Below, piece after piece: positions 1 through 64,000 of a stretch of DNA of 64,000 nt. This DNA comes from a virus, in the IMG/VR virus record IMGVR_UViG_3300023172_000011, positions 1 to 64,000 of that record; one strand, written 5' to 3'. The first letter of the stretch is position 1; each line of letters starts with the position of its first letter. A program made the translations under genes and the position numbers. Under the pieces are notes generated by a model. That model did not search any database. It saw only the letters and a program-made list of their open reading frames with translations, and was not told the origin of the DNA.

Positions 1-44
1 AAGTGGTGAGGAATTTTGATTTTATTAATCTTTGGAGGTATTTT

Positions 45-452
45 ATGAAGAAACTTATTACTGCTACGATTTTGCTGTTTAGTTCATGTAGTTTTCTTGC
101 AGCAGACGACTGCTGCGTTCCAAGAACTGTAGTACACGGACGTACAATGCATTTCCATTATGTTACCCCGTGTGAGGTATTGCGTGGAACTGCGTGTTAT
201 ATTGGAGGGGTGGGACATCGCGTATTGCATGGAGTTGGTGCAGTTATTGCCGCACCATTTACAACGCCATACAATGTTCCAGTATACAGAAAAACATATC
301 GTTATGTTCCGCCAAGATGTATTCCGGGCAGAATGTATGAGGTACAGCAAGTTCTTCCAGCCCCTGTCCCGCCAGCATCAGAATACGATCCGGTTCCAGT
401 TCCATCTCCAGATCCTATTTCGACGCCAACAGCATATTTGCTAAAGTCCTGA
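45..452 (+). CDS. Small secreted Cys/Pro-rich protein
   Basis: A 135-residue protein of unknown function. The ATG at 45 is chosen because a GGAGGT ribosome site lies at 34-39; an in-frame upstream start at position 3 has none. The N-terminus has Lys-Lys then a hydrophobic stretch ending SFLA-AD, which fits signal peptidase I cleavage near residue 20. The mature part starts with a CC pair, has a Gly/His/Val-rich middle around residues 50-70 and a Pro-rich tail. I recognise no family. Such short exported proteins resemble those of Planctomycetes, but that is an impression only. Confidence 0.6.
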   Translation: MKKLITATILLFSSCSFLAADDCCVPRTVVHGRTMHFHYVTPCEVLRGTACYIGGVGHRVLHGVGAVIAAPFTTPYNVPVYRKTYRYVPPRCIPGRMYEVQQVLPAPVPPASEYDPVPVPSPDPISTPTAYLLKS

Positions 453-483
453 TTCTGTAAGAATTTTCCCATCATTCCCCTTG

Positions 484-529
484 ACTCTCTGGTAGGTTAT
501 GCTAAACTTAGTCTATCAGAGAGTTTTTT
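484..529 (+). terminator. Rho-independent terminator just before tRNA-Lys
   Basis: ACTCTCTG (484-491) pairs perfectly with CAGAGAGT (517-524), with a three-pair extension TAG/CTA inside, followed by a run of T to 529. It ends transcription of the upstream gene. The T-run abuts the first base of the tRNA at 530, so it could also act as a processing hairpin. A promoter-like TTGACT (481-486) and TAAACT (503-508), 16 bases apart, overlap the hairpin and could start the tRNA transcript near 515. Confidence 0.65.
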
Positions 530-602
<73 letters not shown>

Positions 603-636
603 CTAATTTTTTTTATTACCTGTTAAGGAATTTAAA

Positions 637-831
637 ATGAATTTAGAAGATCATCTGAGTATTCTTTACAGAGAAAATTTTCAACTTGCCAAGAAAGAAT
701 TTGAAAACGAAAACGCTCTTGGCACTCGATGCAGAGAAGCATATCATGCGTATGCTATGGAATGGACTCTTGAAGATGCAGAAAAACTGATTTCTGATTT
801 TCTTGAAGAAAAGTTTCAAGACATCTATTGA
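637..831 (+). CDS. Small acidic protein, unknown
   Basis: A 64-residue soluble, Glu-rich, predicted mostly helical protein preceded by an AAGGA site at about 624-628. It sits between tRNA-Lys and the rIIA promoter. I recognise no family; the position beside early genes suggests a small host-takeover or accessory protein, but nothing in the sequence shows a function. Confidence 0.6.
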   Translation: MNLEDHLSILYRENFQLAKKEFENENALGTRCREAYHAYAMEWTLEDAEKLISDFLEEKFQDIY

Positions 832-855
832 CAATGCCGATAATCATCGTACAAT
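828..855 (+). promoter_or_regulatory. Early promoter of rIIA
   Basis: TTGACA (828-833), 16-base spacer, TACAAT (850-855). The spacer contains GCCGATA, shared with the promoters at 3075 and 4643. It overlaps the stop of the upstream gene and lies 44 bases before the rIIA start, as expected for a host sigma70-type early promoter. Confidence 0.75.
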
Positions 856-899
856 CAAGCCGTACAAACAACCAACCACTTTTTTGAAGGACGATTGAC

Positions 900-2792
900 A
901 TGAAGATTGAAAATGCACCACAGGACGTTACTGTTCACGGCGACTTTGCCACATCTGACTTTGCAGTTGGCGATCTCGCATTCATTGTAGACATGTTTGC
1001 TGATAAGGTTTATTCGCACAAAGAACGTGCTGTTATCCGCGAACTGGCTTGTAATGCTCATGACTCACATGTTATGGCAGGTACTACAGACATTCCATTT
1101 GATGTGCATCTGCCAACATCACTTGAGCCATTCTTTTCTATCCGCGATTATGGAACAGGTCTTGATGATTGTGAAGTCCGCACTATCTTTGCTGGTATTG
1201 GAATCTCCACAAAGCGTGATTCTAATGAAGTGATTGGATGTTTTGGTATTGGATCTCTATCTCCATACAGCATGACTGATAGTTTTACCGTTAAAAGTTA
1301 CAAGGATGGCATTTGCCGTACCTACAATTGTTATCGTGATGAGGCTCGCAAGCCGGTCGTTGCTCTGTTAGCAGAATGTGAAACAGACGAGGCTAATGGT
1401 CTTGAAGTTAGTCTGTCTGTGAATGGCAGGGTTTGTCAGTTCGAGGCTGAAGCAGAGAACGTCTTTCGCTTTTGGCAGGGAACTATTCCAAATATTAATA
1501 ACGTGCATGTTGTTTCACGATGCAAGCAGCAACGTGATGCTTATATCTTCCAGTCAGATGATTTTGGCCTGACTGGCGGCTATGGCGATATGTATGCAAT
1601 TATGGGTAATATTTCTTACAGAATTCCTTATGAATTGTGCGACATCCACGCTGGTGGGTACTTAAAGTTTGAACTTGGCGAATTAGATTTTGATACTGCT
1701 CGTGAAAATCTGTCAATGACAGATAAGGTCAGGGCTGCTGTTAAGGCAAAATTTGAACTTGTTAGAGCACAACTTCATGATCTGGTAACGCAGAAGATTG
1801 AAGCTGAGCCTACTCCATTCAAGCGAGCGATCATGTCTCAACGTTTGAACTCTGGGAGTATTGGCAACAATGCTAAGATTAGGATGGCGGATTATACGCT
1901 GCCACCTACATCAGAAGCTATGGAAGTATTCACGACTAATCATCGTCGTACTACAGAGAAGATCGAAACAACAAATCTTCCTCTTGGTAATAATGTTGAA
2001 TACTATGAATATAAGCCTCGTATGACTCAGCGTGTGAGGAATTATGTTAAGGATACAGGATGTAAAGTAGTTCTGCTGACTCCGCAGCAGATTTCTGAGT
2101 GTAAGATTGACACTGATGTTTTGCTGGATCTTGATGACCTGCCAAAAATTGAACGTTCCTACGTCCGTAGCAGCGGTCCTGTAGTTAAGACATTTGCATT
2201 TAGCTATAGCGAACGTTGTCATGGTAAGAAGTCTGATCACTGGAATGCTATTGATGTTGATACAGAATCTGAAGAACTCGTATACGTTGAGATCAATCGT
2301 TGGGAAATTCAGAGCTACAGCGTCATTAGCAGAGATGCATGGCAGCTTAATGACTCTATCAAGACATTGAAAGCGAACGGAATCAACGTGCCAACAGTAC
2401 ATGGATTGAAGTCCGCTTACATTAAAGGCAAGGCATTCTCTTCAAGTAACTGGATTCATATTGACGACTACGTTAAGCGTGAAGTAGCAAAAAATGCTCC
2501 TAATGGGGTATACATCTACAGCAGTACTGACTTTGACAGGATGCAAGAACTTCACAATAAAATTGAGAGTCCAGAGTTGACAGAGTGGAAAGAGTATGTT
2601 AATATGATTCCTGAGAGGAACATCGCCACCATCGCTAAGAGAATTGGTATCGAAGTTAAGGAAGATACAATCTTCCAAGAATGGATGGATGCTTTTTTCA
2701 AGAAGTATCCGCTGGTTCAATTGGTTGATTCCTACAAGATTGGCAGGAATCCGGAAGCATTCGCACCCTATATTGGAGGTACTGTACGATGA
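900..2792 (+). CDS. rIIA: rIIA-like GHKL ATPase
   Basis: 630 residues related to T4 rIIA, a membrane-associated protein that prevents prophage-induced early lysis. The N-terminal third carries a GHKL (Hsp90/gyrase/histidine kinase) ATP-binding fold: N-box E48-L-A-C-N52-A-H-D, the D83-x-G-x-G87 motif and a glycine lid GCFGIGS at 113-119. The rest is diverged. It is followed after a 4-base overlap by a small gene and then rIIB, the T4-like order with one gene inserted. The promoter at 828-855 reads straight into it and GGACG precedes the ATG. In other phages rIIA affects lysis timing and superinfection exclusion; the action here is inferred from family. Confidence 0.85.
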   Translation: MKIENAPQDVTVHGDFATSDFAVGDLAFIVDMFADKVYSHKERAVIRELACNAHDSHVMAGTTDIPFDVHLPTSLEPFFSIRDYGTGLDDCEVRTIFAGIGISTKRDSNEVIGCFGIGSLSPYSMTDSFTVKSYKDGICRTYNCYRDEARKPVVALLAECETDEANGLEVSLSVNGRVCQFEAEAENVFRFWQGTIPNINNVHVVSRCKQQRDAYIFQSDDFGLTGGYGDMYAIMGNISYRIPYELCDIHAGGYLKFELGELDFDTARENLSMTDKVRAAVKAKFELVRAQLHDLVTQKIEAEPTPFKRAIMSQRLNSGSIGNNAKIRMADYTLPPTSEAMEVFTTNHRRTTEKIETTNLPLGNNVEYYEYKPRMTQRVRNYVKDTGCKVVLLTPQQISECKIDTDVLLDLDDLPKIERSYVRSSGPVVKTFAFSYSERCHGKKSDHWNAIDVDTESEELVYVEINRWEIQSYSVISRDAWQLNDSIKTLKANGINVPTVHGLKSAYIKGKAFSSSNWIHIDDYVKREVAKNAPNGVYIYSSTDFDRMQELHNKIESPELTEWKEYVNMIPERNIATIAKRIGIEVKEDTIFQEWMDAFFKKYPLVQLVDSYKIGRNPEAFAPYIGGTVR

Positions 2793-3094
2793 CAACAATG
2801 GTAAGAACCCCACGACCTATTCCAGTAAAGGAAGAAGTTATGCCTCAAAAGAAATCTCCAAGTATCCCAGAAGAACTTCTATTGGAGTTCGTTGGTAATA
2901 TTCCGAACCTTTTCAAAATTGACCAGCATCATATCTGGAATAATCGCTATCGAATTAACGTATGGACGCAAGAATGGGCTGAAGGTCGTTTTTGCCCAAC
3001 AAATAGAATCGCCAAGTCTTTCTATCTTTTATATGAAGATGGGAAAATTTTTGACAAAACTATCAAGAAGCGTATTGACATTGACGATAAGTAA
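2789..3094 (+). CDS. Hypothetical protein between rIIA and rIIB
   Basis: A 101-residue basic protein. It overlaps the end of rIIA by four bases (ATGA), so it is translationally coupled. The first 30 residues are Pro/Lys-rich and look disordered; the rest has aromatic residues (HHIWNNRYRINVW) suggesting a small beta-rich domain. The rIIB promoter lies inside its last codons. No family recognised. Confidence 0.65.
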   Translation: MTTMVRTPRPIPVKEEVMPQKKSPSIPEELLLEFVGNIPNLFKIDQHHIWNNRYRINVWTQEWAEGRFCPTNRIAKSFYLLYEDGKIFDKTIKKRIDIDDK

Positions 3095-3102
3095 GTTATA
3101 AT
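3075..3102 (+). promoter_or_regulatory. Early promoter of rIIB
   Basis: TTGACA (3075-3080), 16-base spacer with GACGATA, TATAAT (3097-3102), inside the 3' end of the upstream gene and 42 bases before the rIIB start. It matches the promoters at 828 and 4643 in spacing and in the CGATA spacer motif. Confidence 0.8.
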
Positions 3103-3143
3103 GAACTGGTATCTTATTTTCACTTTGACAGGAGTTTTGAATT

Positions 3144-3998
3144 ATGTTGACGCACATTAAGAGTAATGACAATCATTGGACTGTAGTTTTAAATGGTCAG
3201 CCACACCAGTTTGACCATACACATCCTCACTACACAGATCTTGTATCATGCGTTCATTCAGATGATTCAGATAAGTTTGTAGAACTGCTCCAATCTGGCA
3301 ATGAAATTGAGGATTGGTCAGAGGGCGACTTTGAGTTTCGCAATGGCTTCTTGTATTTTGAAGATGAGCAGATTGCTACTCAGCCAACTAATCGTATCGT
3401 AGAATTAATTCGTCAAGGATTTCCCCACCAGCCCATGCTTAACTATCTAACAAATCTTTATGATAATGTTAGTGAGCGTGCTGTTCAAGAATCTTATACT
3501 TGGTCGAGCCATAAGGGTTTGCCAATTACTGACGACGGTATGATGGTAGGCTACAAGGGTGTACGTGCTCATGCTGGCGATCCCATCACTGTTAAGAACG
3601 GTGAAGTTAAAGAAGGTGATCTCGTAGACATCTACACTGGCAAGACATTCCGTAATAATGTCGGAGATAAGTGCGTTATGAAACGCCGCCAAGTTTGTGA
3701 CGATCATACTAAGGGATGCGATTCTGGTCTGCACGTTGGTACTTATGAGTACGCATCAGATTGGGCTGGTCCAACTGGTGTAGTTGTTCTGGTTAAATTT
3801 AATCCAAAGGATATTGTAAGCGTTCCATCTGACTGTGAATGTCAGAAGATGCGAGTTAGTGAGTATGAAGTTATCGCCATTGCTCGTGAGCAGCTTCAAG
3901 AAGCCGTATACGAGTATGAGGACGATGGAGAAACATACGATTATGATGATACAGCAGAGACAGAGGAAGATTACTATGAAGAAGATGTGAACTTCTAA
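3144..3998 (+). CDS. rIIB: rIIB-like protein
   Basis: 284 residues with the layout of phage rIIB proteins: an N-terminal part of about 120 residues, a central conserved domain (around 125-230; GYKGVRAHAG, CDDHTKGCDSGLHVGTYEYA) and an acidic, Tyr/Glu-rich tail from about 250 that is likely disordered. rIIB works with rIIA at the membrane in lysis-timing and exclusion phenotypes. It has its own promoter at 3075-3102 and an AGGAG site before the ATG. The central Cys/His residues are typical of the wider rIIB family; a metal role is not shown. Confidence 0.8.
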   Translation: MLTHIKSNDNHWTVVLNGQPHQFDHTHPHYTDLVSCVHSDDSDKFVELLQSGNEIEDWSEGDFEFRNGFLYFEDEQIATQPTNRIVELIRQGFPHQPMLNYLTNLYDNVSERAVQESYTWSSHKGLPITDDGMMVGYKGVRAHAGDPITVKNGEVKEGDLVDIYTGKTFRNNVGDKCVMKRRQVCDDHTKGCDSGLHVGTYEYASDWAGPTGVVVLVKFNPKDIVSVPSDCECQKMRVSEYEVIAIAREQLQEAVYEYEDDGETYDYDDTAETEEDYYEEDVNF

Positions 3999-4014
3999 TC
4001 GTGGTTGGTTAGAC

Positions 4015-4094
4015 GAGATCGAAAGTCGGATGCCTTGAGCTATTAGACAGATGGACAACACTAGACTCGCGGGTGAAAATCCCGCTCGATCTCT
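4015..4094 (+). ncRNA. Candidate structured RNA, tRNA-like ends
   Basis: GAGATCGA (4015-4022) pairs perfectly with TCGATCTC (4086-4093), closing a stretch that ends in a T-arm-like hairpin GCGGG-TGAAAAT-CCCGC. The middle does not fold as D and anticodon arms, and the loop lacks the TTC of a real T-loop, so this is not a normal tRNA. Just upstream, TCGT-GGTTGGTTAG-ACGA resembles a lone D-arm. It may be a decayed tRNA or the structured leader of the small gene at 4122. Confidence 0.4.
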
Positions 4095-4121
4095 TTCTTA
4101 TTTTCTTAGGAGATAATTATA

Positions 4122-4289
4122 ATGAGCACAGAAATTGATTGGGAGCGAGAGCAGGTAATTAAGGCAATTGACTTTTTAGAAAACCAATTAAGAAATACCA
4201 GCGATCATTTTCAAAAAAAGGAAGTCATTCAAAATATTGGCAATCTGAAGAAAAGACTTCTCGAACTAACTGCAAAAGTATTTAACTGA
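4122..4289 (+). CDS. Small helical protein, unknown
   Basis: A 55-residue ORF (MSTEIDWEREQ... to ...LTAKVFN) with a strong ribosome site (TTAGGAGA, about 4106-4113) at correct spacing. It is rich in Glu, Lys, Gln and Leu with heptad-like spacing and probably forms a coiled coil. It lies between the structured element at 4015-4094 and the tRNA cluster. No family recognised. Confidence 0.6.
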   Translation: MSTEIDWEREQVIKAIDFLENQLRNTSDHFQKKEVIQNIGNLKKRLLELTAKVFN

Positions 4290-4384
4290 CTATATACAAT
4301 AAGGAAGCCATGCTGTTCCTACTAAGAGTTCGCATCCTTCAAAGCGGATGGGCTAGGAATCATCAGGACACTAACCACTACAAC

Positions 4385-4457
4385 GGGGATGTAGCTCAGT
4401 GGTAAGAGTAGTGTTCTTATAAAGCATTGGTCGTGGGTTCGATTCCCACCATCCCTA
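4385..4457 (+). tRNA. tRNA-Ile (anticodon TAT)
   Basis: Acceptor GGGGATG/CATCCCT (first pair G-T), D-arm GCTC/GAGT, anticodon stem GTGTT/AGCAT with loop CTTATAA giving TAT, T-arm GTGGG-TTCGATT-CCCAC, discriminator A. It reads AUA, a rare codon in many bacteria, directly through a T34 anticodon rather than a lysidine-modified CAT. CCA is not encoded. Confidence 0.88.
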
Positions 4458-4462
4458 CTTAC

Positions 4463-4535
4463 GCTCGTGTAGCATAACGGATAATGCAGCAGGTTTCTAC
4501 CCTGCGGATTGTGGGTTCGAATCCTACCGCGAGCA
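4463..4535 (+). tRNA. tRNA-Arg (anticodon TCT)
   Basis: Acceptor GCTCGTG/CGCGAGC, anticodon stem GCAGG/CCTGC with loop TTTCTAC giving TCT, T-arm GTGGG-TTCGAAT-CCTAC, discriminator A. It reads AGA/AGG, the favoured Arg codons of AT-rich phage genes. It starts five bases after tRNA-Ile. Confidence 0.9.
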
Positions 4536-4539
4536 TTAA

Positions 4540-4624
4540 CTCGACATGGCGGAATAGGCAGACGCACCGGACTTAAAATCCGGTTCCTGTAGTGGGAGTG
4601 AGGGTTCAAGTCCCTCTGTCGAGA
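4540..4624 (+). tRNA. tRNA-Leu (anticodon TAA)
   Basis: Class II tRNA of 85 nt with perfect acceptor CTCGACA/TGTCGAG, anticodon stem CCGGA/TCCGG with loop CTTAAAA giving TAA, a long variable arm, and T-arm GAGGG-TTCAAGT-CCCTC. It reads UUA/UUG. Confidence 0.92.
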
Positions 4625-4642
4625 TTTTTCTTCAAGAACCTA

Positions 4643-4670
4643 TTGACATAAGCCGATAGTATGTTATAAT
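4643..4670 (+). promoter_or_regulatory. Early promoter downstream of tRNA cluster
   Basis: TTGACA (4643-4648), 16-base spacer containing GCCGATA, TATAAT (4665-4670). It lies 40 bases before the gene at 4711 and is the closest to consensus of the three matching promoters. Confidence 0.82.
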
Positions 4671-4710
4671 CAAGACATACTCATTGGCTTTCTTTTTTTG
4701 GAGGTGAACT

Positions 4711-5307
4711 ATGAACATTTTTGTACTCTCTTATGACCCCGTAGAAGCGGCAGAGATGCACTGTGACAAGCACTGCGTAAAGATGGTGGTAGAACTATAT
4801 CAGCAGCTTGGATCGGCTCTACGGCGACATGGTGCGACTGACAGCCAAATGCCACTCACTCAGTCAGGCAAGCCACTTCGCGGCGGCTATCATCACCATC
4901 CTTGCACTCAATGGTGCGGTGATTCACGCAGCAATTTTGAATGGGCGGCGTGTCACGCCATTGCCTTAGCAGAAGAATATACTGAGCGATACGGCAAGGA
5001 ACATGCTTGTAGTGCCGGTATACGGCAGATGGCAACGATGTCCGACATGATTCCAGAAGGCAATATGACTCCTTTTGCTCAAGCCATGCCAGATGAATAT
5101 CGCAACGCCTCAGCAGTTGTTGCATATCGTGACTACTATTTTTACGATAAACGAGAAAACATTCAATGCGAATGGAACAAGAGACGACCTGCACCAGACT
5201 GGTGGAACTCAATGTTAGTTATGGACGAGCTTGTGAGGCAGGCACAACAATTAAACATGGACAAAAATGATCTAAACAACTATAAATATTCTAAGGAGAT
5301 GGTATGA
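4711..5307 (+). CDS. Conserved phage protein, glycosylase-like
   Basis: A 198-residue protein beginning MNIFVLSYDP-x-AA-x-MHCDKHCVKMVVE, a signature I recognise from many large phages and usually left as hypothetical. Some annotations link it to the pyrimidine-dimer DNA glycosylase (Pyr_excise) group; I cannot confirm that. The His/Cys-rich patches (HHHPCTQWC, near residues 61-70) could bind metal. It has a GGAGG site and its own promoter at 4643-4670, and overlaps the next gene by four bases. Confidence 0.7.
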   Translation: MNIFVLSYDPVEAAEMHCDKHCVKMVVELYQQLGSALRRHGATDSQMPLTQSGKPLRGGYHHHPCTQWCGDSRSNFEWAACHAIALAEEYTERYGKEHACSAGIRQMATMSDMIPEGNMTPFAQAMPDEYRNASAVVAYRDYYFYDKRENIQCEWNKRRPAPDWWNSMLVMDELVRQAQQLNMDKNDLNNYKYSKEMV

Positions 5308-5630
5308 GTGATAGATTTGAACTGGAAACGGAACTAAATAGAATATTGGCAACTATAGATGATCTACGACTTGTTGCTAAAAATCCCGATCCTGATTTAA
5401 TCATAGCTATTGCCAATTTGCTAGATAGAAAATACGAGGCAATATTTGATTGTTTTTGCAGGACATTTAAGCTGGATGACTATGCTGAAGAAAGGACTGA
5501 AGAAGCAGTAAATAAAACTTTTAGAGACCTGCAAAGAACTAAGAAAGTATTAAAGGAGCTTTGGACAGTAGGCCAGTTTATTCCTGAGCCATTAGCACAA
5601 CAAATTGAGGAGATTCTAAATGACGCTTGA
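5304..5630 (+). CDS. Hypothetical helical protein
   Basis: A 108-residue, mostly alpha-helical, acidic protein. The start overlaps the previous stop (ATGA), showing coupled translation. Leu/Ile/Glu-rich helices with no catalytic motif. It is followed by another small gene that starts within its last codons. No family recognised. Confidence 0.65.
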   Translation: MSDRFELETELNRILATIDDLRLVAKNPDPDLIIAIANLLDRKYEAIFDCFCRTFKLDDYAEERTEEAVNKTFRDLQRTKKVLKELWTVGQFIPEPLAQQIEEILNDA

Positions 5631-5787
5631 AGAACTAAAAGATTACTTGATTTCTGAAATCGAAACACTTGAAGAACAAAACGAAAGTTCTCGTAAGCAC
5701 GAGGATTGGATCACTCTTGTTAAGGGTGAAACTGTTCAATGGCATTGTAAGTTTATCTTAGAATTGCTTGAAAAAGGAATGGAGTGA
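5620..5787 (+). CDS. Small acidic protein, unknown
   Basis: A 55-residue ORF (MTLEELKDYL... to ...KGME) beginning at an ATG inside the end of the upstream gene, with TTGAGGAG as ribosome site. Glu/Leu-rich and probably two helices. Not recognised, but spacing, ribosome site and codon use match the neighbours. Confidence 0.55.
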   Translation: MTLEELKDYLISEIETLEEQNESSRKHEDWITLVKGETVQWHCKFILELLEKGME

Positions 5788-5790
5788 TTT

Positions 5791-6036
5791 ATGTACTGCA
5801 TTGGAAATTGTTACTGCTGGGCCTTGATACTTAGATTATTTTATGGAGGCAAGATCTTTGTTTACAGTAGTGAACTTGGACCAAAGGGCAAAGATATCAA
5901 GCATTACATGCTAAGAGATAGGAATGGGAAGATTCGACATTTTAAGAGAGTGTTTGATATTTTTCCACCACCATTATGCTTCCTATGTTTTATAGGAAAA
6001 ATCGAGTCATCAGGTAAAAGAAGGAGGGTAGCATGA
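5791..6036 (+). CDS. Small Cys/aromatic-rich protein
   Basis: An 81-residue basic protein. The first 17 residues are hydrophobic and Cys-rich (CIGNCYCWALILRLF), so it may be membrane-associated. The tail (PPPLCFLCFIGK, then KRRR) is basic. It overlaps the next gene by four bases. Function unknown. Confidence 0.5.
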   Translation: MYCIGNCYCWALILRLFYGGKIFVYSSELGPKGKDIKHYMLRDRNGKIRHFKRVFDIFPPPLCFLCFIGKIESSGKRRRVA

Positions 6037-6629
6037 GTCGCAGGTTTGACCATAGAGATGTAAATACTTTCAAGAAGGATATTTACTTTAGCACGCAGAT
6101 AGAAAAGTATTTCTTTAATAAGTGGATGGATATATGTCAACCACTTGACTATATCAATGTAACTAATCCCAGAGACAATGGAGTAGATAATGAAGGTGCG
6201 TTTATTGCTAAAGGAAATACTGCTGGTGCTGACTACATGGTTGACCTGTCCTATCATTCATTGGATATTTCTGACATGCCTTTAGAAATTAAATGGGTTC
6301 CAACATTTGGAAAACTCACCCTAAAGGTTGCAGATCTAAAATCATATATTAAGGAAAATGCCGGAATCTTATTTATCTATCCGTCAGAAAAAACGATGGA
6401 CTTGAAAAAGCCTAAAGATTATAACTTGACAAGACATATTGCTAAGATAGAATCTATATCAGATATTCTAAGATGGAGCCTAATGTCTCCCGGACAAGTA
6501 CGATATTTTTTGGAATATGCTGAAGACAACAACAAGATTGAGTCGATATATTACATGGGAAATAAACCCGGAATCATTCTGAAGCAAGAAAGGTTTATTG
6601 ACTGGTTCACAGAGGAGAAGTGGTCATAG
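6033..6629 (+). CDS. PD-(D/E)XK nuclease-like protein
   Basis: A 198-residue protein. The centre has AGADYMVDLSYHS-x-DISDMPLEIKWVP followed by a Thr/Lys strand and DLKSYI. The Asp, then Glu-x-Lys on the next strand, fits the PD-(D/E)XK nuclease core of type II restriction and Holliday-junction enzymes. The ends are not assignable. It may be a recombination or host-DNA nuclease; the substrate is unknown. Starts by an ATGA-type overlap with an AGGAGG site. Confidence 0.5.
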   Translation: MSRRFDHRDVNTFKKDIYFSTQIEKYFFNKWMDICQPLDYINVTNPRDNGVDNEGAFIAKGNTAGADYMVDLSYHSLDISDMPLEIKWVPTFGKLTLKVADLKSYIKENAGILFIYPSEKTMDLKKPKDYNLTRHIAKIESISDILRWSLMSPGQVRYFLEYAEDNNKIESIYYMGNKPGIILKQERFIDWFTEEKWS

Positions 6630-6636
6630 CTAATTC

Positions 6637-6647
6637 ATGGAGTATAC
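6637..6647 (+). promoter_or_regulatory. Recurring ATGG(C/A)GTATAC element, copy 1
   Basis: ATGGAGTATAC directly after the stop of the nuclease-like gene and 44 bases before the next start. The same element occurs at 9703-9713 and 31695-31705, each at the head of a new gene group. It could be a middle or late promoter -10 type element used with the phage sigma factor at 54441. Confidence 0.4.
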
Positions 6648-6691
6648 TTTGCTGGAGGGTCATCTTTTAACCATTCAGTGGAGCACAAGTC

Positions 6692-7093
6692 ATGAAGTTT
6701 TTCCTGCACTTGGGATTCATCTTGTGGATTACTTTTGTTGGCATATTTGATACGGTAATTACGTACTTAACAAGAAGTACAATTGTAGTTTTAGAAAAAA
6801 ATCCAATATCACTATTCCTCATTACCACATTTGGATTAAGTTTTTTCCTGTCAATTAAATTGATACTAACATGCTTAGTAGCCTGCCTTTTGTTTTACAT
6901 GGCTCTTGCCAGAAAAAATAAGCCTTGGCTTCCTAAAAAGGTTTTAAGCTACATTGATATAATAATTATAATAATATTCATATTCCAGACATGGCTGTTC
7001 TATTATCTAAATTGGAGCGGTGGAGAGTTATTTGAAATTGATTCTGTTGTTTGGAGAATGTTTATTGATTTCTGGAAAGATTTAATAAAATGA
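6692..7093 (+). CDS. Integral membrane protein, DUF5658-like
   Basis: A 133-residue protein with about three transmembrane segments (roughly 5-25, 44-70, 87-105). The pattern D-x3-T in the first helix and EKNP shortly after it resembles the small bacterial DUF5658 membrane family. It follows a recurring promoter-like element and a GGAG site. A role in the host membrane late in infection is inference. Confidence 0.55.
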   Translation: MKFFLHLGFILWITFVGIFDTVITYLTRSTIVVLEKNPISLFLITTFGLSFFLSIKLILTCLVACLLFYMALARKNKPWLPKKVLSYIDIIIIIIFIFQTWLFYYLNWSGGELFEIDSVVWRMFIDFWKDLIK

Positions 7094-7311
7094 TCAAAAC
7101 AATAATTGATGAGTTTATATTAAAAACTTCTGATGACAAATTAACAGTTCAAGGACCAAGTGGAAAAAGCAAACAGATTCCTATTGACAAGTTCTTAGAA
7201 AGTGGTATGATCATACTTCCAAAGAAGCTGTATGATAAAATTAGGACAAACTTAAAAGCAGCAAATCAATACGATAAATTTATGGATAAAATATATGACA
7301 GTTATCAGTGA
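7090..7311 (+). CDS. Hypothetical small protein
   Basis: 73 residues, basic, overlapping the membrane-protein gene by four bases and the next gene by 17. The middle GPSGKSKQIPIDKFLESG is suggestive of a small DNA-binding or adaptor protein, but no known domain is evident. Confidence 0.5.
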   Translation: MIKTIIDEFILKTSDDKLTVQGPSGKSKQIPIDKFLESGMIILPKKLYDKIRTNLKAANQYDKFMDKIYDSYQ

Positions 7312-7537
7312 AAAATCTTGGATCGTTACTTATAAATATTTAATGGGAAAGATTAATTATACTCAACTACATTTCCTTCTAACAATGGAAGGATTAACTG
7401 AAGATGAAATGGACGAGATTGTAGAAAAAGCCGCTTTGTACTACTCTCATGCTATGAAAATAAGAGTGATAGGATCTTGGATAATTCTATCCTTAATAGC
7501 ATTTGGATCACTCGCGATTGGCTACGTATTTCTTTAA
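7295..7537 (+). CDS. Small membrane-anchored protein
   Basis: 80 residues. A soluble acidic helical part (to about 50) is followed by one C-terminal transmembrane segment (about 56-79), a tail-anchored layout. It starts inside the previous gene and ends 13 bases before the next. Function unknown. Confidence 0.55.
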   Translation: MTVISEKSWIVTYKYLMGKINYTQLHFLLTMEGLTEDEMDEIVEKAALYYSHAMKIRVIGSWIILSLIAFGSLAIGYVFL

Positions 7538-7550
7538 GGGGTAAATTACT

Positions 7551-7889
7551 ATGGTTGTCTATGTTTTAGTTGAATATATGATGCCCGATGCTAAGAAGGA
7601 TGGATCTGTGGCCCTTCTTGGCGTTTTTGATAATGAGGAACTGGCAGAACAGCATAGAGAAGAATTGACAAATGATGAAGATGAAGATATCGTTTTCTAT
7701 GAGATACTTGAATATCAGATGAATATTTTACAAGAACCAGAAGAAGAACAAGATATATCAGATGATCTTCAAGAACTAATGAAGAAAGAGATTATTGATT
7801 ATACTATTGGTGAAGACGGTGAGTTTTATTTTCATCTAACAGATAAGGGAAAAGAAATTGTTAGAGGAAAAAGAGATACGGAGGATTAA
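7551..7889 (+). CDS. Hypothetical acidic protein
   Basis: 112 residues, strongly acidic with an EEPEEEQD stretch near the middle. The start (MVVYVLVEY-x-MPDAKKDGSVALLGVFDNEELA) resembles small phage proteins with a ferredoxin-like fold, and the end (YTIGEDGEFYFHLTDKGKEIV) resembles a winged-helix tail. It ends five bases before tRNA-Gln. No firm family. Confidence 0.55.
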   Translation: MVVYVLVEYMMPDAKKDGSVALLGVFDNEELAEQHREELTNDEDEDIVFYEILEYQMNILQEPEEEQDISDDLQELMKKEIIDYTIGEDGEFYFHLTDKGKEIVRGKRDTED

Positions 7890-7893
7890 TTAA

Positions 7894-7965
7894 TACCTTG
7901 TGGTGTAATCGGTAGCACAGCAGATTTTGGTTCTGCTAGTTGGGGTTCAAGTCCCTGCGAGGTAA
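7894..7965 (+). tRNA. tRNA-Gln (anticodon TTG)
   Basis: Acceptor TACCTTG/CGAGGTA, anticodon stem GCAGA/TCTGC with loop TTTTGGT giving TTG, T-arm GGGG-TTCAAGT-CCCT, discriminator A. It reads CAA. First of the second tRNA cluster, seven bases before tRNA-Leu. Confidence 0.9.
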
Positions 7966-7971
7966 TGTAAT

Positions 7972-8052
7972 GCCGGAGTGGTGAAATGGCAGACACGCTA
8001 GATTTAGGATCTAGTGCCGCAAGGCGTGCAGGTTCAAGTCCTGTCTCCGGTA
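7972..8052 (+). tRNA. tRNA-Leu (anticodon TAG)
   Basis: Class II tRNA of 81 nt: acceptor GCCGGAG/CTCCGGT, anticodon stem CTAGA/TCTAG with loop TTTAGGA giving TAG, variable arm with GCCGCAAGGC, T-arm GCAGG-TTCAAGT-CCTGT, discriminator A. It reads CUA and other CUN codons. Confidence 0.9.
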
Positions 8053-8053
8053 A

Positions 8054-8125
8054 TCCGAAATAGCTCAATGGTAGAGCAATCGGCTGTTAACCGATGGGTT
8101 ATAGGTTCGAGTCCTATTTTCGGAG
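8054..8125 (+). tRNA. tRNA-Asn (anticodon GTT)
   Basis: Perfect acceptor TCCGAAA/TTTCGGA with discriminator G, as usual for Asn; D-arm GCTC/GAGC; anticodon stem ATCGG/CCGAT with loop CTGTTAA; T-arm ATAGG-TTCGAGT-CCTAT. It lies one base upstream of the hairpin that begins the tmRNA locus. Confidence 0.93.
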
Positions 8126-8126
8126 C

Positions 8127-8207
8127 TTCCGGTTCGCCGGAATAAACATGTAGACGTTGTTAGTGAAACAACACAGGACGCGAGTTCGATTCTCGCCGCC
8201 TCCACCA
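8127..8207 (+). ncRNA. ssrA: Permuted tmRNA, acceptor piece
   Basis: This is the 3' (tRNA-like) part of tmRNA, encoded before the coding part. It has the conserved AAACATGTAGAC, a GTTGTT/AACAAC hairpin, GGAC, T-arm GCGAG-TTCGATT-CTCGC (8180-8196), acceptor strand CGCCTCC (8197-8203), discriminator A and an encoded CCA (8205-8207). The acceptor strand pairs with GGGGGCG at 8328-8334 of the coding piece, with a G-U at the third pair, the alanine identity element. ACATGTAGAC (8146-8155) pairs with GACTGCATGT (8364-8373) as the long P2 helix with one mismatch. A UUCG-loop hairpin TTCCGG/CCGGAA (8127-8142) precedes it; the mature 5' end may lie after that hairpin. Confidence 0.85.
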
Positions 8208-8327
8208 GAAGCACACTAGGATGTTGAATACGGTCTATGTGAGGTTCAAATCCTCCTAGATGTAACCACGTACTCAAAGCATCTAGTTGACGGACTACTT
8301 ATGACGGTAAGATAGTGTGTTTCTGAC
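8208..8327 (+). other. Intervening segment of permuted tmRNA
   Basis: About 120 bases between the acceptor CCA and the first base of the coding piece, expected to be removed by tRNA-type processing at both ends. It contains a T-arm-like hairpin GAGG-TTCAAAT-CCTC (8241-8255) and a stem CTAGGA/TCCTAG (8216-8221 with 8254-8259). No complete tRNA and no credible gene is seen here. Confidence 0.6.
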
Positions 8328-8463
8328 GGGGGCGTAATGGTATCGACTGGTTGCGTAGGTGATGACTGCATGTGCTGGTTTGTCGAAGGGCCAGCTAAAA
8401 AATCGACAGACAATAACTGCAAAACCTAGTTTTGCGTTGGCTGCTTAGGCAGTCACGGGGGGT
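8328..8463 (+). ncRNA. ssrA: Permuted tmRNA, coding piece (tag AKPSFALAA)
   Basis: The 5' part of tmRNA: GGGGGCG acceptor strand, then the hallmark TAATGGTATCGAC. An H-type pseudoknot precedes the tag: GCTGG (8374-8378) pairs with CCAGC (8391-8395) and TGTCGA (8381-8386) with TCGACA (8403-8408). The tag reading frame runs from resume codon GCA at 8419 to TAG at 8446-8448 and encodes AKPSFALAA, ending in the ALAA protease signal. The stop sits in the loop of CTGC-TTAG-GCAG. The piece releases stalled ribosomes with host SmpB and alanyl-tRNA synthetase. The exact 3' end is unknown; a terminator begins at 8464. Confidence 0.88.
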
Positions 8464-8496
8464 TGCCCGCCCTTGCTATCCAAACGGGCATTTTTT
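8464..8496 (+). terminator. Terminator of tRNA/tmRNA operon
   Basis: TGCCCG (8464-8469) pairs with CGGGCA (8485-8490), followed by six T (8491-8496). It closes the transcript carrying tRNA-Gln, Leu, Asn and both tmRNA pieces and separates it from the dCMP deaminase gene. Confidence 0.8.
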
Positions 8497-8518
8497 CCTT
8501 TCACTGGAGATTATAGCT

Positions 8519-9043
8519 ATGGAAGAATATATTAAAATCCAAAAGGAAGCAACTAAGTGGGATAAAATTTTCTTCAGAGAAGCAATTCTTTGGAGTTTTA
8601 ACAGTCATGATAGTCAAACTAAATGTGGATGCGTCCTTGTAAAAGATAAAACTTCATTATCTACAGGATATAATGGATTCATCAGGGATATTGATGATAC
8701 TATACTACCAAGGGTTAGACCTCAAAAATATCCTTTCATGATTCACGCAGAGGCTAATGCTATTTACAATTGTTCAAGACTTGGTAGAAGTACTCTAGGA
8801 GCTACAGCATATATAACAGCAATACCATGTCTTGACTGTCTGCAAATGATATATCAATGCGGAATAAGTGAAATCAAATTCACAGATGCATCAAATCCTA
8901 AAATGGATATCTATTCTGAAAATTATTCGCAGATTTTAAGGCTAATCAAGGATAAAATATCTATAGTCTACATACCTAAAAAGTATGTTTTATTCGTTAG
9001 GGATATGGATGGAGATAAAGATGTTCAGGATCAGCAAAGATAA
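8519..9043 (+). CDS. Deoxycytidylate (dCMP) deaminase
   Basis: 174 residues. It converts dCMP to dUMP for dTTP synthesis in the phage nucleotide pool. The zinc and proton-relay motif H76-A-E78 and the PC104-x2-C107 pair are in the family order, with a further GCGC near the N-terminus (residues 35-38). The ATG at 8519 is chosen because TGGAGA precedes it at good spacing; the frame stays open upstream into the tmRNA but that extension is not coding. The end overlaps the next gene. It works with the NrdA/NrdB, MazG and dNMP kinase genes further along. Confidence 0.9.
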   Translation: MEEYIKIQKEATKWDKIFFREAILWSFNSHDSQTKCGCVLVKDKTSLSTGYNGFIRDIDDTILPRVRPQKYPFMIHAEANAIYNCSRLGRSTLGATAYITAIPCLDCLQMIYQCGISEIKFTDASNPKMDIYSENYSQILRLIKDKISIVYIPKKYVLFVRDMDGDKDVQDQQR

Positions 9044-9206
9044 GACAAAAGTTCTTGATCATGAGAATAGAGTTGTTGGATGGATTAATAATGAAAGATT
9101 TATTCAATATGGATGCGACCCGCTTTATAGGACTGGTCTAAGTCCTGCGGATCTAGAGAAGATATCAGAGCTTATGCAAAGGAATAACGTGGGAACTTTT
9201 AGATGA
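9021..9206 (+). CDS. Small hypothetical protein
   Basis: 61 residues from the ATG at 9021, with GGAG just upstream inside the end of the deaminase gene. It overlaps the HNH gene by four bases. The start MFRISKDKTKVLDHENRVVGWI looks like a small beta-rich domain. An alternative start is at 9009. No family recognised. Confidence 0.55.
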   Translation: MFRISKDKTKVLDHENRVVGWINNERFIQYGCDPLYRTGLSPADLEKISELMQRNNVGTFR

Positions 9207-9697
9207 AAACTCTAATTTTAAATGCCAATGCTCGGCCATTGTCTGTTGTATCAGGCAGAAGGGCCGTAATGTTGGATCTTAATAATTCCAATGTTACGGC
9301 TCTTTCTTATTATATTAACAGTATTACAACGATTAATGGCTCAATGCCAATTCCGGCGGTGATGATATATTCTAAGTACATTGTCATTAATAAAAAAACA
9401 GTTCCTACCAAAAGATCTATTAGACTTAGAGACAACAATAAGTGCGGCTATTGTGGAGTGAATTTATCTCCAGAAACATTTACGATAGATCATATTATTC
9501 CTGTTAGCAAGTTCCCAAATAAGGCAGCGGCAAACACTTGGGAAAATCAAGTATCATGCTGTAGAAAATGCAATACATCTAAGGGCGATAAAACCTTAGA
9601 GCAGGCACGCATGACTTTGCTAGTCAAGCCAAAACCATTTAGCAAAATGATCTTATGCGAATCCGTCCCGCATGAATGGTCCAAGTACATACAATGA
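9203..9697 (+). CDS. HNH endonuclease
   Basis: 164 residues. The C-terminal half is an HNH nuclease: C81-x2-C84, D96-H97-IIP, then an Asn-containing stretch and C120-x2-C123 with NTSKGDKTLEQA, the common bacterial and phage form. The N-terminal 70 residues (MKTLILNANARPLSVVSGRRAV) are the usual lead domain of this subfamily. It may act in DNA packaging, repair, or as a mobile nuclease; its setting as a single gene in a nucleotide-metabolism run does not decide. Ends just before the promoter-like element at 9703. Confidence 0.85.
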   Translation: MKTLILNANARPLSVVSGRRAVMLDLNNSNVTALSYYINSITTINGSMPIPAVMIYSKYIVINKKTVPTKRSIRLRDNNKCGYCGVNLSPETFTIDHIIPVSKFPNKAAANTWENQVSCCRKCNTSKGDKTLEQARMTLLVKPKPFSKMILCESVPHEWSKYIQ

Positions 9698-9702
9698 ATT
9701 TC

Positions 9703-9713
9703 ATGGCGTATAC
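9703..9713 (+). promoter_or_regulatory. Recurring ATGG(C/A)GTATAC element, copy 2
   Basis: ATGGCGTATAC in the 75-base gap between the HNH nuclease and the DUF1501 operon, 59 bases before the next start. TATACT could serve as the -10 hexamer. There is no TTGACA-like -35 at proper spacing, which suits a phage-specific sigma or an activator. Confidence 0.45.
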
Positions 9714-9772
9714 TATAAGACAGGCTTTGATCTTGTGTTTTGCCTATACAGAAAAGTTGAGGGAGACTTGCC

Positions 9773-9973
9773 ATGAAAAATTTTACACTGGGATTTCTAT
9801 TGTCTGGATGCATTTGTTTAATTAGCTATATTGTCTGGGAAAATCATAGACATGTACCTGTAATTATTAAGCAGGTTCCTGTTCCAGTTGCTGTCCCACT
9901 GCAACAATCCTCACCATTCCCACCAAACTCAAACCTCGCCTTAATTCTGGAGAAAAACAATGATAACATTTGA
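9773..9973 (+). CDS. Small putative lipoprotein
   Basis: 66 residues. The N-terminus MKNFTLGFLLSGC fits a lipobox (L-S-G-C, Cys13), followed by a hydrophobic stretch and a Pro/Val-rich region (KQVPVPVAVPLQQSSPFPP). If lipidated it would be an outer- or inner-membrane lipoprotein with an extended periplasmic stalk. Pro-rich small lipoproteins include phage outer spanins, but no partner inner spanin is obvious next to it. It overlaps the following DUF1501 gene, so a joint envelope role is possible. Confidence 0.5.
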   Translation: MKNFTLGFLLSGCICLISYIVWENHRHVPVIIKQVPVPVAVPLQQSSPFPPNSNLALILEKNNDNI

Positions 9974-11213
9974 TTTTGGCAGAAGATCTTTCTTAAAGAT
10001 TGGATCTATAAGTACAGCAATGTCAATAGCTGGATTTACAGACGCAGCCTTTCATCAGGATACAAATAGTAAGTCAGTGATCTGGATATGGCTTGGTGGA
10101 GGCCCAGCACAATTTGAAACATTCCATGCACCAACAGATACAGTTCCTGCCGAATGGCGACCTGTTGATGGATCTAATTATTGTGCATCAACTAACATTA
10201 ATCTTGGTGCCAACTGGACAGAACTTGCTAAACATACAAGTAAGTTGAATGTCGTCAATTCATTTAGTCATGGAGACTCTGCTCATCTACAGGCTACTCA
10301 CTTTATGATGACTGGACATTATAATAAAGAAAGAACACAAACCGCTATATCTAAAATGCCTTCATTTGGATCATTAGTTTCTGCTATTTACGGAGCTAAT
10401 CATCCCGCCAATGGTATGCCATGTTATGTGAAACAAGGCAAAATTGATGGTGAAGATCCAGCATGGCTTGGTGGAGCTTATAAGCCTTTTGATCCATCAG
10501 CAAAGGATAATCTCTCTCCAAGAATTGAGATGGAGAGATTTAATAATAGACGAGAACTTCTAAATAGCATTGACAGTCTTGGTCAAAAAATCAATAGTAG
10601 ATCAGCAAAATCTGTTGGATTTTATAAAGATCAAGCCTATAATGTTATATTAGGATCTGCAAAAGATGCATTTGATCTCAAGCAAGAATCTGATGACACT
10701 AGGAAAATCTATGGTTCAGAAAAAGCTAATGATATTGGCGAACAAATGATTTTAGCCAGAAGATTAGTTGAAAATGGAACCAAGTTTGTTACAATACACT
10801 ATGGCGGATGGGATATGCATAACAATATCTCAGATGGCATTAAAAAGAGAGTACCTCCAATTGATAAAGCAATCTCTGGTCTTTTACAAGATTTGTGGGA
10901 TCGTGGAATTAATGAAGAGGTATTAGTTGTTGTTACTGGAGAATTTGGAAGAACTAAGATCAATGCAACAGCAGGTCGTGACCATTGGCCTTCTATTACT
11001 CCGTTAATGATGGCTGGAGGCAAATACCAATCAGGAAGAACTATTGGCGAAGCCGATAGATCATATGTACCTAAGAGTGATAAGTTTGGACCGTTAGATT
11101 TACAGGCTACAATTTTTGACCACATGTTAATTGATGGAAGGCAGCAGCGATTTGATATGGCTGGTCGTCCAAGATATTTACTTGATGGCGAAGCTAAAAT
11201 CATTTTATCGTAG
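9960..11213 (+). CDS. Exported DUF1501 protein, first copy
   Basis: 417 residues with a twin-arginine signal (GRRSFLKIG, residues 7-15, then a hydrophobic stretch), so it is predicted to be exported folded by Tat. The rest is DUF1501, a branch of the alkaline phosphatase/sulfatase-like superfamily: ETFHAP near the N-terminus, a central GGWDMH, and the signature EFGRTKINATAGRDHWP. DUF1501 proteins are abundant in Planctomycetes and their substrates are unknown. This copy lacks the Pro in the usual EFGRTP, which the next copy keeps. It is translationally coupled to the lipoprotein upstream and lies eight bases before its paralogue. Confidence 0.85.
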   Translation: MITFDFGRRSFLKIGSISTAMSIAGFTDAAFHQDTNSKSVIWIWLGGGPAQFETFHAPTDTVPAEWRPVDGSNYCASTNINLGANWTELAKHTSKLNVVNSFSHGDSAHLQATHFMMTGHYNKERTQTAISKMPSFGSLVSAIYGANHPANGMPCYVKQGKIDGEDPAWLGGAYKPFDPSAKDNLSPRIEMERFNNRRELLNSIDSLGQKINSRSAKSVGFYKDQAYNVILGSAKDAFDLKQESDDTRKIYGSEKANDIGEQMILARRLVENGTKFVTIHYGGWDMHNNISDGIKKRVPPIDKAISGLLQDLWDRGINEEVLVVVTGEFGRTKINATAGRDHWPSITPLMMAGGKYQSGRTIGEADRSYVPKSDKFGPLDLQATIFDHMLIDGRQQRFDMAGRPRYLLDGEAKIILS

Positions 11214-11221
11214 GAGATTTT

Positions 11222-12493
11222 ATGTTTAATGCTCATATTGGAAGACGTAGTTTATTTAAGGCTGGATTACTTAGTTTTATGGCTCCAAAGTTATTTGGGG
11301 ATATTAAAAACTTTGAAAGCGTAGAAGGTCCAGCTAAGAGCGTAATCTTTATTTACCTTCCCGGAGGTATGGCTGCACAGGAGAGTTTTGACCCTAAGCC
11401 ACTAGCACCTGTTGAATATAGAGGCCAAATGGCAAGTATTCAAACTAATGTTGCTGGAACTTTTCTTAATGAGAAGTTAGTTAAGACCGCTGGCGTTGCC
11501 GATAAGCTAACAATCATACGTAGTATGACTCATGGAGAGGCCGCACACGAGCGAGGAACGCATAATGTCTTTACTGGTTATAGACCAAGCCCAGCACTAA
11601 ACTATCCGTCTATAGGGGCTGTGGTGACTCATGAGTTTGGTTCTAGAAATAACCTTCCGGCTTATATCTGCATTCCTAATCTGCCTAATGAATTTGCTGG
11701 AACTGGATATCTTAGCAGTTCTTATGGACCATTTAGCTTAGGCTCTGATCCAGCAAGAGATGACTTTAAGGTTAGAGACTTGGCAAGCGAAATTGGTCAG
11801 GCAAGATTTGCAAGACGACGTAGCACGTTAGATCTTGTAAATAAAAGTTTCATAGAAAAAGCTAAAGATGCAGATAATGTCAAGGCTATGAATACATTTT
11901 ATGATAAAGCCTATGATCTTATCTCTAGCACAGAAGCACAGGAAGCCTTTAAATTAGAAAAAGAATCTCCTGAAGTCAGAGAGAGATATGGTAAGAACAC
12001 TGCTGGAGCACGCATGTTGCTATCACGCAGACTCGTAGAAGCTGGAGCAAGATTTGTCACGATGACTTATGGCGGATGGGATATGCACGATAATATCGCC
12101 AATGGAATTAATAGTCAAATGCCAGCGTTCGATCAGGGTTTTGCTGCCCTAATTTCTGATCTATCAGAAAGAGGATTGCTTGACTCTACTTTAGTTTGTG
12201 TTGTTTCTGAATTTGGTAGAACACCTAAGATTAACAATACATCAGGAAGAGACCATTGGCCGCGAGTATTTAGCTCTGTATTAGCTGGTGGCGGAATCAA
12301 GGGTGGAATTACTTATGGAACATCTGATGCTACAGGATCTGAACCAGATCAAAATCCTGTAGAAATTCCTCATTGGGCAGGCACTATCTATCATCAAATG
12401 GGAATTAATCCAGACAAGGAATTAATGGCTCCGGGTGATAGACCAATTGAGATTGTTGACTTTGCTGAAGTTATTAAAGACATTATTGCTTAG
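11222..12493 (+). CDS. Exported DUF1501 protein, second copy
   Basis: 423 residues, a clear but diverged paralogue of the upstream gene. It has its own twin-arginine signal (GRRSLFKAG) and the full DUF1501 core: PGGMAAQESFDP, GGWDMHDN, and EFGRTPKINNTSGRDHWP. Tandem duplication with retention of both suggests a heterodimer or two substrates. The PAP2 phosphatase gene follows after nine bases. A role in processing an envelope polymer, sulfate ester or phosphate ester is inference from the superfamily. Confidence 0.87.
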   Translation: MFNAHIGRRSLFKAGLLSFMAPKLFGDIKNFESVEGPAKSVIFIYLPGGMAAQESFDPKPLAPVEYRGQMASIQTNVAGTFLNEKLVKTAGVADKLTIIRSMTHGEAAHERGTHNVFTGYRPSPALNYPSIGAVVTHEFGSRNNLPAYICIPNLPNEFAGTGYLSSSYGPFSLGSDPARDDFKVRDLASEIGQARFARRRSTLDLVNKSFIEKAKDADNVKAMNTFYDKAYDLISSTEAQEAFKLEKESPEVRERYGKNTAGARMLLSRRLVEAGARFVTMTYGGWDMHDNIANGINSQMPAFDQGFAALISDLSERGLLDSTLVCVVSEFGRTPKINNTSGRDHWPRVFSSVLAGGGIKGGITYGTSDATGSEPDQNPVEIPHWAGTIYHQMGINPDKELMAPGDRPIEIVDFAEVIKDIIA

Positions 12494-12502
12494 GAGTTTT
12501 TA

Positions 12503-13096
12503 ATGCTATACGAACGGTTACATCTAGCACTGCTAGAAGCGAGGGCTGCACAAAAAGTTACTGATTACTGGACTAAATTACTACCTAGTCCTCCGTCTGA
12601 TACGAGCGAACAAACTAAACGTGAGCTAAGTCAAGTTAAGAAGATGGCGAACAATAGATCTCCAGAAGAATTAGAGTTAGTTAAAAGGATTGATGATGAT
12701 CCTGCGGCAACTCTACGAGATGTTGTTAAGAAGCACGGACTGGAATATCCAAAAGCTGAATTTGATAAGGCATATAAGGTATTACAGCCTATTCTTTTAA
12801 AGCTAAAACGTCATTTTAAAAGGCCAAGACCATATGCTCTTGATAAATCAATCAAGTATGTACCATCAAAAACACATAAGTATATGGCTTATCCATCAGG
12901 ACATGTAGCCTTTGCAGCATTGGCGGAAAAGATTCTATCAATGAAGTATCCGTCACATTCTGCTGAATTTAAATCTGCATTAAAAGATGTTGGCAGGGCG
13001 AGGATGCTAATGGGAGTTCATTATCCAAGTGATAACACGGCAGGTGAAAAATTAGTAGATAAACTTTGGCCCACTCTAAAAAAGGAACTCACATGA
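12503..13096 (+). CDS. PAP2-superfamily phosphatase
   Basis: 197 residues of the PAP2/vanadium-haloperoxidase-like superfamily. The three motifs are present: KRHFKRPRPY, then YPSGHVAF, then GRARMLMGVHYPSDN, holding the Lys/Arg phosphate binders, the acid His and the nucleophile His with Asp. There is no clear signal peptide or multiple transmembrane segments, so it is closer to the bacterial acid phosphatase (haloperoxidase) type than to membrane lipid phosphatases. Its place after two exported hydrolase-like proteins suggests joint action on an envelope lipid or phosphate, unproven. Confidence 0.8.
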   Translation: MLYERLHLALLEARAAQKVTDYWTKLLPSPPSDTSEQTKRELSQVKKMANNRSPEELELVKRIDDDPAATLRDVVKKHGLEYPKAEFDKAYKVLQPILLKLKRHFKRPRPYALDKSIKYVPSKTHKYMAYPSGHVAFAALAEKILSMKYPSHSAEFKSALKDVGRARMLMGVHYPSDNTAGEKLVDKLWPTLKKELT

Positions 13097-13413
13097 GAGC
13101 AGAAGACATAGATTATATTGTAGCATCAAAATCAGATGCAACATCAAATGATGACGTTAAGCAAGTAATTTTTGAAGACGCCTTTATGGCAGCAAGAGAA
13201 TGTTATGGCAGATTAACATCTTATCACTGCCAGACTATGACGTACAATGAACTCTACTTTAGGTTCAATCGTTATATTAAGACTAAGGCAAATTTCACTA
13301 ATCGTCCCGCCGGATTTATTCCTTCAGTTATCTGGTGGTGGATCGCTAAGGCTATTATCAACTGGATTATTAGCAGGATTATTGATCATATCATGAAACA
13401 TGACCGAGAGTAG
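13093..13413 (+). CDS. Hypothetical protein with C-terminal amphipathic segment
   Basis: 106 residues. The ATG at 13093 overlaps the PAP2 stop (ATGA). The last 40 residues (VIWWWIAKAIINWIISRIIDHIMK) are strongly hydrophobic with scattered Lys/Arg, a membrane-active or transmembrane helix. It is the last plus-strand gene before the reverse operon and overlaps the end of that operon by 23 bases. No family recognised. Confidence 0.6.
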   Translation: MRAEDIDYIVASKSDATSNDDVKQVIFEDAFMAARECYGRLTSYHCQTMTYNELYFRFNRYIKTKANFTNRPAGFIPSVIWWWIAKAIINWIISRIIDHIMKHDRE

Positions 13414-13843
13414 CTAAAAAACTGGATGAAGAATGAACTTTCTTCAATGGAATAAATACCGTCTGCACATCTAATTTGTCGCAGACGGTTTTTTCTTGGA
13501 TATTGTAATTGTCTGGCGGTCTATCTCCGCTATTAAAGAACATAAACTTATAATTCTTGTTGTATTCAAAAATTGTTTCTTCTACTATTTTAGCAATAGT
13601 ATTCGAAACGGAGCGATCCTTGTCAATCGACACATATACTGCATCAATAGATTTTATATTTTTCATAATATCATATCTATGATTCTCGTCCATAAATTTA
13701 TTAGAGCCTTTTATCTGCACTTGAAGATCATTATTTACAATACAATTTAAAAAATCACACTGTTTTTTGGCGGCATTAATATATTCTAAATGACCACGAT
13801 GTAGCGGATTAAAATATCCAGAAACTATACCAATTCTGTACAT
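13391..13843 (-). CDS. HxGH nucleotidyltransferase (sugar activation)
   Basis: 150 residues of the cytidylyltransferase-like fold, with H15-R-G-H18 near the N-terminus after a GIVSGYFNP loop. This is the family of glycerol-3-phosphate cytidylyltransferase and of the HldE C-terminal domain that makes ADP-heptose from heptose 1-phosphate. Next to a heptokinase-like enzyme and a HAD phosphatase, a role in activating a heptose-like sugar phosphate is plausible. It is last in the operon, its first base overlaps the HAD stop, and its 3' end carries the terminator hairpin of the opposing operon. Confidence 0.75.
   Translation of the reverse strand: MYRIGIVSGYFNPLHRGHLEYINAAKKQCDFLNCIVNNDLQVQIKGSNKFMDENHRYDIMKNIKSIDAVYVSIDKDRSVSNTIAKIVEETIFEYNKNYKFMFFNSGDRPPDNYNIQEKTVCDKLDVQTVFIPLKKVHSSSSFLATLGHVS
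13459..13494 (+). terminator. Terminator of plus-strand operon inside reverse gene
   Basis: CCGTCTGC (13459-13466) pairs with GCAGACGG (13481-13488), then six T. It terminates plus-strand transcription from the DUF1501 operon yet lies within the coding part of the convergent nucleotidyltransferase gene. No T-run follows the hairpin in the reverse direction, so it should not stop the glycan operon. Confidence 0.75.
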
Positions 13844-14220
13844 TAAACTTCTACTCCAGATATTCCCAAGTCTCTTTCTATTGGATAAGCATATGCTGTT
13901 ATTGTGCCGTCAGGCTTTTTATCATTCACAAGAACTCTCGGACCAACAGGAAGTCCCATGACTAGCTGATCATAAAATATACCGGCTTCGCTTAACTGAC
14001 GCTCTAGCGAGCTTCTAACACCTTCAGGTCTAGCGGTAGTAAGTACGATATAATAGTCTTTAGCACGCCATTCTAAAAATTTTTCATGCACTCCATAAAT
14101 AACTTCTAGTTGCTCAGTTATCATTCTGCATAAATTTTTCTTATGAATGACAAGAGTTCCATCAATATCTAAAAAAATAGTTTTTCTTCTAATTCTTTCT
14201 TGTGTTTCTGTATTACTCAT
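13843..14220 (-). CDS. HAD-family sugar-phosphate phosphatase
   Basis: 125 residues of the HAD superfamily without a cap domain. Motif I is FLDIDGTL with D18 and D20, motif II LTTARPEG, and motif III VLVNDKKP. The small size fits the D,D-heptose bisphosphate phosphatase-like and capsule-cluster HAD proteins. It probably removes a phosphate from the kinase product before nucleotide transfer. It overlaps the kinase gene by eight bases upstream and the nucleotidyltransferase by one downstream. Confidence 0.75.
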   Translation of the reverse strand: MSNTETQERIRRKTIFLDIDGTLVIHKKNLCRMITEQLEVIYGVHEKFLEWRAKDYYIVLTTARPEGVRSSLERQLSEAGIFYDQLVMGLPVGPRVLVNDKKPDGTITAYAYPIERDLGISGVEV

Positions 14221-15187
14221 TTATAATTTTAGATCCTTCAAAGTCAATGTTAAAATCCACGTAATTTTGTTTATATTTTCTCCTAAACTCTTTCTTATTC
14301 ACTTTATCAGATAATATGCCAAATATGAAACCTGCACCGCCAGATCCTAATAATTTTCCGCCAATCATACCATCTTCCGATAACTGTGAATAAAAATTGT
14401 TTATGCGGTCATTACTTATTAAGTTAGATATCTGTTTTTTATAGTTCCAAGATTTGTCGAGGAGCGATGCAATATTTTCAATGTTAGCCTCTTGAAATTG
14501 TTCATAAGCCAAATGTGATAATTCTTTAATCTTGTGCTTATGCTCTTGGGAAGAATTAATATTGTAAGATTTAGCAATTTTAAAAGAATGCCTTGTGCTG
14601 CCCGTATAAATTAGGATTGATCTTTCTAAGAAATTTTTCAAAAAATGCTCACAGATAGGCAATGGCTTGACATGAAAAAAGCCATTTTTTTCAATAGATA
14701 TTGAGTTAATACCTCCATATGCAGACCAAATTTGATCCTGAATACCTCCAGTCTCCATCAGTATATTCCGTTCAACATTTATTGCTTGTTGGGATAGTTC
14801 TTTTTTAGTGACATATTTATTACTCAGTCTATGCAAGCAGTTTAATAAGCCAACAACAAATGCAGACGAAGATCCAGTTCCAGTTTGAGCCGGAAGATCC
14901 GCATTATGAGATAGCTCTATGCCATATCTGATAGATAAAAAGTCTAGACAGCCCCTAACTCCGTCATGGTTGATTTTTGAATTATTATTTACAATTTCAG
15001 TTTTTGAATATGATAATTTACTTTTGTAATCAAATATGGATGGAGTTTTTCTTACAGAAAGGTAGCAGTATTTATTAATAGCGAATCCGATTAATAAGGA
15101 TTCGTGCTTAGAGAAATACGATTCATAATCGGTAGATCCTCCAAATAAAGATATTCTAAAAGGCGTTCTACTGATAATCATAATCAA
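14213..15187 (-). CDS. GHMP kinase, heptokinase (HddA)-like
   Basis: 324 residues of the GHMP kinase family, closest in motifs to D-glycero-alpha-D-manno-heptose 7-phosphate kinase HddA: RTPFRISLFGGSTDY at the N-terminus, the phosphate loop LPAQTGTGSSSAF (98-110), METGGIQDQIWSAYGG, and GGKLLGSGGAGFIFG near the C-terminus. It would phosphorylate C1 of a heptose or similar sugar phosphate. The start may be at either of two ATGs (15187 or 15181). The downstream HAD phosphatase and nucleotidyltransferase complete an activation route. Confidence 0.8.
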   Translation of the reverse strand: MIMIISRTPFRISLFGGSTDYESYFSKHESLLIGFAINKYCYLSVRKTPSIFDYKSKLSYSKTEIVNNNSKINHDGVRGCLDFLSIRYGIELSHNADLPAQTGTGSSSAFVVGLLNCLHRLSNKYVTKKELSQQAINVERNILMETGGIQDQIWSAYGGINSISIEKNGFFHVKPLPICEHFLKNFLERSILIYTGSTRHSFKIAKSYNINSSQEHKHKIKELSHLAYEQFQEANIENIASLLDKSWNYKKQISNLISNDRINNFYSQLSEDGMIGGKLLGSGGAGFIFGILSDKVNKKEFRRKYKQNYVDFNIDFEGSKIINE

Positions 15188-16140
15188 TAATTTCTACAAC
15201 GAAGTTCGTCAGACTTTGACATTAATCTATAAAAGTTGACCATTTGATTAACGCCAAACCTCAAACTAACTGATGGTTTCCATCCTAAAGAGTACAGCTT
15301 TTGGCTACTAACTAAATAATCTCTTTTATCTGGATCGGTACGATTATCTTGAGTTACAAAATCTGAGCCAACAATTGAACATATTTCCTTAACTAAATTT
15401 TCTTTAGTTGTATTTAAAGAATCATTTCCTAAATTAAAAACTCCATGTATGTCTTCACTCTTTTTATATGTTATTTTATCAATAATAAAGTTAAAAGCTG
15501 AAACTATGTCATCTACATGAATATAGTTTCTCCTGAAGTGACCATCAAACAAGAATATTCTTCCAGTTTCTAATGCTGTTTTAGTTAAATTATTAACAAG
15601 AAGATCCGTTCTGGGGCGATAAGACCATCCAAATACTGTAGCTAAACGAAAACAGGTAGACTTTTCATAAGTCATCAATAAATTTTCAGAATCTTGTTTT
15701 GTTTTTGCGTAAAGTGATAAGGGATTAGATGGAGTTTCTTCTGTACAAATTTCTTCGCCGGTTGAGCCATAACCAGAGTTTGTATTTGGATAAATTATAT
15801 GTTGATCTTTAAGATACGGCAATAGTTTAGAAAACCATTCAAAGTTGATTTTATATGTTAGCTCTGGATATTTGTCACATAGCGGAGCACCAACCAGTGC
15901 GGCAAGTGGAATAATAATATCTGCATTTTTTATAGCATCTTTTAAATTTTCAGACCAACTGGTAACGTCTTCAACAAAAAATTTTGATACACCAATAGAA
16001 TTGCACGCCACTTTACTAACAAGCGTCCCCTGATCATAAAAAAGATTATCAAAACCTATAACATTGTGACCGCGTTTTACTAAAAAATCGAATAATTTAC
16101 TTCCAATATATCCAGCGGCACCAGTAATAACTATTTTCAT
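15184..16140 (-). CDS. NAD-dependent sugar epimerase/dehydratase (SDR)
   Basis: 318 residues, extended short-chain dehydrogenase fold. The NAD loop is G7-AAG-YIG13 and the catalytic pair is Y144-AKTK148, with the Ser/Thr partner in the NTNSGYGSTGE stretch before it. The family includes UDP-galactose 4-epimerase, sugar 4,6-dehydratases and heptose epimerases; the exact reaction cannot be read from motifs. It overlaps the kinase gene by four bases and probably works on the same sugar nucleotide. Confidence 0.8.
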   Translation of the reverse strand: MKIVITGAAGYIGSKLFDFLVKRGHNVIGFDNLFYDQGTLVSKVACNSIGVSKFFVEDVTSWSENLKDAIKNADIIIPLAALVGAPLCDKYPELTYKINFEWFSKLLPYLKDQHIIYPNTNSGYGSTGEEICTEETPSNPLSLYAKTKQDSENLLMTYEKSTCFRLATVFGWSYRPRTDLLVNNLTKTALETGRIFLFDGHFRRNYIHVDDIVSAFNFIIDKITYKKSEDIHGVFNLGNDSLNTTKENLVKEICSIVGSDFVTQDNRTDPDKRDYLVSSQKLYSLGWKPSVSLRFGVNQMVNFYRLMSKSDELRCRNY

Positions 16141-16170
16141 ATTAGTTCTCTATTATTGCATGTAAAAAAA

Positions 16171-16686
16171 TTAGATATAAGAATAGATAATTTTAAATAT
16201 TTCACATTCTGCTTTTTTCACAGACTCAAGCCATTGATTGACAGAATTGGAGCCAATATAATCTGTAATATATTTATGACAAACAAAATTAACACCAAAA
16301 TTATGACAGACATGAGCAATAGCAAAACTCTCCATATCTACGAGATCGGGTTTATCTAAATATAGATTTTCATTATCAACAAAAGAATCAGATGAACCAA
16401 TAGTTAAACCATCTTTATTAAAGACATATCTTTCATTATTAAATGAATCATCTCCATCTAGATTTACAAAAGTACCGCACTTATGCATTCCAGAATAAGC
16501 CTCATTAAAACTTCCAGCGGTTCCTACATTAACAATCAAATCAAGATTATTACCCCATTGAGTGCATAGTTTAGTAGCCCACATAGCGGCGTTCGTTTTG
16601 CCAATTCCTGTAAAAATAACACTGTCTTCGACTATAGACGGACAATTTGGTAGCTCAAGTTCACTCGCTATTAAAAAAAATTTCAT
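16171..16686 (-). CDS. Nucleoside phosphorylase/nucleosidase-like protein
   Basis: 171 residues, shorter than most family members (about 230). It has IFTGIGKTNAA, VGTAGSFN, DMESFAIA and a terminal YITD, which match the MTA/SAH nucleosidase group in its binding-loop and catalytic Glu/Asp regions. In a glycan operon it might hydrolyse S-adenosylhomocysteine or 5'-deoxyadenosine left by the methyltransferase and radical SAM enzyme, or act on a sugar nucleotide. It overlaps the aminotransferase-like gene by four bases. Confidence 0.7.
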   Translation of the reverse strand: MKFFLIASELELPNCPSIVEDSVIFTGIGKTNAAMWATKLCTQWGNNLDLIVNVGTAGSFNEAYSGMHKCGTFVNLDGDDSFNNERYVFNKDGLTIGSSDSFVDNENLYLDKPDLVDMESFAIAHVCHNFGVNFVCHKYITDYIGSNSVNQWLESVKKAECEIFKIIYSYI

Positions 16687-17816
16687 TCAAAAAATTCCTT
16701 CATAACTCTACAAATTCTTTGAATGTTTTCTTCATTCATATATCTATGAGTACCAATATGCAGTCCATTGTTCCCACACCACACAGCATTATTATATCCC
16801 TGTGGTTCGGATAAAACGTCTTTTAATGATGCATGACTGCCACAAAAACCAAAATTTCTTTTCCAGTGAATGTTATTAGAGGTCATCAGTTTTTCTAGTT
16901 CTCTACATGATTTTTTAGAATCTGGCTTTACTGTAATGCTAAAACCATGAGGCATAACTTCCATATAATCAGGCTGACTACTAAACCAAGCTAAATCTGC
17001 ATATTGTTCAGAAAACTTTACAAGTTCAGTCCATATCGCTTTTCTTTCGGAAATATTTTGTTGAAATTCCTCAATAGCACCAAGAGCTAAAGATGCACAA
17101 AGGTCAGTTGTTTTAAAATTACTCCCAAATCTTATATGGTCAAAATACGCTGAATTAGGATGTCTGCCGTGAGATCTAATACTAATGAGCAGATCACGAA
17201 GATTTTCATCATCTGTATAAATACAAGAACCTTCACCGGCCTGAACAAGATGAGCCTGAAAAAATGAAGAACAACCTCCTATAGCATACTTATGGCTAAA
17301 CTCTCCATTTATTTTACTACCATAGTTCTCACATGCGTCTTCAAACAATACTAAGTCATATTTTTTAGCAATAGTTCTAATCGCATCCATCTCAGATGGC
17401 CTACCCATAGTGCCTACAGCATAGATCGCAACGACATCATCATCAACAGCATCCTCAATTAATTCCTCATTTATATTTAAAGTTTCCGGCTTGATGTCCA
17501 CCCATTTAGGAATCAATCCACCAGACACAATACCTGTAGTATTGGCTATAAAGGCTAAAGCTGGACATATTACTTTGCTTTTATTCCTAATAACAGGACG
17601 ATTACATATTTCGGGCAATGCCATAGTCATTGCAGCTATTGACGAAGTGCCGCTACTTGTTGCTACTGCGTATTTTGTTCCCATCAATTCAGCAAATTTT
17701 TCTTCAAGTAGTTTAGTTTTTGGACCCATCGAGGCCCAATTAGTATCTAAACAATCTTGAACATGCTTTTTTGCCGAATTGTTAATTCTCAATTCACCGA
17801 ATTCTATTCTTTTCAT
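16683..17816 (-). CDS. DegT-family PLP enzyme with His for Lys, 3-dehydratase-like
   Basis: 377 residues of the DegT/DnrJ/EryC1/StrS fold. FED160-ACENYGS holds the Asp that contacts the PLP nitrogen. In the lysine motif, where aminotransferases read SF-x3-K-x4-GEG, this reads SFFQAHLVQAGEG, with His189 in place of Lys. The same change marks the PLP/PMP-dependent sugar 3-dehydratases ColD and RfbH (E1). I therefore expect C3 deoxygenation of a 4-keto sugar nucleotide rather than transamination. RfbH needs an iron-sulfur reductase and ColD does not; no such reductase gene is in the operon, favouring a ColD-like reaction. Confidence 0.78.
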   Translation of the reverse strand: MKRIEFGELRINNSAKKHVQDCLDTNWASMGPKTKLLEEKFAELMGTKYAVATSSGTSSIAAMTMALPEICNRPVIRNKSKVICPALAFIANTTGIVSGGLIPKWVDIKPETLNINEELIEDAVDDDVVAIYAVGTMGRPSEMDAIRTIAKKYDLVLFEDACENYGSKINGEFSHKYAIGGCSSFFQAHLVQAGEGSCIYTDDENLRDLLISIRSHGRHPNSAYFDHIRFGSNFKTTDLCASLALGAIEEFQQNISERKAIWTELVKFSEQYADLAWFSSQPDYMEVMPHGFSITVKPDSKKSCRELEKLMTSNNIHWKRNFGFCGSHASLKDVLSEPQGYNNAVWCGNNGLHIGTHRYMNEENIQRICRVMKEFFE

Positions 17817-18702
17817 TTTTAATAAACCTTATAATTTTTTCTTTTGATGGAGGAAGATTGTCTAAGTGCTTTGCAAATCCTGAAGATCTTTCTTCCAGAC
17901 CCATAGTTGATACCTTAGCTGATGATTCTAGCATTAGTTTTTGAGCAAGTGTTGAAGCTATTCCATCTGGAAAATCATCATCGAGAACAAGTCCGCGACC
18001 AGCAATATCAAGTGCTCTCGCCCAATTCTTATTTACATCAAATGGCTTTAAAACTTTTTGATGATAAACAGCAACCTTAATACCTTCTTTGAATAATTCC
18101 CTAGAAGCTTCCATTGCTGCAAATCGGCAAATAGAAATAGGAAACAATACAAAGTCAGGTTCATAAAAGTCTACATCTTCAAGTTCCTCTGTATTATTAT
18201 ATGCCCCTCGATGTTCAGAAACATAAAAAACATCGTCATCTTTCATGAAATCCTGATAACATTGCTCGTATTCTCCGGGAGTCATTGGCGAGTAGATTTT
18301 AACACCGGGCATTCTATGATAAAGAGAATGATGGGAGCTACCAGCTACTGGACCAATTGCCCCCTCCATAGCAATACTCCTCACAAAAATTGGGCACGGA
18401 ATATTCCACATGTCCTTACTTTTACAGGCATAGTTTAATATACTAACGCAATTATACCAGTTAAAACCTTGATATCTTATGATATACATAGGTCTTCTTC
18501 CTGATAGACCAGCACCTGTAACAATTGCACCTCCTGCTACATCAGCCATAGAAAGTTCAACCATACCATCTTCTTCATACATTTCAGGTAGGGTTCCACC
18601 AACCCACCCAACGGCGGTTAGACACTGACCAAAAGCCAAACCTCCACCGTCTAGATGATTAGCTACGGTATTTTTTATAGTGTCTCTAAGCGTGATTGCC
18701 AT
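17794..18702 (-). CDS. TPP-dependent E1 beta-type subunit
   Basis: 302 residues resembling the beta subunit of pyruvate/acetoin dehydrogenase E1 or a split transketolase C-half: an N-terminal Pyr-binding region (GLAFGQCLTAVGWVGGTLPEM, ELSMADVAGGAIVTGAGL-x-GRRP) with a SHHSLYHRMPGVKIYSP loop, and a C-terminal transketolase-C domain (VAVYHQKVLKPFD). It pairs with the next gene. In the absence of E2/E3 genes the pair most likely transfers a two-carbon unit instead of feeding a dehydrogenase complex. It overlaps the PLP enzyme gene by 23 bases. Confidence 0.78.
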   Translation of the reverse strand: MAITLRDTIKNTVANHLDGGGLAFGQCLTAVGWVGGTLPEMYEEDGMVELSMADVAGGAIVTGAGLSGRRPMYIIRYQGFNWYNCVSILNYACKSKDMWNIPCPIFVRSIAMEGAIGPVAGSSHHSLYHRMPGVKIYSPMTPGEYEQCYQDFMKDDDVFYVSEHRGAYNNTEELEDVDFYEPDFVLFPISICRFAAMEASRELFKEGIKVAVYHQKVLKPFDVNKNWARALDIAGRGLVLDDDFPDGIASTLAQKLMLESSAKVSTMGLEERSSGFAKHLDNLPPSKEKIIRFIKNEKNRIR

Positions 18703-19469
18703 AGTTTTTCAAACCTTTCAATGTCTTCCGATAAATCTTCATGCTTTAATAAATCTCTTGTTTCACCATCTGTTCCAGCACCTGCGTGCCAAAACATTCT
18801 GACGGTATTGATATTAAGTAATTTTGGAGCAGAAAAGTCCCATCCACCGAGGCAATTAAGTATGTCTGTAGGATTGTCAGTTATATTATAAGATTCAACG
18901 TTCATTGCTTGAGAGACATTACAAATATCCCAAGATCTTCTGATTTTCTTTTCTGTTAAAATGGAAAGGTTGTTGTCCTCAACCACAAACAGAATTGGAA
19001 GATTTTTTGTTGCTGCCCACCCGTATGCGGCTAGAGCATAGTCTTCCTCGCCTGCGGCATCCCCTACGAATACAACTGTGGGTTCGTTGGTGGCATAACA
19101 ATACCCAACTCCAATAGGAACATTGCTTCCCATCAACCCATCGTGACCAAACATCTTAATTTCTGGACTATGTATAGATGCGGAACCTCCCATACCTTTC
19201 GCACATCCAGTTTCCAAACCAAGAAGTTCATCAATAAGCTGTGTAGGATCTCCACCAAATGACAAATAAGTAGAATGACCTCTATGTTGACCAAAGATAG
19301 CGGGTGTAATTCCTCGATCTTGAAAATATGTACTAATAGTCGCCGGGATCATTTCTTGACCAGCGGATAAGTAGACAGGGATTTTAATATTGCCAGCTTG
19401 TATTTGACTAAATGTGACAACCTCAAATGCTCTACACATTTTCGCCTTGTTCATGATTTCATTTAGCAT
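18675..19469 (-). CDS. TPP-dependent E1 alpha-type subunit
   Basis: 264 residues matching E1 alpha subunits and transketolase N-halves: GQHRGHSTYLSFG, CAKGMGGSASIHSP, and the thiamine diphosphate motif GDA with NN about 27 residues later (VGDAAGEED to VEDNN). Length is below the roughly 320-360 of dehydrogenase E1 alpha. With the beta-type neighbour it should form a heterotetramer that generates a TPP-bound carbanion. Together with a keto-sugar-forming dehydratase, this suggests branched-sugar synthesis, an inference. Confidence 0.78.
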   Translation of the reverse strand: MLNEIMNKAKMCRAFEVVTFSQIQAGNIKIPVYLSAGQEMIPATISTYFQDRGITPAIFGQHRGHSTYLSFGGDPTQLIDELLGLETGCAKGMGGSASIHSPEIKMFGHDGLMGSNVPIGVGYCYATNEPTVVFVGDAAGEEDYALAAYGWAATKNLPILFVVEDNNLSILTEKKIRRSWDICNVSQAMNVESYNITDNPTDILNCLGGWDFSAPKLLNINTVRMFWHAGAGTDGETRDLLKHEDLSEDIERFEKLWQSRLETL

Positions 19470-20062
19470 GTTATAGCCAACCCCTCTATTTTCTCAGAGA
19501 TTTCGAATTTTTCAAGCAACCGCTTCATGTTATCATAGCTAATAATATCTCCGGGTCCAGCGACACTATTACCTTCATAAGAGATAGATCCATTTGTTAT
19601 CATGAAGTTATCAAAGTCCAGTTTTTTATTTAGTTCCGCAAACCAGACATAAGACACGCCTACAAAATCACCTTTCATATCCAGAGGTGTTACATCCACA
19701 CCTTCCTCTCCCATTTTAATAGATCCCGCCCTGCCATAAGAATCCTCTAGTCTCACAATATCTTCTTTGTCTACTGGAGTTTCTATTTCAAGAAGTTGTA
19801 GTAAGTGAGGGGTCATTGACTTTGTCTGATGAAACACACCATGACGAATCATGATTTTTTCACCATGAAACAACTTGTGATCACTACCAAGAAAAGAAAC
19901 CTTGGCAGCACCGTCTAAAACAACAAGACCAGTCTTCTTATTCGGATGGCTATGCAGAGATGTGTTTTGATAAGAATTAATAAACAAGTGCCATATAGCG
20001 ACATCGTCATTCTTATACAAAAGATACTCATAACCCCAAGGTTTTTTTACAGATTCAACCAT
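19463..20062 (-). CDS. Cupin protein, phosphomannose-isomerase-like
   Basis: 199 residues with a double-stranded beta-helix. It begins with KPWGYEYLLY, as in type II phosphomannose isomerase cupins, then has LHSHPNKKTGLVVLDG and HGVFHQT as the two metal-binding cupin motifs. The C-terminal 80 residues (SYEGNSVAGPGDIISYDN) form a second cupin-like part. It may isomerise or epimerise a sugar phosphate or organise one. It overlaps both neighbours slightly. Confidence 0.65.
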   Translation of the reverse strand: MVESVKKPWGYEYLLYKNDDVAIWHLFINSYQNTSLHSHPNKKTGLVVLDGAAKVSFLGSDHKLFHGEKIMIRHGVFHQTKSMTPHLLQLLEIETPVDKEDIVRLEDSYGRAGSIKMGEEGVDVTPLDMKGDFVGVSYVWFAELNKKLDFDNFMITNGSISYEGNSVAGPGDIISYDNMKRLLEKFEISEKIEGLAITC

Positions 20063-20585
20063 TGAATTTTTCCATTGCTACTCGCATCCATTCACCCATA
20101 TCATCATAGTGGGCACATGACACAAGATTACCGTCTTCAACAACACCCCTTGAATACTCAGCACCAGCATTACGAATGTCTGGCTCAATTGAGTAATATC
20201 CTGAGCATTTTCTATCACGAAGAACATCTGCTGTTATTAAAAGCTGACCTCCATTACAAATACACATCGTAGGTTTGTCAAGCTCAAACCACCTCTTAAC
20301 GAAATTTACAGCATTAGGCTCAAGACGTAACTTCTCAAGTGCTTTGACACCTCCGGGAATACAAAGCAAATCATAAGATTCTACATCAGAAACAAGCAAA
20401 TCACTTGTAGTATAGTCTGAAACTACATGAGCACCCAAAATACCGAATATTCTTTCCTTTGTCCCATTAGCACAAACTTCTACATGATACCCATGCTCCT
20501 GTAAAGCATAAAATGGATATATGACTTCATGATCTTGAAATTTTTCAAACGTTAAAATTAATGCTTTTTTAGTTGTGTTACTCAT
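20055..20585 (-). CDS. DJ-1/PfpI family protein
   Basis: 176 residues, flavodoxin-like DJ-1/PfpI fold. The nucleophile elbow is MCIC110-NGGQLL, with an IPGGV loop before it and a SCAHYDD stretch near the end. Members include glyoxalases, chaperones and small-molecule hydrolases. A DJ-1 protein within a sugar operon is unusual; it might detoxify a reactive keto- or dicarbonyl sugar intermediate. It overlaps the radical SAM gene by four bases. Confidence 0.7.
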   Translation of the reverse strand: MSNTTKKALILTFEKFQDHEVIYPFYALQEHGYHVEVCANGTKERIFGILGAHVVSDYTTSDLLVSDVESYDLLCIPGGVKALEKLRLEPNAVNFVKRWFELDKPTMCICNGGQLLITADVLRDRKCSGYYSIEPDIRNAGAEYSRGVVEDGNLVSCAHYDDMGEWMRVAMEKFNG

Positions 20586-22057
20586 TGCAGGATCTTTCTT
20601 TGTAATTTAATACTGGTCATTCTATGGATATTTTTACAGGCTTCTTCACCGTATTTATTTCTCATTCTATTCAGCACACCCGGATTCGTAAAATATGCGT
20701 CAAAGAAATAATCTCGAAACGCTAATACTTCTGCCGAGGTGAGAAATTCAGTACTATCTGGTATATGATTATAGCTTAGAAATCCAAACTCGCTATACTT
20801 TTCTGGCAAATATCTACCCTCTTTCTTAGCATTGAGATAAAGAGGACTTCCGGGTAATGCGGTAGAACAATACACGTTCATATTAGCTAAATCAAGTTCA
20901 AACGCAAGATTCATAGTTTGTTGCATAGTTTCATAATTATCTGTTGGCAGTCCAACAATGAAATTACCTCCCACACCAATATCATGTTTTACAATTTCAT
21001 CAACAACTTCTCTAATGTTGACCTCTTTGAATCTACCCTTATCAATTTCTTGTCGAACGGTTTGATTGGCAGATTCAATTCCTAAAGCTAAATGACGAAC
21101 GCCTGCTTTTCTAAGGGTCTCAAGATATTTAGGTTTTGCTGTGTCTACTCTACTATATGCCCAAATATTAAAATCTAATCCACGATCAATGATTAATTCA
21201 CATAAAGTCATGAAATGCTTGGGACGATAGACAAACATTTCGTCGGCAATCTTAAGATGCTTAACACCCTTATCCGCTAGATACTCCAGTTGCTTTATCG
21301 TAAATTCTGGAGACCAGTATCTGAATACATTGAAGGAATCAGAAGCTAAATTAAAGTCATTAGAAGTTCGATTGATTGAGTTAATCATACAAAACGAACA
21401 TTTAGCAAAACACCCCAAACTTGTATAAATACTTGCAAAGGGAGATGTATTACCTTTAAAGTTAGTATGCCAAGTGCTAGTTCTATAGTTGTCCAGACAT
21501 GGCATTAAGTCATAAGCTACGCCGGGAAGGTCTTGCTCTAATAGATCTTGAGGAACAATTCTTTCTGGTGGATTGAGTTTTATTTCTCCATTATCTCTAT
21601 AGGCTATTCCATTAACCCCGCTGATGTCTTTCAGATCTGTTTTTAAAAGATTCTTAAGAGCATAAACACCTTCGTTAGTAAATGCAATGTCTATTTCTGG
21701 GTGCTTCTCAAGAGTCTCTAGAGGTAGAGAATTTACGTGCGGTCCTACAAAAGCAATCTTTCTGTGGGCAATAATATTTGAGGCATAGGTTGCACCTTCC
21801 ATAGCAGCAGTGGATGCGTTGGGGTTTTGCCCCGTCACCACAAACAATACAAGATCAGGATCAATTTGATCCACATCATCAATGAATTTAGACTCAGAAG
21901 GTCTTGTTATCTCCATGTCATATATCAGAACATTATGTTCTTTTCTAACAGCATTGGCTAAAAGTCCCGCCCAAATATTTGGTTCTCTAGCAGCAAAGTC
22001 AGTTTTAAGATCTTGATACAACCCGGCTGAGCTGGGACATACAATCAATAAATTCAT
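20582..22057 (-). CDS. B12-binding radical SAM enzyme
   Basis: 491 residues. The first 150 resemble the cobalamin-binding domain (LIVCPSSAG, VTGQNPNAS, IAFVGPHVNSLP). The radical SAM core starts at about 205 with C216-x3-C220-x2-C223 for the 4Fe-4S cluster, and continues with typical core strands (HLALGIESANQTVRQEIDKG, GVGGNFIVGLPTD). This class performs methylations and rearrangements at unreactive carbons, so C-methylation or another radical step on the sugar is plausible. It is flanked by the DJ-1 and RmlC-like genes with four-base overlaps. Confidence 0.85.
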   Translation of the reverse strand: MNLLIVCPSSAGLYQDLKTDFAAREPNIWAGLLANAVRKEHNVLIYDMEITRPSESKFIDDVDQIDPDLVLFVVTGQNPNASTAAMEGATYASNIIAHRKIAFVGPHVNSLPLETLEKHPEIDIAFTNEGVYALKNLLKTDLKDISGVNGIAYRDNGEIKLNPPERIVPQDLLEQDLPGVAYDLMPCLDNYRTSTWHTNFKGNTSPFASIYTSLGCFAKCSFCMINSINRTSNDFNLASDSFNVFRYWSPEFTIKQLEYLADKGVKHLKIADEMFVYRPKHFMTLCELIIDRGLDFNIWAYSRVDTAKPKYLETLRKAGVRHLALGIESANQTVRQEIDKGRFKEVNIREVVDEIVKHDIGVGGNFIVGLPTDNYETMQQTMNLAFELDLANMNVYCSTALPGSPLYLNAKKEGRYLPEKYSEFGFLSYNHIPDSTEFLTSAEVLAFRDYFFDAYFTNPGVLNRMRNKYGEEACKNIHRMTSIKLQRKILQ

Positions 22058-22554
22058 GAGAATATACCTTCTTCTTTTTGCGACAAAAAGTCTCGTGCCG
22101 TAGCATCTCTATGAGACAAAATCACATAGTTAGTATCACACCATTCAGCATCTATAGTTGGATCATCGTATTTTACAGTCCATTGATCTTTTGGAGAAGT
22201 ATAATACTCACTCCATTTATAGCTCATTATACATTGATCTGATAGACATTGATGAGCATTTAACTGTCCGGGTTCAACAAGAATAGAATCAACTTCTTTA
22301 TTATTGGCATCCAGTAAATACCGGGTGGTTTTTTCTGTTTCTATATCAAAAGTCACAAACTGCATTATTCCGTAAATACAGGTAACTAATTTATAGGTTT
22401 TATCATCTCCATGAAATCCACGAATTGTTCCGTATCTAGATTGAGATATTTTATCTTGAACAAACTGAATATCATAATCGTAATCTGCAAATGTGGTGTA
22501 AAGAGAACCTCTATTGTCTATGTGTTTGATTTCTGTTATTATTTTTGTTGACAT
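22054..22554 (-). CDS. RmlC-like sugar epimerase
   Basis: 166 residues from the ATG at 22554, chosen for the GGAG site just upstream. It matches dTDP-4-dehydrorhamnose 3,5-epimerase proteins: HIDNRGSLYTTF, the RGFHGDDKTYKLVTCIYG strand with the catalytic His region, QLNAHQCLSDQC, and a YKWSEYY stretch. It would epimerise C3 and/or C5 of a 4-keto sugar nucleotide made elsewhere in the operon or by the host. Length is near the usual 180. Confidence 0.78.
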   Translation of the reverse strand: MSTKIITEIKHIDNRGSLYTTFADYDYDIQFVQDKISQSRYGTIRGFHGDDKTYKLVTCIYGIMQFVTFDIETEKTTRYLLDANNKEVDSILVEPGQLNAHQCLSDQCIMSYKWSEYYTSPKDQWTVKYDDPTIDAEWCDTNYVILSHRDATARDFLSQKEEGIFS

Positions 22555-22580
22555 TGTAAACTCCAAGCTTGTTATTAGAG

Positions 22581-23234
22581 CTAAGATATATTATTAATAA
22601 ATTCATTTATCTTCATTATATCACGATTCAAACATCTATTATCATATCTATTATAATGGCCTACTTGGCTACAAGACATTCCATAGTCAAATATAGATAT
22701 TGGAACATCTTCATACTCAGCTAGGTTGGAGTTGAATATGATTTTTGAAAAAGCTATATCAGCACCCGGACCAGATACTTCCGAAGGCATATAAAAACCT
22801 AAAGCATTAAAAAGAATTCTACTTATTAAAGGGTAACAAGCAAACCTATGTTTTAAATGATCTTCCCAGTCAGCTTTAGCATTTCCAATAGCCCAATTTT
22901 CACTACATATTCCATAAAATAACTTGTGTTTATGTTTGAGTAAAAGACTTTGATAATCACCAGCATCTACAACTTCTACATCATCATTTAATGATAGTAT
23001 AAAATCTCCATTACATTCTTTTGCTATCGGATTTATGTATCCTGAATGTCTATTCTTTTGTCTTGAGAATTCAAAGATATTTGCATTATGAGATAGTGCT
23101 ATTTTTTTAGTATTATCATCATCTGAATCATATCCTACGCAAATTTCAACATCTGTCAAATATTCCTTTATAGAAGTGAGGCATCTATCAAAGCTATCAT
23201 GCCTATCTCTACTAACAATTATTACAGATAACAT
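22581..23234 (-). CDS. Family 2-like glycosyltransferase
   Basis: 217 residues, GT-A fold. MLSVIIVSRDRHDSFDRCLTSI is the typical nucleotide-binding start, followed by GYDSDDDN and a FILSLNDDVEVV stretch as the D-x-D-like metal site near residue 98. It lacks transmembrane segments and acts in the cytoplasm, adding one sugar to a growing glycan. Donor and acceptor are not readable. Confidence 0.7.
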   Translation of the reverse strand: MLSVIIVSRDRHDSFDRCLTSIKEYLTDVEICVGYDSDDDNTKKIALSHNANIFEFSRQKNRHSGYINPIAKECNGDFILSLNDDVEVVDAGDYQSLLLKHKHKLFYGICSENWAIGNAKADWEDHLKHRFACYPLISRILFNALGFYMPSEVSGPGADIAFSKIIFNSNLAEYEDVPISIFDYGMSCSQVGHYNRYDNRCLNRDIMKINEFINNIS

Positions 23235-23266
23235 ATTATATCTCTTTTTTAATCGTGAAGTTGGTG

Positions 23267-24187
23267 CTATATAGACTCATAATTTATATCATTGTAATCT
23301 AACTCTGTTTTATTTGAGTAAAAATATTTCTTTATATTATCAATCAATTCCTGCTTGTATTTTGGCTTACCTTTATCGTAAGCGTCTTGATTATGCACCA
23401 TTATATTTCCACATTCTTCATAACCCAAACCGCAAGAAATACAATTTGCATCTGTTATAAAATCCAAGGCATTTCTATTATATAGTAAATTATTCCAAGG
23501 GTTTCTGTAAACAGGTGAGAAATGAGGTTGGCTAGATGAAGGTCCATCAACCGCTTTATTATGGTGTGCCATTACATCCTTGACAATTACCCATTCTTTT
23601 TCGACACATGCATTTAAAAATGAAAATGTACTTTCTGTACAATACGCAGCAAAAACATCTGGTATTATCAAGCCAAAGGTATCAAGTATATCACGACTAA
23701 AAATTTGTGAATGTAAATTTATTCCTTTACCTAAAGGAATCTTAAAATCTTGATTTACAATCTGAGCCGTACTAGAGTTTTGTTTAAAGCCAAGAGGTTC
23801 AAACCCAGTATCTATATCTACTTGTAGAGAAACCATTGAGTTTGTAGACATACGTTCTTGCATCTGACTCAAAGATGTTTTATCTGTAAGTTCCACCCCG
23901 GAGTCTAAAAAGAAAAATCCATCATATTTGTTGTCTAAATCTTTTATTAATACCGTCTTATTAAAAGTTACATTTACAATGTATCTTTCTGGATAATGTA
24001 TTATTCCTAGTGATTCTCCAAATCTACTTTTTAATGTTTCAAGACATGGTCGTGAATTCATACATGAAGATACTACTATGTCCGTTTCATAATCTTGATT
24101 AAATATACTTTCTATACATCTGGAATACCATTCTGTACGATCTTGATTTATACCACAGGTGTTATATACGGTTAATATTTTATTCAC
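23267..24187 (-). CDS. Glycosyltransferase-like protein (GT-A)
   Basis: 306 residues starting at a GTG that overlaps the upstream stop. The start MNKILTVYNTCGINQDRTEWYSRCIESIFNQDY has the layout of GT2 enzymes, and GFFFLDSGVELT near residue 95 is a diverged D-x-D region. The C-terminal part has several Cys (ISCGLGYEECGN). The assignment rests on fold-level pattern only. Confidence 0.55.
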   Translation of the reverse strand: MNKILTVYNTCGINQDRTEWYSRCIESIFNQDYETDIVVSSCMNSRPCLETLKSRFGESLGIIHYPERYIVNVTFNKTVLIKDLDNKYDGFFFLDSGVELTDKTSLSQMQERMSTNSMVSLQVDIDTGFEPLGFKQNSSTAQIVNQDFKIPLGKGINLHSQIFSRDILDTFGLIIPDVFAAYCTESTFSFLNACVEKEWVIVKDVMAHHNKAVDGPSSSQPHFSPVYRNPWNNLLYNRNALDFITDANCISCGLGYEECGNIMVHNQDAYDKGKPKYKQELIDNIKKYFYSNKTELDYNDINYESI

Positions 24188-24798
24188 TTTGTTTTCTCCA
24201 AACAGGAAAAGTAAATACCTTCATGATATCCATCCCCTGCGGGCATGGTGTATTCACACAAGATGTTTAATTTTAAGTCTACTATAGATGATTGTACAGC
24301 ATCAATAACTTCTGGTGACTTTTCTTTATCATAATCATCGACTATGTATATAAACTGGTCTTCCATGTTATGTATATACTTTGTTAGAGCATTGTATTGA
24401 TCCTGCCAACCGTGAGGTCCATCAAAGGTGTATACATTAAATTTTTCATCACCAAGTAAGTTTTCTACCCAGCAGTCACTGTCGATAATTTTTACATCAT
24501 TGGTTTCAATAATCGGTCCTATCCTAGACCAAAATGCTAATTTAGATTCACCATTATGCCAGTTTTGTGACCAATCATCTATACCCACTGCACGAATATT
24601 GTTTTGAAATAAAGCTGATGAAAAAATCCCGCCACGATATAAACCTATCTCAAGATACTTTATACCTTTGTTTGAACATATATTATTTACTATATTTCTA
24701 ATATAATGTCCAGTCAAATCATCGTTATTCTTCCTTCCTCCATCTATTAGTTTAGATGATGACTGATCGACAATCGCATTATCTAGTATTTTTTTCAT
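24184..24798 (-). CDS. Class I SAM-dependent methyltransferase-like protein
   Basis: 204 residues. KYLEIGLYRGGIFSSAL is the SAM-binding glycine loop (diverged from ExGxGxG), followed by an acidic strand end AVGIDDW and FNVYTFDGPHGW, the pattern of the Methyltransf_24 group common in polysaccharide clusters. It likely methylates a sugar hydroxyl. It overlaps both neighbouring glycosyltransferase genes. Confidence 0.65.
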   Translation of the reverse strand: MKKILDNAIVDQSSSKLIDGGRKNNDDLTGHYIRNIVNNICSNKGIKYLEIGLYRGGIFSSALFQNNIRAVGIDDWSQNWHNGESKLAFWSRIGPIIETNDVKIIDSDCWVENLLGDEKFNVYTFDGPHGWQDQYNALTKYIHNMEDQFIYIVDDYDKEKSPEVIDAVQSSIVDLKLNILCEYTMPAGDGYHEGIYFSCLEKTK

Positions 24799-25693
24799 AT
24801 CTTTTAAACCAGTCTAAAAACATTTGAGTCGGATCATAAAAGTAATTTCTTACATATGTATTAAAAAATTCTCTAGCATTATTCGAGTATTCTTTTATTT
24901 CATCATTAGTCATATTCATTATAGAGTCAAAAAAGATTTCATGGTTTTGTTTAAAATCATACTGAAAATAAAACTTTTTAGGAAACTCATAACCAAAACA
25001 GACGTTGTCGGACACAACTATTGGTATCCTGCCATGAAAACAAGATTCTAAAAATCTAACTGAGTCAACACCTGAACCGCGAGGACATAATGAAAATGTT
25101 CCAGATAATATAGTTTCGTTAAATATTCTGTGATGTGTTTTATCATTTGATGATCCTAACCATCTGTTATTTAATGTAATATTTGTATGATTTGGAAATC
25201 TTTTTTCTAATACACTTTTTAAAGATAGTCTTATATTGAATGGATCGTTCAATCCTATGAAAGAGAATTTTTTGTTATAATTTACATCGTTAGTAGTTTT
25301 TTTCTTTAACAAATTCATGAGATTTTTAGAAAAGGTTGGTCTTATAAACATCCTATCTAAATGAGGTTTGTAAGCATCTTTTAGACCATTGATCGTAAAA
25401 ATACTTTTTTTAATATCTTCAGGAGCTAAGTCTTTATTAAGCCAATCTCCTTCTATATCACAAACATGTTTATTTGGATATTTTTGCAAAAATTTATACT
25501 GATTAAATTTTGGAATTTGCCCTTCAGAAAATTGACCCATATAAAATATGTCTGCATTGTCTGGACAGGTTGTTACATCAAAATGCTTTTTTATCCCTAT
25601 ATTGCTTAATGGTACAGTGTTTTCATACACTGGGTCTTGATCATGAGCATGTGGCTTAGCATCGTCATATATAAATATCTTATATTTTTTCAT
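24779..25693 (-). CDS. Exostosin-like glycosyltransferase
   Basis: 304 residues. The signature LCPRGSGVDSVRFLESCFHGRIPIVV (around 215-240, reported here in part as PRGSGVDS and GRIPIVVSD) is that of exostosin/GT47-type GT-B enzymes that build glucuronan- or xylose-like glycans in eukaryotes and occur in some bacterial and viral clusters. It overlaps the GT2 gene upstream by 14 bases. Confidence 0.68.
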   Translation of the reverse strand: MKKYKIFIYDDAKPHAHDQDPVYENTVPLSNIGIKKHFDVTTCPDNADIFYMGQFSEGQIPKFNQYKFLQKYPNKHVCDIEGDWLNKDLAPEDIKKSIFTINGLKDAYKPHLDRMFIRPTFSKNLMNLLKKKTTNDVNYNKKFSFIGLNDPFNIRLSLKSVLEKRFPNHTNITLNNRWLGSSNDKTHHRIFNETILSGTFSLCPRGSGVDSVRFLESCFHGRIPIVVSDNVCFGYEFPKKFYFQYDFKQNHEIFFDSIMNMTNDEIKEYSNNAREFFNTYVRNYFYDPTQMFLDWFKRYEKNTR

Positions 25694-26375
25694 TCATAAA
25701 GTCCTTGAGTTTTTGAATGTCATCTAACTGCATTTGATGTGACTGCCTGAATATATTAGCGTTATTGGTAGATAATCTTCTAGCATGACCCTCTTTTGCC
25801 GTTACATCAAAATCACTTTTACCAAATGTCCAATGCATATGTTCGATTAGAATATTGGGAAGATAGATACATCTTTCTACACCCTTAGCTACATTCATTA
25901 CATAATTATCGGAATAATCAACATTAAATATAGGTGGTGAAATATATCCTAGAGTATTAAACCAGTTCTTATGAAAGAAGCCGTGAGTTCCTAGATTTTC
26001 ACCATGATGTCCATCATTAGGATAAACAAATCCTATTTTGTCGTCTAGCTTGTTAAACTCCTCAATAACTGCTGTATCCCAACCATTCGTTCTAAAAATA
26101 ACATCGTCAGCACAACCCATCAATATGTCATGAGTACATCCATTGCAACATATATTATGTAAATTGCTATATATTTCAGGTTTATCCGGATTTGATATAA
26201 TAACTAATGCTTCGGGCAGGTTAGATTCAAGAAACTTATGAGTTGCCTCATCATCATGATCGACGTATATAACCAACTCCAAACAATCTGGATTGTCTGC
26301 GGTATCCAAGGCGGACTGCCACATTCGACTTAGACCGGCTGTTCTGTTTCTAGTTGGACAAAGTATTGAAATCAT
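25680..26375 (-). CDS. Family 2 glycosyltransferase
   Basis: 231 residues with MISILCPTRNRTAGLSRM at the start, YVDHDDEATHKF, and a MGCADDVIFR metal-binding stretch, a compact GT2/GT-A domain without membrane segments. It overlaps the GT4-like gene by 26 bases, indicating coupled expression. Substrates unknown. Confidence 0.7.
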   Translation of the reverse strand: MISILCPTRNRTAGLSRMWQSALDTADNPDCLELVIYVDHDDEATHKFLESNLPEALVIISNPDKPEIYSNLHNICCNGCTHDILMGCADDVIFRTNGWDTAVIEEFNKLDDKIGFVYPNDGHHGENLGTHGFFHKNWFNTLGYISPPIFNVDYSDNYVMNVAKGVERCIYLPNILIEHMHWTFGKSDFDVTAKEGHARRLSTNNANIFRQSHQMQLDDIQKLKDFMNEKI

Positions 26376-27207
26376 TTTCTATAATTCCCCAAAAGTCATC
26401 GGCAGCATCAATACATTTTTCTCTGAATAGAGGGTCTGATTGATACATCTTTAATGAACCAATTCTATCGGAACCTCCAATTATTTTAGTGCCGCACATT
26501 AGTGCCTCACCAACAGCCCGACAAAAAGGCTCATTGCAAATTGGGTTATAATACAAAGAATCTATCCCATTATAGAACTCCAGCATATCATTATGGCTTA
26601 ACTTTCCAAGGAATTCAATGTTTTTACGTTGGTTTATCTGGTTAAGATAGTCTTCGCTACCCCAACCCGCGACAACAAAATTCTTGTCCTTATTATCATC
26701 AGCGTACTTGATAAAATTATCAGTTCCCTTTAGGGGGTGCATAAATCCAACATATCCAATTTTGTCTTTTCTTTCTTTACCCAAATCTTTAAATGACGCA
26801 TCAATCGGGTCGGGAACTATCTTGACGTTTGGAAATATATCTCCGTACATATCTACAAAAAATTGATGATGAAACTCTGTCAAGAAAAAGGATATCTTAC
26901 ATGATCCCCAAAAATGTTTCCTAAAGTCATTTGGCCAGTACAAATTTGAGTCATGTTCAAGTCTAACATGATTGTCTAAATTTGGGATATTTTGAACTAA
27001 TTGTGGATATCTAGATGAAATTGCCTCAAGATTAGAAGAAATTACAACGTCATAATCTTGTTGTAGAACAGAGGCGTGTGAATCATAGTGAAAACAATTC
27101 ACATAATGACCTCTTGAAGCACCTTTGTCAATAATTATCTGATTACTTCTTTGTGCCCCACCGGATGTGTGATGGACTCCAAAATCTGATATTAATAAGA
27201 CTTTCAC
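26350..27207 (-). CDS. Family 4-type (GT-B) glycosyltransferase
   Basis: 285 residues, starting at GTG (27207) that overlaps the cupin stop. KVLLISDFGVHHTSGGAQRSN is the acceptor-domain start with the glycine-rich loop; the donor domain has KIGYVGFMHPLKGTDNFI, FLGKLSHNDMLEFYNGIDSLYYNP, and CNEPFCRAVGEALMCGTKIIGG, the E-x7-E-like donor site. A retaining cytoplasmic transferase. Confidence 0.75.
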   Translation of the reverse strand: MKVLLISDFGVHHTSGGAQRSNQIIIDKGASRGHYVNCFHYDSHASVLQQDYDVVISSNLEAISSRYPQLVQNIPNLDNHVRLEHDSNLYWPNDFRKHFWGSCKISFFLTEFHHQFFVDMYGDIFPNVKIVPDPIDASFKDLGKERKDKIGYVGFMHPLKGTDNFIKYADDNKDKNFVVAGWGSEDYLNQINQRKNIEFLGKLSHNDMLEFYNGIDSLYYNPICNEPFCRAVGEALMCGTKIIGGSDRIGSLKMYQSDPLFREKCIDAADDFWGIIENDFNTLSN

Positions 27208-27557
27208 CGTTGCACCCTGTAGCTATCACTATCCCGATGGAAAGTACTAGCTTCAAGCAATGTACACCCATTAACAGTTGAAAATCTATGAACAAATCCG
27301 GGCTTAATGTGTAACGCTTCTCCTTCGTTCATGTCAAATCTTACTTCATTACCTTTTTGTGTTAGGTAAGTCACACTACAATCTCCATGTAAAAGAAAGA
27401 GATGTTCTTCCTTGATAACATGAAAGTGAAGACTTAATTTTTCTCCGGGATTAATATAGAGAACTTTACCACAGTAATCCTTTTCTTCGTTGTTGGCAAA
27501 CCAAACTTCTTTACCCCAACGCTTTTCTACTTCGTATGCTCTTTGTGAAATCTTCAT
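27204..27557 (-). CDS. Single-domain cupin, first gene of glycan operon
   Basis: 117 residues, single cupin with RWGKEVWF at the start as in phosphomannose-isomerase-type cupins. Motif 1 is NPGEKLSLHFHVIKEEHLFLLHG (H-x-H, Glu, Gly in order), and motif 2 is the GFVHRFS stretch. It probably binds a metal and isomerises or stabilises a sugar phosphate. AAGGA lies just before the ATG at 27557. It is promoter-proximal in the reverse operon. Confidence 0.7.
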   Translation of the reverse strand: MKISQRAYEVEKRWGKEVWFANNEEKDYCGKVLYINPGEKLSLHFHVIKEEHLFLLHGDCSVTYLTQKGNEVRFDMNEGEALHIKPGFVHRFSTVNGCTLLEASTFHRDSDSYRVQR

Positions 27558-27689
27558 ACTTTTTCCTTTTTACCTGAACTTCTTATCTATAAGCATGTAA
27601 AGTAGTAAACTCTACAATTGAAACTTAAAACTAAATATGTAAAAATAATAAAGCTCAGAAAGAAATAAAAATTTCTTCTGAAAAATAAA

Positions 27690-27792
27690 CTTGTGGGGGT
27701 TACACAGATCATTACGCGACTGCTCGCAACCATTGGATATCTGTGCAGTTGGAGGTTCTTTAGCTGATATTATTTCGCCTACGCCTCACAAG
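27690..27792 (+). ncRNA. Candidate structured RNA, multibranch fold
   Basis: CTTGTGGGG (27690-27698) can pair with CCTCACAAG (27784-27792), one G-U, closing an 85-base interior. Inside, CACAGAT (27703-27709) pairs perfectly with ATCTGTG (27739-27745), capped by GCGA-CTGC-TCGC. It may be a leader, an RNA gene or a binding region in the divergent promoter zone. Strand is assumed. Confidence 0.4.
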
Positions 27793-27940
27793 CTGATGAT
27801 TTTTGTTTGTCAACAGGACTGTAAGCTGGAAATCAACAACCAGCCAGTAGATTATAGCCAAGCAACATTGAAAAAGACGATACTTTTCTGAACTTCAGGG
27901 AAAATCAAGAAAAATCGGTGAGCTTTCGGTCGGAACTCGG

Positions 27941-27946
27941 TATAAT
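27941..27946 (+). promoter_or_regulatory. Candidate -10 for gene at 27989
   Basis: A perfect TATAAT 42 bases before the start codon. The -35 position (about 27918-27923, GTGAGC) matches only three of six bases, so it may need an activator. Confidence 0.4.
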
Positions 27947-27988
27947 ACTGTAAACTGTTTGTTAGGATTTTTTTCAAGGAGACTTACT

Positions 27989-28309
27989 ATGGCAAGCAAG
28001 ACAGTTATGACCCAGACAGTATTCTTAGAAACTCTGACTCGTGTTTCATCTGCGTATTCTTGGGAATATGTTGAAAACAAAATTGTCGGAGTTGCTAGAC
28101 GAGGCCAACACAAAGGCAAGACCTTTAATCCAGTTACTGCCGTAGCAGGCAGTCTTGGCAGCGGCTATTTTGAGAATACAAAGCGTGGCACAGAACGTGC
28201 AGCTAGAGCTATTGGCATTACGCCTCAACTAGCAATGGCTGTGTATTCTGGATCTAATCGAGGTCACGCTCAGATTGTTCGTGGCAAGATGCTAGAAACA
28301 ATCTTTTGA
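27989..28309 (+). CDS. Hypothetical basic protein
   Basis: 106 residues from the ATG at 27989 with an AAGGAGA site; a longer upstream frame begins without a ribosome site. Rich in Arg, Lys, Gly and Thr (GVARRGQHKGKTFNPVTAVAGS, TKRGTERAARAIG), suggesting nucleic-acid binding. It stands alone between a promoter-like TATAAT and a terminator at 28326, so it may be strongly expressed. I do not recognise the family. Confidence 0.65.
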   Translation: MASKTVMTQTVFLETLTRVSSAYSWEYVENKIVGVARRGQHKGKTFNPVTAVAGSLGSGYFENTKRGTERAARAIGITPQLAMAVYSGSNRGHAQIVRGKMLETIF

Positions 28310-28325
28310 TGAATGGTGAGTTTTT

Positions 28326-28357
28326 CCAGTTTCTCACAGTAAAAAACTGGATCTTTT
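28326..28357 (+). terminator. Terminator after gene at 27989
   Basis: CCAGTTT (28326-28332) pairs with AAACTGG (28344-28350), extendable by T-A pairs outward, and is followed by ATCTTTTCT. It isolates the single gene upstream from the SSB operon. Confidence 0.65.
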
Positions 28358-28386
28358 CTATTACTTAGACTATAATGAGGTGTGTT

Positions 28387-28725
28387 ATGTCACTAAACAA
28401 TGAAATCAAACTTGTAGGTAACTTAGTGCGTGATCCAGATATCTATGAATCTGAAAATGGAAAACACGCTAAGATCAGAATGGCAGCTAATACAAAACGC
28501 GGAGACAAAGAAGATACGTTGTTTATTGACGTAAAACTATTTGGCTTTGCATACAGAGATTTTGAATACTTCTCCCCAGAGAAGGGCGACAAGATCGCAG
28601 TTGTTGGTCGATTATCAGTAGATGAATTTACTGATAAGAATGGAAATGAACGTCGAGAGGCCGTTGTGTATGCTAACAACTTATTCAAGATAGCAAAGAG
28701 GGCTTCTCAAGAAAGTAGCTTTTGA
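28387..28725 (+). CDS. ssb: Single-stranded DNA-binding protein (OB fold)
   Basis: 112 residues matching bacterial SSB: NNEIKLVGNLVRDPDIYESENGKHAKIRMAA as the first strands, DTLFIDVKLFG, then EKGDKIAVVGRLSVDEFTDKNGNERREAVV. It protects ssDNA during replication and recombination. The usual acidic protein-interaction tail is missing; it ends ...RASQESSF, keeping only the terminal Phe. ATG at 28387 is preceded by GAGGTG. It overlaps the next gene by four bases. A second, more diverged SSB-like gene lies at 54109. Confidence 0.85.
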   Translation: MSLNNEIKLVGNLVRDPDIYESENGKHAKIRMAANTKRGDKEDTLFIDVKLFGFAYRDFEYFSPEKGDKIAVVGRLSVDEFTDKNGNERREAVVYANNLFKIAKRASQESSF

Positions 28726-28961
28726 TGTCAGGTGAAAAACGAAGGATTACAATACATCTAAGAAATAATCAGGATATAACCGTCTTCCTTAAAAAAGACG
28801 CTTCAACATTGCTAGTAGATCAAATCTACGATGTTTTTTCTGGTGAACTTAGTGATAATTGTATAGAGGTTATTAGTGATACTGATATTGGACGGGAAGT
28901 AATACTTCTAAGAGCAGATGAAGTAATATACGTTAAGACCCAAGAGGAAGATGATGAGTAA
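28722..28961 (+). CDS. Hypothetical protein
   Basis: 79 residues, acidic at the end (KTQEEDDE). The pattern KRRITIHLRNNQDITVFLKKD, then EVISDTDIGREVILLRADEVIYV, looks like a small all-beta domain. It overlaps SSB by four bases and may be co-expressed with it. No known family. Confidence 0.6.
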   Translation: MMSGEKRRITIHLRNNQDITVFLKKDASTLLVDQIYDVFSGELSDNCIEVISDTDIGREVILLRADEVIYVKTQEEDDE

Positions 28962-29145
28962 GGAAAAAAGAAGAGTACAGAAGGAGCAGGCTCGTAAGAC
29001 AAGAGTTAAGCGAAAACTTCTCAAAAAGAGAACACTCCTGCGAGAAGAAAGAAAACTTGAAAAAGAGTTGGAACAGCTTAAAAAAGCTAGTGAACCAAAA
29101 CTAGCACCATTCAGAAAAGACCAATTGAATGAAACTGAATCTTAA
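28951..29145 (+). CDS. Small basic coiled-coil protein
   Basis: 64 residues, almost entirely Lys, Arg, Glu and Leu (KTRVKRKLLKKRTLLREERKLEKELEQL), a strongly charged single helix or coiled coil. It starts inside the previous gene (two adjacent ATGs, 28951 and 28954) and overlaps the glycosyltransferase start. Perhaps nucleic-acid binding; unknown. Confidence 0.5.
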   Translation: MMSKEKRRVQKEQARKTRVKRKLLKKRTLLREERKLEKELEQLKKASEPKLAPFRKDQLNETES

Positions 29146-30223
29146 TGCTCCTATTAATACTACTTCTTATGGATACGTATCATCATACATTCTAAAGGAA
29201 CTTCTTAATCTTAATTATGATTTAAGATACATTCCAATATTAGATCATCACCAACCAAATCCTGACGATCTATTACGTCCTCATATACAGGATGTATTAG
29301 GTCGTTGGGATTTTTTTTACGACGCTCCATGTTTAAAAATATGGCATCAATTTGATCTTAGATCATTTTATGGTAAAGGTCTTAGAGTGGCAATGCCGAT
29401 ATTTGAATTGGAGGAATTTAATCATAGAGAACTGCATTCCCTAAACAACCCAGATGAGTTGTTTGTCTGCTCTGATTGGGCTAAGAACGTAATTCATGAC
29501 AATGTTCCAAAAAAAGTTGGACATACTCATGTTGTTCGTTTAGGATATGATGATAATATTTTTAAGCCTTGTCCATTGCCAGATAATGGAAAAACAATAT
29601 TTGGAAACTTTGGCAAGTTTGAAGCACGTAAGGGACACGATATACTTCCCGAAGTATTCAATAAGGCATTTGAAAAAGATGATGATGTTCTTCTTGTAAT
29701 GATGGCAAGTAATCCATTCTTGAAACCAGAAGAGACTCAGGCATGGATAAATAGCTTTAAGAACACAAAACTAGGTGATAAGATCATATTCGTGCCTCGT
29801 CAGCAAACTCAGGCCATGGTGTATAGTATCATGTCACAGATACATTGCGGTATATTTCCATCAAGAGCAGAGGGGTGGAATTTAGAGGCTTTAGAATTGC
29901 TGGCATGTGGCAGACACGTTATTATTTCACATGCTACTGGACATACGGAATTTTGTAATACAGAAAACTGCCGACTTATACATATGGATTCTGGATATGA
30001 ACCTGCCAATGATGGTAAATGGTTTCATGGTGAATTTCAATGGAGAAAGATAGGCGGTAGTGAAGTAGACCAAATGGTTGAACATATGCGTAATATTCAT
30101 CAAAAAAGGAAAGATGGATCTTTACGAGAAAATATAGCAGGAATTAAATCTGCACAAAAATTTACATGGAGGGAAACTGCAAATACAATACACAATAACC
30201 TTTTAAAATTGAGTGGAGTTTAA
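29129..30223 (+). CDS. Family 4-type glycosyltransferase
   Basis: 364 residues, GT-B fold. The N-terminal half starts KLNLNAPINTTSYGYVSSYI; the donor half has FGNFGKFEARKGHDILPEVF, then HCGIFPSRAEGWNLEALELLACGRHVI with the E-x7-E donor motif. The start SYGYV matches phage-type GTs that act on DNA bases or virion proteins as well as polysaccharide enzymes. It lies outside the glycan operon, beside SSB and candidate virion genes, so the acceptor may differ. Confidence 0.75.
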   Translation: MKLNLNAPINTTSYGYVSSYILKELLNLNYDLRYIPILDHHQPNPDDLLRPHIQDVLGRWDFFYDAPCLKIWHQFDLRSFYGKGLRVAMPIFELEEFNHRELHSLNNPDELFVCSDWAKNVIHDNVPKKVGHTHVVRLGYDDNIFKPCPLPDNGKTIFGNFGKFEARKGHDILPEVFNKAFEKDDDVLLVMMASNPFLKPEETQAWINSFKNTKLGDKIIFVPRQQTQAMVYSIMSQIHCGIFPSRAEGWNLEALELLACGRHVIISHATGHTEFCNTENCRLIHMDSGYEPANDGKWFHGEFQWRKIGGSEVDQMVEHMRNIHQKRKDGSLRENIAGIKSAQKFTWRETANTIHNNLLKLSGV

Positions 30224-30224
30224 A

Positions 30225-30404
30225 ATGAAGGCATTCGCAAAAATATTACATATTACTGGAGTAGTTATGGTTGCATTTCTTAGTCCAGTATTTTTCACCA
30301 AGATAGTAGAAATACCATCATTAGAGACTTGGCAATCTGGACTAGCTGTAGTTCTATGCGGTGCTGGACTTGCCACTATAGGCAAAATGCTATCAAATGG
30401 ATAA
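30225..30404 (+). CDS. Small membrane protein
   Basis: 59 residues with two hydrophobic segments (about 8-27 and 38-56) separated by a short polar turn, and an ATG preceded by GTGGAG. A two-helix hairpin of this size could be a holin or antiholin, but that is not shown. It overlaps the next gene by eight bases. Confidence 0.5.
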   Translation: MKAFAKILHITGVVMVAFLSPVFFTKIVEIPSLETWQSGLAVVLCGAGLATIGKMLSNG

Positions 30405-30747
30405 CTTTTCTGTAAATATTTTGACTAGAATCATATGTCTAGATGAAGAAAGTAAAAACGGTTTTAGCATCTTATTAGATGACAGCGGTGAAATACCAAA
30501 TTTTAATCTAGTAAAAGATGGAGATTTAGATAATCAAATCATGATGTTTGTGTCAAAATTTATTTATGAAAATTACCTGCATTTTATACTATCTACAAAA
30601 ACTGTATCTTCTATAATTAACGACGGTGATAATCTGAATATCTCTTACAATTTAATATCAAATAACAAAATTGCAAAATCTGGAAAATTTGTTAAATTTG
30701 ATAAAAATAGTATTGAACTGTATAGACTCGCAAATAGTGTGAGGTAA
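30397..30747 (+). CDS. Hypothetical protein
   Basis: 116 residues, mixed alpha/beta, no motif recognised. The pattern (ILTRIICLDEESKNGFSILLDDSG, SSIINDGDNLNISYNLISN) suggests a beta-rich fold. It sits in a run of small genes ahead of a candidate virion gene. Confidence 0.55.
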   Translation: MDNFSVNILTRIICLDEESKNGFSILLDDSGEIPNFNLVKDGDLDNQIMMFVSKFIYENYLHFILSTKTVSSIINDGDNLNISYNLISNNKIAKSGKFVKFDKNSIELYRLANSVR

Positions 30748-30751
30748 TTTT

Positions 30752-31033
30752 ATGTCAAATTATGTAAAGCTAGAATACAAAGACGGTTCCCCAACTTTGG
30801 GGTTAGTATATGATGACTCCGCTGCGTTCAGAGAATTAATGATAACATTATTTTCTCCAACCTCACATTCTGCATTCTATGATATAATAATCAACATGTT
30901 AATAACAAAAGATGCAGATCCTGAAGATATTGCATGGCTGGAAAACTTTTATAAAATTACTGGAAGATTTAACGAAGATAAATTATTAATAAAAAAAGCA
31001 AGAACGCTAATGAGGCCAAGTTCCTTTCGCTGA
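30752..31033 (+). CDS. Hypothetical protein
   Basis: 93 residues with a GAGG site. Begins MSNYVKLEYKDGSPTLGLVYDD and continues as helices with ITKDADPEDIAWLENFYKIT. No family recognised; same run as its neighbours, spacing four bases from the previous stop. Confidence 0.55.
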   Translation: MSNYVKLEYKDGSPTLGLVYDDSAAFRELMITLFSPTSHSAFYDIIINMLITKDADPEDIAWLENFYKITGRFNEDKLLIKKARTLMRPSSFR

Positions 31034-31044
31034 CGGAGCCTATT

Positions 31045-31695
31045 ATGACAGAGAAAAAAATAGCTTGGGAAAAATTTACCCCAAATCATGAAGATATAAT
31101 TAATCAAGAAGATGAATCAGATGAAATGTCTTATCTTGATATGGAAAATGAAGAAGAGGAAGATGGCAGAGAGTTAAATCTAGGGCATTTTTTACTCTCT
31201 AGAAAAGTGAGAACTCCATTTGGTATTTACGAAATTGATGACCCTTTTTCACCATATAATATGTTTGAATGCTGGATAGGTCATACTAATTTCAAAATTA
31301 CAGATGAAGACTTTGAAAAGCTGGATCTAAAAATAGATGGCATTGGATGTCTTTCACTGATTTCTCCATACAGATTTTTTATAGGTATAGAAAAATTATT
31401 TACATTTCCTGTGGCTAGAATGCAGATTCAAAAAGAACTATGCAATAATTTGAAAACACCAGAACATCTAGATGATAACTCTGTAGACTCATTAATCAAC
31501 ACAGCATTTAGTAAAATTAACGAGTCGTTATTTTCAATACAAGATTCTGAGAAATGGGCGGTATTTATTGGAAATGATGGGACGATAGAAACAATCAAGA
31601 GTAGTGAGTTTCCATCAGAGTTAGAATATATCGAAACTTTAACGAAATTGAAAAAGAATAAAAACGGTAACATTATTACTTACGACAGTTTGTAA
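31045..31695 (+). CDS. Hypothetical acidic protein
   Basis: 216 residues. An acidic disordered start (DEMSYLDMENEEEEDGREL) precedes a folded part of about 160 residues (FGIYEIDDPFSPYNMFECWIGHTNF, ...GIGCLSLISPYRFFIGIEKLFTFPVARM). It may be a virion assembly or tail-associated protein by position, ahead of two probable virion genes. The stop overlaps the recurring promoter-like element at 31695. Confidence 0.55.
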   Translation: MTEKKIAWEKFTPNHEDIINQEDESDEMSYLDMENEEEEDGRELNLGHFLLSRKVRTPFGIYEIDDPFSPYNMFECWIGHTNFKITDEDFEKLDLKIDGIGCLSLISPYRFFIGIEKLFTFPVARMQIQKELCNNLKTPEHLDDNSVDSLINTAFSKINESLFSIQDSEKWAVFIGNDGTIETIKSSEFPSELEYIETLTKLKKNKNGNIITYDSL

Positions 31696-31705
31696 TGGCG
31701 TATAC
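31695..31705 (+). promoter_or_regulatory. Recurring ATGG(C/A)GTATAC element, copy 3
   Basis: ATGGCGTATAC at the stop codon of the upstream gene, 72 bases before the candidate virion gene at 31778. It is identical to the core at 9703-9713. No consensus -35 is present at the right spacing. Confidence 0.45.
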
Positions 31706-31777
31706 AACTAAGGATCAGGAACTTTTATTTTCAGGATAATTAGGAAGCTGGTTATAAAGCTATAGAAAGGTATAACA

Positions 31778-32389
31778 ATGGCTTTACTACCAAATACAAT
31801 TATTTATGGTACGACGGGAAGCGATTCATCTCCTACTGAGAAAAGAGATGGAGGTACTGTAGTTGGTATCACATCTGCTAGTGACACTACTAATGGTCCT
31901 GTTACTCAGACATTTCCATTAACATCAATCACAATTAAACCCGGAAGATCAGTTCCAAAAGAACTATCCGGTGCCGCTCATGCGTCAAGTGCAACAAAAG
32001 CAGATACTGGTGGAACATTTGCTTATGACCAGTCTCAATTTATGATTAGAACTGTTGCAACAAAGATTAATAATCAATCAAACACAGTTCTTCAGGTCAA
32101 TGGCACTCCAGAAAATCGCCCTCATACTCTTGTTAGCAATAAGTCGAAGGGTGCAAAGACATCAACTGCTCATAGAAGTGGTTACTGGCGTGCGACTGGT
32201 ATTACTGGTCAAAGAACAAATTGGAGCAGTGCTCCTGCAACTAATAATATTAGCTATGTCTTGCCAACTAACAATGCTTCTAATGCTGTTGATCAAGGTC
32301 AATTTGTTACATATAGAAGTATTCCGGGTGAACTTGCTTATATGTATGGTGCTATTGATGCTGTATTGAAAGATTATCCAGCTAAGTGA
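31778..32389 (+). CDS. Candidate virion (structural) protein
   Basis: 203 residues, rich in Thr, Ser, Asn and Gly, neutral, with no Cys: the composition of capsid decoration or tail proteins. It has its own leader with a promoter-like element, an AAGG site and a strong hairpin after the stop, so it is a separate and probably abundant transcript. The end SIPGELAYMYGAIDAVLKDYPAK is helical. No named family; the structural role is inferred from composition and regulation. Confidence 0.5.
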   Translation: MALLPNTIIYGTTGSDSSPTEKRDGGTVVGITSASDTTNGPVTQTFPLTSITIKPGRSVPKELSGAAHASSATKADTGGTFAYDQSQFMIRTVATKINNQSNTVLQVNGTPENRPHTLVSNKSKGAKTSTAHRSGYWRATGITGQRTNWSSAPATNNISYVLPTNNASNAVDQGQFVTYRSIPGELAYMYGAIDAVLKDYPAK

Positions 32390-32414
32390 TTGATTCTTGA
32401 CACTTTCTTTTAAA

Positions 32415-32438
32415 CCCCTCTCCCGTAAGGGAGGGGGG
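32415..32438 (+). terminator. Strong hairpin, probable terminator
   Basis: CCCCTCTCCC (32415-32424) pairs with GGGAGGGGGG (32429-32438) across a GTAA tetraloop: ten pairs, one of them G-T. The tail TATTTGG is a poor T-run, so it may also protect the 3' end of the upstream mRNA. Confidence 0.6.
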
Positions 32439-32454
32439 TATTTGGAGATTGAAT

Positions 32455-32724
32455 ATGAACGCATTACCTTGGACTACAGATCTAGGAATTGTAGGACTGA
32501 CTGTTTCTTCGCTGGTTAGCTTACTCTTTTATGTGATCATATCTAGTAACAAAAGAGAAGATCGTAGAAATGCACAGTTTCAAAAAACTATAAATGATAT
32601 TAATGAACTCCATCGAGATGAACGTTCAGAATGGAGAGAAGACGCATCTGCTAGACAGGATAAAACTAATCAGGCATTGTCCGAATTAACAAAAGCAATC
32701 AATGAAGTTTTAGTGACTAGGTAA
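32455..32724 (+). CDS. Membrane-anchored coiled-coil protein, holin/spanin-like
   Basis: 89 residues from the ATG at 32455, which has TTGGAG upstream. One N-terminal transmembrane segment (about 8-30) is followed by a charged, heptad-patterned helix (KREDRRNAQFQKTINDINELHRDERSEWRED). This N-in, C-out layout resembles small phage lysis proteins (BhlA/XhlA-like or inner spanin). It is the first of several membrane proteins ahead of a peptidase gene. Confidence 0.55.
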   Translation: MNALPWTTDLGIVGLTVSSLVSLLFYVIISSNKREDRRNAQFQKTINDINELHRDERSEWREDASARQDKTNQALSELTKAINEVLVTR

Positions 32725-32729
32725 AAATT

Positions 32730-33236
32730 ATGAGTCTATCAATAACAGCAACTCCAGTAAACAAAATTTCATATACTCTTGCGTCAACTAATGGTAATCA
32801 GACCGTCTCATTATCAGACAGTAAAAACATGAGTGTTGTTTATACGTATGGGTCTGGTGATAAGCAAGTCACCAACGCTGTAACTATAACAGGCGTTTTA
32901 ACGTCTGGAGAGTCTACGCAAATTGATCTATACTCAATTAATCAAACTTCTTTTGATGCAACAACCAGCGTAGTTTTCACTGGCGTAAAAAATTTCACAG
33001 TATATAATGAGTCTACCACAGAGGGATACGACTTTGCAGTTCAGGCCACTGGAACAAATGCATGTACAAATTTATTCAATGGAGGAAGTGGCAACCTTTT
33101 AGTAAAACCCTACTCGGCATTTACATACAATGATCCATTCACTGGAGTTAGTGTAGGCTCCAGTCAGAGATATGTTCAATTAGCTGATCAGGGATCTGGT
33201 GTTACTTACAGATTAATTGTTATTGGTTTAGATTAG
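32730..33236 (+). CDS. Candidate virion protein, beta-rich
   Basis: 168 residues, rich in Thr, Ser, Val and Gly with almost continuous beta pattern (VVYTYGSGDKQVTNAVTITG) and one Cys. It resembles phage head decoration or tail tube-associated proteins in composition, with no firm family. It begins five bases after the coiled-coil gene. Confidence 0.5.
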   Translation: MSLSITATPVNKISYTLASTNGNQTVSLSDSKNMSVVYTYGSGDKQVTNAVTITGVLTSGESTQIDLYSINQTSFDATTSVVFTGVKNFTVYNESTTEGYDFAVQATGTNACTNLFNGGSGNLLVKPYSAFTYNDPFTGVSVGSSQRYVQLADQGSGVTYRLIVIGLD

Positions 33237-33246
33237 GAGTTTTAAC

Positions 33247-33453
33247 ATGAATTCAAAAGCGTTTACATTAAACGTAGCCGACCTAGTTGCACTCAGTAAG
33301 AATGCAGGACTTGTTGGCGTTGCAGCAGGACTAACTTATGTTGTACAGAATATTGGTACTGTAGACCTTGGAGCCGCCGGTCCACTTGTGGTTCCAATCA
33401 TAGTAGTAGGTCTTGATACTGTAATTAAGTGGTTAAAAGACAACACAAAATGA
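33247..33453 (+). CDS. Holin-like membrane protein
   Basis: 68 residues: a short amphipathic N-terminus, a hydrophobic helix (about 19-35), a second glycine-rich helix (about 40-60) and a charged C-terminus KWLKDNTK. This hairpin with a basic tail is the layout of class II holins, and similar small proteins occur in other large phages. AGGAG precedes the start. Holin function is inferred from topology and the nearby peptidase gene. Confidence 0.55.
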   Translation: MNSKAFTLNVADLVALSKNAGLVGVAAGLTYVVQNIGTVDLGAAGPLVVPIIVVGLDTVIKWLKDNTK

Positions 33454-33463
33454 GGTACAAAAT

Positions 33464-33799
33464 ATGGAATCACTAATAGGATTAGGAATGTTATTATTTT
33501 GTGCTTGGAATGGTTTTCAGGCATCAACTGTAGATGGATTTGATTTTACTATACGATGGTATGCTCAAACAATCATTAGCGGTCTTGGAGGACTTTATAT
33601 TATGATTCCAAATATTAAGAGTATTCTGTCTAGTCTTGGCAGTGATAGTCCATCACTGCCAGACTATTCCGACAAATACCAGAAGGATTTTGAATGTCTT
33701 TCTTATCTAAGAGATAGATGTGTCGAAAATGGAAGTAAAGAGGGATTAGATTTAGTCATTCAACTAAACACGATTTTATTTAAAAAGACTTTACCATAA
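33464..33799 (+). CDS. Membrane protein, unknown
   Basis: 111 residues with two hydrophobic N-terminal segments (about 4-20 and 33-55) and a charged helical C-terminal domain of about 45 residues. Member of the membrane-protein run 32455-34266. Function unknown. Confidence 0.5.
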   Translation: MESLIGLGMLLFCAWNGFQASTVDGFDFTIRWYAQTIISGLGGLYIMIPNIKSILSSLGSDSPSLPDYSDKYQKDFECLSYLRDRCVENGSKEGLDLVIQLNTILFKKTLP

Positions 33800-33810
33800 A
33801 AGGAAAAACG

Positions 33811-34266
33811 ATGGGAAAATATCAGTCATTTGCAAATGTCCTTCTAGGATTATTACTATTATATTTCATGTCATCCTTTGCTCTTTCAGGTAAGCTAACT
33901 CCCGAATCAGCACCTCAACAAATTGTAGTTACTGAAACTCAAGAGTTGAAAAAAGTTACAGAAGAGTTTAATAAAATCGAATCAAGAGACGATAGAGTGC
34001 TTATCTATAAACTGTTTGCTGGTGCGGCAGAGTATCTCAGTAACTGCCAGACAATGACTGAAACAGCACAGTTTGATCCACTTCTAGGAAAAGTGCAAAC
34101 TTCCTATGGATGGGATCGCGAAAGATACTCAGCGTTTACAGATGCGGTTTCTAACTATCTTGTTAGCGTAGATTATGACACTCCTAAGAAATTGGAAACT
34201 ATAGATCAACGTAAGGATTTCGCAAAAATCTTTCAAGGTTTAGCAGAGGCAACTAAATATGAGTGA
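33811..34266 (+). CDS. Membrane-anchored or exported protein
   Basis: 151 residues. A hydrophobic N-terminal anchor or signal (about 8-28, ending FALSG) is followed by a soluble helical domain (KKVTEEFNKIESRDDRVLIYKLFAGAAEYL). It overlaps the peptidase gene by eight bases. It could be a periplasmic lysis factor; there is no recognised domain. Confidence 0.55.
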   Translation: MGKYQSFANVLLGLLLLYFMSSFALSGKLTPESAPQQIVVTETQELKKVTEEFNKIESRDDRVLIYKLFAGAAEYLSNCQTMTETAQFDPLLGKVQTSYGWDRERYSAFTDAVSNYLVSVDYDTPKKLETIDQRKDFAKIFQGLAEATKYE

Positions 34267-35164
34267 CCTATCCCATTTAGGAGGATGGATAAATGATCCA
34301 AAAGGTGTAGATCTAGCAATGCAAGGCTTACCTTTTCCAGTATTTTCTATGCAGCATCAAGCAATAAAAGATACTGGTGCTGGAAAGAAGATGTTACTAT
34401 ATGACATCATTAGAAGGGTTGCCGGAACGTTTCCTGTGCGTACACAGAAAATTGGAGACTGTGTAGCTTTTGGTGCTGCTGGTGCTGTCGATGCTATTAA
34501 ATGTGTAGACATCTACCTTAAAAAAGAACCAGAACTATGGGTAGCAGAAACTGCCACAGAAGATATTTATTGGGGTAGCAGAAACGTTATCGGTAAAGGT
34601 CGATTAGGTAACGATGATGGATCTCTCGGCGTATGGGCGGCAAAATATATTAATGAATATGGCTCAATTCCAAGAGGCAAGTATGCCGATATTGACCTAA
34701 CCACGTATAGTGGCAGTAAAGCAAAGACTTGGGGCAACGCTGGATATAAATTATCTCAAGCGTTTGTAGATATTGTAAAAGAACATCCAGTCGTTACTAT
34801 TTCTCAAGTCAATTCATATGAAGAAGTGAGAGATCTAATTGTTAATGGATATTCTGTAACCATTGCTAGTAATCAAGGATTTTCTTCAACGCGAGATAGT
34901 GAAGGGTTTGCAAGACCATCAGGTAGATGGGCACATCAAATGTGGATCTGTGCTGTTGATGATGAATATAAACGTCCCGGAGTTTGCGTTCAAAATAGCT
35001 GGGGTAAATGGAATGGAGGTCCAAAACGTCACGACCAACCGGATGGATCTTTTTGGGTCGATGCTGACGAGATTGAACGTCGCGTGCTAAAAACTGGCGA
35101 TTGCTGGGCATTTAGCGGGTATACTGGCTTTAAGCCACAGAAACTTAATACGAGGATCATCTGA
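34259..35164 (+). CDS. Papain-like cysteine peptidase (C1-like)
   Basis: 301 residues with the papain triad in order. Q63-KIGDC68-VAFG is the oxyanion Gln and the nucleophile Cys, as in papain's GSCWAF helix. H226 lies in RWAHQMWICAVDDEY and N246 in VQNSWGKWNGG. No signal peptide or propeptide is evident. It could be a virion-associated or lysis-associated peptidase acting on peptide cross-links or on structural proteins. Location directly after the holin-like genes favours lysis or a virion role. It is followed by an exported thioredoxin after a one-base overlap. Confidence 0.75.
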   Translation: MSDLSHLGGWINDPKGVDLAMQGLPFPVFSMQHQAIKDTGAGKKMLLYDIIRRVAGTFPVRTQKIGDCVAFGAAGAVDAIKCVDIYLKKEPELWVAETATEDIYWGSRNVIGKGRLGNDDGSLGVWAAKYINEYGSIPRGKYADIDLTTYSGSKAKTWGNAGYKLSQAFVDIVKEHPVVTISQVNSYEEVRDLIVNGYSVTIASNQGFSSTRDSEGFARPSGRWAHQMWICAVDDEYKRPGVCVQNSWGKWNGGPKRHDQPDGSFWVDADEIERRVLKTGDCWAFSGYTGFKPQKLNTRII

Positions 35165-35844
35165 TGAAAAAGAGCACGATTCTATTACTATTACTACTTG
35201 CTGTATTTTTTATTCCAATTCCAAGTAATGAAAAAACATTTGCTATTGATACTTCAAGAAGTGAGGGATATGTAGCATTTATTGTAAATGGAGACCAAGA
35301 GCCTATTGACAATGAAACAGATACTGCTACAACATGTGAATGCAATGGTGAAAAAGTGATCGTTCATGGAGATGGTCACAAAACACCATGTCAATGTATC
35401 AATTCTGGTGACGGGGTATGTCGTTGCGAAGCTACCGGCAAATCATGGGAGCCAGATAAATCTACTTATCCAGAGGAGGTTAAAAAAAAAGTGGAACAAC
35501 AACCAGATGCTACAGACCAAGCCTTAGCGATAGAATTAAAAAAAACAATCCTATACTTTACCGCCTCTTGGTGCGGCCCCTGTCAAAGATTTAAAGCGAC
35601 GGAATTACCAAAGCTACAAAAGGCCGGTCTATCAGTTGGCGAAGCTAGAAATGGAGTACAGGACGATATGGAAATTGTCGATGTAGACAAGCATCCCGAT
35701 CTCTGGAAGGCCCACAAAAAGAATTCTGCTGGTATTCCATGTTTTATTGTTCTAGACTCGCAAAGAAAAGAAACATTCCGTACTAGCGGATACGTTTCTG
35801 GAATGCATCAAACCCTGCTAAGAGCCTTCAATGCAGCCAACTGA
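35164..35844 (+). CDS. Exported thioredoxin-fold protein
   Basis: 226 residues. An N-terminal signal or anchor (KK then about 15 hydrophobic residues) is followed by a Cys-rich segment at 58-88 with C-x-C pairs (TTCEC, PCQC, CRCE) and a thioredoxin domain with ASWC137-GPC140-QRF and the cis-Pro loop GIPCFIVLD. It is predicted to exchange disulfides outside the cytoplasm. The extra Cys pairs may be a metal site or a redox relay. It may keep the neighbouring Cys peptidase or Cys-rich virion proteins in the right redox state. Confidence 0.82.
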   Translation: MKKSTILLLLLLAVFFIPIPSNEKTFAIDTSRSEGYVAFIVNGDQEPIDNETDTATTCECNGEKVIVHGDGHKTPCQCINSGDGVCRCEATGKSWEPDKSTYPEEVKKKVEQQPDATDQALAIELKKTILYFTASWCGPCQRFKATELPKLQKAGLSVGEARNGVQDDMEIVDVDKHPDLWKAHKKNSAGIPCFIVLDSQRKETFRTSGYVSGMHQTLLRAFNAAN

Positions 35845-36118
35845 ATATTTTGAAATTGTTCAACAAATCTTTTCACAAGATGGGTTGACAATCGGGCCTT
35901 TAAGGATACAATGTTCTGGAGCCTTATCGGTACAAATTGAAAGCGTGCAGTCCGGAATCAAAATTATTTTTTCTGGTCACAAGCCAAAAGTAACACTGCA
36001 AAAAATTATAACATTTTCAGTGTCTGTAAATGGCATCCATTTTTCTCAAAATGGCGGCGTTTTAGAACTAGATCATTTTCCGGACCTACCTTTCTCGTAT
36101 AATCAAATATTAAAATAA
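35831..36118 (+). CDS. Hypothetical protein
   Basis: 95 residues starting within the last codons of the thioredoxin gene. Beta-rich pattern (LRIQCSGALSVQIESVQSGIKIIFSG). It ends just before a terminator that closes this operon. No family recognised. Confidence 0.55.
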   Translation: MQPTEYFEIVQQIFSQDGLTIGPLRIQCSGALSVQIESVQSGIKIIFSGHKPKVTLQKIITFSVSVNGIHFSQNGGVLELDHFPDLPFSYNQILK

Positions 36119-36136
36119 ATACAATTGACATATATG

Positions 36137-36169
36137 CCAGCAGCAATAAAAAACTGCTGGTATTTTTTT
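36137..36169 (+). terminator. Terminator before nrdA
   Basis: CCAGCAG (36137-36143) pairs with CTGCTGG (36154-36160), followed by TATTTTTTT. It ends the 32.4-36.1 kb operon. A TTGACA at 36125-36130 overlaps but has no good -10. Confidence 0.8.
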
Positions 36170-36190
36170 CCACTTTGAAGGACGTTGAAT

Positions 36191-38416
36191 ATGCAAGTAG
36201 TTAAAAGAAATGGTGAATCTGAGGATTATAACGTTGAAAAAATTCACCAAGTGTTAGAATGGGCAACTGAGGGAATTAACGGTGTATCGTTTTCTGACAT
36301 TGAAATGAATGCGGGTCTCTCAATTTATGATGGAATTACTACACAGGAAATTCATCAAACTCTGATCAAATCAGCAAATGATTTAATATCAGAACAATCT
36401 CCAAACTATCAGTATGTCGCATCAAGACTACTTAATATGAACCTGAGAAAAGAAGTTTGGGGTTCTAACAATCCTCCCAACTTTCTGCATTTTATTCAGG
36501 TAAGAGTCGATAACGCTATTTATGATCCAGATATCTTAGATAAATGGTCAGAAGATGATGTAAATAAGATCTCTTCCTACATCAATCATAAACGCGATGA
36601 TCTGTATACTTATTCTGGCCTACAGCAGATGGTGGATAAGTACCTTGTTAAGAATCGTGCAACTGGTGAGATTCATGAGACGCCACAATTTGCATATATG
36701 CTGATTGCCATGTGCCTATTTGACAACTTAAAAGATGTTAAAGAAGCATATGATGCTTACTCTACTTTTAAGGTAAACTTGCCAACTCCTATTATGGCAG
36801 GAGTACGCACTACGATTCGCCAGTTCGCTTCCTGCGTGCTTGTAGATGTTGGTGATGATCTTGATAGCATCTTTGCCTCCGTCCACGCAGTTGGACGCTA
36901 TACCGCACGTAGGGCTGGTATTGGCCTTAACTTTGGTCGTCTACGTCCAATCAACTCACCAATTCGTGGTGGAGAAGTGATTCACACGGGCCTAATCCCT
37001 TATCTGAAAACTTTTGAGTCTACCGTTAAGTCTACTTCGCAAAATGGTATTCGCGGAGGAAGTGCTACAGTTCATATTCCGTTCTGGCATTATGAAATTG
37101 AAGACATTCTTGTTCTCAAGAATAATGCTGGCACTGACGATAATCGGGTTAGAAAGCTGGACTATTCTGTTCAGTTTAATAAACTTTTCTATGAACGACT
37201 AATTAATGGTGAAGATATTACGCTGTTTAGTCCAAACGAAGCTAGGGGTCTATACGACGCTTTTGCGGATAATGAAAAGTTTGAAGAACTTTATGCAAAA
37301 TATGAGCGGTCACGCAGTATTACCTTCAAAAAGAAAATTCCTGCAAAAAAGTTAGCAGAGATTTATGCTCGCGAACGTCTGGAAACAGGACGTATCTATA
37401 GCATGAATATTGATAATGCGAATACACATGGCTCATGGGATGTTCCTGTGTATATGTCTAATCTATGTCAGGAAATCATCCATCCTACTAAGCCGGTTAG
37501 CGATATTGAAGACTCAGAGGCTGAGATTGGTATTTGTATGCTATCTGCCATTAATCTTTTAGAGGTAAATACTGATGAAGATATTCAAACAGCCTGTGCA
37601 GTAGCGATTAGATCTCTTGATTCGGTCATTGACTATCAAGACTATCCAGTTGCTGCTGGTGAAAACTTCACTAAAAATAGAAGATCTTTAGGAATTGGAA
37701 TTACAAATCTTGCCGGATTTTTGGCTAAGCACAAAGTATTCTACCATGATAATGCGGCACTTCATCTTGTTCATGAGATAATGGAGAAAATCCAGTGGCA
37801 TTTACTAAACGAATCTTGTAAACTTGCCGAAGAAAAGGGTACATGTCCAAAGTTTGGTGAAACAAAATATGCTCAAGGATTTCTTCCAATTGATTGGTAT
37901 AAAAAAACTGTTGACAAACTTGTAAACCCTACTTACAATATGGATTGGGAGTATTTACGTGACCAGATCAAGAAACATGGTCTTAGGCATTCTACTGTCT
38001 CTGCTGTTATGCCTTGTGAATCTAGCAGTGTTATCCAGAACAGTACAAACGGAATTGAGCCAGTAAGAAGTCTATTATCATATAAAAAAGCAAAGAATGG
38101 TGTTTTAAAACAGGTTGTTCCAAACTACGCACATCGTAAGAACTATTACAGTCGTGCTTGGTCTATGCCAGATAATCAAGGCATGATTAATATTGCCGCA
38201 GTTATTCAGAAATTTGTTGACATGAGTATTAGTCTTAACCTATACTATAATTATGCGAATTACCCAGAAGGTAATATTCCTTTAAGCGTGTTGATCAAAG
38301 ATCAAGTTTATTCTTATAAGATGGGAATTAAAAACCTGTATTATTGCAATACACCTGATGGAGATGGTGAAACAGAAAAAGAAACAAATTGTGAATCAGG
38401 AGCGTGTGCGATATGA
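36191..38416 (+). CDS. nrdA: Ribonucleotide reductase class I, large subunit
   Basis: 741 residues. It reduces ribonucleoside diphosphates for phage DNA synthesis. An N-terminal ATP-cone-like region (VVKRNGESEDYNVEKIHQ) is followed by the R1 barrel: FASCVLVDVGDDLDSI (first active-site Cys), MSNLCQEIIHPT with the N-x-C-x-E catalytic set, and the P-loop-like end region MPCESSSVIQNSTNGIEP. The tail NCESGACAI has the redox Cys pair served by thioredoxin or glutaredoxin. ATG at 36191 has AAGGACG upstream. It overlaps nrdB by four bases. Confidence 0.95.
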   Translation: MQVVKRNGESEDYNVEKIHQVLEWATEGINGVSFSDIEMNAGLSIYDGITTQEIHQTLIKSANDLISEQSPNYQYVASRLLNMNLRKEVWGSNNPPNFLHFIQVRVDNAIYDPDILDKWSEDDVNKISSYINHKRDDLYTYSGLQQMVDKYLVKNRATGEIHETPQFAYMLIAMCLFDNLKDVKEAYDAYSTFKVNLPTPIMAGVRTTIRQFASCVLVDVGDDLDSIFASVHAVGRYTARRAGIGLNFGRLRPINSPIRGGEVIHTGLIPYLKTFESTVKSTSQNGIRGGSATVHIPFWHYEIEDILVLKNNAGTDDNRVRKLDYSVQFNKLFYERLINGEDITLFSPNEARGLYDAFADNEKFEELYAKYERSRSITFKKKIPAKKLAEIYARERLETGRIYSMNIDNANTHGSWDVPVYMSNLCQEIIHPTKPVSDIEDSEAEIGICMLSAINLLEVNTDEDIQTACAVAIRSLDSVIDYQDYPVAAGENFTKNRRSLGIGITNLAGFLAKHKVFYHDNAALHLVHEIMEKIQWHLLNESCKLAEEKGTCPKFGETKYAQGFLPIDWYKKTVDKLVNPTYNMDWEYLRDQIKKHGLRHSTVSAVMPCESSSVIQNSTNGIEPVRSLLSYKKAKNGVLKQVVPNYAHRKNYYSRAWSMPDNQGMINIAAVIQKFVDMSISLNLYYNYANYPEGNIPLSVLIKDQVYSYKMGIKNLYYCNTPDGDGETEKETNCESGACAI

Positions 38417-39492
38417 AAACGATTTTAAACAAGAAGAATGTCGATTACAGTAACCAGCCTTTGTTTCTTGGCGAAGATCTAGCTCTACAGAGATACGATA
38501 AATTTAAATATCCTGTATTCTTTGATCTCTTTAAAAAGCAGATGGAGTTCTTTTGGAGACCAGAAGAAATTGAATTAAAGAAAGATCGCAACGATTTCAA
38601 GGATGATAATATCATGTCCGAGAATGAGCGGTTTATCTTTACAAGCAATCTTAAATATCAGACTATGATGGATAGTGTTATTTGTCGAGGGGTTCCTACA
38701 CTTCTTGAATATGTATCAAGTCCAGAACTTGAAGCATGTATGAAGACTTGGGAATTCTTTGAGCAAATCCATAGTTATAGCTATACTTACATTATTAAGA
38801 ATGTTTATAACGATCCGTCTGAAGTTCTTGATAGCTGTCTAACTGATAAGGAAATCCTTAAAAGAGCAGACGTTGCTATTAAAGAATATGACGCATTGAG
38901 CAATCTCACAAAGAAAGGATCTACTAAAGATCTAAAGAAACAGATTTATCTTACACTTGTTAGTATCAATATTCTTGAAGCTGTAAGATTTTATGTTAGC
39001 TTTATCTGTGCATTTGCATTTGCTGAAAATAAGAAGATGATTGGCAATGCTGATATTGTTAAATTGATTAAAAGAGACGAGGCATTGCATCTTTACAATA
39101 CTCAAGAGATCCTAAAAATTCTACATAGCGTGGAAGATGAAGGGTTTATTAAAACTGCTAAGGAATGTGAAGAATTGGCCTGCGGGATGTTTGACTCTGC
39201 CGCACGAGAAGAAAAAGAATGGGCCTCTTATCTATTTAAAGATGGATCTATTATTGGGCTTAACGAAACCGTTATGCATCAGTATATCGACTGGCTATGT
39301 CAATCTCGACGCAAGGTAATTGGGCTACCATATGAGACTGGATTAAAGAATCCTATTTCTGGATGGACAGAGCCTTGGCTTAACAGTGAGGCTGTTCAGG
39401 TCGCACCACAAGAGCATGAGATTACATCCTACAAGATTGGTGCAAGTAAGAATGATTTAGACGATATGGATTTTGGAGATTTGGGACTATGA
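38413..39492 (+). CDS. nrdB: Ribonucleotide reductase class I, small subunit
   Basis: 359 residues of the ferritin-like R2 fold, closest in layout to T4 NrdB. The metal ligands fall in WRPEEIELKKDR, WEFFEQIHSYSYTYII (E-x2-H, with the radical Tyr helix near) and KRDEALHLYNTQEI (E-x2-H). It carries the radical that starts catalysis in NrdA. The C-terminal DDMDFGDLGL is the peptide that docks into R1. Starts by ATGA overlap with nrdA. Confidence 0.93.
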   Translation: MKTILNKKNVDYSNQPLFLGEDLALQRYDKFKYPVFFDLFKKQMEFFWRPEEIELKKDRNDFKDDNIMSENERFIFTSNLKYQTMMDSVICRGVPTLLEYVSSPELEACMKTWEFFEQIHSYSYTYIIKNVYNDPSEVLDSCLTDKEILKRADVAIKEYDALSNLTKKGSTKDLKKQIYLTLVSINILEAVRFYVSFICAFAFAENKKMIGNADIVKLIKRDEALHLYNTQEILKILHSVEDEGFIKTAKECEELACGMFDSAAREEKEWASYLFKDGSIIGLNETVMHQYIDWLCQSRRKVIGLPYETGLKNPISGWTEPWLNSEAVQVAPQEHEITSYKIGASKNDLDDMDFGDLGL

Positions 39493-39902
39493 CAGACGAG
39501 TATATTCATGTAACAGGATATGTTGATGATTCACCTATTGAGTTTTCAAAAACAGAAGGACTTAAAATGAGACAAGCCAGCGAGAAAGAATTGTTGTATA
39601 ATACAGTATGCGATTTGGTAGACGATATTGTTCAATGGCATTATGATAGAAACTTAATTGATGGAAGTTCTGATAAAGATCAAACACTAAAGCTGCTACA
39701 AGAACTTGGCGAACTTTCTGATAGTGTATGTAAGGGTAAAGATGTCCGTGATGATTTAGGTGATATGATGGTTGTTATGCTAAATATTATGGAGCGTAAC
39801 AAAATTACTCTCGCACAATGTTTAGAAACAGCATATAATGATATAAAGGACCGTAAGGGTAGGATGGTAGATGGTGTTTTTGTTAAAGAACAAGATTTAT
39901 GA
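39489..39902 (+). CDS. mazG: MazG-like nucleotide pyrophosphohydrolase
   Basis: 137 residues. LLQELGELSDSVCKGKDVRDDLGDMMVVMLNI holds the E-x2-E and E/D-x2-D metal-binding helices of the all-alpha NTP pyrophosphohydrolases. It hydrolyses (d)NTPs or possibly ppGpp, a common phage tool for shaping the nucleotide pool. It overlaps nrdB by four bases. The first 30 residues are an extra, probably disordered extension. Confidence 0.8.
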   Translation: MTDEYIHVTGYVDDSPIEFSKTEGLKMRQASEKELLYNTVCDLVDDIVQWHYDRNLIDGSSDKDQTLKLLQELGELSDSVCKGKDVRDDLGDMMVVMLNIMERNKITLAQCLETAYNDIKDRKGRMVDGVFVKEQDL

Positions 39903-39911
39903 GGTTAAACT

Positions 39912-41111
39912 ATGCCAATTCCACAAAGAAAACCTGATGAAGACAGAACTGATTTTTTGTCCAGATGTATGTCTAATCCAAAAATGAACGAAGAATATCC
40001 AGACGCTTCACAAAGGTATGCCGTTTGTCAACAGTCATCTAAGGCGTCTACTGCTGATCAAGTAAAAGATAACTATTACGATCAAACATTTGGTTCAACA
40101 GAAATCATCACTGATGAATCAAAGATGTATATTCCAGCGGAAGACGAATATTTAGACTTTGGAGAAGAGTCTGAAGATTATTCGATTGCTGTACAGTATG
40201 GCAAACCTCCAAAGAATGATCCAAGAAAAACTCCAGCACCTAAAAAAGATCGAAAGAAGGGTTCCAAAAAGAATAAGCCAGATAGTGCTAAAGATGATAA
40301 GGGTAAAATTACACTAAGCAAAGAAACAATATCTAAACTACAGAGCAAAGTTTCTGAACATAATGCCAAAGTTTCTGAAAAAGGAAAGGGCAGCAAAGCA
40401 ACCCTTGGTCAGCTTAAAGCTGTGTATCGTCGTGGTGCCGGTGCTTTCTCCACAAGTCATCACCCAAATATGTCAAGGGATGGATGGGCTATGGCAAGAG
40501 TTAATGCCTTTCTTTATTTAATGAGAAATGGTAGACCAAGTAATCCTAATTACAAACAAGACAATGATCTTTTGCCAAAGTCGCATCCAAAAAGCACCAA
40601 GGCTGAATATGAAGAAGGGTCAATGCAAGTTGCACAAATTATGAAAATGCACATGCAGCTTATGGAATTAGTAGAAATGCTAGAAACTAAGCCTGTGGCA
40701 TTTGAAGAATGGACTAAGGATAAGATCTCTAAAGCTGAGCATTTTATTGAGGCTATTTTTGATTCAGTTATGTATGCTTCTTTGGATGAAGATAACGATA
40801 ATGATGAAGAAGAAGACGATGTTGAATCATTAATGGCGGAAAAAAAGAAGAAGAATGTTAAACTCAATAAGCCCTTTAGAACTCCAAAGGGTCCAAAGAA
40901 GTTTAGCGTTTATGTTAAAAATGATAAGGGTAATATCGTAAAGGTGAATTTTGGCGATCCAAACATGGATATTAAACGCGATGATCCTCAGAGGCGTAAG
41001 AATTTCCGTGCCCGTCATCAATGCGATACTAATCCCGGTCCTAAATGGAAGGCAAGATATTGGAGTTGTAGATTCTGGGAAGCTAAGAAAAGTGTTACAG
41101 ATTTAACATAA
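39912..41111 (+). CDS. Capsid-associated multi-domain protein
   Basis: 399 residues with three recognisable pieces. The start, PIPQRKPDEDRTDFLSRCM-x-EYPD-x-QRYAVC, is a short motif found at the ends of phage head proteases and portals. A middle domain of the DUF5824 type (VYRRGAGAFSTSHHPNMSRDGWAMARVNAFL) follows a Lys-rich linker. The C-terminal KVNFGDPNMDIKRDDPQRRKNFRARHQC to KARYWSCRFW is the tail domain seen in phage prohead or capsid assembly proteins. No protease domain is visible. It may be a scaffold or minor head protein; domain names are from memory. Confidence 0.6.
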   Translation: MPIPQRKPDEDRTDFLSRCMSNPKMNEEYPDASQRYAVCQQSSKASTADQVKDNYYDQTFGSTEIITDESKMYIPAEDEYLDFGEESEDYSIAVQYGKPPKNDPRKTPAPKKDRKKGSKKNKPDSAKDDKGKITLSKETISKLQSKVSEHNAKVSEKGKGSKATLGQLKAVYRRGAGAFSTSHHPNMSRDGWAMARVNAFLYLMRNGRPSNPNYKQDNDLLPKSHPKSTKAEYEEGSMQVAQIMKMHMQLMELVEMLETKPVAFEEWTKDKISKAEHFIEAIFDSVMYASLDEDNDNDEEEDDVESLMAEKKKKNVKLNKPFRTPKGPKKFSVYVKNDKGNIVKVNFGDPNMDIKRDDPQRRKNFRARHQCDTNPGPKWKARYWSCRFWEAKKSVTDLT

Positions 41112-41122
41112 GAAGCTAATAC

Positions 41123-41830
41123 ATGAGAAAAAAAAGAACAAGAAGACCAGTCAATAAACCAGATTTTAGACCAGTAAATAAAAGGAAAGATAAACAGTCA
41201 AGAACGGCGGTTAAATCCGTTACTGCTAAAACAGACAATCATCATAATTATATTATGTCGATTATTAATAATCCAATCACAATTTGTGTTGGACCTGCTG
41301 GTTCTGGGAAATCTTATATTAGTGCTGGGATGTTTGCCAATTTTTTGCATGAAGGAAGTTACGACAAAATTATTGCAACTCGTCCATTAGTATGCTCCGG
41401 AAAAGAATTAGGATCACTTCCCGGAGAGATGAATGAAAAGATTGCACCTTACCTAAAGCCTATTGAGGAAAATATTAAGAATTTTCTTGGTCAGGCTAAC
41501 TATGGCCTCCACTATAATGACGGCAAGATTCGTTATGAACCGCTTGAAGTCATGAGAGGTGCAACCTTTGATTATTGTTGCATGATTTTGGACGAAGCAC
41601 AAAACTGCACCTTGGATCAATTAAAAATGTTTATCACTCGCATGGGCAAGAATTCCAAGGTTATTATCAATGGGGATATCAATCAAACCGATTTAAGATC
41701 TCGTAGCGGGCTTGAAACTTTAATAAGAAAAGTTGGAAATATTGAAGGGGTTGGAGTTTGTTATCTAACCTATGATGACATTCAAAGAAATGGAATTATT
41801 GGGGAAATCCTGAGAGCATTGGAGGAATAA
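41123..41830 (+). CDS. phoH: PhoH-like ATPase
   Basis: 235 residues of the PhoH P-loop family, common in large phages and related to superfamily 1 helicases. After a basic N-terminal tail, Walker A is G57-PAGSGKS64 and Walker B is CCMILDEAQN, followed by SKVIINGDINQTDL. It probably binds RNA or DNA; its role in infection is unsettled in every phage. It overlaps the next gene by one base. Confidence 0.9.
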   Translation: MRKKRTRRPVNKPDFRPVNKRKDKQSRTAVKSVTAKTDNHHNYIMSIINNPITICVGPAGSGKSYISAGMFANFLHEGSYDKIIATRPLVCSGKELGSLPGEMNEKIAPYLKPIEENIKNFLGQANYGLHYNDGKIRYEPLEVMRGATFDYCCMILDEAQNCTLDQLKMFITRMGKNSKVIINGDINQTDLRSRSGLETLIRKVGNIEGVGVCYLTYDDIQRNGIIGEILRALEE

Positions 41831-42171
41831 TGCCAACATATGACTATTTATGCTCAAATTGTGAAACCGAGCTAAAAGATGTATACCAAAGCATAACCGA
41901 AAAGGCTATAATATATTGTATCAGTTGCGGAAATGATACGCTTGAAAGAGTGATTCATCCCCCAATGGTATTTGTTCGTCAAGAGGCAACTACGATTGGT
42001 CAGCTATCTGAGCGTAACGCTAAAAGGCTTGGACAGTCAGAAGTTCAAGAGCGAACACTGCAAGATAAAGATTCTAAAAAATCTGCACTAAAAGAAGCAA
42101 AGAAAGAAATAAACTCTCAAATCAATAAAATGAATTCGGAGCAAAAACGTCGTTTCATAGAGGGCGGATAA
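41830..42171 (+). CDS. FmdB-type zinc-ribbon protein
   Basis: 113 residues. The first 50 are an FmdB-like zinc ribbon: MPTYDYLCSNCETE, then YCISCGNDTLERVIHPP, two C-x2-C pairs. The rest is a Lys/Gln/Glu-rich helix. Members are thought to regulate transcription; evidence is weak. It is coupled to its neighbours by single-base overlaps. Confidence 0.78.
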   Translation: MPTYDYLCSNCETELKDVYQSITEKAIIYCISCGNDTLERVIHPPMVFVRQEATTIGQLSERNAKRLGQSEVQERTLQDKDSKKSALKEAKKEINSQINKMNSEQKRRFIEGG

Positions 42172-42434
42172 TGGAAGAATACAAAAGTGTAATTATGATA
42201 GTTCCATACATTGGAACCGTCACTAATGGAAATACCTTGCTACAGCCTTTGGGTAAAGAAGAAGTAGATTTTATCGGCTATGATTTATGTCGTAAATTTC
42301 AAATTGAAGAAAAACATGAGTCATACATTGATTGCATAAAATCTCTTAAAGAACGATTAGAACTTATTTTAAAAACCGATTTATTAATGGAGGATATAAA
42401 TGCCGACCAAAAAAACCAAAAGAAGAACGAATAG
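42171..42434 (+). CDS. Hypothetical protein
   Basis: 87 residues: a hydrophobic strand-rich start (SVIMIVPYIGTVTNG) and helices with ESYIDCIKSLKERLELILK. It overlaps the following gene by 35 bases in another frame. No family recognised. Confidence 0.5.
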   Translation: MEEYKSVIMIVPYIGTVTNGNTLLQPLGKEEVDFIGYDLCRKFQIEEKHESYIDCIKSLKERLELILKTDLLMEDINADQKNQKKNE

Positions 42435-42768
42435 ACAACCTAAAGCACAAGAAAATGTCGAAGCCAAAGCAACTACTGACGAACTTTCTAAAGTTCAAAA
42501 ATTTTACATTGAAAGCAAATGCTCCAGTATGACTTTATCTGATGTTTCTTCTGATTTAGGACTTGACAAATCTGTAGTTTCATCGTACTATGATGAATGC
42601 AAAAACAAAGCTACTAATGATTTCACAGTTGATAAACTTATGAATATCAATTCTAAGCGTGGATACGCAGTAATGAGTAAAGAGGCTTCGGAGAAAGGTG
42701 ATGCATCAAAAAAACGAGCAGCAAAAAAAGACACAAATCACATCCACAAAATCCGAGCAGATAAGTAA
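42400..42768 (+). CDS. Helix-turn-helix DNA-binding protein
   Basis: 122 residues with GGAGG before the ATG. A basic disordered N-terminus (PTKKTKRRTNRQPKAQ) and basic C-terminus flank KFYIESKCSSMTLSDVSSDLGLDKSVVSSYYDEC, a helix-turn-helix of the type that reads DNA. It may be a phage regulator. The gene overlaps its downstream neighbour by 68 bases. Confidence 0.6.
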   Translation: MPTKKTKRRTNRQPKAQENVEAKATTDELSKVQKFYIESKCSSMTLSDVSSDLGLDKSVVSSYYDECKNKATNDFTVDKLMNINSKRGYAVMSKEASEKGDASKKRAAKKDTNHIHKIRADK

Positions 42769-43198
42769 GCAGCGAGTTGCTCAATGCACGGAAAAGACTC
42801 CTTATAAATCTATGCATAAGGCTGGCTATGTAACGCCCGGAAATTACATTGCGGAGTTGATATTCCAGAAAAGAAATGAGTATTTCAATTCTGGCAAAAA
42901 CGCAGAGAGTTTCTGGCTGCAAGGAAATAAGTTGCATGGTGCTTATAAGGGCGAAGTTATTGCGGCAAACAAACTACTGAAAGACTATCACGCCGACTCA
43001 GTAATAAAAGCAATAAAATCACCACAGGCTAAGTTTATATTGAAGTTATCCAAAAAAGAAAATAGGGATAAGCTAATTCCTATAATCGAAAAGTTTGAGA
43101 AAGAGCGTAAAGAAACAGAGATAGTAATTTCTGAAAATAATAAGACTGAAGTATCGAAACCGTTTGGGTATGGCAGAAATATATTGAAAGGCTTGTAA
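42701..43198 (+). CDS. Hypothetical protein
   Basis: 165 residues from ATG 42701, with GGAGAAAG just before, starting inside the previous gene. It contains YVTPGNYIAELIFQKRNEYFNSGKN and mostly helical, Lys-rich sequence. Adjacent to the recombinase gene, four bases upstream of it, so possibly a replication or recombination accessory factor. Not recognised. Confidence 0.55.
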   Translation: MHQKNEQQKKTQITSTKSEQISKQRVAQCTEKTPYKSMHKAGYVTPGNYIAELIFQKRNEYFNSGKNAESFWLQGNKLHGAYKGEVIAANKLLKDYHADSVIKAIKSPQAKFILKLSKKENRDKLIPIIEKFEKERKETEIVISENNKTEVSKPFGYGRNILKGL

Positions 43199-43201
43199 TA
43201 A

Positions 43202-44245
43202 ATGGCAGACGATAAGAAAAAAAAGAAAGTGGATTTGAGCAACGACAAGGCTATTCAAAGAGCCTTCGGTAAAGTCGTATCTAAAGGATCAGAGCTAATT
43301 CAAAGCATGGCAGATCTAAAGTGCATCACCGTAAGTCCAAAACTTGATCTAGCTCTTAATGGAGGAATTAGAGAGGCGTCTTGGAATATTATTTCTGGAG
43401 ATCCCAAAACTGGAAAGAGCACAACATGTTTGCAGATTTGTAAAAATGCTCAAGATGATAATCGTCCAGTAATCTATGTTGATGGCGAAAGTCGATTAAA
43501 GGCTTATAATCTCTCTGGTACAGAAGGTTTAGATTTAAACAAAATACAAATTGTTCATAGTCCAGAAGATGGAGAGTCTCTATCCGCTGAAGACTTCTTA
43601 AATATTGCTGAAGAACTAATAAAGCGTCCTGAAAATAAAGGTGCTGTATGCGTGATTGACTCATGTTCTTCTTTAGTGCCAAGGTCAGAACTTGAAGAGA
43701 GTGCATCTGGTTCACTTCGTGCAACCCTTCCAAAACTATTGTCGCATTGGGTAAAAAAGACTTCGCAAACAGTAGTAAAAAACAAAATTATCGTATTGAT
43801 TATTACGCATTATATTACAAACACATCTGGATACGGTAAAGTCAAAATTCCAGACTGCGGTGTAATGATTCAGTATCAGGCTGATACTAGAATTGATATT
43901 GCAAAGATAGAACCATGGGAAGAAAATGGTAAAAAGATTGGACAGCTTGTTCATTGGAAAGTAGCATGTTCTTCTATGGGTGCATCTGGAACAGAATGTG
44001 TTAGCCATATTAGATATGGCAAAGGTATTGACAAAGAAAAAGAAATGATAGATCTAGCAGAATCATTTGGCATCATAGACAAGGCCGGGGCTTGGTATTC
44101 AATTCCATTCTTGGAGGGCAGCGAAGAATTTAAAGAGCCTCCTAAGTTTCAAGGACAGGCAAAGATTTATGAATTCCTTGTAGAGCGACAGGATATTTTT
44201 GATCAAGTAAAGGCACAGGTTAATGGTATGCTAAAGGATGTTTAG
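43202..44245 (+). CDS. RecA/UvsX-like recombinase
   Basis: 347 residues of the RecA family. Walker A is G66-DPKTGKST74, a Walker B-like strand is GAVCVIDSCSSL, and the DNA-binding loops fall near GSLRATLPKLL and TSGYGKVKIPDCG. The N-terminus is basic (KKKKK). It catalyses strand exchange in phage recombination-dependent replication, as T4 UvsX does. The next gene, a nuclease, overlaps it by eight bases. Confidence 0.88.
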   Translation: MADDKKKKKVDLSNDKAIQRAFGKVVSKGSELIQSMADLKCITVSPKLDLALNGGIREASWNIISGDPKTGKSTTCLQICKNAQDDNRPVIYVDGESRLKAYNLSGTEGLDLNKIQIVHSPEDGESLSAEDFLNIAEELIKRPENKGAVCVIDSCSSLVPRSELEESASGSLRATLPKLLSHWVKKTSQTVVKNKIIVLIITHYITNTSGYGKVKIPDCGVMIQYQADTRIDIAKIEPWEENGKKIGQLVHWKVACSSMGASGTECVSHIRYGKGIDKEKEMIDLAESFGIIDKAGAWYSIPFLEGSEEFKEPPKFQGQAKIYEFLVERQDIFDQVKAQVNGMLKDV

Positions 44246-44663
44246 AGTTACTGGATTAGATGGAAAAGAACATAAGTTTAATTATGCTAAAAATAAGTCT
44301 AGGAACTTCAGATCCAAAAAATCATCATACCATAAACAAGCTAGAGAGTTAATTAAAGAGAATTGGCCTACCTACTCTTTATATGAAGAAGTCACTCTGC
44401 CCGGATCTAAACGTCTTGGCAGAGGCTCTTTATTATATGCCGACTTTTTCTTGCCTGAATTAATGCTTGTGATCGAAGTTCATGGTCAGCAGCACTATGA
44501 ATATTCTCCGTTTTTTCACAAAAATAAAATGGATTTTGTGCTTGCAAAACAGAGAGATTCCGATAAAATAGAGTGGTGTCGGTTGAACGAAATCAAAATT
44601 GTCACATTGCCATACAATGAGAGGTCAGAATGGAAGAACTTGATTCAACAGTCTCTGGAATAG
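44238..44663 (+). CDS. PD-(D/E)XK (DUF559/Vsr-like) nuclease
   Basis: 141 residues. LLYADFFLPELMLVIEVHGQQHYEY carries the Asp, then the E-V-H-G-x-QH set of small single-domain nucleases related to Vsr and DUF559; DSDKIEWCRLNEIKIVTLPYNE completes the fold. Located between the recombinase and helicase, it may resolve or process recombination intermediates. It overlaps the next gene by 34 bases. Confidence 0.72.
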   Translation: MFRVTGLDGKEHKFNYAKNKSRNFRSKKSSYHKQARELIKENWPTYSLYEEVTLPGSKRLGRGSLLYADFFLPELMLVIEVHGQQHYEYSPFFHKNKMDFVLAKQRDSDKIEWCRLNEIKIVTLPYNERSEWKNLIQQSLE

Positions 44664-45118
44664 ATGGACTGGACAAATTTACAGAATGGATTGATAACTT
44701 TTGTGCGGCTAATAATATTGTAGAGTACAAAGATAGTGATGAATATTCGCACATATTACATCTTCCGCCAGAAGAAATAATCAGTTTAACATCTGATGAA
44801 TGTTTTACAAATGCAATTACCCTGATGAATTATGGCGGTCTTCTTCAAAAGAAGCTAGATTTAATAAGTAGTCAGTATACTTGGTGTGTTGAAGCATTGA
44901 ACTATTTGTTTGCTAAACAATGGTCAAACTATGACAAATTTCTACCAGCAGAAATAAAAAAGCAATCTATAATTTCTGAGAATACTTACGCACAATCTAT
45001 TGAAAAGTCGCGTTTAAGACTGTATGCTGGTATTCAGATGTTGTCAGAAACCTGTCGTGATATAAAGAAGAGGGTTTCACTTTTTCAAGATTTAGGAAAA
45101 GCTAGGAGTTTTAAATGA
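44630..45118 (+). CDS. Hypothetical helical protein
   Basis: 162 residues, largely helical, acidic at the start. Position between nuclease and helicase genes and its size recall T4-like recombination mediators, but I see no sequence signature. Overlaps both neighbours. Confidence 0.55.
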   Translation: MEELDSTVSGIDGLDKFTEWIDNFCAANNIVEYKDSDEYSHILHLPPEEIISLTSDECFTNAITLMNYGGLLQKKLDLISSQYTWCVEALNYLFAKQWSNYDKFLPAEIKKQSIISENTYAQSIEKSRLRLYAGIQMLSETCRDIKKRVSLFQDLGKARSFK

Positions 45119-45654
45119 CGTTAACAGATTTAGTTGATAAAGTGCGGGAATTGCTCTATGATGGCATCATTGACAGTAATTGGGAATGTATATCAGAAGC
45201 ATATCAAATGATTTCCGGAGAAAAAGTAGATATTCCAGAGCCAGAACCTGTGGATGAATTATCCGCCAGTCTTAAAAATATGATGGAAAGACTTGAAAAG
45301 TTAGAGAAGCAAGATCCTCCCAAAAAGAACAGAAGGAACGGTAGATCTAAAACCAAAAAGTCAGAACCTAAAGTAGATGAAAATTTCTCAATAAAATCAT
45401 CCAAGCCAAAACGGTCGGTAAAGTCTTCTGGTCAAAATAAGTTTGAGTCAATGGCTGGAGTTTTAGAAGAGGCTGAGCAGGAAAGAGGCTTCAACAGTAT
45501 TGATGACTCTAACTCTCCTAGAGTAGAAAGAAAGCGTAGAGAATATCAAACTAAAAGTGTTACATGCTCACAATGCAATAAATCCTTTGATGTCAATCCA
45601 ATGTTTGCTAGAGAAAATTACATTTGCGACAAATGTATTTCGCGGAGAATTTGA
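45115..45654 (+). CDS. Zinc-finger protein, possible helicase accessory
   Basis: 179 residues. N-terminal helices, a long Lys/Pro-rich disordered middle, and a C-terminal C-x2-C ... C-x2-C zinc ribbon (TCSQCNKSFDVNP, YICDKCISRR). It sits just upstream of the replicative helicase, where loader or single-strand-binding accessory proteins often lie. The role is inferred from position. Confidence 0.6.
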   Translation: MTLTDLVDKVRELLYDGIIDSNWECISEAYQMISGEKVDIPEPEPVDELSASLKNMMERLEKLEKQDPPKKNRRNGRSKTKKSEPKVDENFSIKSSKPKRSVKSSGQNKFESMAGVLEEAEQERGFNSIDDSNSPRVERKRREYQTKSVTCSQCNKSFDVNPMFARENYICDKCISRRI

Positions 45655-45656
45655 TA

Positions 45657-47135
45657 GTGTCTAAAGAAACCGATTTGAAAAATGTAGCTTCTGAACGTGC
45701 TGTTCTTGCCGGACTTTTACAGCATGGTAAGGAATGCTTACTAGAAGTTGAACTCTTCGTAAATGAAGAGAGTTTCACAATCGAAAATAACAAAGTCCTA
45801 TATAAGTGCATTAAGCATTCATTCGAAAGTGGAGATGTTGTTGGTTATACAGAGATCCTGTCATCAGCAAAGAGTCTAAACCTAGACGAATTTGTTGAAA
45901 AAAATGATATGCTAAAACATATCACTGGAGTTATGAATACTCCGGTTAATATTAATAATGTCGCAGAGCACGCCAAAAAACTAAAGAGGCTTGAATTTGC
46001 CAGAATCATGCAGGGTAAGCTCAGAGACATTTATTTAAACCTGAACAAAGTTACTGGAGATGAGGACATCGCCAGCATTTTGTCGATTGCAGAAAACCCT
46101 ATTCAAGATGTATGTCTATCCTTCATGAAGGAAGATGATCTTTCTCCAAAATCTATTGGCGAAGGCATCCATGCATATCTAGAACATATCAAGAATAATG
46201 ATGGCAAGTCTATTGGTATTCCAACTGGTATGAGTGCATTCGATAAGGCTATTGGAGGCGGCTTGCGTCGAAAATGCGTAGACCTGATTGCTGCTCGTCC
46301 CAAAACTGGAAAATCTGTACTTGCCGATAATATTGCCTTGCATATTGCTGGAGAGTATGATATACCAGTACTTATGCTTGATACAGAAATGAGCACAGAA
46401 GATCACTGGAATAGAATCATTGCAAATAAAAGCGGTGTTGAAATTAATGATGTTGCATCCGGTAAATTTGCTACAGATCCTGAAAAAGTAGACTCTGTGA
46501 CAAAATCTGTAGAGACTATTGAATCTATACCTTATGACTATATTAGCATTGCTGGTAGACCATTTGATGAAACACTATCTATTATCAAAAGATGGCTATT
46601 AAAGAGAGTTGGCTATGATGAAACAGGAAGACTAAATGACTGCGTGATTATTTATGACTATCTAAAACTGATGACATCTTCTAGTATTAATAACAATCTT
46701 GCAGAATTCCAAGTTCTCGGTTTTCAGATCACTTCACTGCATAATTTTTGTGTAGAGAATGATTGCCCGTGTTTGTCATTTGTGCAGCTTAATAGAGATG
46801 GTATTACCAAGGAATCTACAGATGTAGTTTCCGGATCTGACCGTTTAGTTTGGCTCTGTACTTCATTCTCAATCTTCAAGGATAAGTCAGATGAAGAAAA
46901 AGTTACGGATGGAATAAACAATGGAAATAAAAAACTTATACCAATTGTTTCCAGACATGGACCCGGAATGGAAGACGAAGGTTATATATGCTTGCAAATG
47001 GACGGCAAGTTTGCAAAAGTAAGAGAAGTTGGCACTATTAGAGAGATTAAGAGTAATGCAAACAACAATCAACAAGGATTTGCAAATTCGCAAAATGCGA
47101 ATTTTGAAGAGGAAGATGGTGAAGAAGATTTTTGA
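45657..47135 (+). CDS. DnaB-family replicative helicase
   Basis: 492 residues. GTG at 45657 is chosen because CGGAG lies nine bases upstream and the preceding gene ends at 45654. An N-terminal helical domain (SERAVLAGLLQHGKECLLEVELF) is followed by a RecA-type motor: GMSAFDKAIGGGLRRK, Walker A ARPKTGKSVLA, LMLDTEMST, and VIIYDYLKLM, then the Q-rich end. It unwinds DNA at the fork with the downstream primase and DNA polymerase III-type enzyme. The tail is acidic and Asn-rich. Confidence 0.88.
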   Translation: MSKETDLKNVASERAVLAGLLQHGKECLLEVELFVNEESFTIENNKVLYKCIKHSFESGDVVGYTEILSSAKSLNLDEFVEKNDMLKHITGVMNTPVNINNVAEHAKKLKRLEFARIMQGKLRDIYLNLNKVTGDEDIASILSIAENPIQDVCLSFMKEDDLSPKSIGEGIHAYLEHIKNNDGKSIGIPTGMSAFDKAIGGGLRRKCVDLIAARPKTGKSVLADNIALHIAGEYDIPVLMLDTEMSTEDHWNRIIANKSGVEINDVASGKFATDPEKVDSVTKSVETIESIPYDYISIAGRPFDETLSIIKRWLLKRVGYDETGRLNDCVIIYDYLKLMTSSSINNNLAEFQVLGFQITSLHNFCVENDCPCLSFVQLNRDGITKESTDVVSGSDRLVWLCTSFSIFKDKSDEEKVTDGINNGNKKLIPIVSRHGPGMEDEGYICLQMDGKFAKVREVGTIREIKSNANNNQQGFANSQNANFEEEDGEEDF

Positions 47136-48120
47136 TCTCTTTGCCTTTTTTGAAATTAATGAATATTACGAGTCACATAACCTACTGATAAGTTCTTGTC
47201 CAGTCCATGAAGGAGACAATGTTACTGCATTCAATATCAATATTGACGAAGATCATGAAGATCACTGCGGTAAATGGTTTTGTAATACTCAGGGATGTCA
47301 CAATGAGAAGTCAACTAATGATATTATTTCTTTAGTCTGGATGCTCCTTGAGAATAAATTCAAAAAACCTTATAAGTTTCCAGAAGTTATTAAGTTCTGT
47401 CAAGATTTTTGCTCTGGCGTAAAAATAGACATTTCAATTACTTATAAGTCATCAGAAGCACTAGATAAATTACTGAAAAATACAAGAAAAGTTGAGAAAC
47501 TACAAAATAAGATAACAAGATCTACGGTAAGGAAACACCTTACCTTTCCTGCACAATACTATATCAATAGAGGATTCTCTCAAGAAGCACTAGATCTTTT
47601 TGATGTAGGATTATGCACTAGGCCCGATAGTCAAATGTACAAGCGTATTGTATTTCCAGTGTACGATGAGAATGATGAGTACATGGTTGGATGCGTCGGT
47701 AGAACTATAGGTAATGACCCTAGAAAATGGATTAACCAAAAGGGATTCAATAAATCCAACTTTTTGTATAATTACGGAAAAGCAATTGAGCATATTAGTA
47801 GAAGTGCGACTATAATACTAGCAGAGGGACAAGGCGATGTTATCCGTCTTTGGGAATCTGGTATTAGAAATGCCGTTGGAATATTCGGTTCAAAGATTAG
47901 CGATGCTCAAGAATTTCTGATTCAAAAGACCGGTGTTTCAAATGTGATTATTATGTCTGACAATGATAAAGCGGGTGACGCTTGTAAAAGAGACATATAT
48001 GAGCGATTGAAACTTTTATTTAATATTTATACTGTGGAAATTCCCAAAAACGACATTGGCGATATGACAGTCAATGAAGTCAATGAACTAATCAAGCCTC
48101 AAATTCAAGGAAAATTTTGA
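47116..48120 (+). CDS. DnaG-type primase (zinc and TOPRIM domains)
   Basis: 334 residues from the ATG at 47116. A CHC2-like zinc-binding domain at the start has CPVHEGDNVTAF and WFCNTQGCH. A middle link leads to the TOPRIM domain with ILAEGQGDVIRLWESG (catalytic Glu) and IIMSDNDKAGDACKRD (the D-x-D pair). It synthesises RNA primers at the fork. It begins inside the end of the helicase gene and overlaps the kinase gene by one base. Another in-frame ATG is at 47095. Confidence 0.85.
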   Translation: MVKKIFDLFAFFEINEYYESHNLLISSCPVHEGDNVTAFNINIDEDHEDHCGKWFCNTQGCHNEKSTNDIISLVWMLLENKFKKPYKFPEVIKFCQDFCSGVKIDISITYKSSEALDKLLKNTRKVEKLQNKITRSTVRKHLTFPAQYYINRGFSQEALDLFDVGLCTRPDSQMYKRIVFPVYDENDEYMVGCVGRTIGNDPRKWINQKGFNKSNFLYNYGKAIEHISRSATIILAEGQGDVIRLWESGIRNAVGIFGSKISDAQEFLIQKTGVSNVIIMSDNDKAGDACKRDIYERLKLLFNIYTVEIPKNDIGDMTVNEVNELIKPQIQGKF

Positions 48121-48941
48121 TGACACAGATCATTGCATTATGCGGTAAAAAGCAATCAGGAAAGACTACTCTTTCCAACTATCTACATGGTCATGAGATG
48201 AAACGCCATGATATTGTTGAAAAGTTTCTAATTTCCCCGGAAGGGGAGCTTGTGGTAAACTGTACTTTTCATGATGAAAATGGAAAAGAGTTTGAAGAAC
48301 TTGGAGTTCTTGATCTACAGCAGCATACGGATGAATTTTTCCAATATGCCTCTCGTAGAATTTGGCCTCTTATTCGCGGCTATAATTTCGCAGATTCATT
48401 AAAAGAAATCTGTGTTATGCTATTTAATATTCCACCAGAATGTGTCTATGGAACAGACGAACAAAAGAATCAGATTCAGGAGCATCTATTATGGGAAAAT
48501 ATGCCGGGAGATACTAGCGATATTGGTCCCAACGGTAAGATATGTCATCATAAGGGACCAATGACCGCTCGTGAGTTCATGCAATTCTTTGGCACAGACG
48601 TTATGCGTAAAATGTACCAGCCAATCTGGTTGGAAAATTGCTTTCGAAGAATTGAAGCTGATAAACCAGAGATTGCTGTTATTGGCGACTGTCGATTCTT
48701 AAATGAGATTGAGGCTGTGCAAAAGCGTGGTGGAAAAGTTATTAGACTAACTCGCTCACTCTATGAAAGCACTCATCAGAGTGAAATTGACGCAGACAAT
48801 TATAATAAGTTTGACGCAATCATTGATAATTCAAATTTAGATATTAATCAATCATGCAAGGCATTCTTGGATGAACTAATTAACCTTGGTGTCACCAAAA
48901 AGATCAGAGAAATGGGCAAGTACACCGCATCAATAAAGTGA
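48120..48941 (+). CDS. Deoxynucleoside monophosphate kinase
   Basis: 273 residues, similar in layout to T4 gene 1 dNMP kinase. Walker A CGKKQSGKTTLSN is at the N-terminus. FADSLKEICVMLFNIPPECVYG, GPMTAREFMQFFGTDVMR and VIGDCRFLNEIEAV are the family's substrate-binding and lid segments. It phosphorylates dNMPs (dTMP, dGMP and perhaps modified ones) and complements the other nucleotide genes here. ATG overlaps the primase stop. Confidence 0.85.
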   Translation: MTQIIALCGKKQSGKTTLSNYLHGHEMKRHDIVEKFLISPEGELVVNCTFHDENGKEFEELGVLDLQQHTDEFFQYASRRIWPLIRGYNFADSLKEICVMLFNIPPECVYGTDEQKNQIQEHLLWENMPGDTSDIGPNGKICHHKGPMTAREFMQFFGTDVMRKMYQPIWLENCFRRIEADKPEIAVIGDCRFLNEIEAVQKRGGKVIRLTRSLYESTHQSEIDADNYNKFDAIIDNSNLDINQSCKAFLDELINLGVTKKIREMGKYTASIK

Positions 48942-48947
48942 TTTAAT

Positions 48948-49964
48948 ATGATTATATGTTACCATAGAAGCAGTTCATTAGGCACGTTTGAGATGTGCGA
49001 AATGAAATATTTCTTTCAGTACGTATTAGGCATGAAAGATAAAACGAATAAAAAGGCCGTACTAGGTACGGTCTTTCATCGTGTAATGCAGGTACTGGCT
49101 GACAAGAAAAAGGCTCAAGAAGAGAAGAAAAGAAAACTGAAGAATGATGACATTCAGGACTTAACGTTTGCTCAATGCGATGATATAGAATTCGTTACAG
49201 AGCTATGCTTTGAATACTACAAATATCATGAAGAAGATGTTGGCTTAGGACCAAAAGATCTACAGACATGTATTGGATGGGTATACAAAGCATTAGCTTA
49301 CAATGATGGCTATATGGACCCGAGAAATCAAAATATCAATGCCACAGAGCAATTCTTTGATATTGAGATTAAGCAAGATTGGGCTAAGTACCGATATGAG
49401 ATTAATGACAAAGTATTTGATGGATATCTTTCTATCAAGGGCACAATCGACGTAATTATCAAAGAGGATGATCTGTACTTCCAAGTCTTGGATTATAAAA
49501 CCGGCAAGCGATTGAATTGGGCAACAGGTAAAGAAAAGACCTACGAAGATCTTTGCTCTGATAAACAATTGCTACTCTATTATTACGCATTAAAGAATCT
49601 CTTCCCAGAAAGAAATTTCTATGTATCCATTTATTATGTTAATAATGGCGGGGTTTTTGATATTGTCTTTAGCGAAGAGGATTACAAGAAAGCAGAAGAC
49701 ATGCTTCGGGAAAAGTTTGAATACATCCGATCAGTTGACCTGCCGAGACAACTCTCTATAGATCAGCAAAACTGGAAGTGTACAAAATTGTGTAAATTTT
49801 CAGAAGAGTTTCAAGATTCTGGAAAAACTACTTGCCAATACTTCCATGATTTGATAAGATCTAAGGGTATGAACACTGTTGTATGCGAACATGCTAATTT
49901 GAATAAACTTGGAAAATATGGTGCTGGTGGAGGTAGACTTGGAGAAGATAATGAAAGTAATTAG
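48948..49964 (+). CDS. RecB/Cas4-type PD-(D/E)XK exonuclease
   Basis: 338 residues. SSSLGTFEMCEMKYFFQYVLGM is the typical start with a Cys, LGTVFHRVM gives the catalytic His, and GTIDVIIKEDDLYFQVLDYKTGK is the D ... D-x-K core, followed by a Q-x3-Y helix (KQLLLYYYAL). C-terminal Cys (KCTKLCKF ... TTCQYF) could hold the iron-sulfur cluster usual in Cas4/AddB-type members. It probably resects DNA ends for recombination. No CRISPR array or cas genes are nearby. Confidence 0.82.
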   Translation: MIICYHRSSSLGTFEMCEMKYFFQYVLGMKDKTNKKAVLGTVFHRVMQVLADKKKAQEEKKRKLKNDDIQDLTFAQCDDIEFVTELCFEYYKYHEEDVGLGPKDLQTCIGWVYKALAYNDGYMDPRNQNINATEQFFDIEIKQDWAKYRYEINDKVFDGYLSIKGTIDVIIKEDDLYFQVLDYKTGKRLNWATGKEKTYEDLCSDKQLLLYYYALKNLFPERNFYVSIYYVNNGGVFDIVFSEEDYKKAEDMLREKFEYIRSVDLPRQLSIDQQNWKCTKLCKFSEEFQDSGKTTCQYFHDLIRSKGMNTVVCEHANLNKLGKYGAGGGRLGEDNESN

Positions 49965-49996
49965 TAAAACTTGCTGTAAGTGTAAGGAATTGATAT

Positions 49997-51835
49997 ATGA
50001 TTAGAAATCACAGCCATTATTCATTACTTATGTCTACATCTCGATCTAAGCAGATTGCCAAAGCCTGCAAAGATGCTGGATATAGATATGCTGGAATTAC
50101 TGATGTAGCCACGATTAGCGGCTGCGTTAATTTCATACAAGCATGTAAAAAGGAAGATATCACCCCGCTCATTGGATCTGAGATTATCTTAGATGATAAT
50201 TCAAGACTAACTCTTGTATGTAGAAATATTGAAGCATGGGATGATTTACTTGGAGTTATATCTCAGGCCAATTCTAAAGATAACCATGATGGCACTCCAA
50301 AAATTTCATTTGCCGATTTGACACAAAGCATTAATCCAGACAACTTTATCTGCATTGATGGCTATGTCGGTAGTAAGCTATTTAATAAACTATTTCCAAA
50401 TATAGACTGCATCTTTGATGCTGCCGATATTGAAATGGTTAAGTCATGCATTGACAATAACTGGAAAGAAATACTCAATGATGAAATAGCGTTGATGCAT
50501 CAAACATTTGCTCATTATTATCTAGAAGTCAACAATCTTGACTCAGATACTTTCCCGATCTCCAAGGTAATGTCTGACATTCTATCCGTCTATGACAATG
50601 TAATTCCGAATACATCAAGTTATTATCCCGAAAGAAAAGATGCTGTTGATCATCGCGTATTAATCTGTACTAAGCTGAAGACAACTATGCGTCAACTTGC
50701 CGATAAGATTAGCAATGCTAAAGATATCGACTTGCTTAAATTTATTAGGAGTAGCTCATACCATATTAAGACTAGAGAAGCTATTGAAGCAGCATACAGT
50801 TCAGAACAGGTAGATAATCTTGACAAGATTACTGAATTGTGTGCCGACATTAATATCCTATCCAAACCTAAGCTGCCAAACTTTGAAACTCCGGATGGAA
50901 GCACTGAAGATGAATATCTAAAGGAGCTATGTCGTAAGGGATGGAAACGTCTCATTATGACTGGAGTAGATCCATATAAATATGATATATATAAAGATCG
51001 TGTACTTAAAGAGCTAGAGGTTATCGAAAAGGCAAATCTTGCCGGATACTTCTTAATCGTTCAAGATTATGTTAACTATTTTAGAAATCAAGGATGCTTG
51101 GTTGGTCCCGGTCGAGGTTCTGGTGGTGGATCATTAGTATGCTATCTCACAGGAATTACTCTAATCGACCCAATTGAATATGGCTTGATTTTTGAACGAT
51201 TCTATAATGAAGGTAGAAATACTGAAGATCATGTATCACTTCCCGATATCGACATTGACTTTCCGCCATCGTACCGTGATAAGGTTGTCGAATATCTAAA
51301 GAATAAATATGGCGATAGTCAAGTTTGCCAGATGCTTACATTTGGTAGACTTGCAGGAAGGTCTATTTTGAAGGAAGTGTTAAGAGTCAATGAGTCGTGC
51401 AGTTTTGACGAAATGAATAAGATTACGGAGAGGATTCCAAACGAAGCTGCCATTTCCGACCTGCTGGAAGAAATGGATAATCCATCAGTAATTCGCTGGG
51501 CTTTGGAAAATGACAGGAATTCTCTAATTGATTACTGCTGGCTTGACGATGACGATACTCTACAAGGCGAGTATGCTAAGGTGTTTGAGCAGGCAATGCG
51601 TATGGAAGGCGTCTTCAAAACTCAAGGCAAACATGCTGCTGGCGTTGTAATTGCATCTGATGACTTGACAAAAATCTGCCCTATGGTAAAATCATCTCGT
51701 AGTTCCGAGCAAATTGCGGGCATGGAAATGGGCGACTTAGAAGCTATTGGATGTGTTAAATTTGACATTTTAGGCGTTTCTCTTCTGGAGAAAATTTCAA
51801 ATACTGTTGAGGAAATTAATTATGAATTATCGTGA
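49997..51835 (+). CDS. dnaE-N: DNA polymerase III alpha, N-terminal half (split DnaE)
   Basis: 612 residues covering the PHP-like domain (NHSHYSLLMS near the start), thumb and palm of a bacterial-type C-family polymerase. The palm has PGRGSGGGSLVCYLTG (371-386), the catalytic SLPD417-I-D419-IDF, and the third catalytic Asp in VKFD590-ILG. The protein stops soon after, at residue 612, where intact DnaE goes on into the fingers. The rest is a separate gene at 52540. Several PHP metal ligands look lost. The stop overlaps the start of a DnaQ-like gene by 14 bases. Confidence 0.9.
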   Translation: MIRNHSHYSLLMSTSRSKQIAKACKDAGYRYAGITDVATISGCVNFIQACKKEDITPLIGSEIILDDNSRLTLVCRNIEAWDDLLGVISQANSKDNHDGTPKISFADLTQSINPDNFICIDGYVGSKLFNKLFPNIDCIFDAADIEMVKSCIDNNWKEILNDEIALMHQTFAHYYLEVNNLDSDTFPISKVMSDILSVYDNVIPNTSSYYPERKDAVDHRVLICTKLKTTMRQLADKISNAKDIDLLKFIRSSSYHIKTREAIEAAYSSEQVDNLDKITELCADINILSKPKLPNFETPDGSTEDEYLKELCRKGWKRLIMTGVDPYKYDIYKDRVLKELEVIEKANLAGYFLIVQDYVNYFRNQGCLVGPGRGSGGGSLVCYLTGITLIDPIEYGLIFERFYNEGRNTEDHVSLPDIDIDFPPSYRDKVVEYLKNKYGDSQVCQMLTFGRLAGRSILKEVLRVNESCSFDEMNKITERIPNEAAISDLLEEMDNPSVIRWALENDRNSLIDYCWLDDDDTLQGEYAKVFEQAMRMEGVFKTQGKHAAGVVIASDDLTKICPMVKSSRSSEQIAGMEMGDLEAIGCVKFDILGVSLLEKISNTVEEINYELS

Positions 51836-52502
51836 CTACATTGTTTATGACTTTGAAACTACATCAGCTAATCCGTACACAACACAACCCGTACAGATTG
51901 CCGCTGTTGTTGTTCATGGTCGTAAACTTGAAATCAAAGAAGGTTCCGAGTTTCAGTCTTTAATGAAGCCAGAGCTAAACATAAAAAAGTGTGAAACACT
52001 TGGTGTTGACCCGCTTGAAGATGGTGCCGTTGCAGTTCACGGAAAGACCGCAGAAATGCTAAAGAAGGCACCAACTATTAAAGCCGTCTGGAAAAACTTT
52101 ACAGATTACGTCAATCAGTACAACTTCAAAGGAAGTAATTGGTCGGCACCAGTATCTGTAGGATATAATATCAAGGGTTTTGACTCTATCATCGTGAATC
52201 GCCTATGTACGACAGATCCGTGGAATTTTGGACCTGTAGATAACAAGCGTGGCGAGCAGGATTTGTTCAATCGAATTCATAGCATTGACATGCTTGACTT
52301 TATGTTTGCATTGTTTGAAAACAATAAAGATGTGAATTCACTTTCTGCCGATAATCTTGTCCGTGGATATATGGGTTACGATAAAGGGACGGCACATGAT
52401 GCAATGTCCGACGTTATTATGACAGCGGAATTATTCTGTAGAACTATGAGAATGTTAAGAAGCACAGCGTCTCGTAAAACGTTTAAGGGTGCATTTGCAT
52501 GA
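51822..52502 (+). CDS. DnaQ-like 3'-5' proofreading exonuclease
   Basis: 226 residues of the DEDDh family. YIVYDFETT gives the first Asp and Glu, VGYNIKGFDSIIVNRL the second Asp, and GTAHDAMSDVIMTAELF the His and last Asp. ATG 51822 is preceded by GAGGA inside the end of the polymerase N-half gene. It lies exactly between the two polymerase halves and very likely supplies proofreading to the rebuilt enzyme. Confidence 0.88.
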   Translation: MNYRDYIVYDFETTSANPYTTQPVQIAAVVVHGRKLEIKEGSEFQSLMKPELNIKKCETLGVDPLEDGAVAVHGKTAEMLKKAPTIKAVWKNFTDYVNQYNFKGSNWSAPVSVGYNIKGFDSIIVNRLCTTDPWNFGPVDNKRGEQDLFNRIHSIDMLDFMFALFENNKDVNSLSADNLVRGYMGYDKGTAHDAMSDVIMTAELFCRTMRMLRSTASRKTFKGAFA

Positions 52503-52539
52503 TTGAACATAAAGAAAAAAAATAACAAGGTCAATAAAG

Positions 52540-54099
52540 ATGCAGAAGATTGATATCACAAAATTGAATGAAAATGATCGTGCCGTTTGGGATATGATTG
52601 GCGAAGGCCGTGTCAAGGGATGCTTTCAAATTGAGAGTCATCTTGGCAAGACATGGTGCAGGGCACTGAAGCCTGATAATATTCTTGAATTAGCAGCACT
52701 GATTAGTATTATTAGACCCGGAACCTTAAAGGCTTTCGTCGATGGAAAGTCTATGACCCAGCATTATGTAGATAGAAAGCATGGTAAAGATAAAGTTCCA
52801 AGCCTGCATCCAGCTATTGATAAGCTACTTGAAGAAACTTACGGAGTTATTGTATATCAAGAACAGGCGATGGAAATCGCTGTTAAGATGGCTGGATTCA
52901 ACTTGAAAGAGGCAGACGACTTACGCAAGGCTATTGGTAAAAAGAAGGCGGATCTGATGAAGCAGGTTCGCGTCAAGTTTATTGATGGATCTAAACAAAA
53001 TAATATTGAAGAAAGCAAGGCTACTGAGATCTTTGACATGATCGAAAAGTCGGCTAGGTATTCATTCAATAAATCTCATGCAGTAGCATATGCTAAAATG
53101 GCCTATTGGTCAGCTTATATAAAAAATTACTATGTTGACAGGTTTATGAAAAACTGGCTACGAGATGCCGATGATAAGATTGATCCCGATATGGAAAAGC
53201 GTCAACTTATTATGGCAGCAAGAGCGGAAGGTCTTGAAATCAAAGGTCCAAGCATTTCAGTACTTGAGGAAAACTTCACTTTCGGAAAACGCGATGGTAT
53301 GTTTCCAGCTATTCATTTCGGCATTTGCAACGTCAAGAATGTTGGTGCAATTCATCTCCAACAATTAAAGGATAGTATCTCAAATATTTCAAGCATAAAC
53401 TGGTCCAACCTATTGGTTCATGTACTACCTAATGTAAATAAGAGAGCTATAGAAAACTTAATTAGCGTTGGTGCGTTTGCTGGTCTTGGCAAATCAAGAA
53501 CGGAAATGATTCATGAGTTTCACTGCTTTTCTGACTTTACCAAGAAAGAAATGCAGTCAATACAAGAACATCTCAATATTAATAATTTAACAGCGGCAGA
53601 AATTGTAAAAAATCTACTATCCTATGGAGTTAAAAAGGATGGAGGATTTATATCTACACAGAGCCGATACATGAAGATTGAGGATATCTTGATGAGAATT
53701 CAAAATCCCGGCAGGAATCTTGCTGACAACTCCATGACATATGCTAGAATAGAAGAAAAGCTGCTTGGATATGCGATTAATCACTCGGAACTCAACGCCT
53801 GTTCAGATGCATGTCACGCAAATGCCACATGTAAACAATTGACAGATGGCAGAGCAGACAATTGTGTTATTGCTGTAATTATTAAAACTGTTAGAGAGCA
53901 TAAAACTAAGAACGGCGACATCATGGCTTTTGTATCTGCCGAAGATGATTCTGGAGAATTAGAAAATATTGTTATTTTTCCTGATGTATACGAGCAAAAC
54001 AAAGATATAATATACGATAGAGCCACAGTATTATTATCTGGTCAAATAAAAGATAAAACCAGAAATTCATTTATTATTGATAAAGTTTTTAGCATTTGA
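52540..54099 (+). CDS. dnaE-C: DNA polymerase III alpha, C-terminal half (split DnaE)
   Basis: 519 residues that continue DnaE where the first half stops. Residues 1-230 are fingers: GRVKGCFQIESHLG, IRPGTLKAFVDG, YGVIVYQEQAMEIAV, ADDLRKAIGKKKADLM, and FNKSHAVAYAKMAYWSAYIK. Then come an HhH-like section and an OB fold near the C-terminus (VIIKTVREHKTKNGDIMAFVSAEDDSGELENIV). No beta-clamp motif is obvious at the end. The start is an ATG at 52540 after a short gap; no intein is visible. It must associate with the N-half to be active. Confidence 0.9.
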   Translation: MQKIDITKLNENDRAVWDMIGEGRVKGCFQIESHLGKTWCRALKPDNILELAALISIIRPGTLKAFVDGKSMTQHYVDRKHGKDKVPSLHPAIDKLLEETYGVIVYQEQAMEIAVKMAGFNLKEADDLRKAIGKKKADLMKQVRVKFIDGSKQNNIEESKATEIFDMIEKSARYSFNKSHAVAYAKMAYWSAYIKNYYVDRFMKNWLRDADDKIDPDMEKRQLIMAARAEGLEIKGPSISVLEENFTFGKRDGMFPAIHFGICNVKNVGAIHLQQLKDSISNISSINWSNLLVHVLPNVNKRAIENLISVGAFAGLGKSRTEMIHEFHCFSDFTKKEMQSIQEHLNINNLTAAEIVKNLLSYGVKKDGGFISTQSRYMKIEDILMRIQNPGRNLADNSMTYARIEEKLLGYAINHSELNACSDACHANATCKQLTDGRADNCVIAVIIKTVREHKTKNGDIMAFVSAEDDSGELENIVIFPDVYEQNKDIIYDRATVLLSGQIKDKTRNSFIIDKVFSI

Positions 54100-54108
54100 G
54101 GCAGTTAA

Positions 54109-54441
54109 ATGAATAAGTGCATATTCTATGGGCAAATACGTAGCAAGAATTTTGAGACAGATGTCGATTCCAGTATTTGTAAAATAACATTACAGCTTAA
54201 AATAGAAAATAGAAGAAGTACAAAGTCTAAAAACAAAAAAATTGATTATGAACTTTTGAACTTTGAAGCATGGGGTGGTGCAGCACTGACCATCGAATCT
54301 AATGCCGATCCCGGCGATTACATTTTGATAGTAGATTCAACGGCCAGATCAATATCTCATGATAATAGTGGTTCACCAACAAGTGAGCTAATTTGTTTTA
54401 GAATTAACGAGTTTAAGATTATTAAGTACGGAGGACGATGA
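54109..54441 (+). CDS. Second SSB-like OB-fold protein
   Basis: 110 residues. CIFYGQIRSKNFETDVDSSICKITLQLKIENRRS, then DYELLNFEAWGGAALTIESNADPGDYILIVDSTARS and a FRINEFKII end match the strand order of SSB/PriB OB folds. It is more diverged than the SSB at 28387 and lacks an acidic tail. It follows the polymerase after nine bases, so it may act with that polymerase. Confidence 0.65.
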   Translation: MNKCIFYGQIRSKNFETDVDSSICKITLQLKIENRRSTKSKNKKIDYELLNFEAWGGAALTIESNADPGDYILIVDSTARSISHDNSGSPTSELICFRINEFKIIKYGGR

Positions 54442-54914
54442 TGGATTCTCAAGTTGAAAAAATGATTGAAGAGAACAAAAACCTTATCTACAGTATTGCA
54501 AATTCTCTTTATATCCCAAACAAGGCATTTAGCATAGAAGATCTAATCCAAGTTGGATTTTTAGCAATTTGCAAAAGTGCAAATAAATACAATCCAGAAC
54601 GAGGAAGGGTCTCAACATTTATTACGCACTGTGCTAAGAATGATATGATAAAGTTTATTAGAAAAAATAAGATTGGCCGTGAACTAATTTATAATGAATT
54701 AAAGAGCCTTAGTTATGATGAAACAGAAGAAATTCTCAAATCTGATGTATTGGATTATTATAATTTAAAAAATACAATTGAAGAAAAGATTGTGACACTA
54801 AAGAGAAATGGCGAATCCAATAGAGCTATTGGCAAAAAACTAAATCTAAACTCGAATAAAGTGTCTTCAATACTTTCAGAAATCAAAGAAAGGCTAGCAA
54901 CAAATAATGGCTAG
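54441..54914 (+). CDS. Phage sigma-70 family factor
   Basis: 157 residues. The first part is sigma region 2: NLIYSIANSLYIPNKAFSIEDLIQVGFLAICKSANKYNPERGRVSTFITHCAKNDMIKFIRK (excerpted motifs DLIQVGF, ANKYNPERG, STFI), which binds the -10 element. The end (NRAIGKKLNLNSNKVSSILSEIKERL) is a region 4-like helix-turn-helix. It should direct host RNA polymerase to phage promoters, perhaps the repeated GTATAC element. ATG 54441 fits the GGAGG at 54430-54434 better than ATG 54438. Confidence 0.82.
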   Translation: MDSQVEKMIEENKNLIYSIANSLYIPNKAFSIEDLIQVGFLAICKSANKYNPERGRVSTFITHCAKNDMIKFIRKNKIGRELIYNELKSLSYDETEEILKSDVLDYYNLKNTIEEKIVTLKRNGESNRAIGKKLNLNSNKVSSILSEIKERLATNNG

Positions 54915-56547
54915 AAAAAAAAGAGTACTCTTCATTAGCGAGGCCGCATATCTAAATACGGGATATGCAAAATACAGTAAGGAAGTAATATCGCGTCTAT
55001 ATAGAAGCGGTAAATACGATGTAGCGGAAATGTCTGTATATGGAGCCGCTAATGATCCAAGACGCTCCAGTATTCCTTGGAAAAATTATCCAGTTCTTCC
55101 AGATGAGCATAACGAAGAACAAATGAAATCGTATAATTCTAGTCCGGGCAATCAATTTGGAAGCTGGAGATTTGAAAGAGTTTGTTTAGATTTCGAGCCA
55201 GATATTGTTTTAACAATTCGTGATTATTGGATGGATGCCTTTGTATATCATTCTCCATATAGAAGAATTTTCAAATGGGCATGGATGCCAACTGTAGATG
55301 CATCGCCACAGAATCCAGAATGGATTGATTTATTCTGTGATGCAAATTATGTACTAACCTATTCTGATTGGGCTAAGAATGTCCTAGAAGAACAGGCTGG
55401 AAAGAACATAAATACAGTTGGCTCTGCCCCTCCATCAGCATCCGATGCTTTCATTCCTATGAATCAAAAATCTGTTAGAGATGAATTTGGCGTCCGCGAT
55501 GATATAAATATTATTGGTAGTGTAATGAGGAATCAACGTCGGAAGTTATTTCCCGCGTTGATTTCTGCATTTAGTAAGTATCTAAAAGAAACTGGCGACA
55601 CCAAAACATATTTGTATATGCATACCAGCTATCCAGACGCTGGATGGAATTTAGCAAACTTAATCCACTCTAATGATATCTCTTCTAGAGTTTTAATGAC
55701 ATACGTATGCGGAAACACAGATTGCAAAAATGTTGAAGTCTGTTTTTTTTCAGATGCCAGAAAAGTCTGCCTTAAATGTAATAAATTTAGTTCAATGCCG
55801 TCTAGTGTATCTAATGGCGTTTCAGATGAAATACTGGCAAAGATATATAACATTTTTGATCTTTACCTTCAGCCAGCAAATTCAGAAGGGTTCGGTCTTC
55901 CTCAAGTTGAGGCTGCTGCATGTGGAATACCAATTGCCTGCACTAACTATTCCGCTATGGAAGACATTGTTAATAAACTAGATGCATATCCAATATCTTA
56001 TACAAAGTATAAAGAATTAGAAACTGGATGTGATCGTGCTGTTGTTGATGAGAATAGCATAGTAGAGATCATAAAAACTTTTCTATCAGACAAAACTCAA
56101 AAGAGTAATATTCGTCAGCTATTTGAAGATCATTATAGCTGGGACAAGACTGCCGCAAAGTGGATGGAAGTCATTGACGACTGTGAATATGCTGACTGGA
56201 AACAGCCTGCAAATATCATTAGACCTTCAAAAATAAATATGGAAGAAAAGTCTAATGAAAGATTTGTGCGGGAGTTAACCGAACTATTTTGCTACTACGA
56301 GGGGCACAAAAACTCGTACTTTACGAGGAACTTAATGTCTGATCTAACAAAAGGATCTAGCAAGATTGCGTGGGATGATCATTTCTCTAATGAATTTACT
56401 CCATCAAATCCAAATAAACAAAGACCAGTTGATAGGCAGTCAATTATTAATGTATTTGGTCGGAGACTAGAGAATTATAATATCTGGGAAGATGTGAGAA
56501 TAAATAGATCTAAATTAAAAGACGGGAACGAATTATGGCTAAACTAG
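54907..56547 (+). CDS. GT4-type glycosyltransferase with zinc-binding insert
   Basis: 546 residues, GT-B fold. N-terminal KRVLFISEAAYLNTGYAKYSKEVI, donor-site NSEGFGLPQVEAAACGIPIACTNYSAM (E-x7-E). Between them lies an insert with four Cys in two pairs, YVCGNTDCKNVEVC and KVCLKCNKF (around residues 270-300), probably a zinc ribbon. About 150 extra residues follow the catalytic domain. It heads a group of sugar genes within the replication region; the acceptor (virion protein, DNA base or host glycan) is unknown. It overlaps sigma by eight bases. Confidence 0.78.
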   Translation: MARKKRVLFISEAAYLNTGYAKYSKEVISRLYRSGKYDVAEMSVYGAANDPRRSSIPWKNYPVLPDEHNEEQMKSYNSSPGNQFGSWRFERVCLDFEPDIVLTIRDYWMDAFVYHSPYRRIFKWAWMPTVDASPQNPEWIDLFCDANYVLTYSDWAKNVLEEQAGKNINTVGSAPPSASDAFIPMNQKSVRDEFGVRDDINIIGSVMRNQRRKLFPALISAFSKYLKETGDTKTYLYMHTSYPDAGWNLANLIHSNDISSRVLMTYVCGNTDCKNVEVCFFSDARKVCLKCNKFSSMPSSVSNGVSDEILAKIYNIFDLYLQPANSEGFGLPQVEAAACGIPIACTNYSAMEDIVNKLDAYPISYTKYKELETGCDRAVVDENSIVEIIKTFLSDKTQKSNIRQLFEDHYSWDKTAAKWMEVIDDCEYADWKQPANIIRPSKINMEEKSNERFVRELTELFCYYEGHKNSYFTRNLMSDLTKGSSKIAWDDHFSNEFTPSNPNKQRPVDRQSIINVFGRRLENYNIWEDVRINRSKLKDGNELWLN

Positions 56548-57278
56548 GAACATTTTGTAATGAATGCTGTTTCTATAATCCAGATAAAAAAGAATGCAGT
56601 CATGGCCTTATAGATATGTTTACGCAGCGGGGAGCGACTATAGAATGGAATGATGACGGCCCATCAATAGATAGAGTTTGTAGATATAGAAGAACTCATG
56701 ACTGGAATGAAGACTTATCATTAGAAGAAAAAATAAAACTTTGTGAAGAAGAGGTATTTCTTTCCGGCTCAATAATTCTATTAGTTCAAGAGATTGATAA
56801 CGTCAAAGATATCCTCTCCAAATTAAAAGATGTAACAAATAATCGTTTTAAATTTATTATATCACATGAATGTAAGTTGAGTCCATTATTAGAAATCTCT
56901 AAAGAATTAGATATTCATGCTTCATTTGTTAGAAGCGTTGATGAAGATGTGTCTGACGAAAAACGAGTTTTTGATTGCTTAAAGCATCTGAAAAACGGGT
57001 ATGTCTTTCTTTTTAATTGTGATAAAGAAATTGACTATACTATTTTTGAAAAGGTCCATAAATTTACTACCAAGTTGATGCACCGTGTATTACATATCGA
57101 ACCGATTGATGAAAAGCTACATCAGTCCGTCAGTATGGTACATATTTATAAATGGCTTAATGGAGATATGATGGAATCGTTTTCTAATAAGCTAAAAAAC
57201 ATAGCCAGTGAAGAATCTAGCGACCCCCAAGTATTCAATTGGAAAGAAATCAATGAAGCATGTGCTAATAATCTATAA
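56535..57278 (+). CDS. Hypothetical protein with N-terminal Cys cluster
   Basis: 247 residues. The start has FCNECCFYNPDKKECSHG and RVCRYRR, a probable zinc site, followed by a Rossmann-like alternation (SGSIILLVQEIDNVKDIL, RFKFIISHE, YVFLFNCDKEIDYTIFEKVHKF). The D-x-D-like FNCDKEID suggests a degenerate GT-A domain. It is coupled to the glycosyltransferase upstream by overlap. Function not known. Confidence 0.55.
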   Translation: MAKLGTFCNECCFYNPDKKECSHGLIDMFTQRGATIEWNDDGPSIDRVCRYRRTHDWNEDLSLEEKIKLCEEEVFLSGSIILLVQEIDNVKDILSKLKDVTNNRFKFIISHECKLSPLLEISKELDIHASFVRSVDEDVSDEKRVFDCLKHLKNGYVFLFNCDKEIDYTIFEKVHKFTTKLMHRVLHIEPIDEKLHQSVSMVHIYKWLNGDMMESFSNKLKNIASEESSDPQVFNWKEINEACANNL

Positions 57279-57828
57279 GATATTCTCAGATCTTAATCAA
57301 GATTACTTACAAAAAATAATAAATGGGTGTAAGTCAAAGAAGCATAATGTAACAATTAACTTCCATGATTTTACGCTGTCCAAAAAAATTAGATCTCAAA
57401 TTGAACATGTTGAGTTCTCTGACTTAGAAGCGATTAACATCTCTGATGAAAACTATGAAGATATTGAAAAATCAGATCAAATTATTGTTCAAAAACTAAT
57501 AAGTTATAGCCACTTTGATGTAGTCTCAATATTAGTGCATGATATATTACTAGATAATGCAATAGACCAAATTGATTTTTCGGTTTTAGAGAACAGCAAT
57601 GTCGCGTCAATTTATCCAGATAATAATACTCGGACACCATTTAGCACAAGGGTTTATGGCAGGTCGCATCCGTTAATGAATGCAGGAGTTAGGTGTTTAT
57701 TTGTAGACATGTCAAAGTTGTTCTCAGTCTTAGGTAATGAGCATCCTGTAGGAGAAATCTACAATAATTATCCGTCTTGTCATTTTCCAGAAGTACTATT
57801 CACTGCTAACGCATTAAAGAATGAATAG
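57253..57828 (+). CDS. Hypothetical protein, GT-associated
   Basis: 191 residues from the ATG at 57253 with GGAAAG before it. MKHVLIIYKIFSDLNQDYLQKIINGC and later SNVASIYPDNNTRTPFSTRVYGRSHPLMNAG suggest a nucleotide-sugar-type alpha/beta fold. It overlaps both neighbours. No firm family; it belongs to the second glycosylation locus by position. Confidence 0.55.
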   Translation: MKHVLIIYKIFSDLNQDYLQKIINGCKSKKHNVTINFHDFTLSKKIRSQIEHVEFSDLEAINISDENYEDIEKSDQIIVQKLISYSHFDVVSILVHDILLDNAIDQIDFSVLENSNVASIYPDNNTRTPFSTRVYGRSHPLMNAGVRCLFVDMSKLFSVLGNEHPVGEIYNNYPSCHFPEVLFTANALKNE

Positions 57829-58516
57829 ACAAGAATGCATCCATACTATCAAGCAAACTCATCTTGATAAAGTAACATTTATTATATTATGCGGAGGCAA
57901 GTCTGGAGTTAAGGGTACTCAAAATATACCATTAACATGTATTGACTATAATAATACGGTAGTAGACCATCAAATACAAACAATAAATAAGAATTATGAA
58001 CATGCAGATATCATGTTAATGACCAGCTTTGAGTCAAAAAAAATAATCCAGCATATAGATGAAAAACAATATAGCAATGTACGCATATTTGAAAATAAAA
58101 ATTATATAGAGGAAAGCATAATAGATACTTGGAAACTTGCTGTAAATTGCTGTTCAGAAGGAAGTTTTTTTTTAATACATGGTGACAGAATCTTTAATAG
58201 CGATGCGATAACGCCATATGATGAAAATAGAATCTCTATTAGTGTTTATAACAATATTAAGAAAAACTATAATCTTGGCATAACATATGAAAACAATAAG
58301 CTAATAAATATGTCATATGGCCTACCAACCATCTGGTCAGAAATTCTTTTTGTGCCAAAATTATACTATAGAACTATCAAGTCAAAATTAAACGAGGCAA
58401 AAACCAAAAAAATTTATACGGTTGAAAAATTCTTAAATACTGTAAATCAAGAAATAGACATTTATGTTGATCGCAAAAATAAAATCAGCATTAAGTCATT
58501 AAAGGAAATGATATGA
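57821..58516 (+). CDS. Sugar nucleotidyltransferase-like protein
   Basis: 231 residues. VTFIILCGGKSGVKGTQNIPLT near the N-terminus resembles the glycine-rich nucleotide-binding start of NTP-transferase (RmlA/GalU) enzymes, and SFFLIHGDRIFNSDAI is the usual metal-binding Gly-Asp region. It may make a nucleotide sugar for the neighbouring transferases. The signature Lys/Arg in the G-rich loop is only partly kept, so a non-catalytic role is possible. Confidence 0.6.
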   Translation: MNRQECIHTIKQTHLDKVTFIILCGGKSGVKGTQNIPLTCIDYNNTVVDHQIQTINKNYEHADIMLMTSFESKKIIQHIDEKQYSNVRIFENKNYIEESIIDTWKLAVNCCSEGSFFLIHGDRIFNSDAITPYDENRISISVYNNIKKNYNLGITYENNKLINMSYGLPTIWSEILFVPKLYYRTIKSKLNEAKTKKIYTVEKFLNTVNQEIDIYVDRKNKISIKSLKEMI

Positions 58517-59292
58517 AAATCTTGTACTATATTGATAGTCACGACTCTAGAGTAAAAGCAATTGTAGATACAGTAAAGGCGGCTGGATATACAGTTGGAT
58601 ATATAACAGAATTAGATCAGAAATCAATCTATGAATTTAGTCCAGATATCATCATTCATAATATCCCAAATGCTGCACGATTCCCAATAGACGGAAAATT
58701 TGTATCAATTAACTTTAATGAGTCACAGTCGGAAAATTCTTTTACTTTTACAAATGAATTATCAGATAGATATATTTCCCCATTTGTATCTCTAAGAGAA
58801 ATTGATGTAGATGAAAAAGATCTCAATAAATATAAATCTGATGTTGTATACTTCGGGTCTCCACAGTCTTTTAATGAGTGCCTCAATATTGTATATGATA
58901 AAAAATTAAAGTTTAGATTCTTTCATCAGCACCCGCATAATATTTATGGTTATTGTGGAATGTGCAATGTTGATGAATATTTTAAACATTATAGACATGC
59001 CAAGGCTTCAATCGCAAATGGATTAAATGATACGGCAAGATTGCAAGATATTATTGTAGCTGGTGGGAATCCAATTGTATTTCTTGGTGACAAAGATGAT
59101 TTTACAAACAGATTAGAAAAGGCCGTGTACGAAGGCAAAAAATACACGATTGATGGAATGTCTAAACAGGATGTTCTTGATAAGAATACGGTATTTGATG
59201 CATCTGCCAAAATATTTAAGAAAATTGGATTGAATAAAATTTCCAAAGATATTGCACAAGTAAAACAAAAGATGATTGGAAAATATAGATGA
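58513..59292 (+). CDS. GT-B-like protein, unknown substrate
   Basis: 259 residues. MKILYYIDSHDSRVKAIVDTVKAAGYTVGYI and the later YFGSPQSFNECLNIVYDKKLKFRFFHQHP, HAKASIANGLNDTARLQDIIVAGGNPIVFLGD follow the order of a GT-B donor domain but the E-x7-E site is lost. C-terminal helices are Lys-rich. Starts by ATGA overlap. Confidence 0.5.
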   Translation: MKILYYIDSHDSRVKAIVDTVKAAGYTVGYITELDQKSIYEFSPDIIIHNIPNAARFPIDGKFVSINFNESQSENSFTFTNELSDRYISPFVSLREIDVDEKDLNKYKSDVVYFGSPQSFNECLNIVYDKKLKFRFFHQHPHNIYGYCGMCNVDEYFKHYRHAKASIANGLNDTARLQDIIVAGGNPIVFLGDKDDFTNRLEKAVYEGKKYTIDGMSKQDVLDKNTVFDASAKIFKKIGLNKISKDIAQVKQKMIGKYR

Positions 59293-59744
59293 AAACAATG
59301 ATATGCTTGGATCACTTAGCTTATTCTTATCAAAACTACGAACTGTTCCATTCTATTAATGAGGTCGTAGAAAATTCACTAGAGGAAGTATGTATTGTTC
59401 CATTCAATGCTAGTAGACCATTTATGAATATCAATACATCCATCTATAATGTTGGAGAAATGAGTTCGTTTAATAATGGGTTGCTTATCTCCAATAGCAT
59501 CAAGCATGTAGATAAGTTGCTATCGTGTCCATCAAATACAATCAAGGCGTTGTATCTATATGATTTAGAATGGATGTTTGAGCCAACCTTCTTTGAAGAA
59601 CTATATAGTATTTTCACTAATAAAAACCTAAAACTTATTGTAAGATCCAAAGAGTTCATCGAGCCAATACAATGTATTGCTGATAGAACGCCAGATGCAA
59701 TTGTACCCTATTTCAAATTGGAGAAGATATGGAATTCGCTTTAA
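59289..59744 (+). CDS. Hypothetical protein
   Basis: 151 residues, alpha/beta pattern (MICLDHLAYSYQNYELFHSINEVVENSLEEVCIV; IKALYLYDLEWMFEPTFFEELYSIF). Overlaps both neighbours by four and 16 bases. The first 90 residues recall the N-terminal half of a GT-B enzyme. Function unknown. Confidence 0.5.
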   Translation: MKTMICLDHLAYSYQNYELFHSINEVVENSLEEVCIVPFNASRPFMNINTSIYNVGEMSSFNNGLLISNSIKHVDKLLSCPSNTIKALYLYDLEWMFEPTFFEELYSIFTNKNLKLIVRSKEFIEPIQCIADRTPDAIVPYFKLEKIWNSL

Positions 59745-60556
59745 AAAACAAAGATAAATTACTACATATGTATGAAAAGGGCTATAGTAGCTATGAAATG
59801 GCTAACGAACTGAATACATATTCCACCAGAGTCCTACGTGCTTTAGCCTTTCTGGGTGAAAAATTTCACGGAGATAGCAAGTATTATAAACGAAGCTATT
59901 CTGAGGCACAAAAACTTGCTTTAAAAAATGGAAGATCGCAACATCCAACTAAAGGAAAAAAGCTAGATATTTCTCATAAGGAAAATATTGGCAAGTCTAG
60001 ATCGCAAGCGTATCACTCCCTTAGTGAGCAGGAAAAAGAACGACTATCTCAAATGAGTAAGGATAACTGGAAGGCTCTAGGAAAGGCTAAGCAGGAAGAA
60101 ATTAGAGCACTTGCTTTAGAGGGTGTAAGACAAGCTAGTAAGACCGGCTCGAAAACTGAAAGACATCTTCGTAATGGCTTGTCTCAGGCTGGTTATTCTA
60201 TTGAATTCCACAAGACGGGACTTGTTCCGGGAAGTAATCTTGAAGTTGACTTGTTTGTTTCAGAATTGAAAACCGCTATCGAGATTGATGGACCCGGACA
60301 TTTTTTGCCAATTTGGGGAGAAGAGAAGCTACAAAAACAGCAGTCAGCGGATACAATAAAGCAGGGCATTATTCTCAGTAACGGATATGTCATTTTGAGA
60401 ATTCGTCAAATTGACAAGAATATTTCATTGACAAGAATGAATTATTTGCTAGAATTAATCCTAAATGAACTTGAGAGGATTCGGGAAAAGTTTCCCGAAA
60501 ACAATAAACGGTTGATAGAAATTGAGGTAAAAGATGGCGAAGCAAGAAGAATCTGA
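59729..60556 (+). CDS. HTH plus NUMOD plus Vsr-like nuclease
   Basis: 275 residues in three parts. Residues 10-45 are a helix-turn-helix (MYEKGYSSYEMANELNTYSTRVLRAL). Residues 65-120 hold NUMOD-like DNA-binding repeats (SQHPTKGKKLDISHKENIGKSRSQAY). The last part is a Vsr/PD-(D/E)XK-type nuclease: LEVDLFVSELKTAIEIDGPGHFLPIWGEEK ... NGYVILRIRQ. This build fits a free-standing homing-type endonuclease, and it sits between two unrelated genes, overlapping both. Confidence 0.72.
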   Translation: MEFALKNKDKLLHMYEKGYSSYEMANELNTYSTRVLRALAFLGEKFHGDSKYYKRSYSEAQKLALKNGRSQHPTKGKKLDISHKENIGKSRSQAYHSLSEQEKERLSQMSKDNWKALGKAKQEEIRALALEGVRQASKTGSKTERHLRNGLSQAGYSIEFHKTGLVPGSNLEVDLFVSELKTAIEIDGPGHFLPIWGEEKLQKQQSADTIKQGIILSNGYVILRIRQIDKNISLTRMNYLLELILNELERIREKFPENNKRLIEIEVKDGEARRI

Positions 60557-61235
60557 AGAAGCAGTAGTACCAAGCATTAATGATCCAGAATGGAGCGACT
60601 ACGCGATGTCGTTCTTTACTGCTAAGGAATTAATTGATGGCAATCCATTAGTTGCTGGACTAAGGCGTGTAGCAGAAATGTTGATTGGAGAAATTATCTC
60701 AAGCAAGCCAACTATGGTTGTTCATGCAGAGAACAATAGTCCTATTGGTAGAGCCACTGTTGTTTACGAAGTTCAGTTTCTATGTAGACGATGCAGTGGT
60801 GAAGAGTATATTAAAACGTATGCTGATGCAGCAGAAGTATGGGAAGGCAATACAGATGACCTGTTTGCTGTTCATGCTGCTGCTACAGCTAGTACTAGAG
60901 CGGAAGGTAGAGCACTACGCAAGGCATTGAAACTTCGAGTAGTTGCGGCTGAAGAACTATGCAAGAAAGATGTATCTAAGTTCTTAGGCGAACAGTCGGG
61001 ACAAAACGAAGACAGAATCAACAATGATCAGGTTAATTTCATTGACAATCGTTGTAGAAAGCTAGACATCAATGTGCTTGCCTTTGTTAATTCTGGAGAA
61101 AAGGAGTACAGAAGCATTTATGAGGTAAAGAAAGAAACTGCTGCAAAGATGATTAAAGAACTTAATAAATTATCAAATGACAAAAAACTAATCTCAGACA
61201 GTATTAAAGGTTATGATGAGGATTGGAACACATGA
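60534..61235 (+). CDS. Putative ssDNA-annealing (Rad52-like) protein
   Basis: 233 residues. The section VYEVQFLCRRCSGEEYIKTYADAAEVW to AAATASTRAEGRALRKALKLRVVAAEEL resembles the Rad52/Sak fold, where an AEGRALR-type helix follows a beta sheet; the C-terminal 80 residues are a helical tail (KFLGEQSG ... DKKLISDSIKG). If right, it anneals complementary strands in recombination. Together with the RecB-like exonuclease it would form an exonuclease-annealase pair. The family call is tentative. Confidence 0.5.
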   Translation: MAKQEESEEAVVPSINDPEWSDYAMSFFTAKELIDGNPLVAGLRRVAEMLIGEIISSKPTMVVHAENNSPIGRATVVYEVQFLCRRCSGEEYIKTYADAAEVWEGNTDDLFAVHAAATASTRAEGRALRKALKLRVVAAEELCKKDVSKFLGEQSGQNEDRINNDQVNFIDNRCRKLDINVLAFVNSGEKEYRSIYEVKKETAAKMIKELNKLSNDKKLISDSIKGYDEDWNT

Positions 61236-61591
61236 AAGTAGAATATCTTGTAAAGATTGGTGGTAAAGAAGTTGTCGTGTCACAAGAATGCGATACAGAT
61301 TGCGATATGTTTAAATTTCTATATCACATGGGAGAGTTGTTTGACAACTGCACTTGTGAGAGAAATGGACAAACTTCCGATAGAGTGAAGATTAATGTTC
61401 GCTCTGATAATGATGACAATGAATACTATGAAATGGTATGCTTTGATCCATCACAACCTGAATGTCATTATGCTAAGCGTAAGTTCGGGGTAAATAAGAA
61501 AGGTGGCGGATTGTTTCCAAAGAATAAGGACGAGGAAGGAAACTGGAAGCCTTGGACTAAATATAATAAAGAAACGGGTAAGGAAGAGTAA
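61232..61591 (+). CDS. Conserved hypothetical with Cys pairs
   Basis: 119 residues from ATG 61232, which overlaps the previous stop. Cys in pairs (QECDTDCDMF, DNCTCERNGQ) and MVCFDPSQPECHYAKRKFG suggest metal binding. The Gly/Lys-rich tail is GGGLFPKNKDEEGNWKPW. Phage proteins of this type often accompany ssDNA-annealing proteins, a pattern I cannot check here. A terminator follows. Confidence 0.55.
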   Translation: MKVEYLVKIGGKEVVVSQECDTDCDMFKFLYHMGELFDNCTCERNGQTSDRVKINVRSDNDDNEYYEMVCFDPSQPECHYAKRKFGVNKKGGGLFPKNKDEEGNWKPWTKYNKETGKEE

Positions 61592-61620
61592 TCACTTGCC
61601 GCTGGTTTAAAACCATGCCC

Positions 61621-61652
61621 GCCCCGCTGAGAATTCTTGGCGGGGCTTTTTT
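61621..61652 (+). terminator. Terminator of the replication operon
   Basis: GCCCCGC (61621-61627) pairs perfectly with GCGGGGC (61640-61646) followed by six T. It is the strongest terminator in the window and ends a plus-strand gene run that begins at nrdA. Confidence 0.88.
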
Positions 61653-61672
61653 AAGATTTATAGGAGACTATA

Positions 61673-61906
61673 ATGAGGTACTATAGGTTAATATTTAAAA
61701 CAGAAAATGAAAAGGTAATGTTTAGTGAGATAGTTGAACAGTCAATATCTTCTTCTGAATTTGAAGGAATGAATTGGGAAGCACCAATCATTAGGCAAGA
61801 GATGGCTGGTCACGTTCACTTTATTGCATTAGATAGAGATTATCTTGATGCTATGTTATTAGGTGTTGGAACATATCAAAACTTGCTAGGAATAACTAAT
61901 GAGTGA
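61673..61906 (+). CDS. Hypothetical small protein
   Basis: 77 residues, AGGAGA at correct spacing, starting 20 bases after the terminator. Pattern RYYRLIFKTENEKVMFSEIVEQ suggests a small alpha/beta domain. No promoter is clear. It overlaps the next gene by eight bases. Unknown. Confidence 0.55.
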   Translation: MRYYRLIFKTENEKVMFSEIVEQSISSSEFEGMNWEAPIIRQEMAGHVHFIALDRDYLDAMLLGVGTYQNLLGITNE

Positions 61907-62354
61907 CAAAGCCAAAACTCAATGCGAATGTCCACTTGCTGGATTTTGTGAGAGACATGGAATTCAAAAAAGCTCTCATTATCATAAACTATGTCAGAAT
62001 CATTCTGGTTATTTTGCTCAATGGGAGGCATGTCGCGGTCCCGGACAAAACCCTAATAATTGTAAAGAAAATAATGATAACAAGTTTATACAGCAAGAAG
62101 AACCAGTACAAGAAGAATCAGTACAAGAAATGCCTAGTGCCATACAAATGGCTAAAAACTTTGCAAAATCCGCAGTAAATCATATATCCAACGGGATGAA
62201 AAATGTAGACGTTAATGTACAAACGCAGCGGTTAGAAATTTGTGCAGCATGTCCATTTATTAGTAAGGACAAATCTAGATGCACTAAATGCGGATGCTTT
62301 CTTCAAGCTAAAACAAAATGGGAATCTTCTTCATGCCCAATAAACAAATGGTAG
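61899..62354 (+). CDS. Double zinc-binding protein
   Basis: 151 residues with two Cys clusters joined by a Gln/Glu/Pro linker. The N-terminal cluster is TQCECPLAGFCERHGIQKS-x-HYHKLC with WEACRGPGQNPNNC. The C-terminal cluster is EICAACPFISKDKSRCTKCGCFLQAKTKW-x-SCPINKW (excerpts CAACPF, CTKCGCFL, CPINKW), a C-x2-C, C-x2-C-x-C, CP motif that I recognise from small phage and planctomycete proteins. A structural or regulatory zinc protein; partner unknown. It converges on the minus-strand gene 19 bases later. Confidence 0.65.
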   Translation: MSDKAKTQCECPLAGFCERHGIQKSSHYHKLCQNHSGYFAQWEACRGPGQNPNNCKENNDNKFIQQEEPVQEESVQEMPSAIQMAKNFAKSAVNHISNGMKNVDVNVQTQRLEICAACPFISKDKSRCTKCGCFLQAKTKWESSSCPINKW

Positions 62355-62373
62355 ATTGACTTAACTTTCATTC

Positions 62374-64000
62374 TCAGTCATAACCAGCTTCTGTAATTTC
62401 AAATTGAACTCTTGAATTAGTGCATGGAGATTCGGTTTTTGCCGTTCCTTCACAGTGACAGTCTTCAGTCCACCAGCCGCTATTGAAGGTTAATGCTGGA
62501 GGGGATGGCATGTCATTAATAAACCCATTTCCACAATCACAAGAGTGGAAGTCTACACACCGTTTGTCAGCACTACATAATCCATTTATCCAATCAACTT
62601 CACAGCTACATTTATCTGGATACATTATAGATCCAGCAGCAAATGACATATATTGATACTGATCACACTGCCAAACTGGAGCATATCCGGTGTCATCAAT
62701 TCTATAATATTTTCCATCGCAGGTATTTTTCATCCATCCGGCTTCTACACCAGTTGTTGCATAGGAATAAGAGACGGAGATTGTACCAGAGGGAGGAACA
62801 TAACAGGTGCCTATATTAGTTCCACCGTAGGTTCCTGAAAATTCTGGCATATCAACTAGATTGTCTGCACTAATCCATGCTCCAGTAGTTCCAATTATCT
62901 TTAGAACAGGGAATGGACCACTTTCACAGGTTGGATATGGACAACTTCCCGGAGAGGGAATGCCTGACGCACATAAGTAGTCAGCATTTGCAGATTCTCC
63001 AACATATGTAGCTAGTCTGAATTGCTGACACTGTCCTTTTCGGGGGTCAACATTATAGTTGCATTGACTATCACCACAAGAACATGGAGGATTTGCTATA
63101 TTGCCAAGACATGCTGTTGCGGGCCATTCTTGCACCCCTCTTAGCAATGTAGGAGGATCTCTCTCGACCCCTTTTCTAGCAATACGATTAAGTGAGCATT
63201 CCACATCTATCATTATTTTAAATGGGTTAAATAAACACTGATGATTTCCAGAAACAGGAGTTCCGCTAGCTCTAATTAGTCCCGTTTGTGACTCGTCTAA
63301 AGAAACTCCAAACCTATCAAGATAGTAGCCCATAGACTCAAAACCATTAGAAGTAAATGTTTTTGGCTGATGTATGCCCGCTAAGATAGTATGTTCACTA
63401 TGTAATGGTAATTGTGACACACATCCAGTTCCAACAACAGTACAGCTTTTAACATCTGAAGCAAATCTCCATCCGGGATGGACGACTCCAATTAAAGGTA
63501 GATAGTCATCTACTATGATTGTTACATCGTCAATATGAACTCCACTCTGAATCGTTGCTAATACTTCATCATCACACCAGTCTCTAAATCTCAATACCTG
63601 CTCTCGGTTTAAATCATCACCTTCTCCCGCACTTGTATACCCATCAAAACCATAGCCGGTTTTAAACTGACTTGTCGTAGTGCAAACACTAGGTGCGGCA
63701 AAAGCAGCTACCTTAGTTCCACTAGCATAGTGATGTCTTGGAAACAACATCTTATTGCACCATAGTTCACCACCACACTCAGATGAATCTTGAACGCAAC
63801 TGTGTTTTTTATTTGTTTCAAATATTCCATAAAAGTTAAGTGGATCATAATATTTTCCAGTTTCAAAAATTGTTGTAGAAACTGGCGGATCTGGTCCAAG
63901 GCCGCTACAATTGAATTGACCATCGCCATCTCTATTTATTGAAGGAATTAAATTTCCGGTAGTTACTGTCGGCAGATGACCACTTGAATAAAATAAATTA
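62374..64000 (-). CDS. Long Cys-rich protein, 5' end beyond window
   Basis: The frame is open from the stop at 62374-62376 to the right edge of the window, so the start is outside; ATG 63750 is only internal. At least 541 residues are visible. It is rich in Cys, Gly, Pro, Asn and aromatic residues, with repeated short Cys-x-Cys stretches (PPCSCGDSQC, CDCGNGF, CSCEVDW). No signal, membrane segment or known domain is seen. The composition fits a disulfide- or metal-stabilised virion appendage or adhesin. It is transcribed opposite to its neighbours. Confidence 0.6.
   Translation of the reverse strand, partial: NLFYSSGHLPTVTTGNLIPSINRDGDGQFNCSGLGPDPPVSTTIFETGKYYDPLNFYGIFETNKKHSCVQDSSECGGELWCNKMLFPRHHYASGTKVAAFAAPSVCTTTSQFKTGYGFDGYTSAGEGDDLNREQVLRFRDWCDDEVLATIQSGVHIDDVTIIVDDYLPLIGVVHPGWRFASDVKSCTVVGTGCVSQLPLHSEHTILAGIHQPKTFTSNGFESMGYYLDRFGVSLDESQTGLIRASGTPVSGNHQCLFNPFKIMIDVECSLNRIARKGVERDPPTLLRGVQEWPATACLGNIANPPCSCGDSQCNYNVDPRKGQCQQFRLATYVGESANADYLCASGIPSPGSCPYPTCESGPFPVLKIIGTTGAWISADNLVDMPEFSGTYGGTNIGTCYVPPSGTISVSYSYATTGVEAGWMKNTCDGKYYRIDDTGYAPVWQCDQYQYMSFAAGSIMYPDKCSCEVDWINGLCSADKRCVDFHSCDCGNGFINDMPSPPALTFNSGWWTEDCHCEGTAKTESPCTNSRVQFEITEAGYD

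Follow-up and report, generated by a model that had tools for sequence, protein, structure and literature searches.

Two-piece tmRNAs in bacteria and phages

Permuted tmRNA genes are rare. According to PMC11915505, they occur in three bacterial lineages and in mitochondria, where one gene is described as re-permuted; the same source describes one permuted tmRNA whose intervening sequence holds a tRNA-Ala gene and another with a repetitive element there. Among phages, 53 with two-piece tmRNA calls by ARAGORN, 50 of them marine or aquatic, were reported in 2022, including the phages Melnitz and Mosig (PMC9004378).

An earlier note, made from the letters alone, had proposed such a gene in an uncultivated virus of IMG/VR (IMGVR_UViG_3300023172_000011). 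The record has 118,642 bases, and its first 64,000 nucleotides are the window analysed here. The note had called the gene unusual in a phage. It is indeed uncommon, but with 53 phages already carrying two-piece calls it is not new. The suggestion of the note that the RNA may replace or retag the host system also calls for more caution. The window tmRNA is not the first two-piece tmRNA of a phage, and the novelty lies in the group of phages around it.

The virus record and the neighbourhood of the gene

The record carries rIIA, rIIB, ribonucleotide reductase subunits and the terminase large subunit, which confirms that it belongs to a phage. That the contig is bacterial or chimeric is scarcely credible: the contig of one relative was assigned to a SAR202 MAG, but rIIA, rIIB, the terminase large subunit and phage-type genes stand together on this record, and related loci were found in many virus contigs. 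The tmRNA gene follows directly on three tRNA genes and is followed by a dCMP deaminase gene (PF00383, 2e-19), which is its neighbour in many relatives too. The CCA is encoded in the tmRNA and is absent from the tRNA genes of the window.

Several other genes of the window were recorded. A free-standing HNH endonuclease gene lies at 9203-9697, shortly downstream of the tmRNA and the deaminase. The DNA polymerase III alpha subunit is split into two ORFs (49997-54099), one with the PHP and NTPase domains and the other with the finger domain, and between them sits an RNase_T-type exonuclease ORF (51807-52502). On the minus strand, 13843-27557 holds a run of genes resembling sugar metabolism: a GHMP kinase, an NAD-dependent epimerase, a DegT aminotransferase and a transketolase-like domain, together with a radical SAM/B12-binding protein and a possible glycosyltransferase.

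Identification and anatomy of the tmRNA gene

A complete permuted tmRNA gene occupies 8127-8496 of the window. Cmscan matched it to RF04321 (tmRNA_permuted) over the full model length with 87.6 bits and an E value of 2e-15 (curated cut-off 47), and to RF01849 (alpha_tmRNA) with 60.9 bits (curated cut-off 50) over model positions 40-275 of 355 only. A covariance search without a tmRNA score was one of the outcomes that the earlier note had named as refuting its reading; both models scored over their cut-offs, and the reading was not refuted. ARAGORN called a permuted tmRNA (tmRNA*) with the tag AKPSFALAA, and none of 100 shuffles folded as well as the precursor (z -3.45). The letter-for-letter identical gene is present in three further IMG/VR contigs. 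Two curated covariance models, ARAGORN, covariation in related phages and synteny together identify it as a circularly permuted tmRNA within an array of phage tRNA genes. The features, all on the + strand, are as follows.

7894..8126, +, tRNA-Gln, tRNA-Leu and tRNA-Asn genes, directly upstream of the tmRNA (ARAGORN)
8127..8142, +, H1 hairpin UUCCGG-UUCG-CCGGAA, 5' end of the acceptor piece (direct reading)
8146..8176, +, 5' strands of the P2 helices: 8146-8153, 8157-8162, 8169-8172 and 8174-8176 (covariation)
8180..8196, +, T-arm GCGAG-UUCGAUU-CUCGC (direct reading, Rfam match, covariation)
8197..8207, +, acceptor 3' strand CGCCTCC (8197-8203), A73 (8204) and encoded CCA (8205-8207), end of the acceptor piece
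8208..8327, +, intervening sequence of 120 nt, predicted to be removed (fold z -3.71)
8243..8253, +, apparent tRNA T-arm-like remnant GGTTCAAATCC, inside the spacer (tRNA T-arm consensus)
8328..8334, +, acceptor 5' strand GGGGGCG, start of the mature coding piece
8335..8373, +, D-loop region and 3' strands of P2 (Rfam match, covariation)
8374..8408, +, PK1, GCUGG/CCAGC and UGUCGA/UCGACA (helices 6 and 7)
8419..8448, +, tag reading frame GCA...TAG, AKPSFALAA, stop included (ARAGORN)
8439..8454, +, stop-codon hairpin (pairs in 7/7 aligned phage tmRNAs despite changed sequence)
8465..8496, +, 3' element GCCCG/CGGGC, then a T-run (helix 8, 100% paired)
8519..9043, +, dCMP deaminase gene, directly downstream of the tmRNA

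The order of the pieces is as the earlier note had read it, with the acceptor half (8127-8207) encoded ahead of the coding half (8328-8496). The acceptor strands, which it had placed more than 120 bases apart, have a gap of 120 nt between CCA and G1 (8208-8327), and they pair at all seven positions (8197-8203/8328-8334), including the G3-U70 mark for alanine. The stop of the tag frame does lie within a hairpin. The pieces are linked by P2, in which 8146-8153 pairs with 8366-8373, 8157-8162 with 8360-8365 and 8169-8176 with 8347-8353, and these helices show compensatory changes in relatives. Hairpins equivalent to H1, altered in sequence, are found in five relatives.

As a correction, the gene reaches to about 8496, and its 3' element is the last pseudoknot and/or a terminator. 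The idea that this pseudoknot is a relic of an earlier permutation was rejected, because standard tmRNAs can have a comparable PK2.

Covariation in related phages

Seven tmRNAs of related phages were aligned over their mature pieces and 49 proposed pairs were counted. Across the alignment 97.1% of the cells pair and 16 of the 49 pairs are changed on both sides; the percentage is somewhat favoured because the structure was proposed from these same sequences, while the two-sided changes are not. None of 500 shuffles matched any measure of pairing, and when the partners were slid by 1-3 columns pairing fell to 29-44%. Compensatory changes are located in P2, the T-stem, the acceptor stem, both PK1 helices and the stem of the 3' pseudoknot. 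In P2 (helices 1-3) 95-98% of cells are paired; the T-stem (helix 4) is paired at 100% with both-side changes at three pairs, and PK1 helices 6 and 7 have three such pairs each. The acceptor U-G (G3-U70) is invariant in all seven sequences. The tag frame, stop hairpin, G3-U70 and PK1 are retained in relatives at 20-25% sequence difference.

The spacer between the two pieces

An outer helix of 11 bp (8208-8218/8313-8323) prolongs the acceptor stem into the spacer, and was equalled in 2 of 5000 shuffles. Inside, GGTTCAAATCC fits the T-arm motif GGTTCRANYCC, which also arose in 2 of 5000 shuffles; elsewhere on the + strand of the window the motif occurs seven times, 6 of the 7 within tRNA genes. 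By its sequence, this stretch is apparently a tRNA remnant. A whole tRNA hidden in the spacer, ordinary or permuted, was rejected and only the T-arm-like remnant is kept. Cmscan at E values up to 10 found nothing besides the tmRNA itself. ARAGORN at default settings found nothing in the spacer, single or doubled, or in 19 permuted joins, and with lowered thresholds gave only calls that had no consistent anticodon. A search for the origin of the spacer gave no convincing match among phages, and its T-arm stretch occurs solely in near-identical contigs.

Spacers of the relatives, measured from the discriminator A to G1, range from 5 to 612. The distance is 5 in L092, 12-13 in most, and 17, 19-20, 48, 70 and 71 in others; the longest are 123 (the window, CCA plus 120), 127 (L143) and 612 (L132). 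The relative L146/L160 has the CCA and a comparable spacer stem. In L143, whose tag AKPSFALAA is that of the window, the spacer contains two direct repeats with AAAGTTGGGTCAGGGTTCCC. The permuted phage tmRNAs L092 and L158 have spacers that are very short (5 nt in L092), a GGCAGTA T-loop and a closed acceptor end.

The 612-nt spacer belongs to a permuted tmRNA on the reverse strand of IMGVR_UViG_3300040810_000833 (L132, about 9310-10170). It holds an ORF of 183 codons with matches to endonuclease/HNH families of phages (phrog_3322, 8e-23; phrog_3118 HNH, 6e-9) and none in a Pfam search. The stop codon of this ORF falls within the coding piece of the tmRNA. The parts of the tmRNA itself are intact, and its tag is AGRNVAMAA. 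A spacer that is discarded in processing would suit homing endonucleases as a safe site.

Related phages and their tags

Relatives were gathered by using rIIA, rIIB, the deaminase and tmRNA patterns as queries, and permuted tmRNAs were found on more than 20 related virus contigs. In nearly all of these the tag lies at the same place, has 9 residues and ends in (L/M)(A/V)A, as ALAA, AMAA or similar; the tags differ between phages (AKPSFALAA, GVENYAMAA, VEENFALAA, ADESLALAA and others). Blastn against the tmRNAs of isolated phages gave no direct DNA similarity.

A D-loop pattern searched in a bacterial collection had its sole match in a virus contig that had been assigned to a SAR202 MAG, and tmRNA matches elsewhere in that MAG have the standard order. 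Such a match is too weak a basis for assigning a host. The SAR202 MAG OSU_TB57 (L119, L120, L123) includes two phage-like contigs with rIIB, one with a permuted and one with a standard-order tmRNA, and a third tmRNA besides with the tag GENKLALAA. The phage-like contigs of OSU_TB57 give a weak hint at a host.

Both gene orders in one group

Two relatives of the rIIA/rIIB group from different metagenomes, G010 and G011 (L163/L165), carry a tmRNA of ordinary order upstream of the dCMP deaminase gene. It scores 107.7 bits with RF00023, and its tag VEENFALAA is identical to that of the permuted relative L095, with which its two pieces are 76% identical. Another homologue of this type, L120, lies on a contig that carries rIIB and was assigned to a SAR202 MAG. 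Misassembly is unlikely, since G010 matches G011 and has a linker homologous to that of L120.

A third relative of the rIIA/rIIB group, G015 (L164), has a different tmRNA of ordinary order (RF00023, 61.9 bits; tag AKSFAVAA). It retains 7/7 acceptor pairs with the G-U, and folded as a single RNA it shows the acceptor stem, P2 and the T-arm (z -3.15). Its identity with the permuted tmRNAs is at most 63-64%, and kinship is unsupported in the tmRNA tree. The G010-type tmRNA is clearly homologous to the permuted phage tmRNAs, and that of G015 probably so.

In the rIIB tree, G010/G011 fall among permuted carriers in a supported clade (96/98), and G015 falls within the clade of the window (98/95), which makes a minimum of two order changes. 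In the tmRNA tree, the G010-type pair (100/100) lies inside a 17-row clade (96/98) of otherwise permuted phage tmRNAs. The AU test did not reject a tree in which the permuted phage tmRNAs form a single clade that excludes the standard ones (p 0.23), so the tmRNA tree alone leaves the direction of the switch unsettled; forcing all standard forms together came close to rejection (p 0.065). The tmRNA of G010/G011 stands at the deaminase and outside the tRNA array, which is its place in the nearest relatives, so it may have been brought in, already switched, on a cassette from another phage.

It is well supported, by the G010 type, that both gene orders exist in one homologous phage family; standard-order homologues of permuted tmRNAs mean that the order switched inside one phage tmRNA family. 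We lean slightly towards a wider reading, in which the tmRNA order of the group is plastic, at least one switch probably went from permuted to standard, and the spacer tolerates insertions such as the tRNA remnant of the window and the endonuclease gene of L132. If close members of one phage family do have both orders, the mechanism and direction of permutation could be studied directly, and it would follow that phages keep a ribosome-rescue RNA of their own over a broad group.

Proposed function and processing

The anatomy, pairing, conservation and tag frame of the window tmRNA are established by the observations above, and the gene very probably encodes a functional phage-borne permuted tmRNA. 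The tmRNA is likely made on a single shared transcript with the three upstream tRNA genes. RNase P would cut at 8327/8328, and 3' trimming would end at the encoded CCA (8207), freeing the 120-nt spacer, whose structure is computed. Because the spacer is long and has no conserved sequence, this processing is unproven. The two pieces are held together by the acceptor stem and P2, as the covariation shows.

From established tmRNA biology, G3-U70 should lead to charging by the host alanyl-tRNA synthetase, and host SmpB should bring the tmRNA to stalled ribosomes. SmpB (PF01668) was not found in the 118.6-kb record, which is possibly incomplete, and so it would need to be supplied by the host. AKPSFALAA would be added to stalled chains, and its C-terminal LAA should direct them to ClpXP-type proteases. 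The likeliest benefit would be continued ribosome recycling in the late phase of infection, once the host no longer makes RNA and broken mRNAs build up.

Effects specific to the tag and a role as decoy are less likely than ribosome recycling. The phage tag might redirect or spare stalled proteins and so alter proteolysis in favour of the phage; this is a variant of the functional tmRNA and not its opposite. Tags that are uniformly short and still vary between phages would fit it, but the endings are nearly all of the LAA/MAA type, which host proteases recognise, and we regard it as unlikely.

A decoy RNA, which would block trans-translation in the host by binding its SmpB or alanyl-tRNA synthetase, has a parallel in mycobacteriophage DS6A, for which PMC11915505 and PMC4131195 report an inhibitory tmRNA consisting of the tRNA-like domain only. 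For such a role the tRNA-like part alone would suffice, so the compensatory changes that preserve the tag frame, PK1 and the stop hairpin speak against it, and we consider it very improbable here.

Still harder to sustain is a decaying, now functionless gene acquired from an alphaproteobacterial or other host. The apparent tRNA remnant in the spacer and the alpha_tmRNA match to just part of its model could be taken as decay, but all functional elements are intact and covary across the seven aligned relatives, the 97% pairing retained argues against a dead gene, and permuted tmRNAs recur in the many related phage contigs.

Comparison with known tmRNA systems

A literature search, with most subscription journals outside its reach, found neither an order switch nor an endonuclease-bearing spacer, and the accessible part of PMC11915505 has no mention of an endonuclease gene in a tmRNA spacer as in L132. 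Compared with the tRNA-Ala case described there, the spacer of the window holds only a T-arm-like piece.

Among isolated phages, Pelagibacter phage Mosig EXVC030M (MT647606) has the same permuted order and encoded CCA. An 11-bp stem opens its spacer as well, the CCA being followed by UAAACACAUUA...UAAUGUGUUUA and then G1; its tag also has 9 residues (GEDNFALAA), and RF04321 and RF01849 are both over cut-off. It differs in having about 62% identity to the window in both pieces, a much shorter spacer and other neighbours. The OM43 phage Melnitz and the 53 phages of PMC9004378 share a phage-borne, mostly marine or aquatic two-piece tmRNA; in Melnitz a glutamine riboswitch is linked to the tmRNA gene, whereas Rfam found none in the window.

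The alphaproteobacterial two-piece tmRNA (RF01849) has the same order of pieces, 5' hairpin, P2, PK1 and tag position. The window tmRNA differs from it in reaching only 60.9 bits over positions 40-275 of 355, and in its shorter tag and 120-nt spacer. The standard one-piece tmRNA (RF00023) agrees with that of the window in mature structure and function and differs in gene order, and exactly this standard order is found in the relatives G010/G011 and G015.
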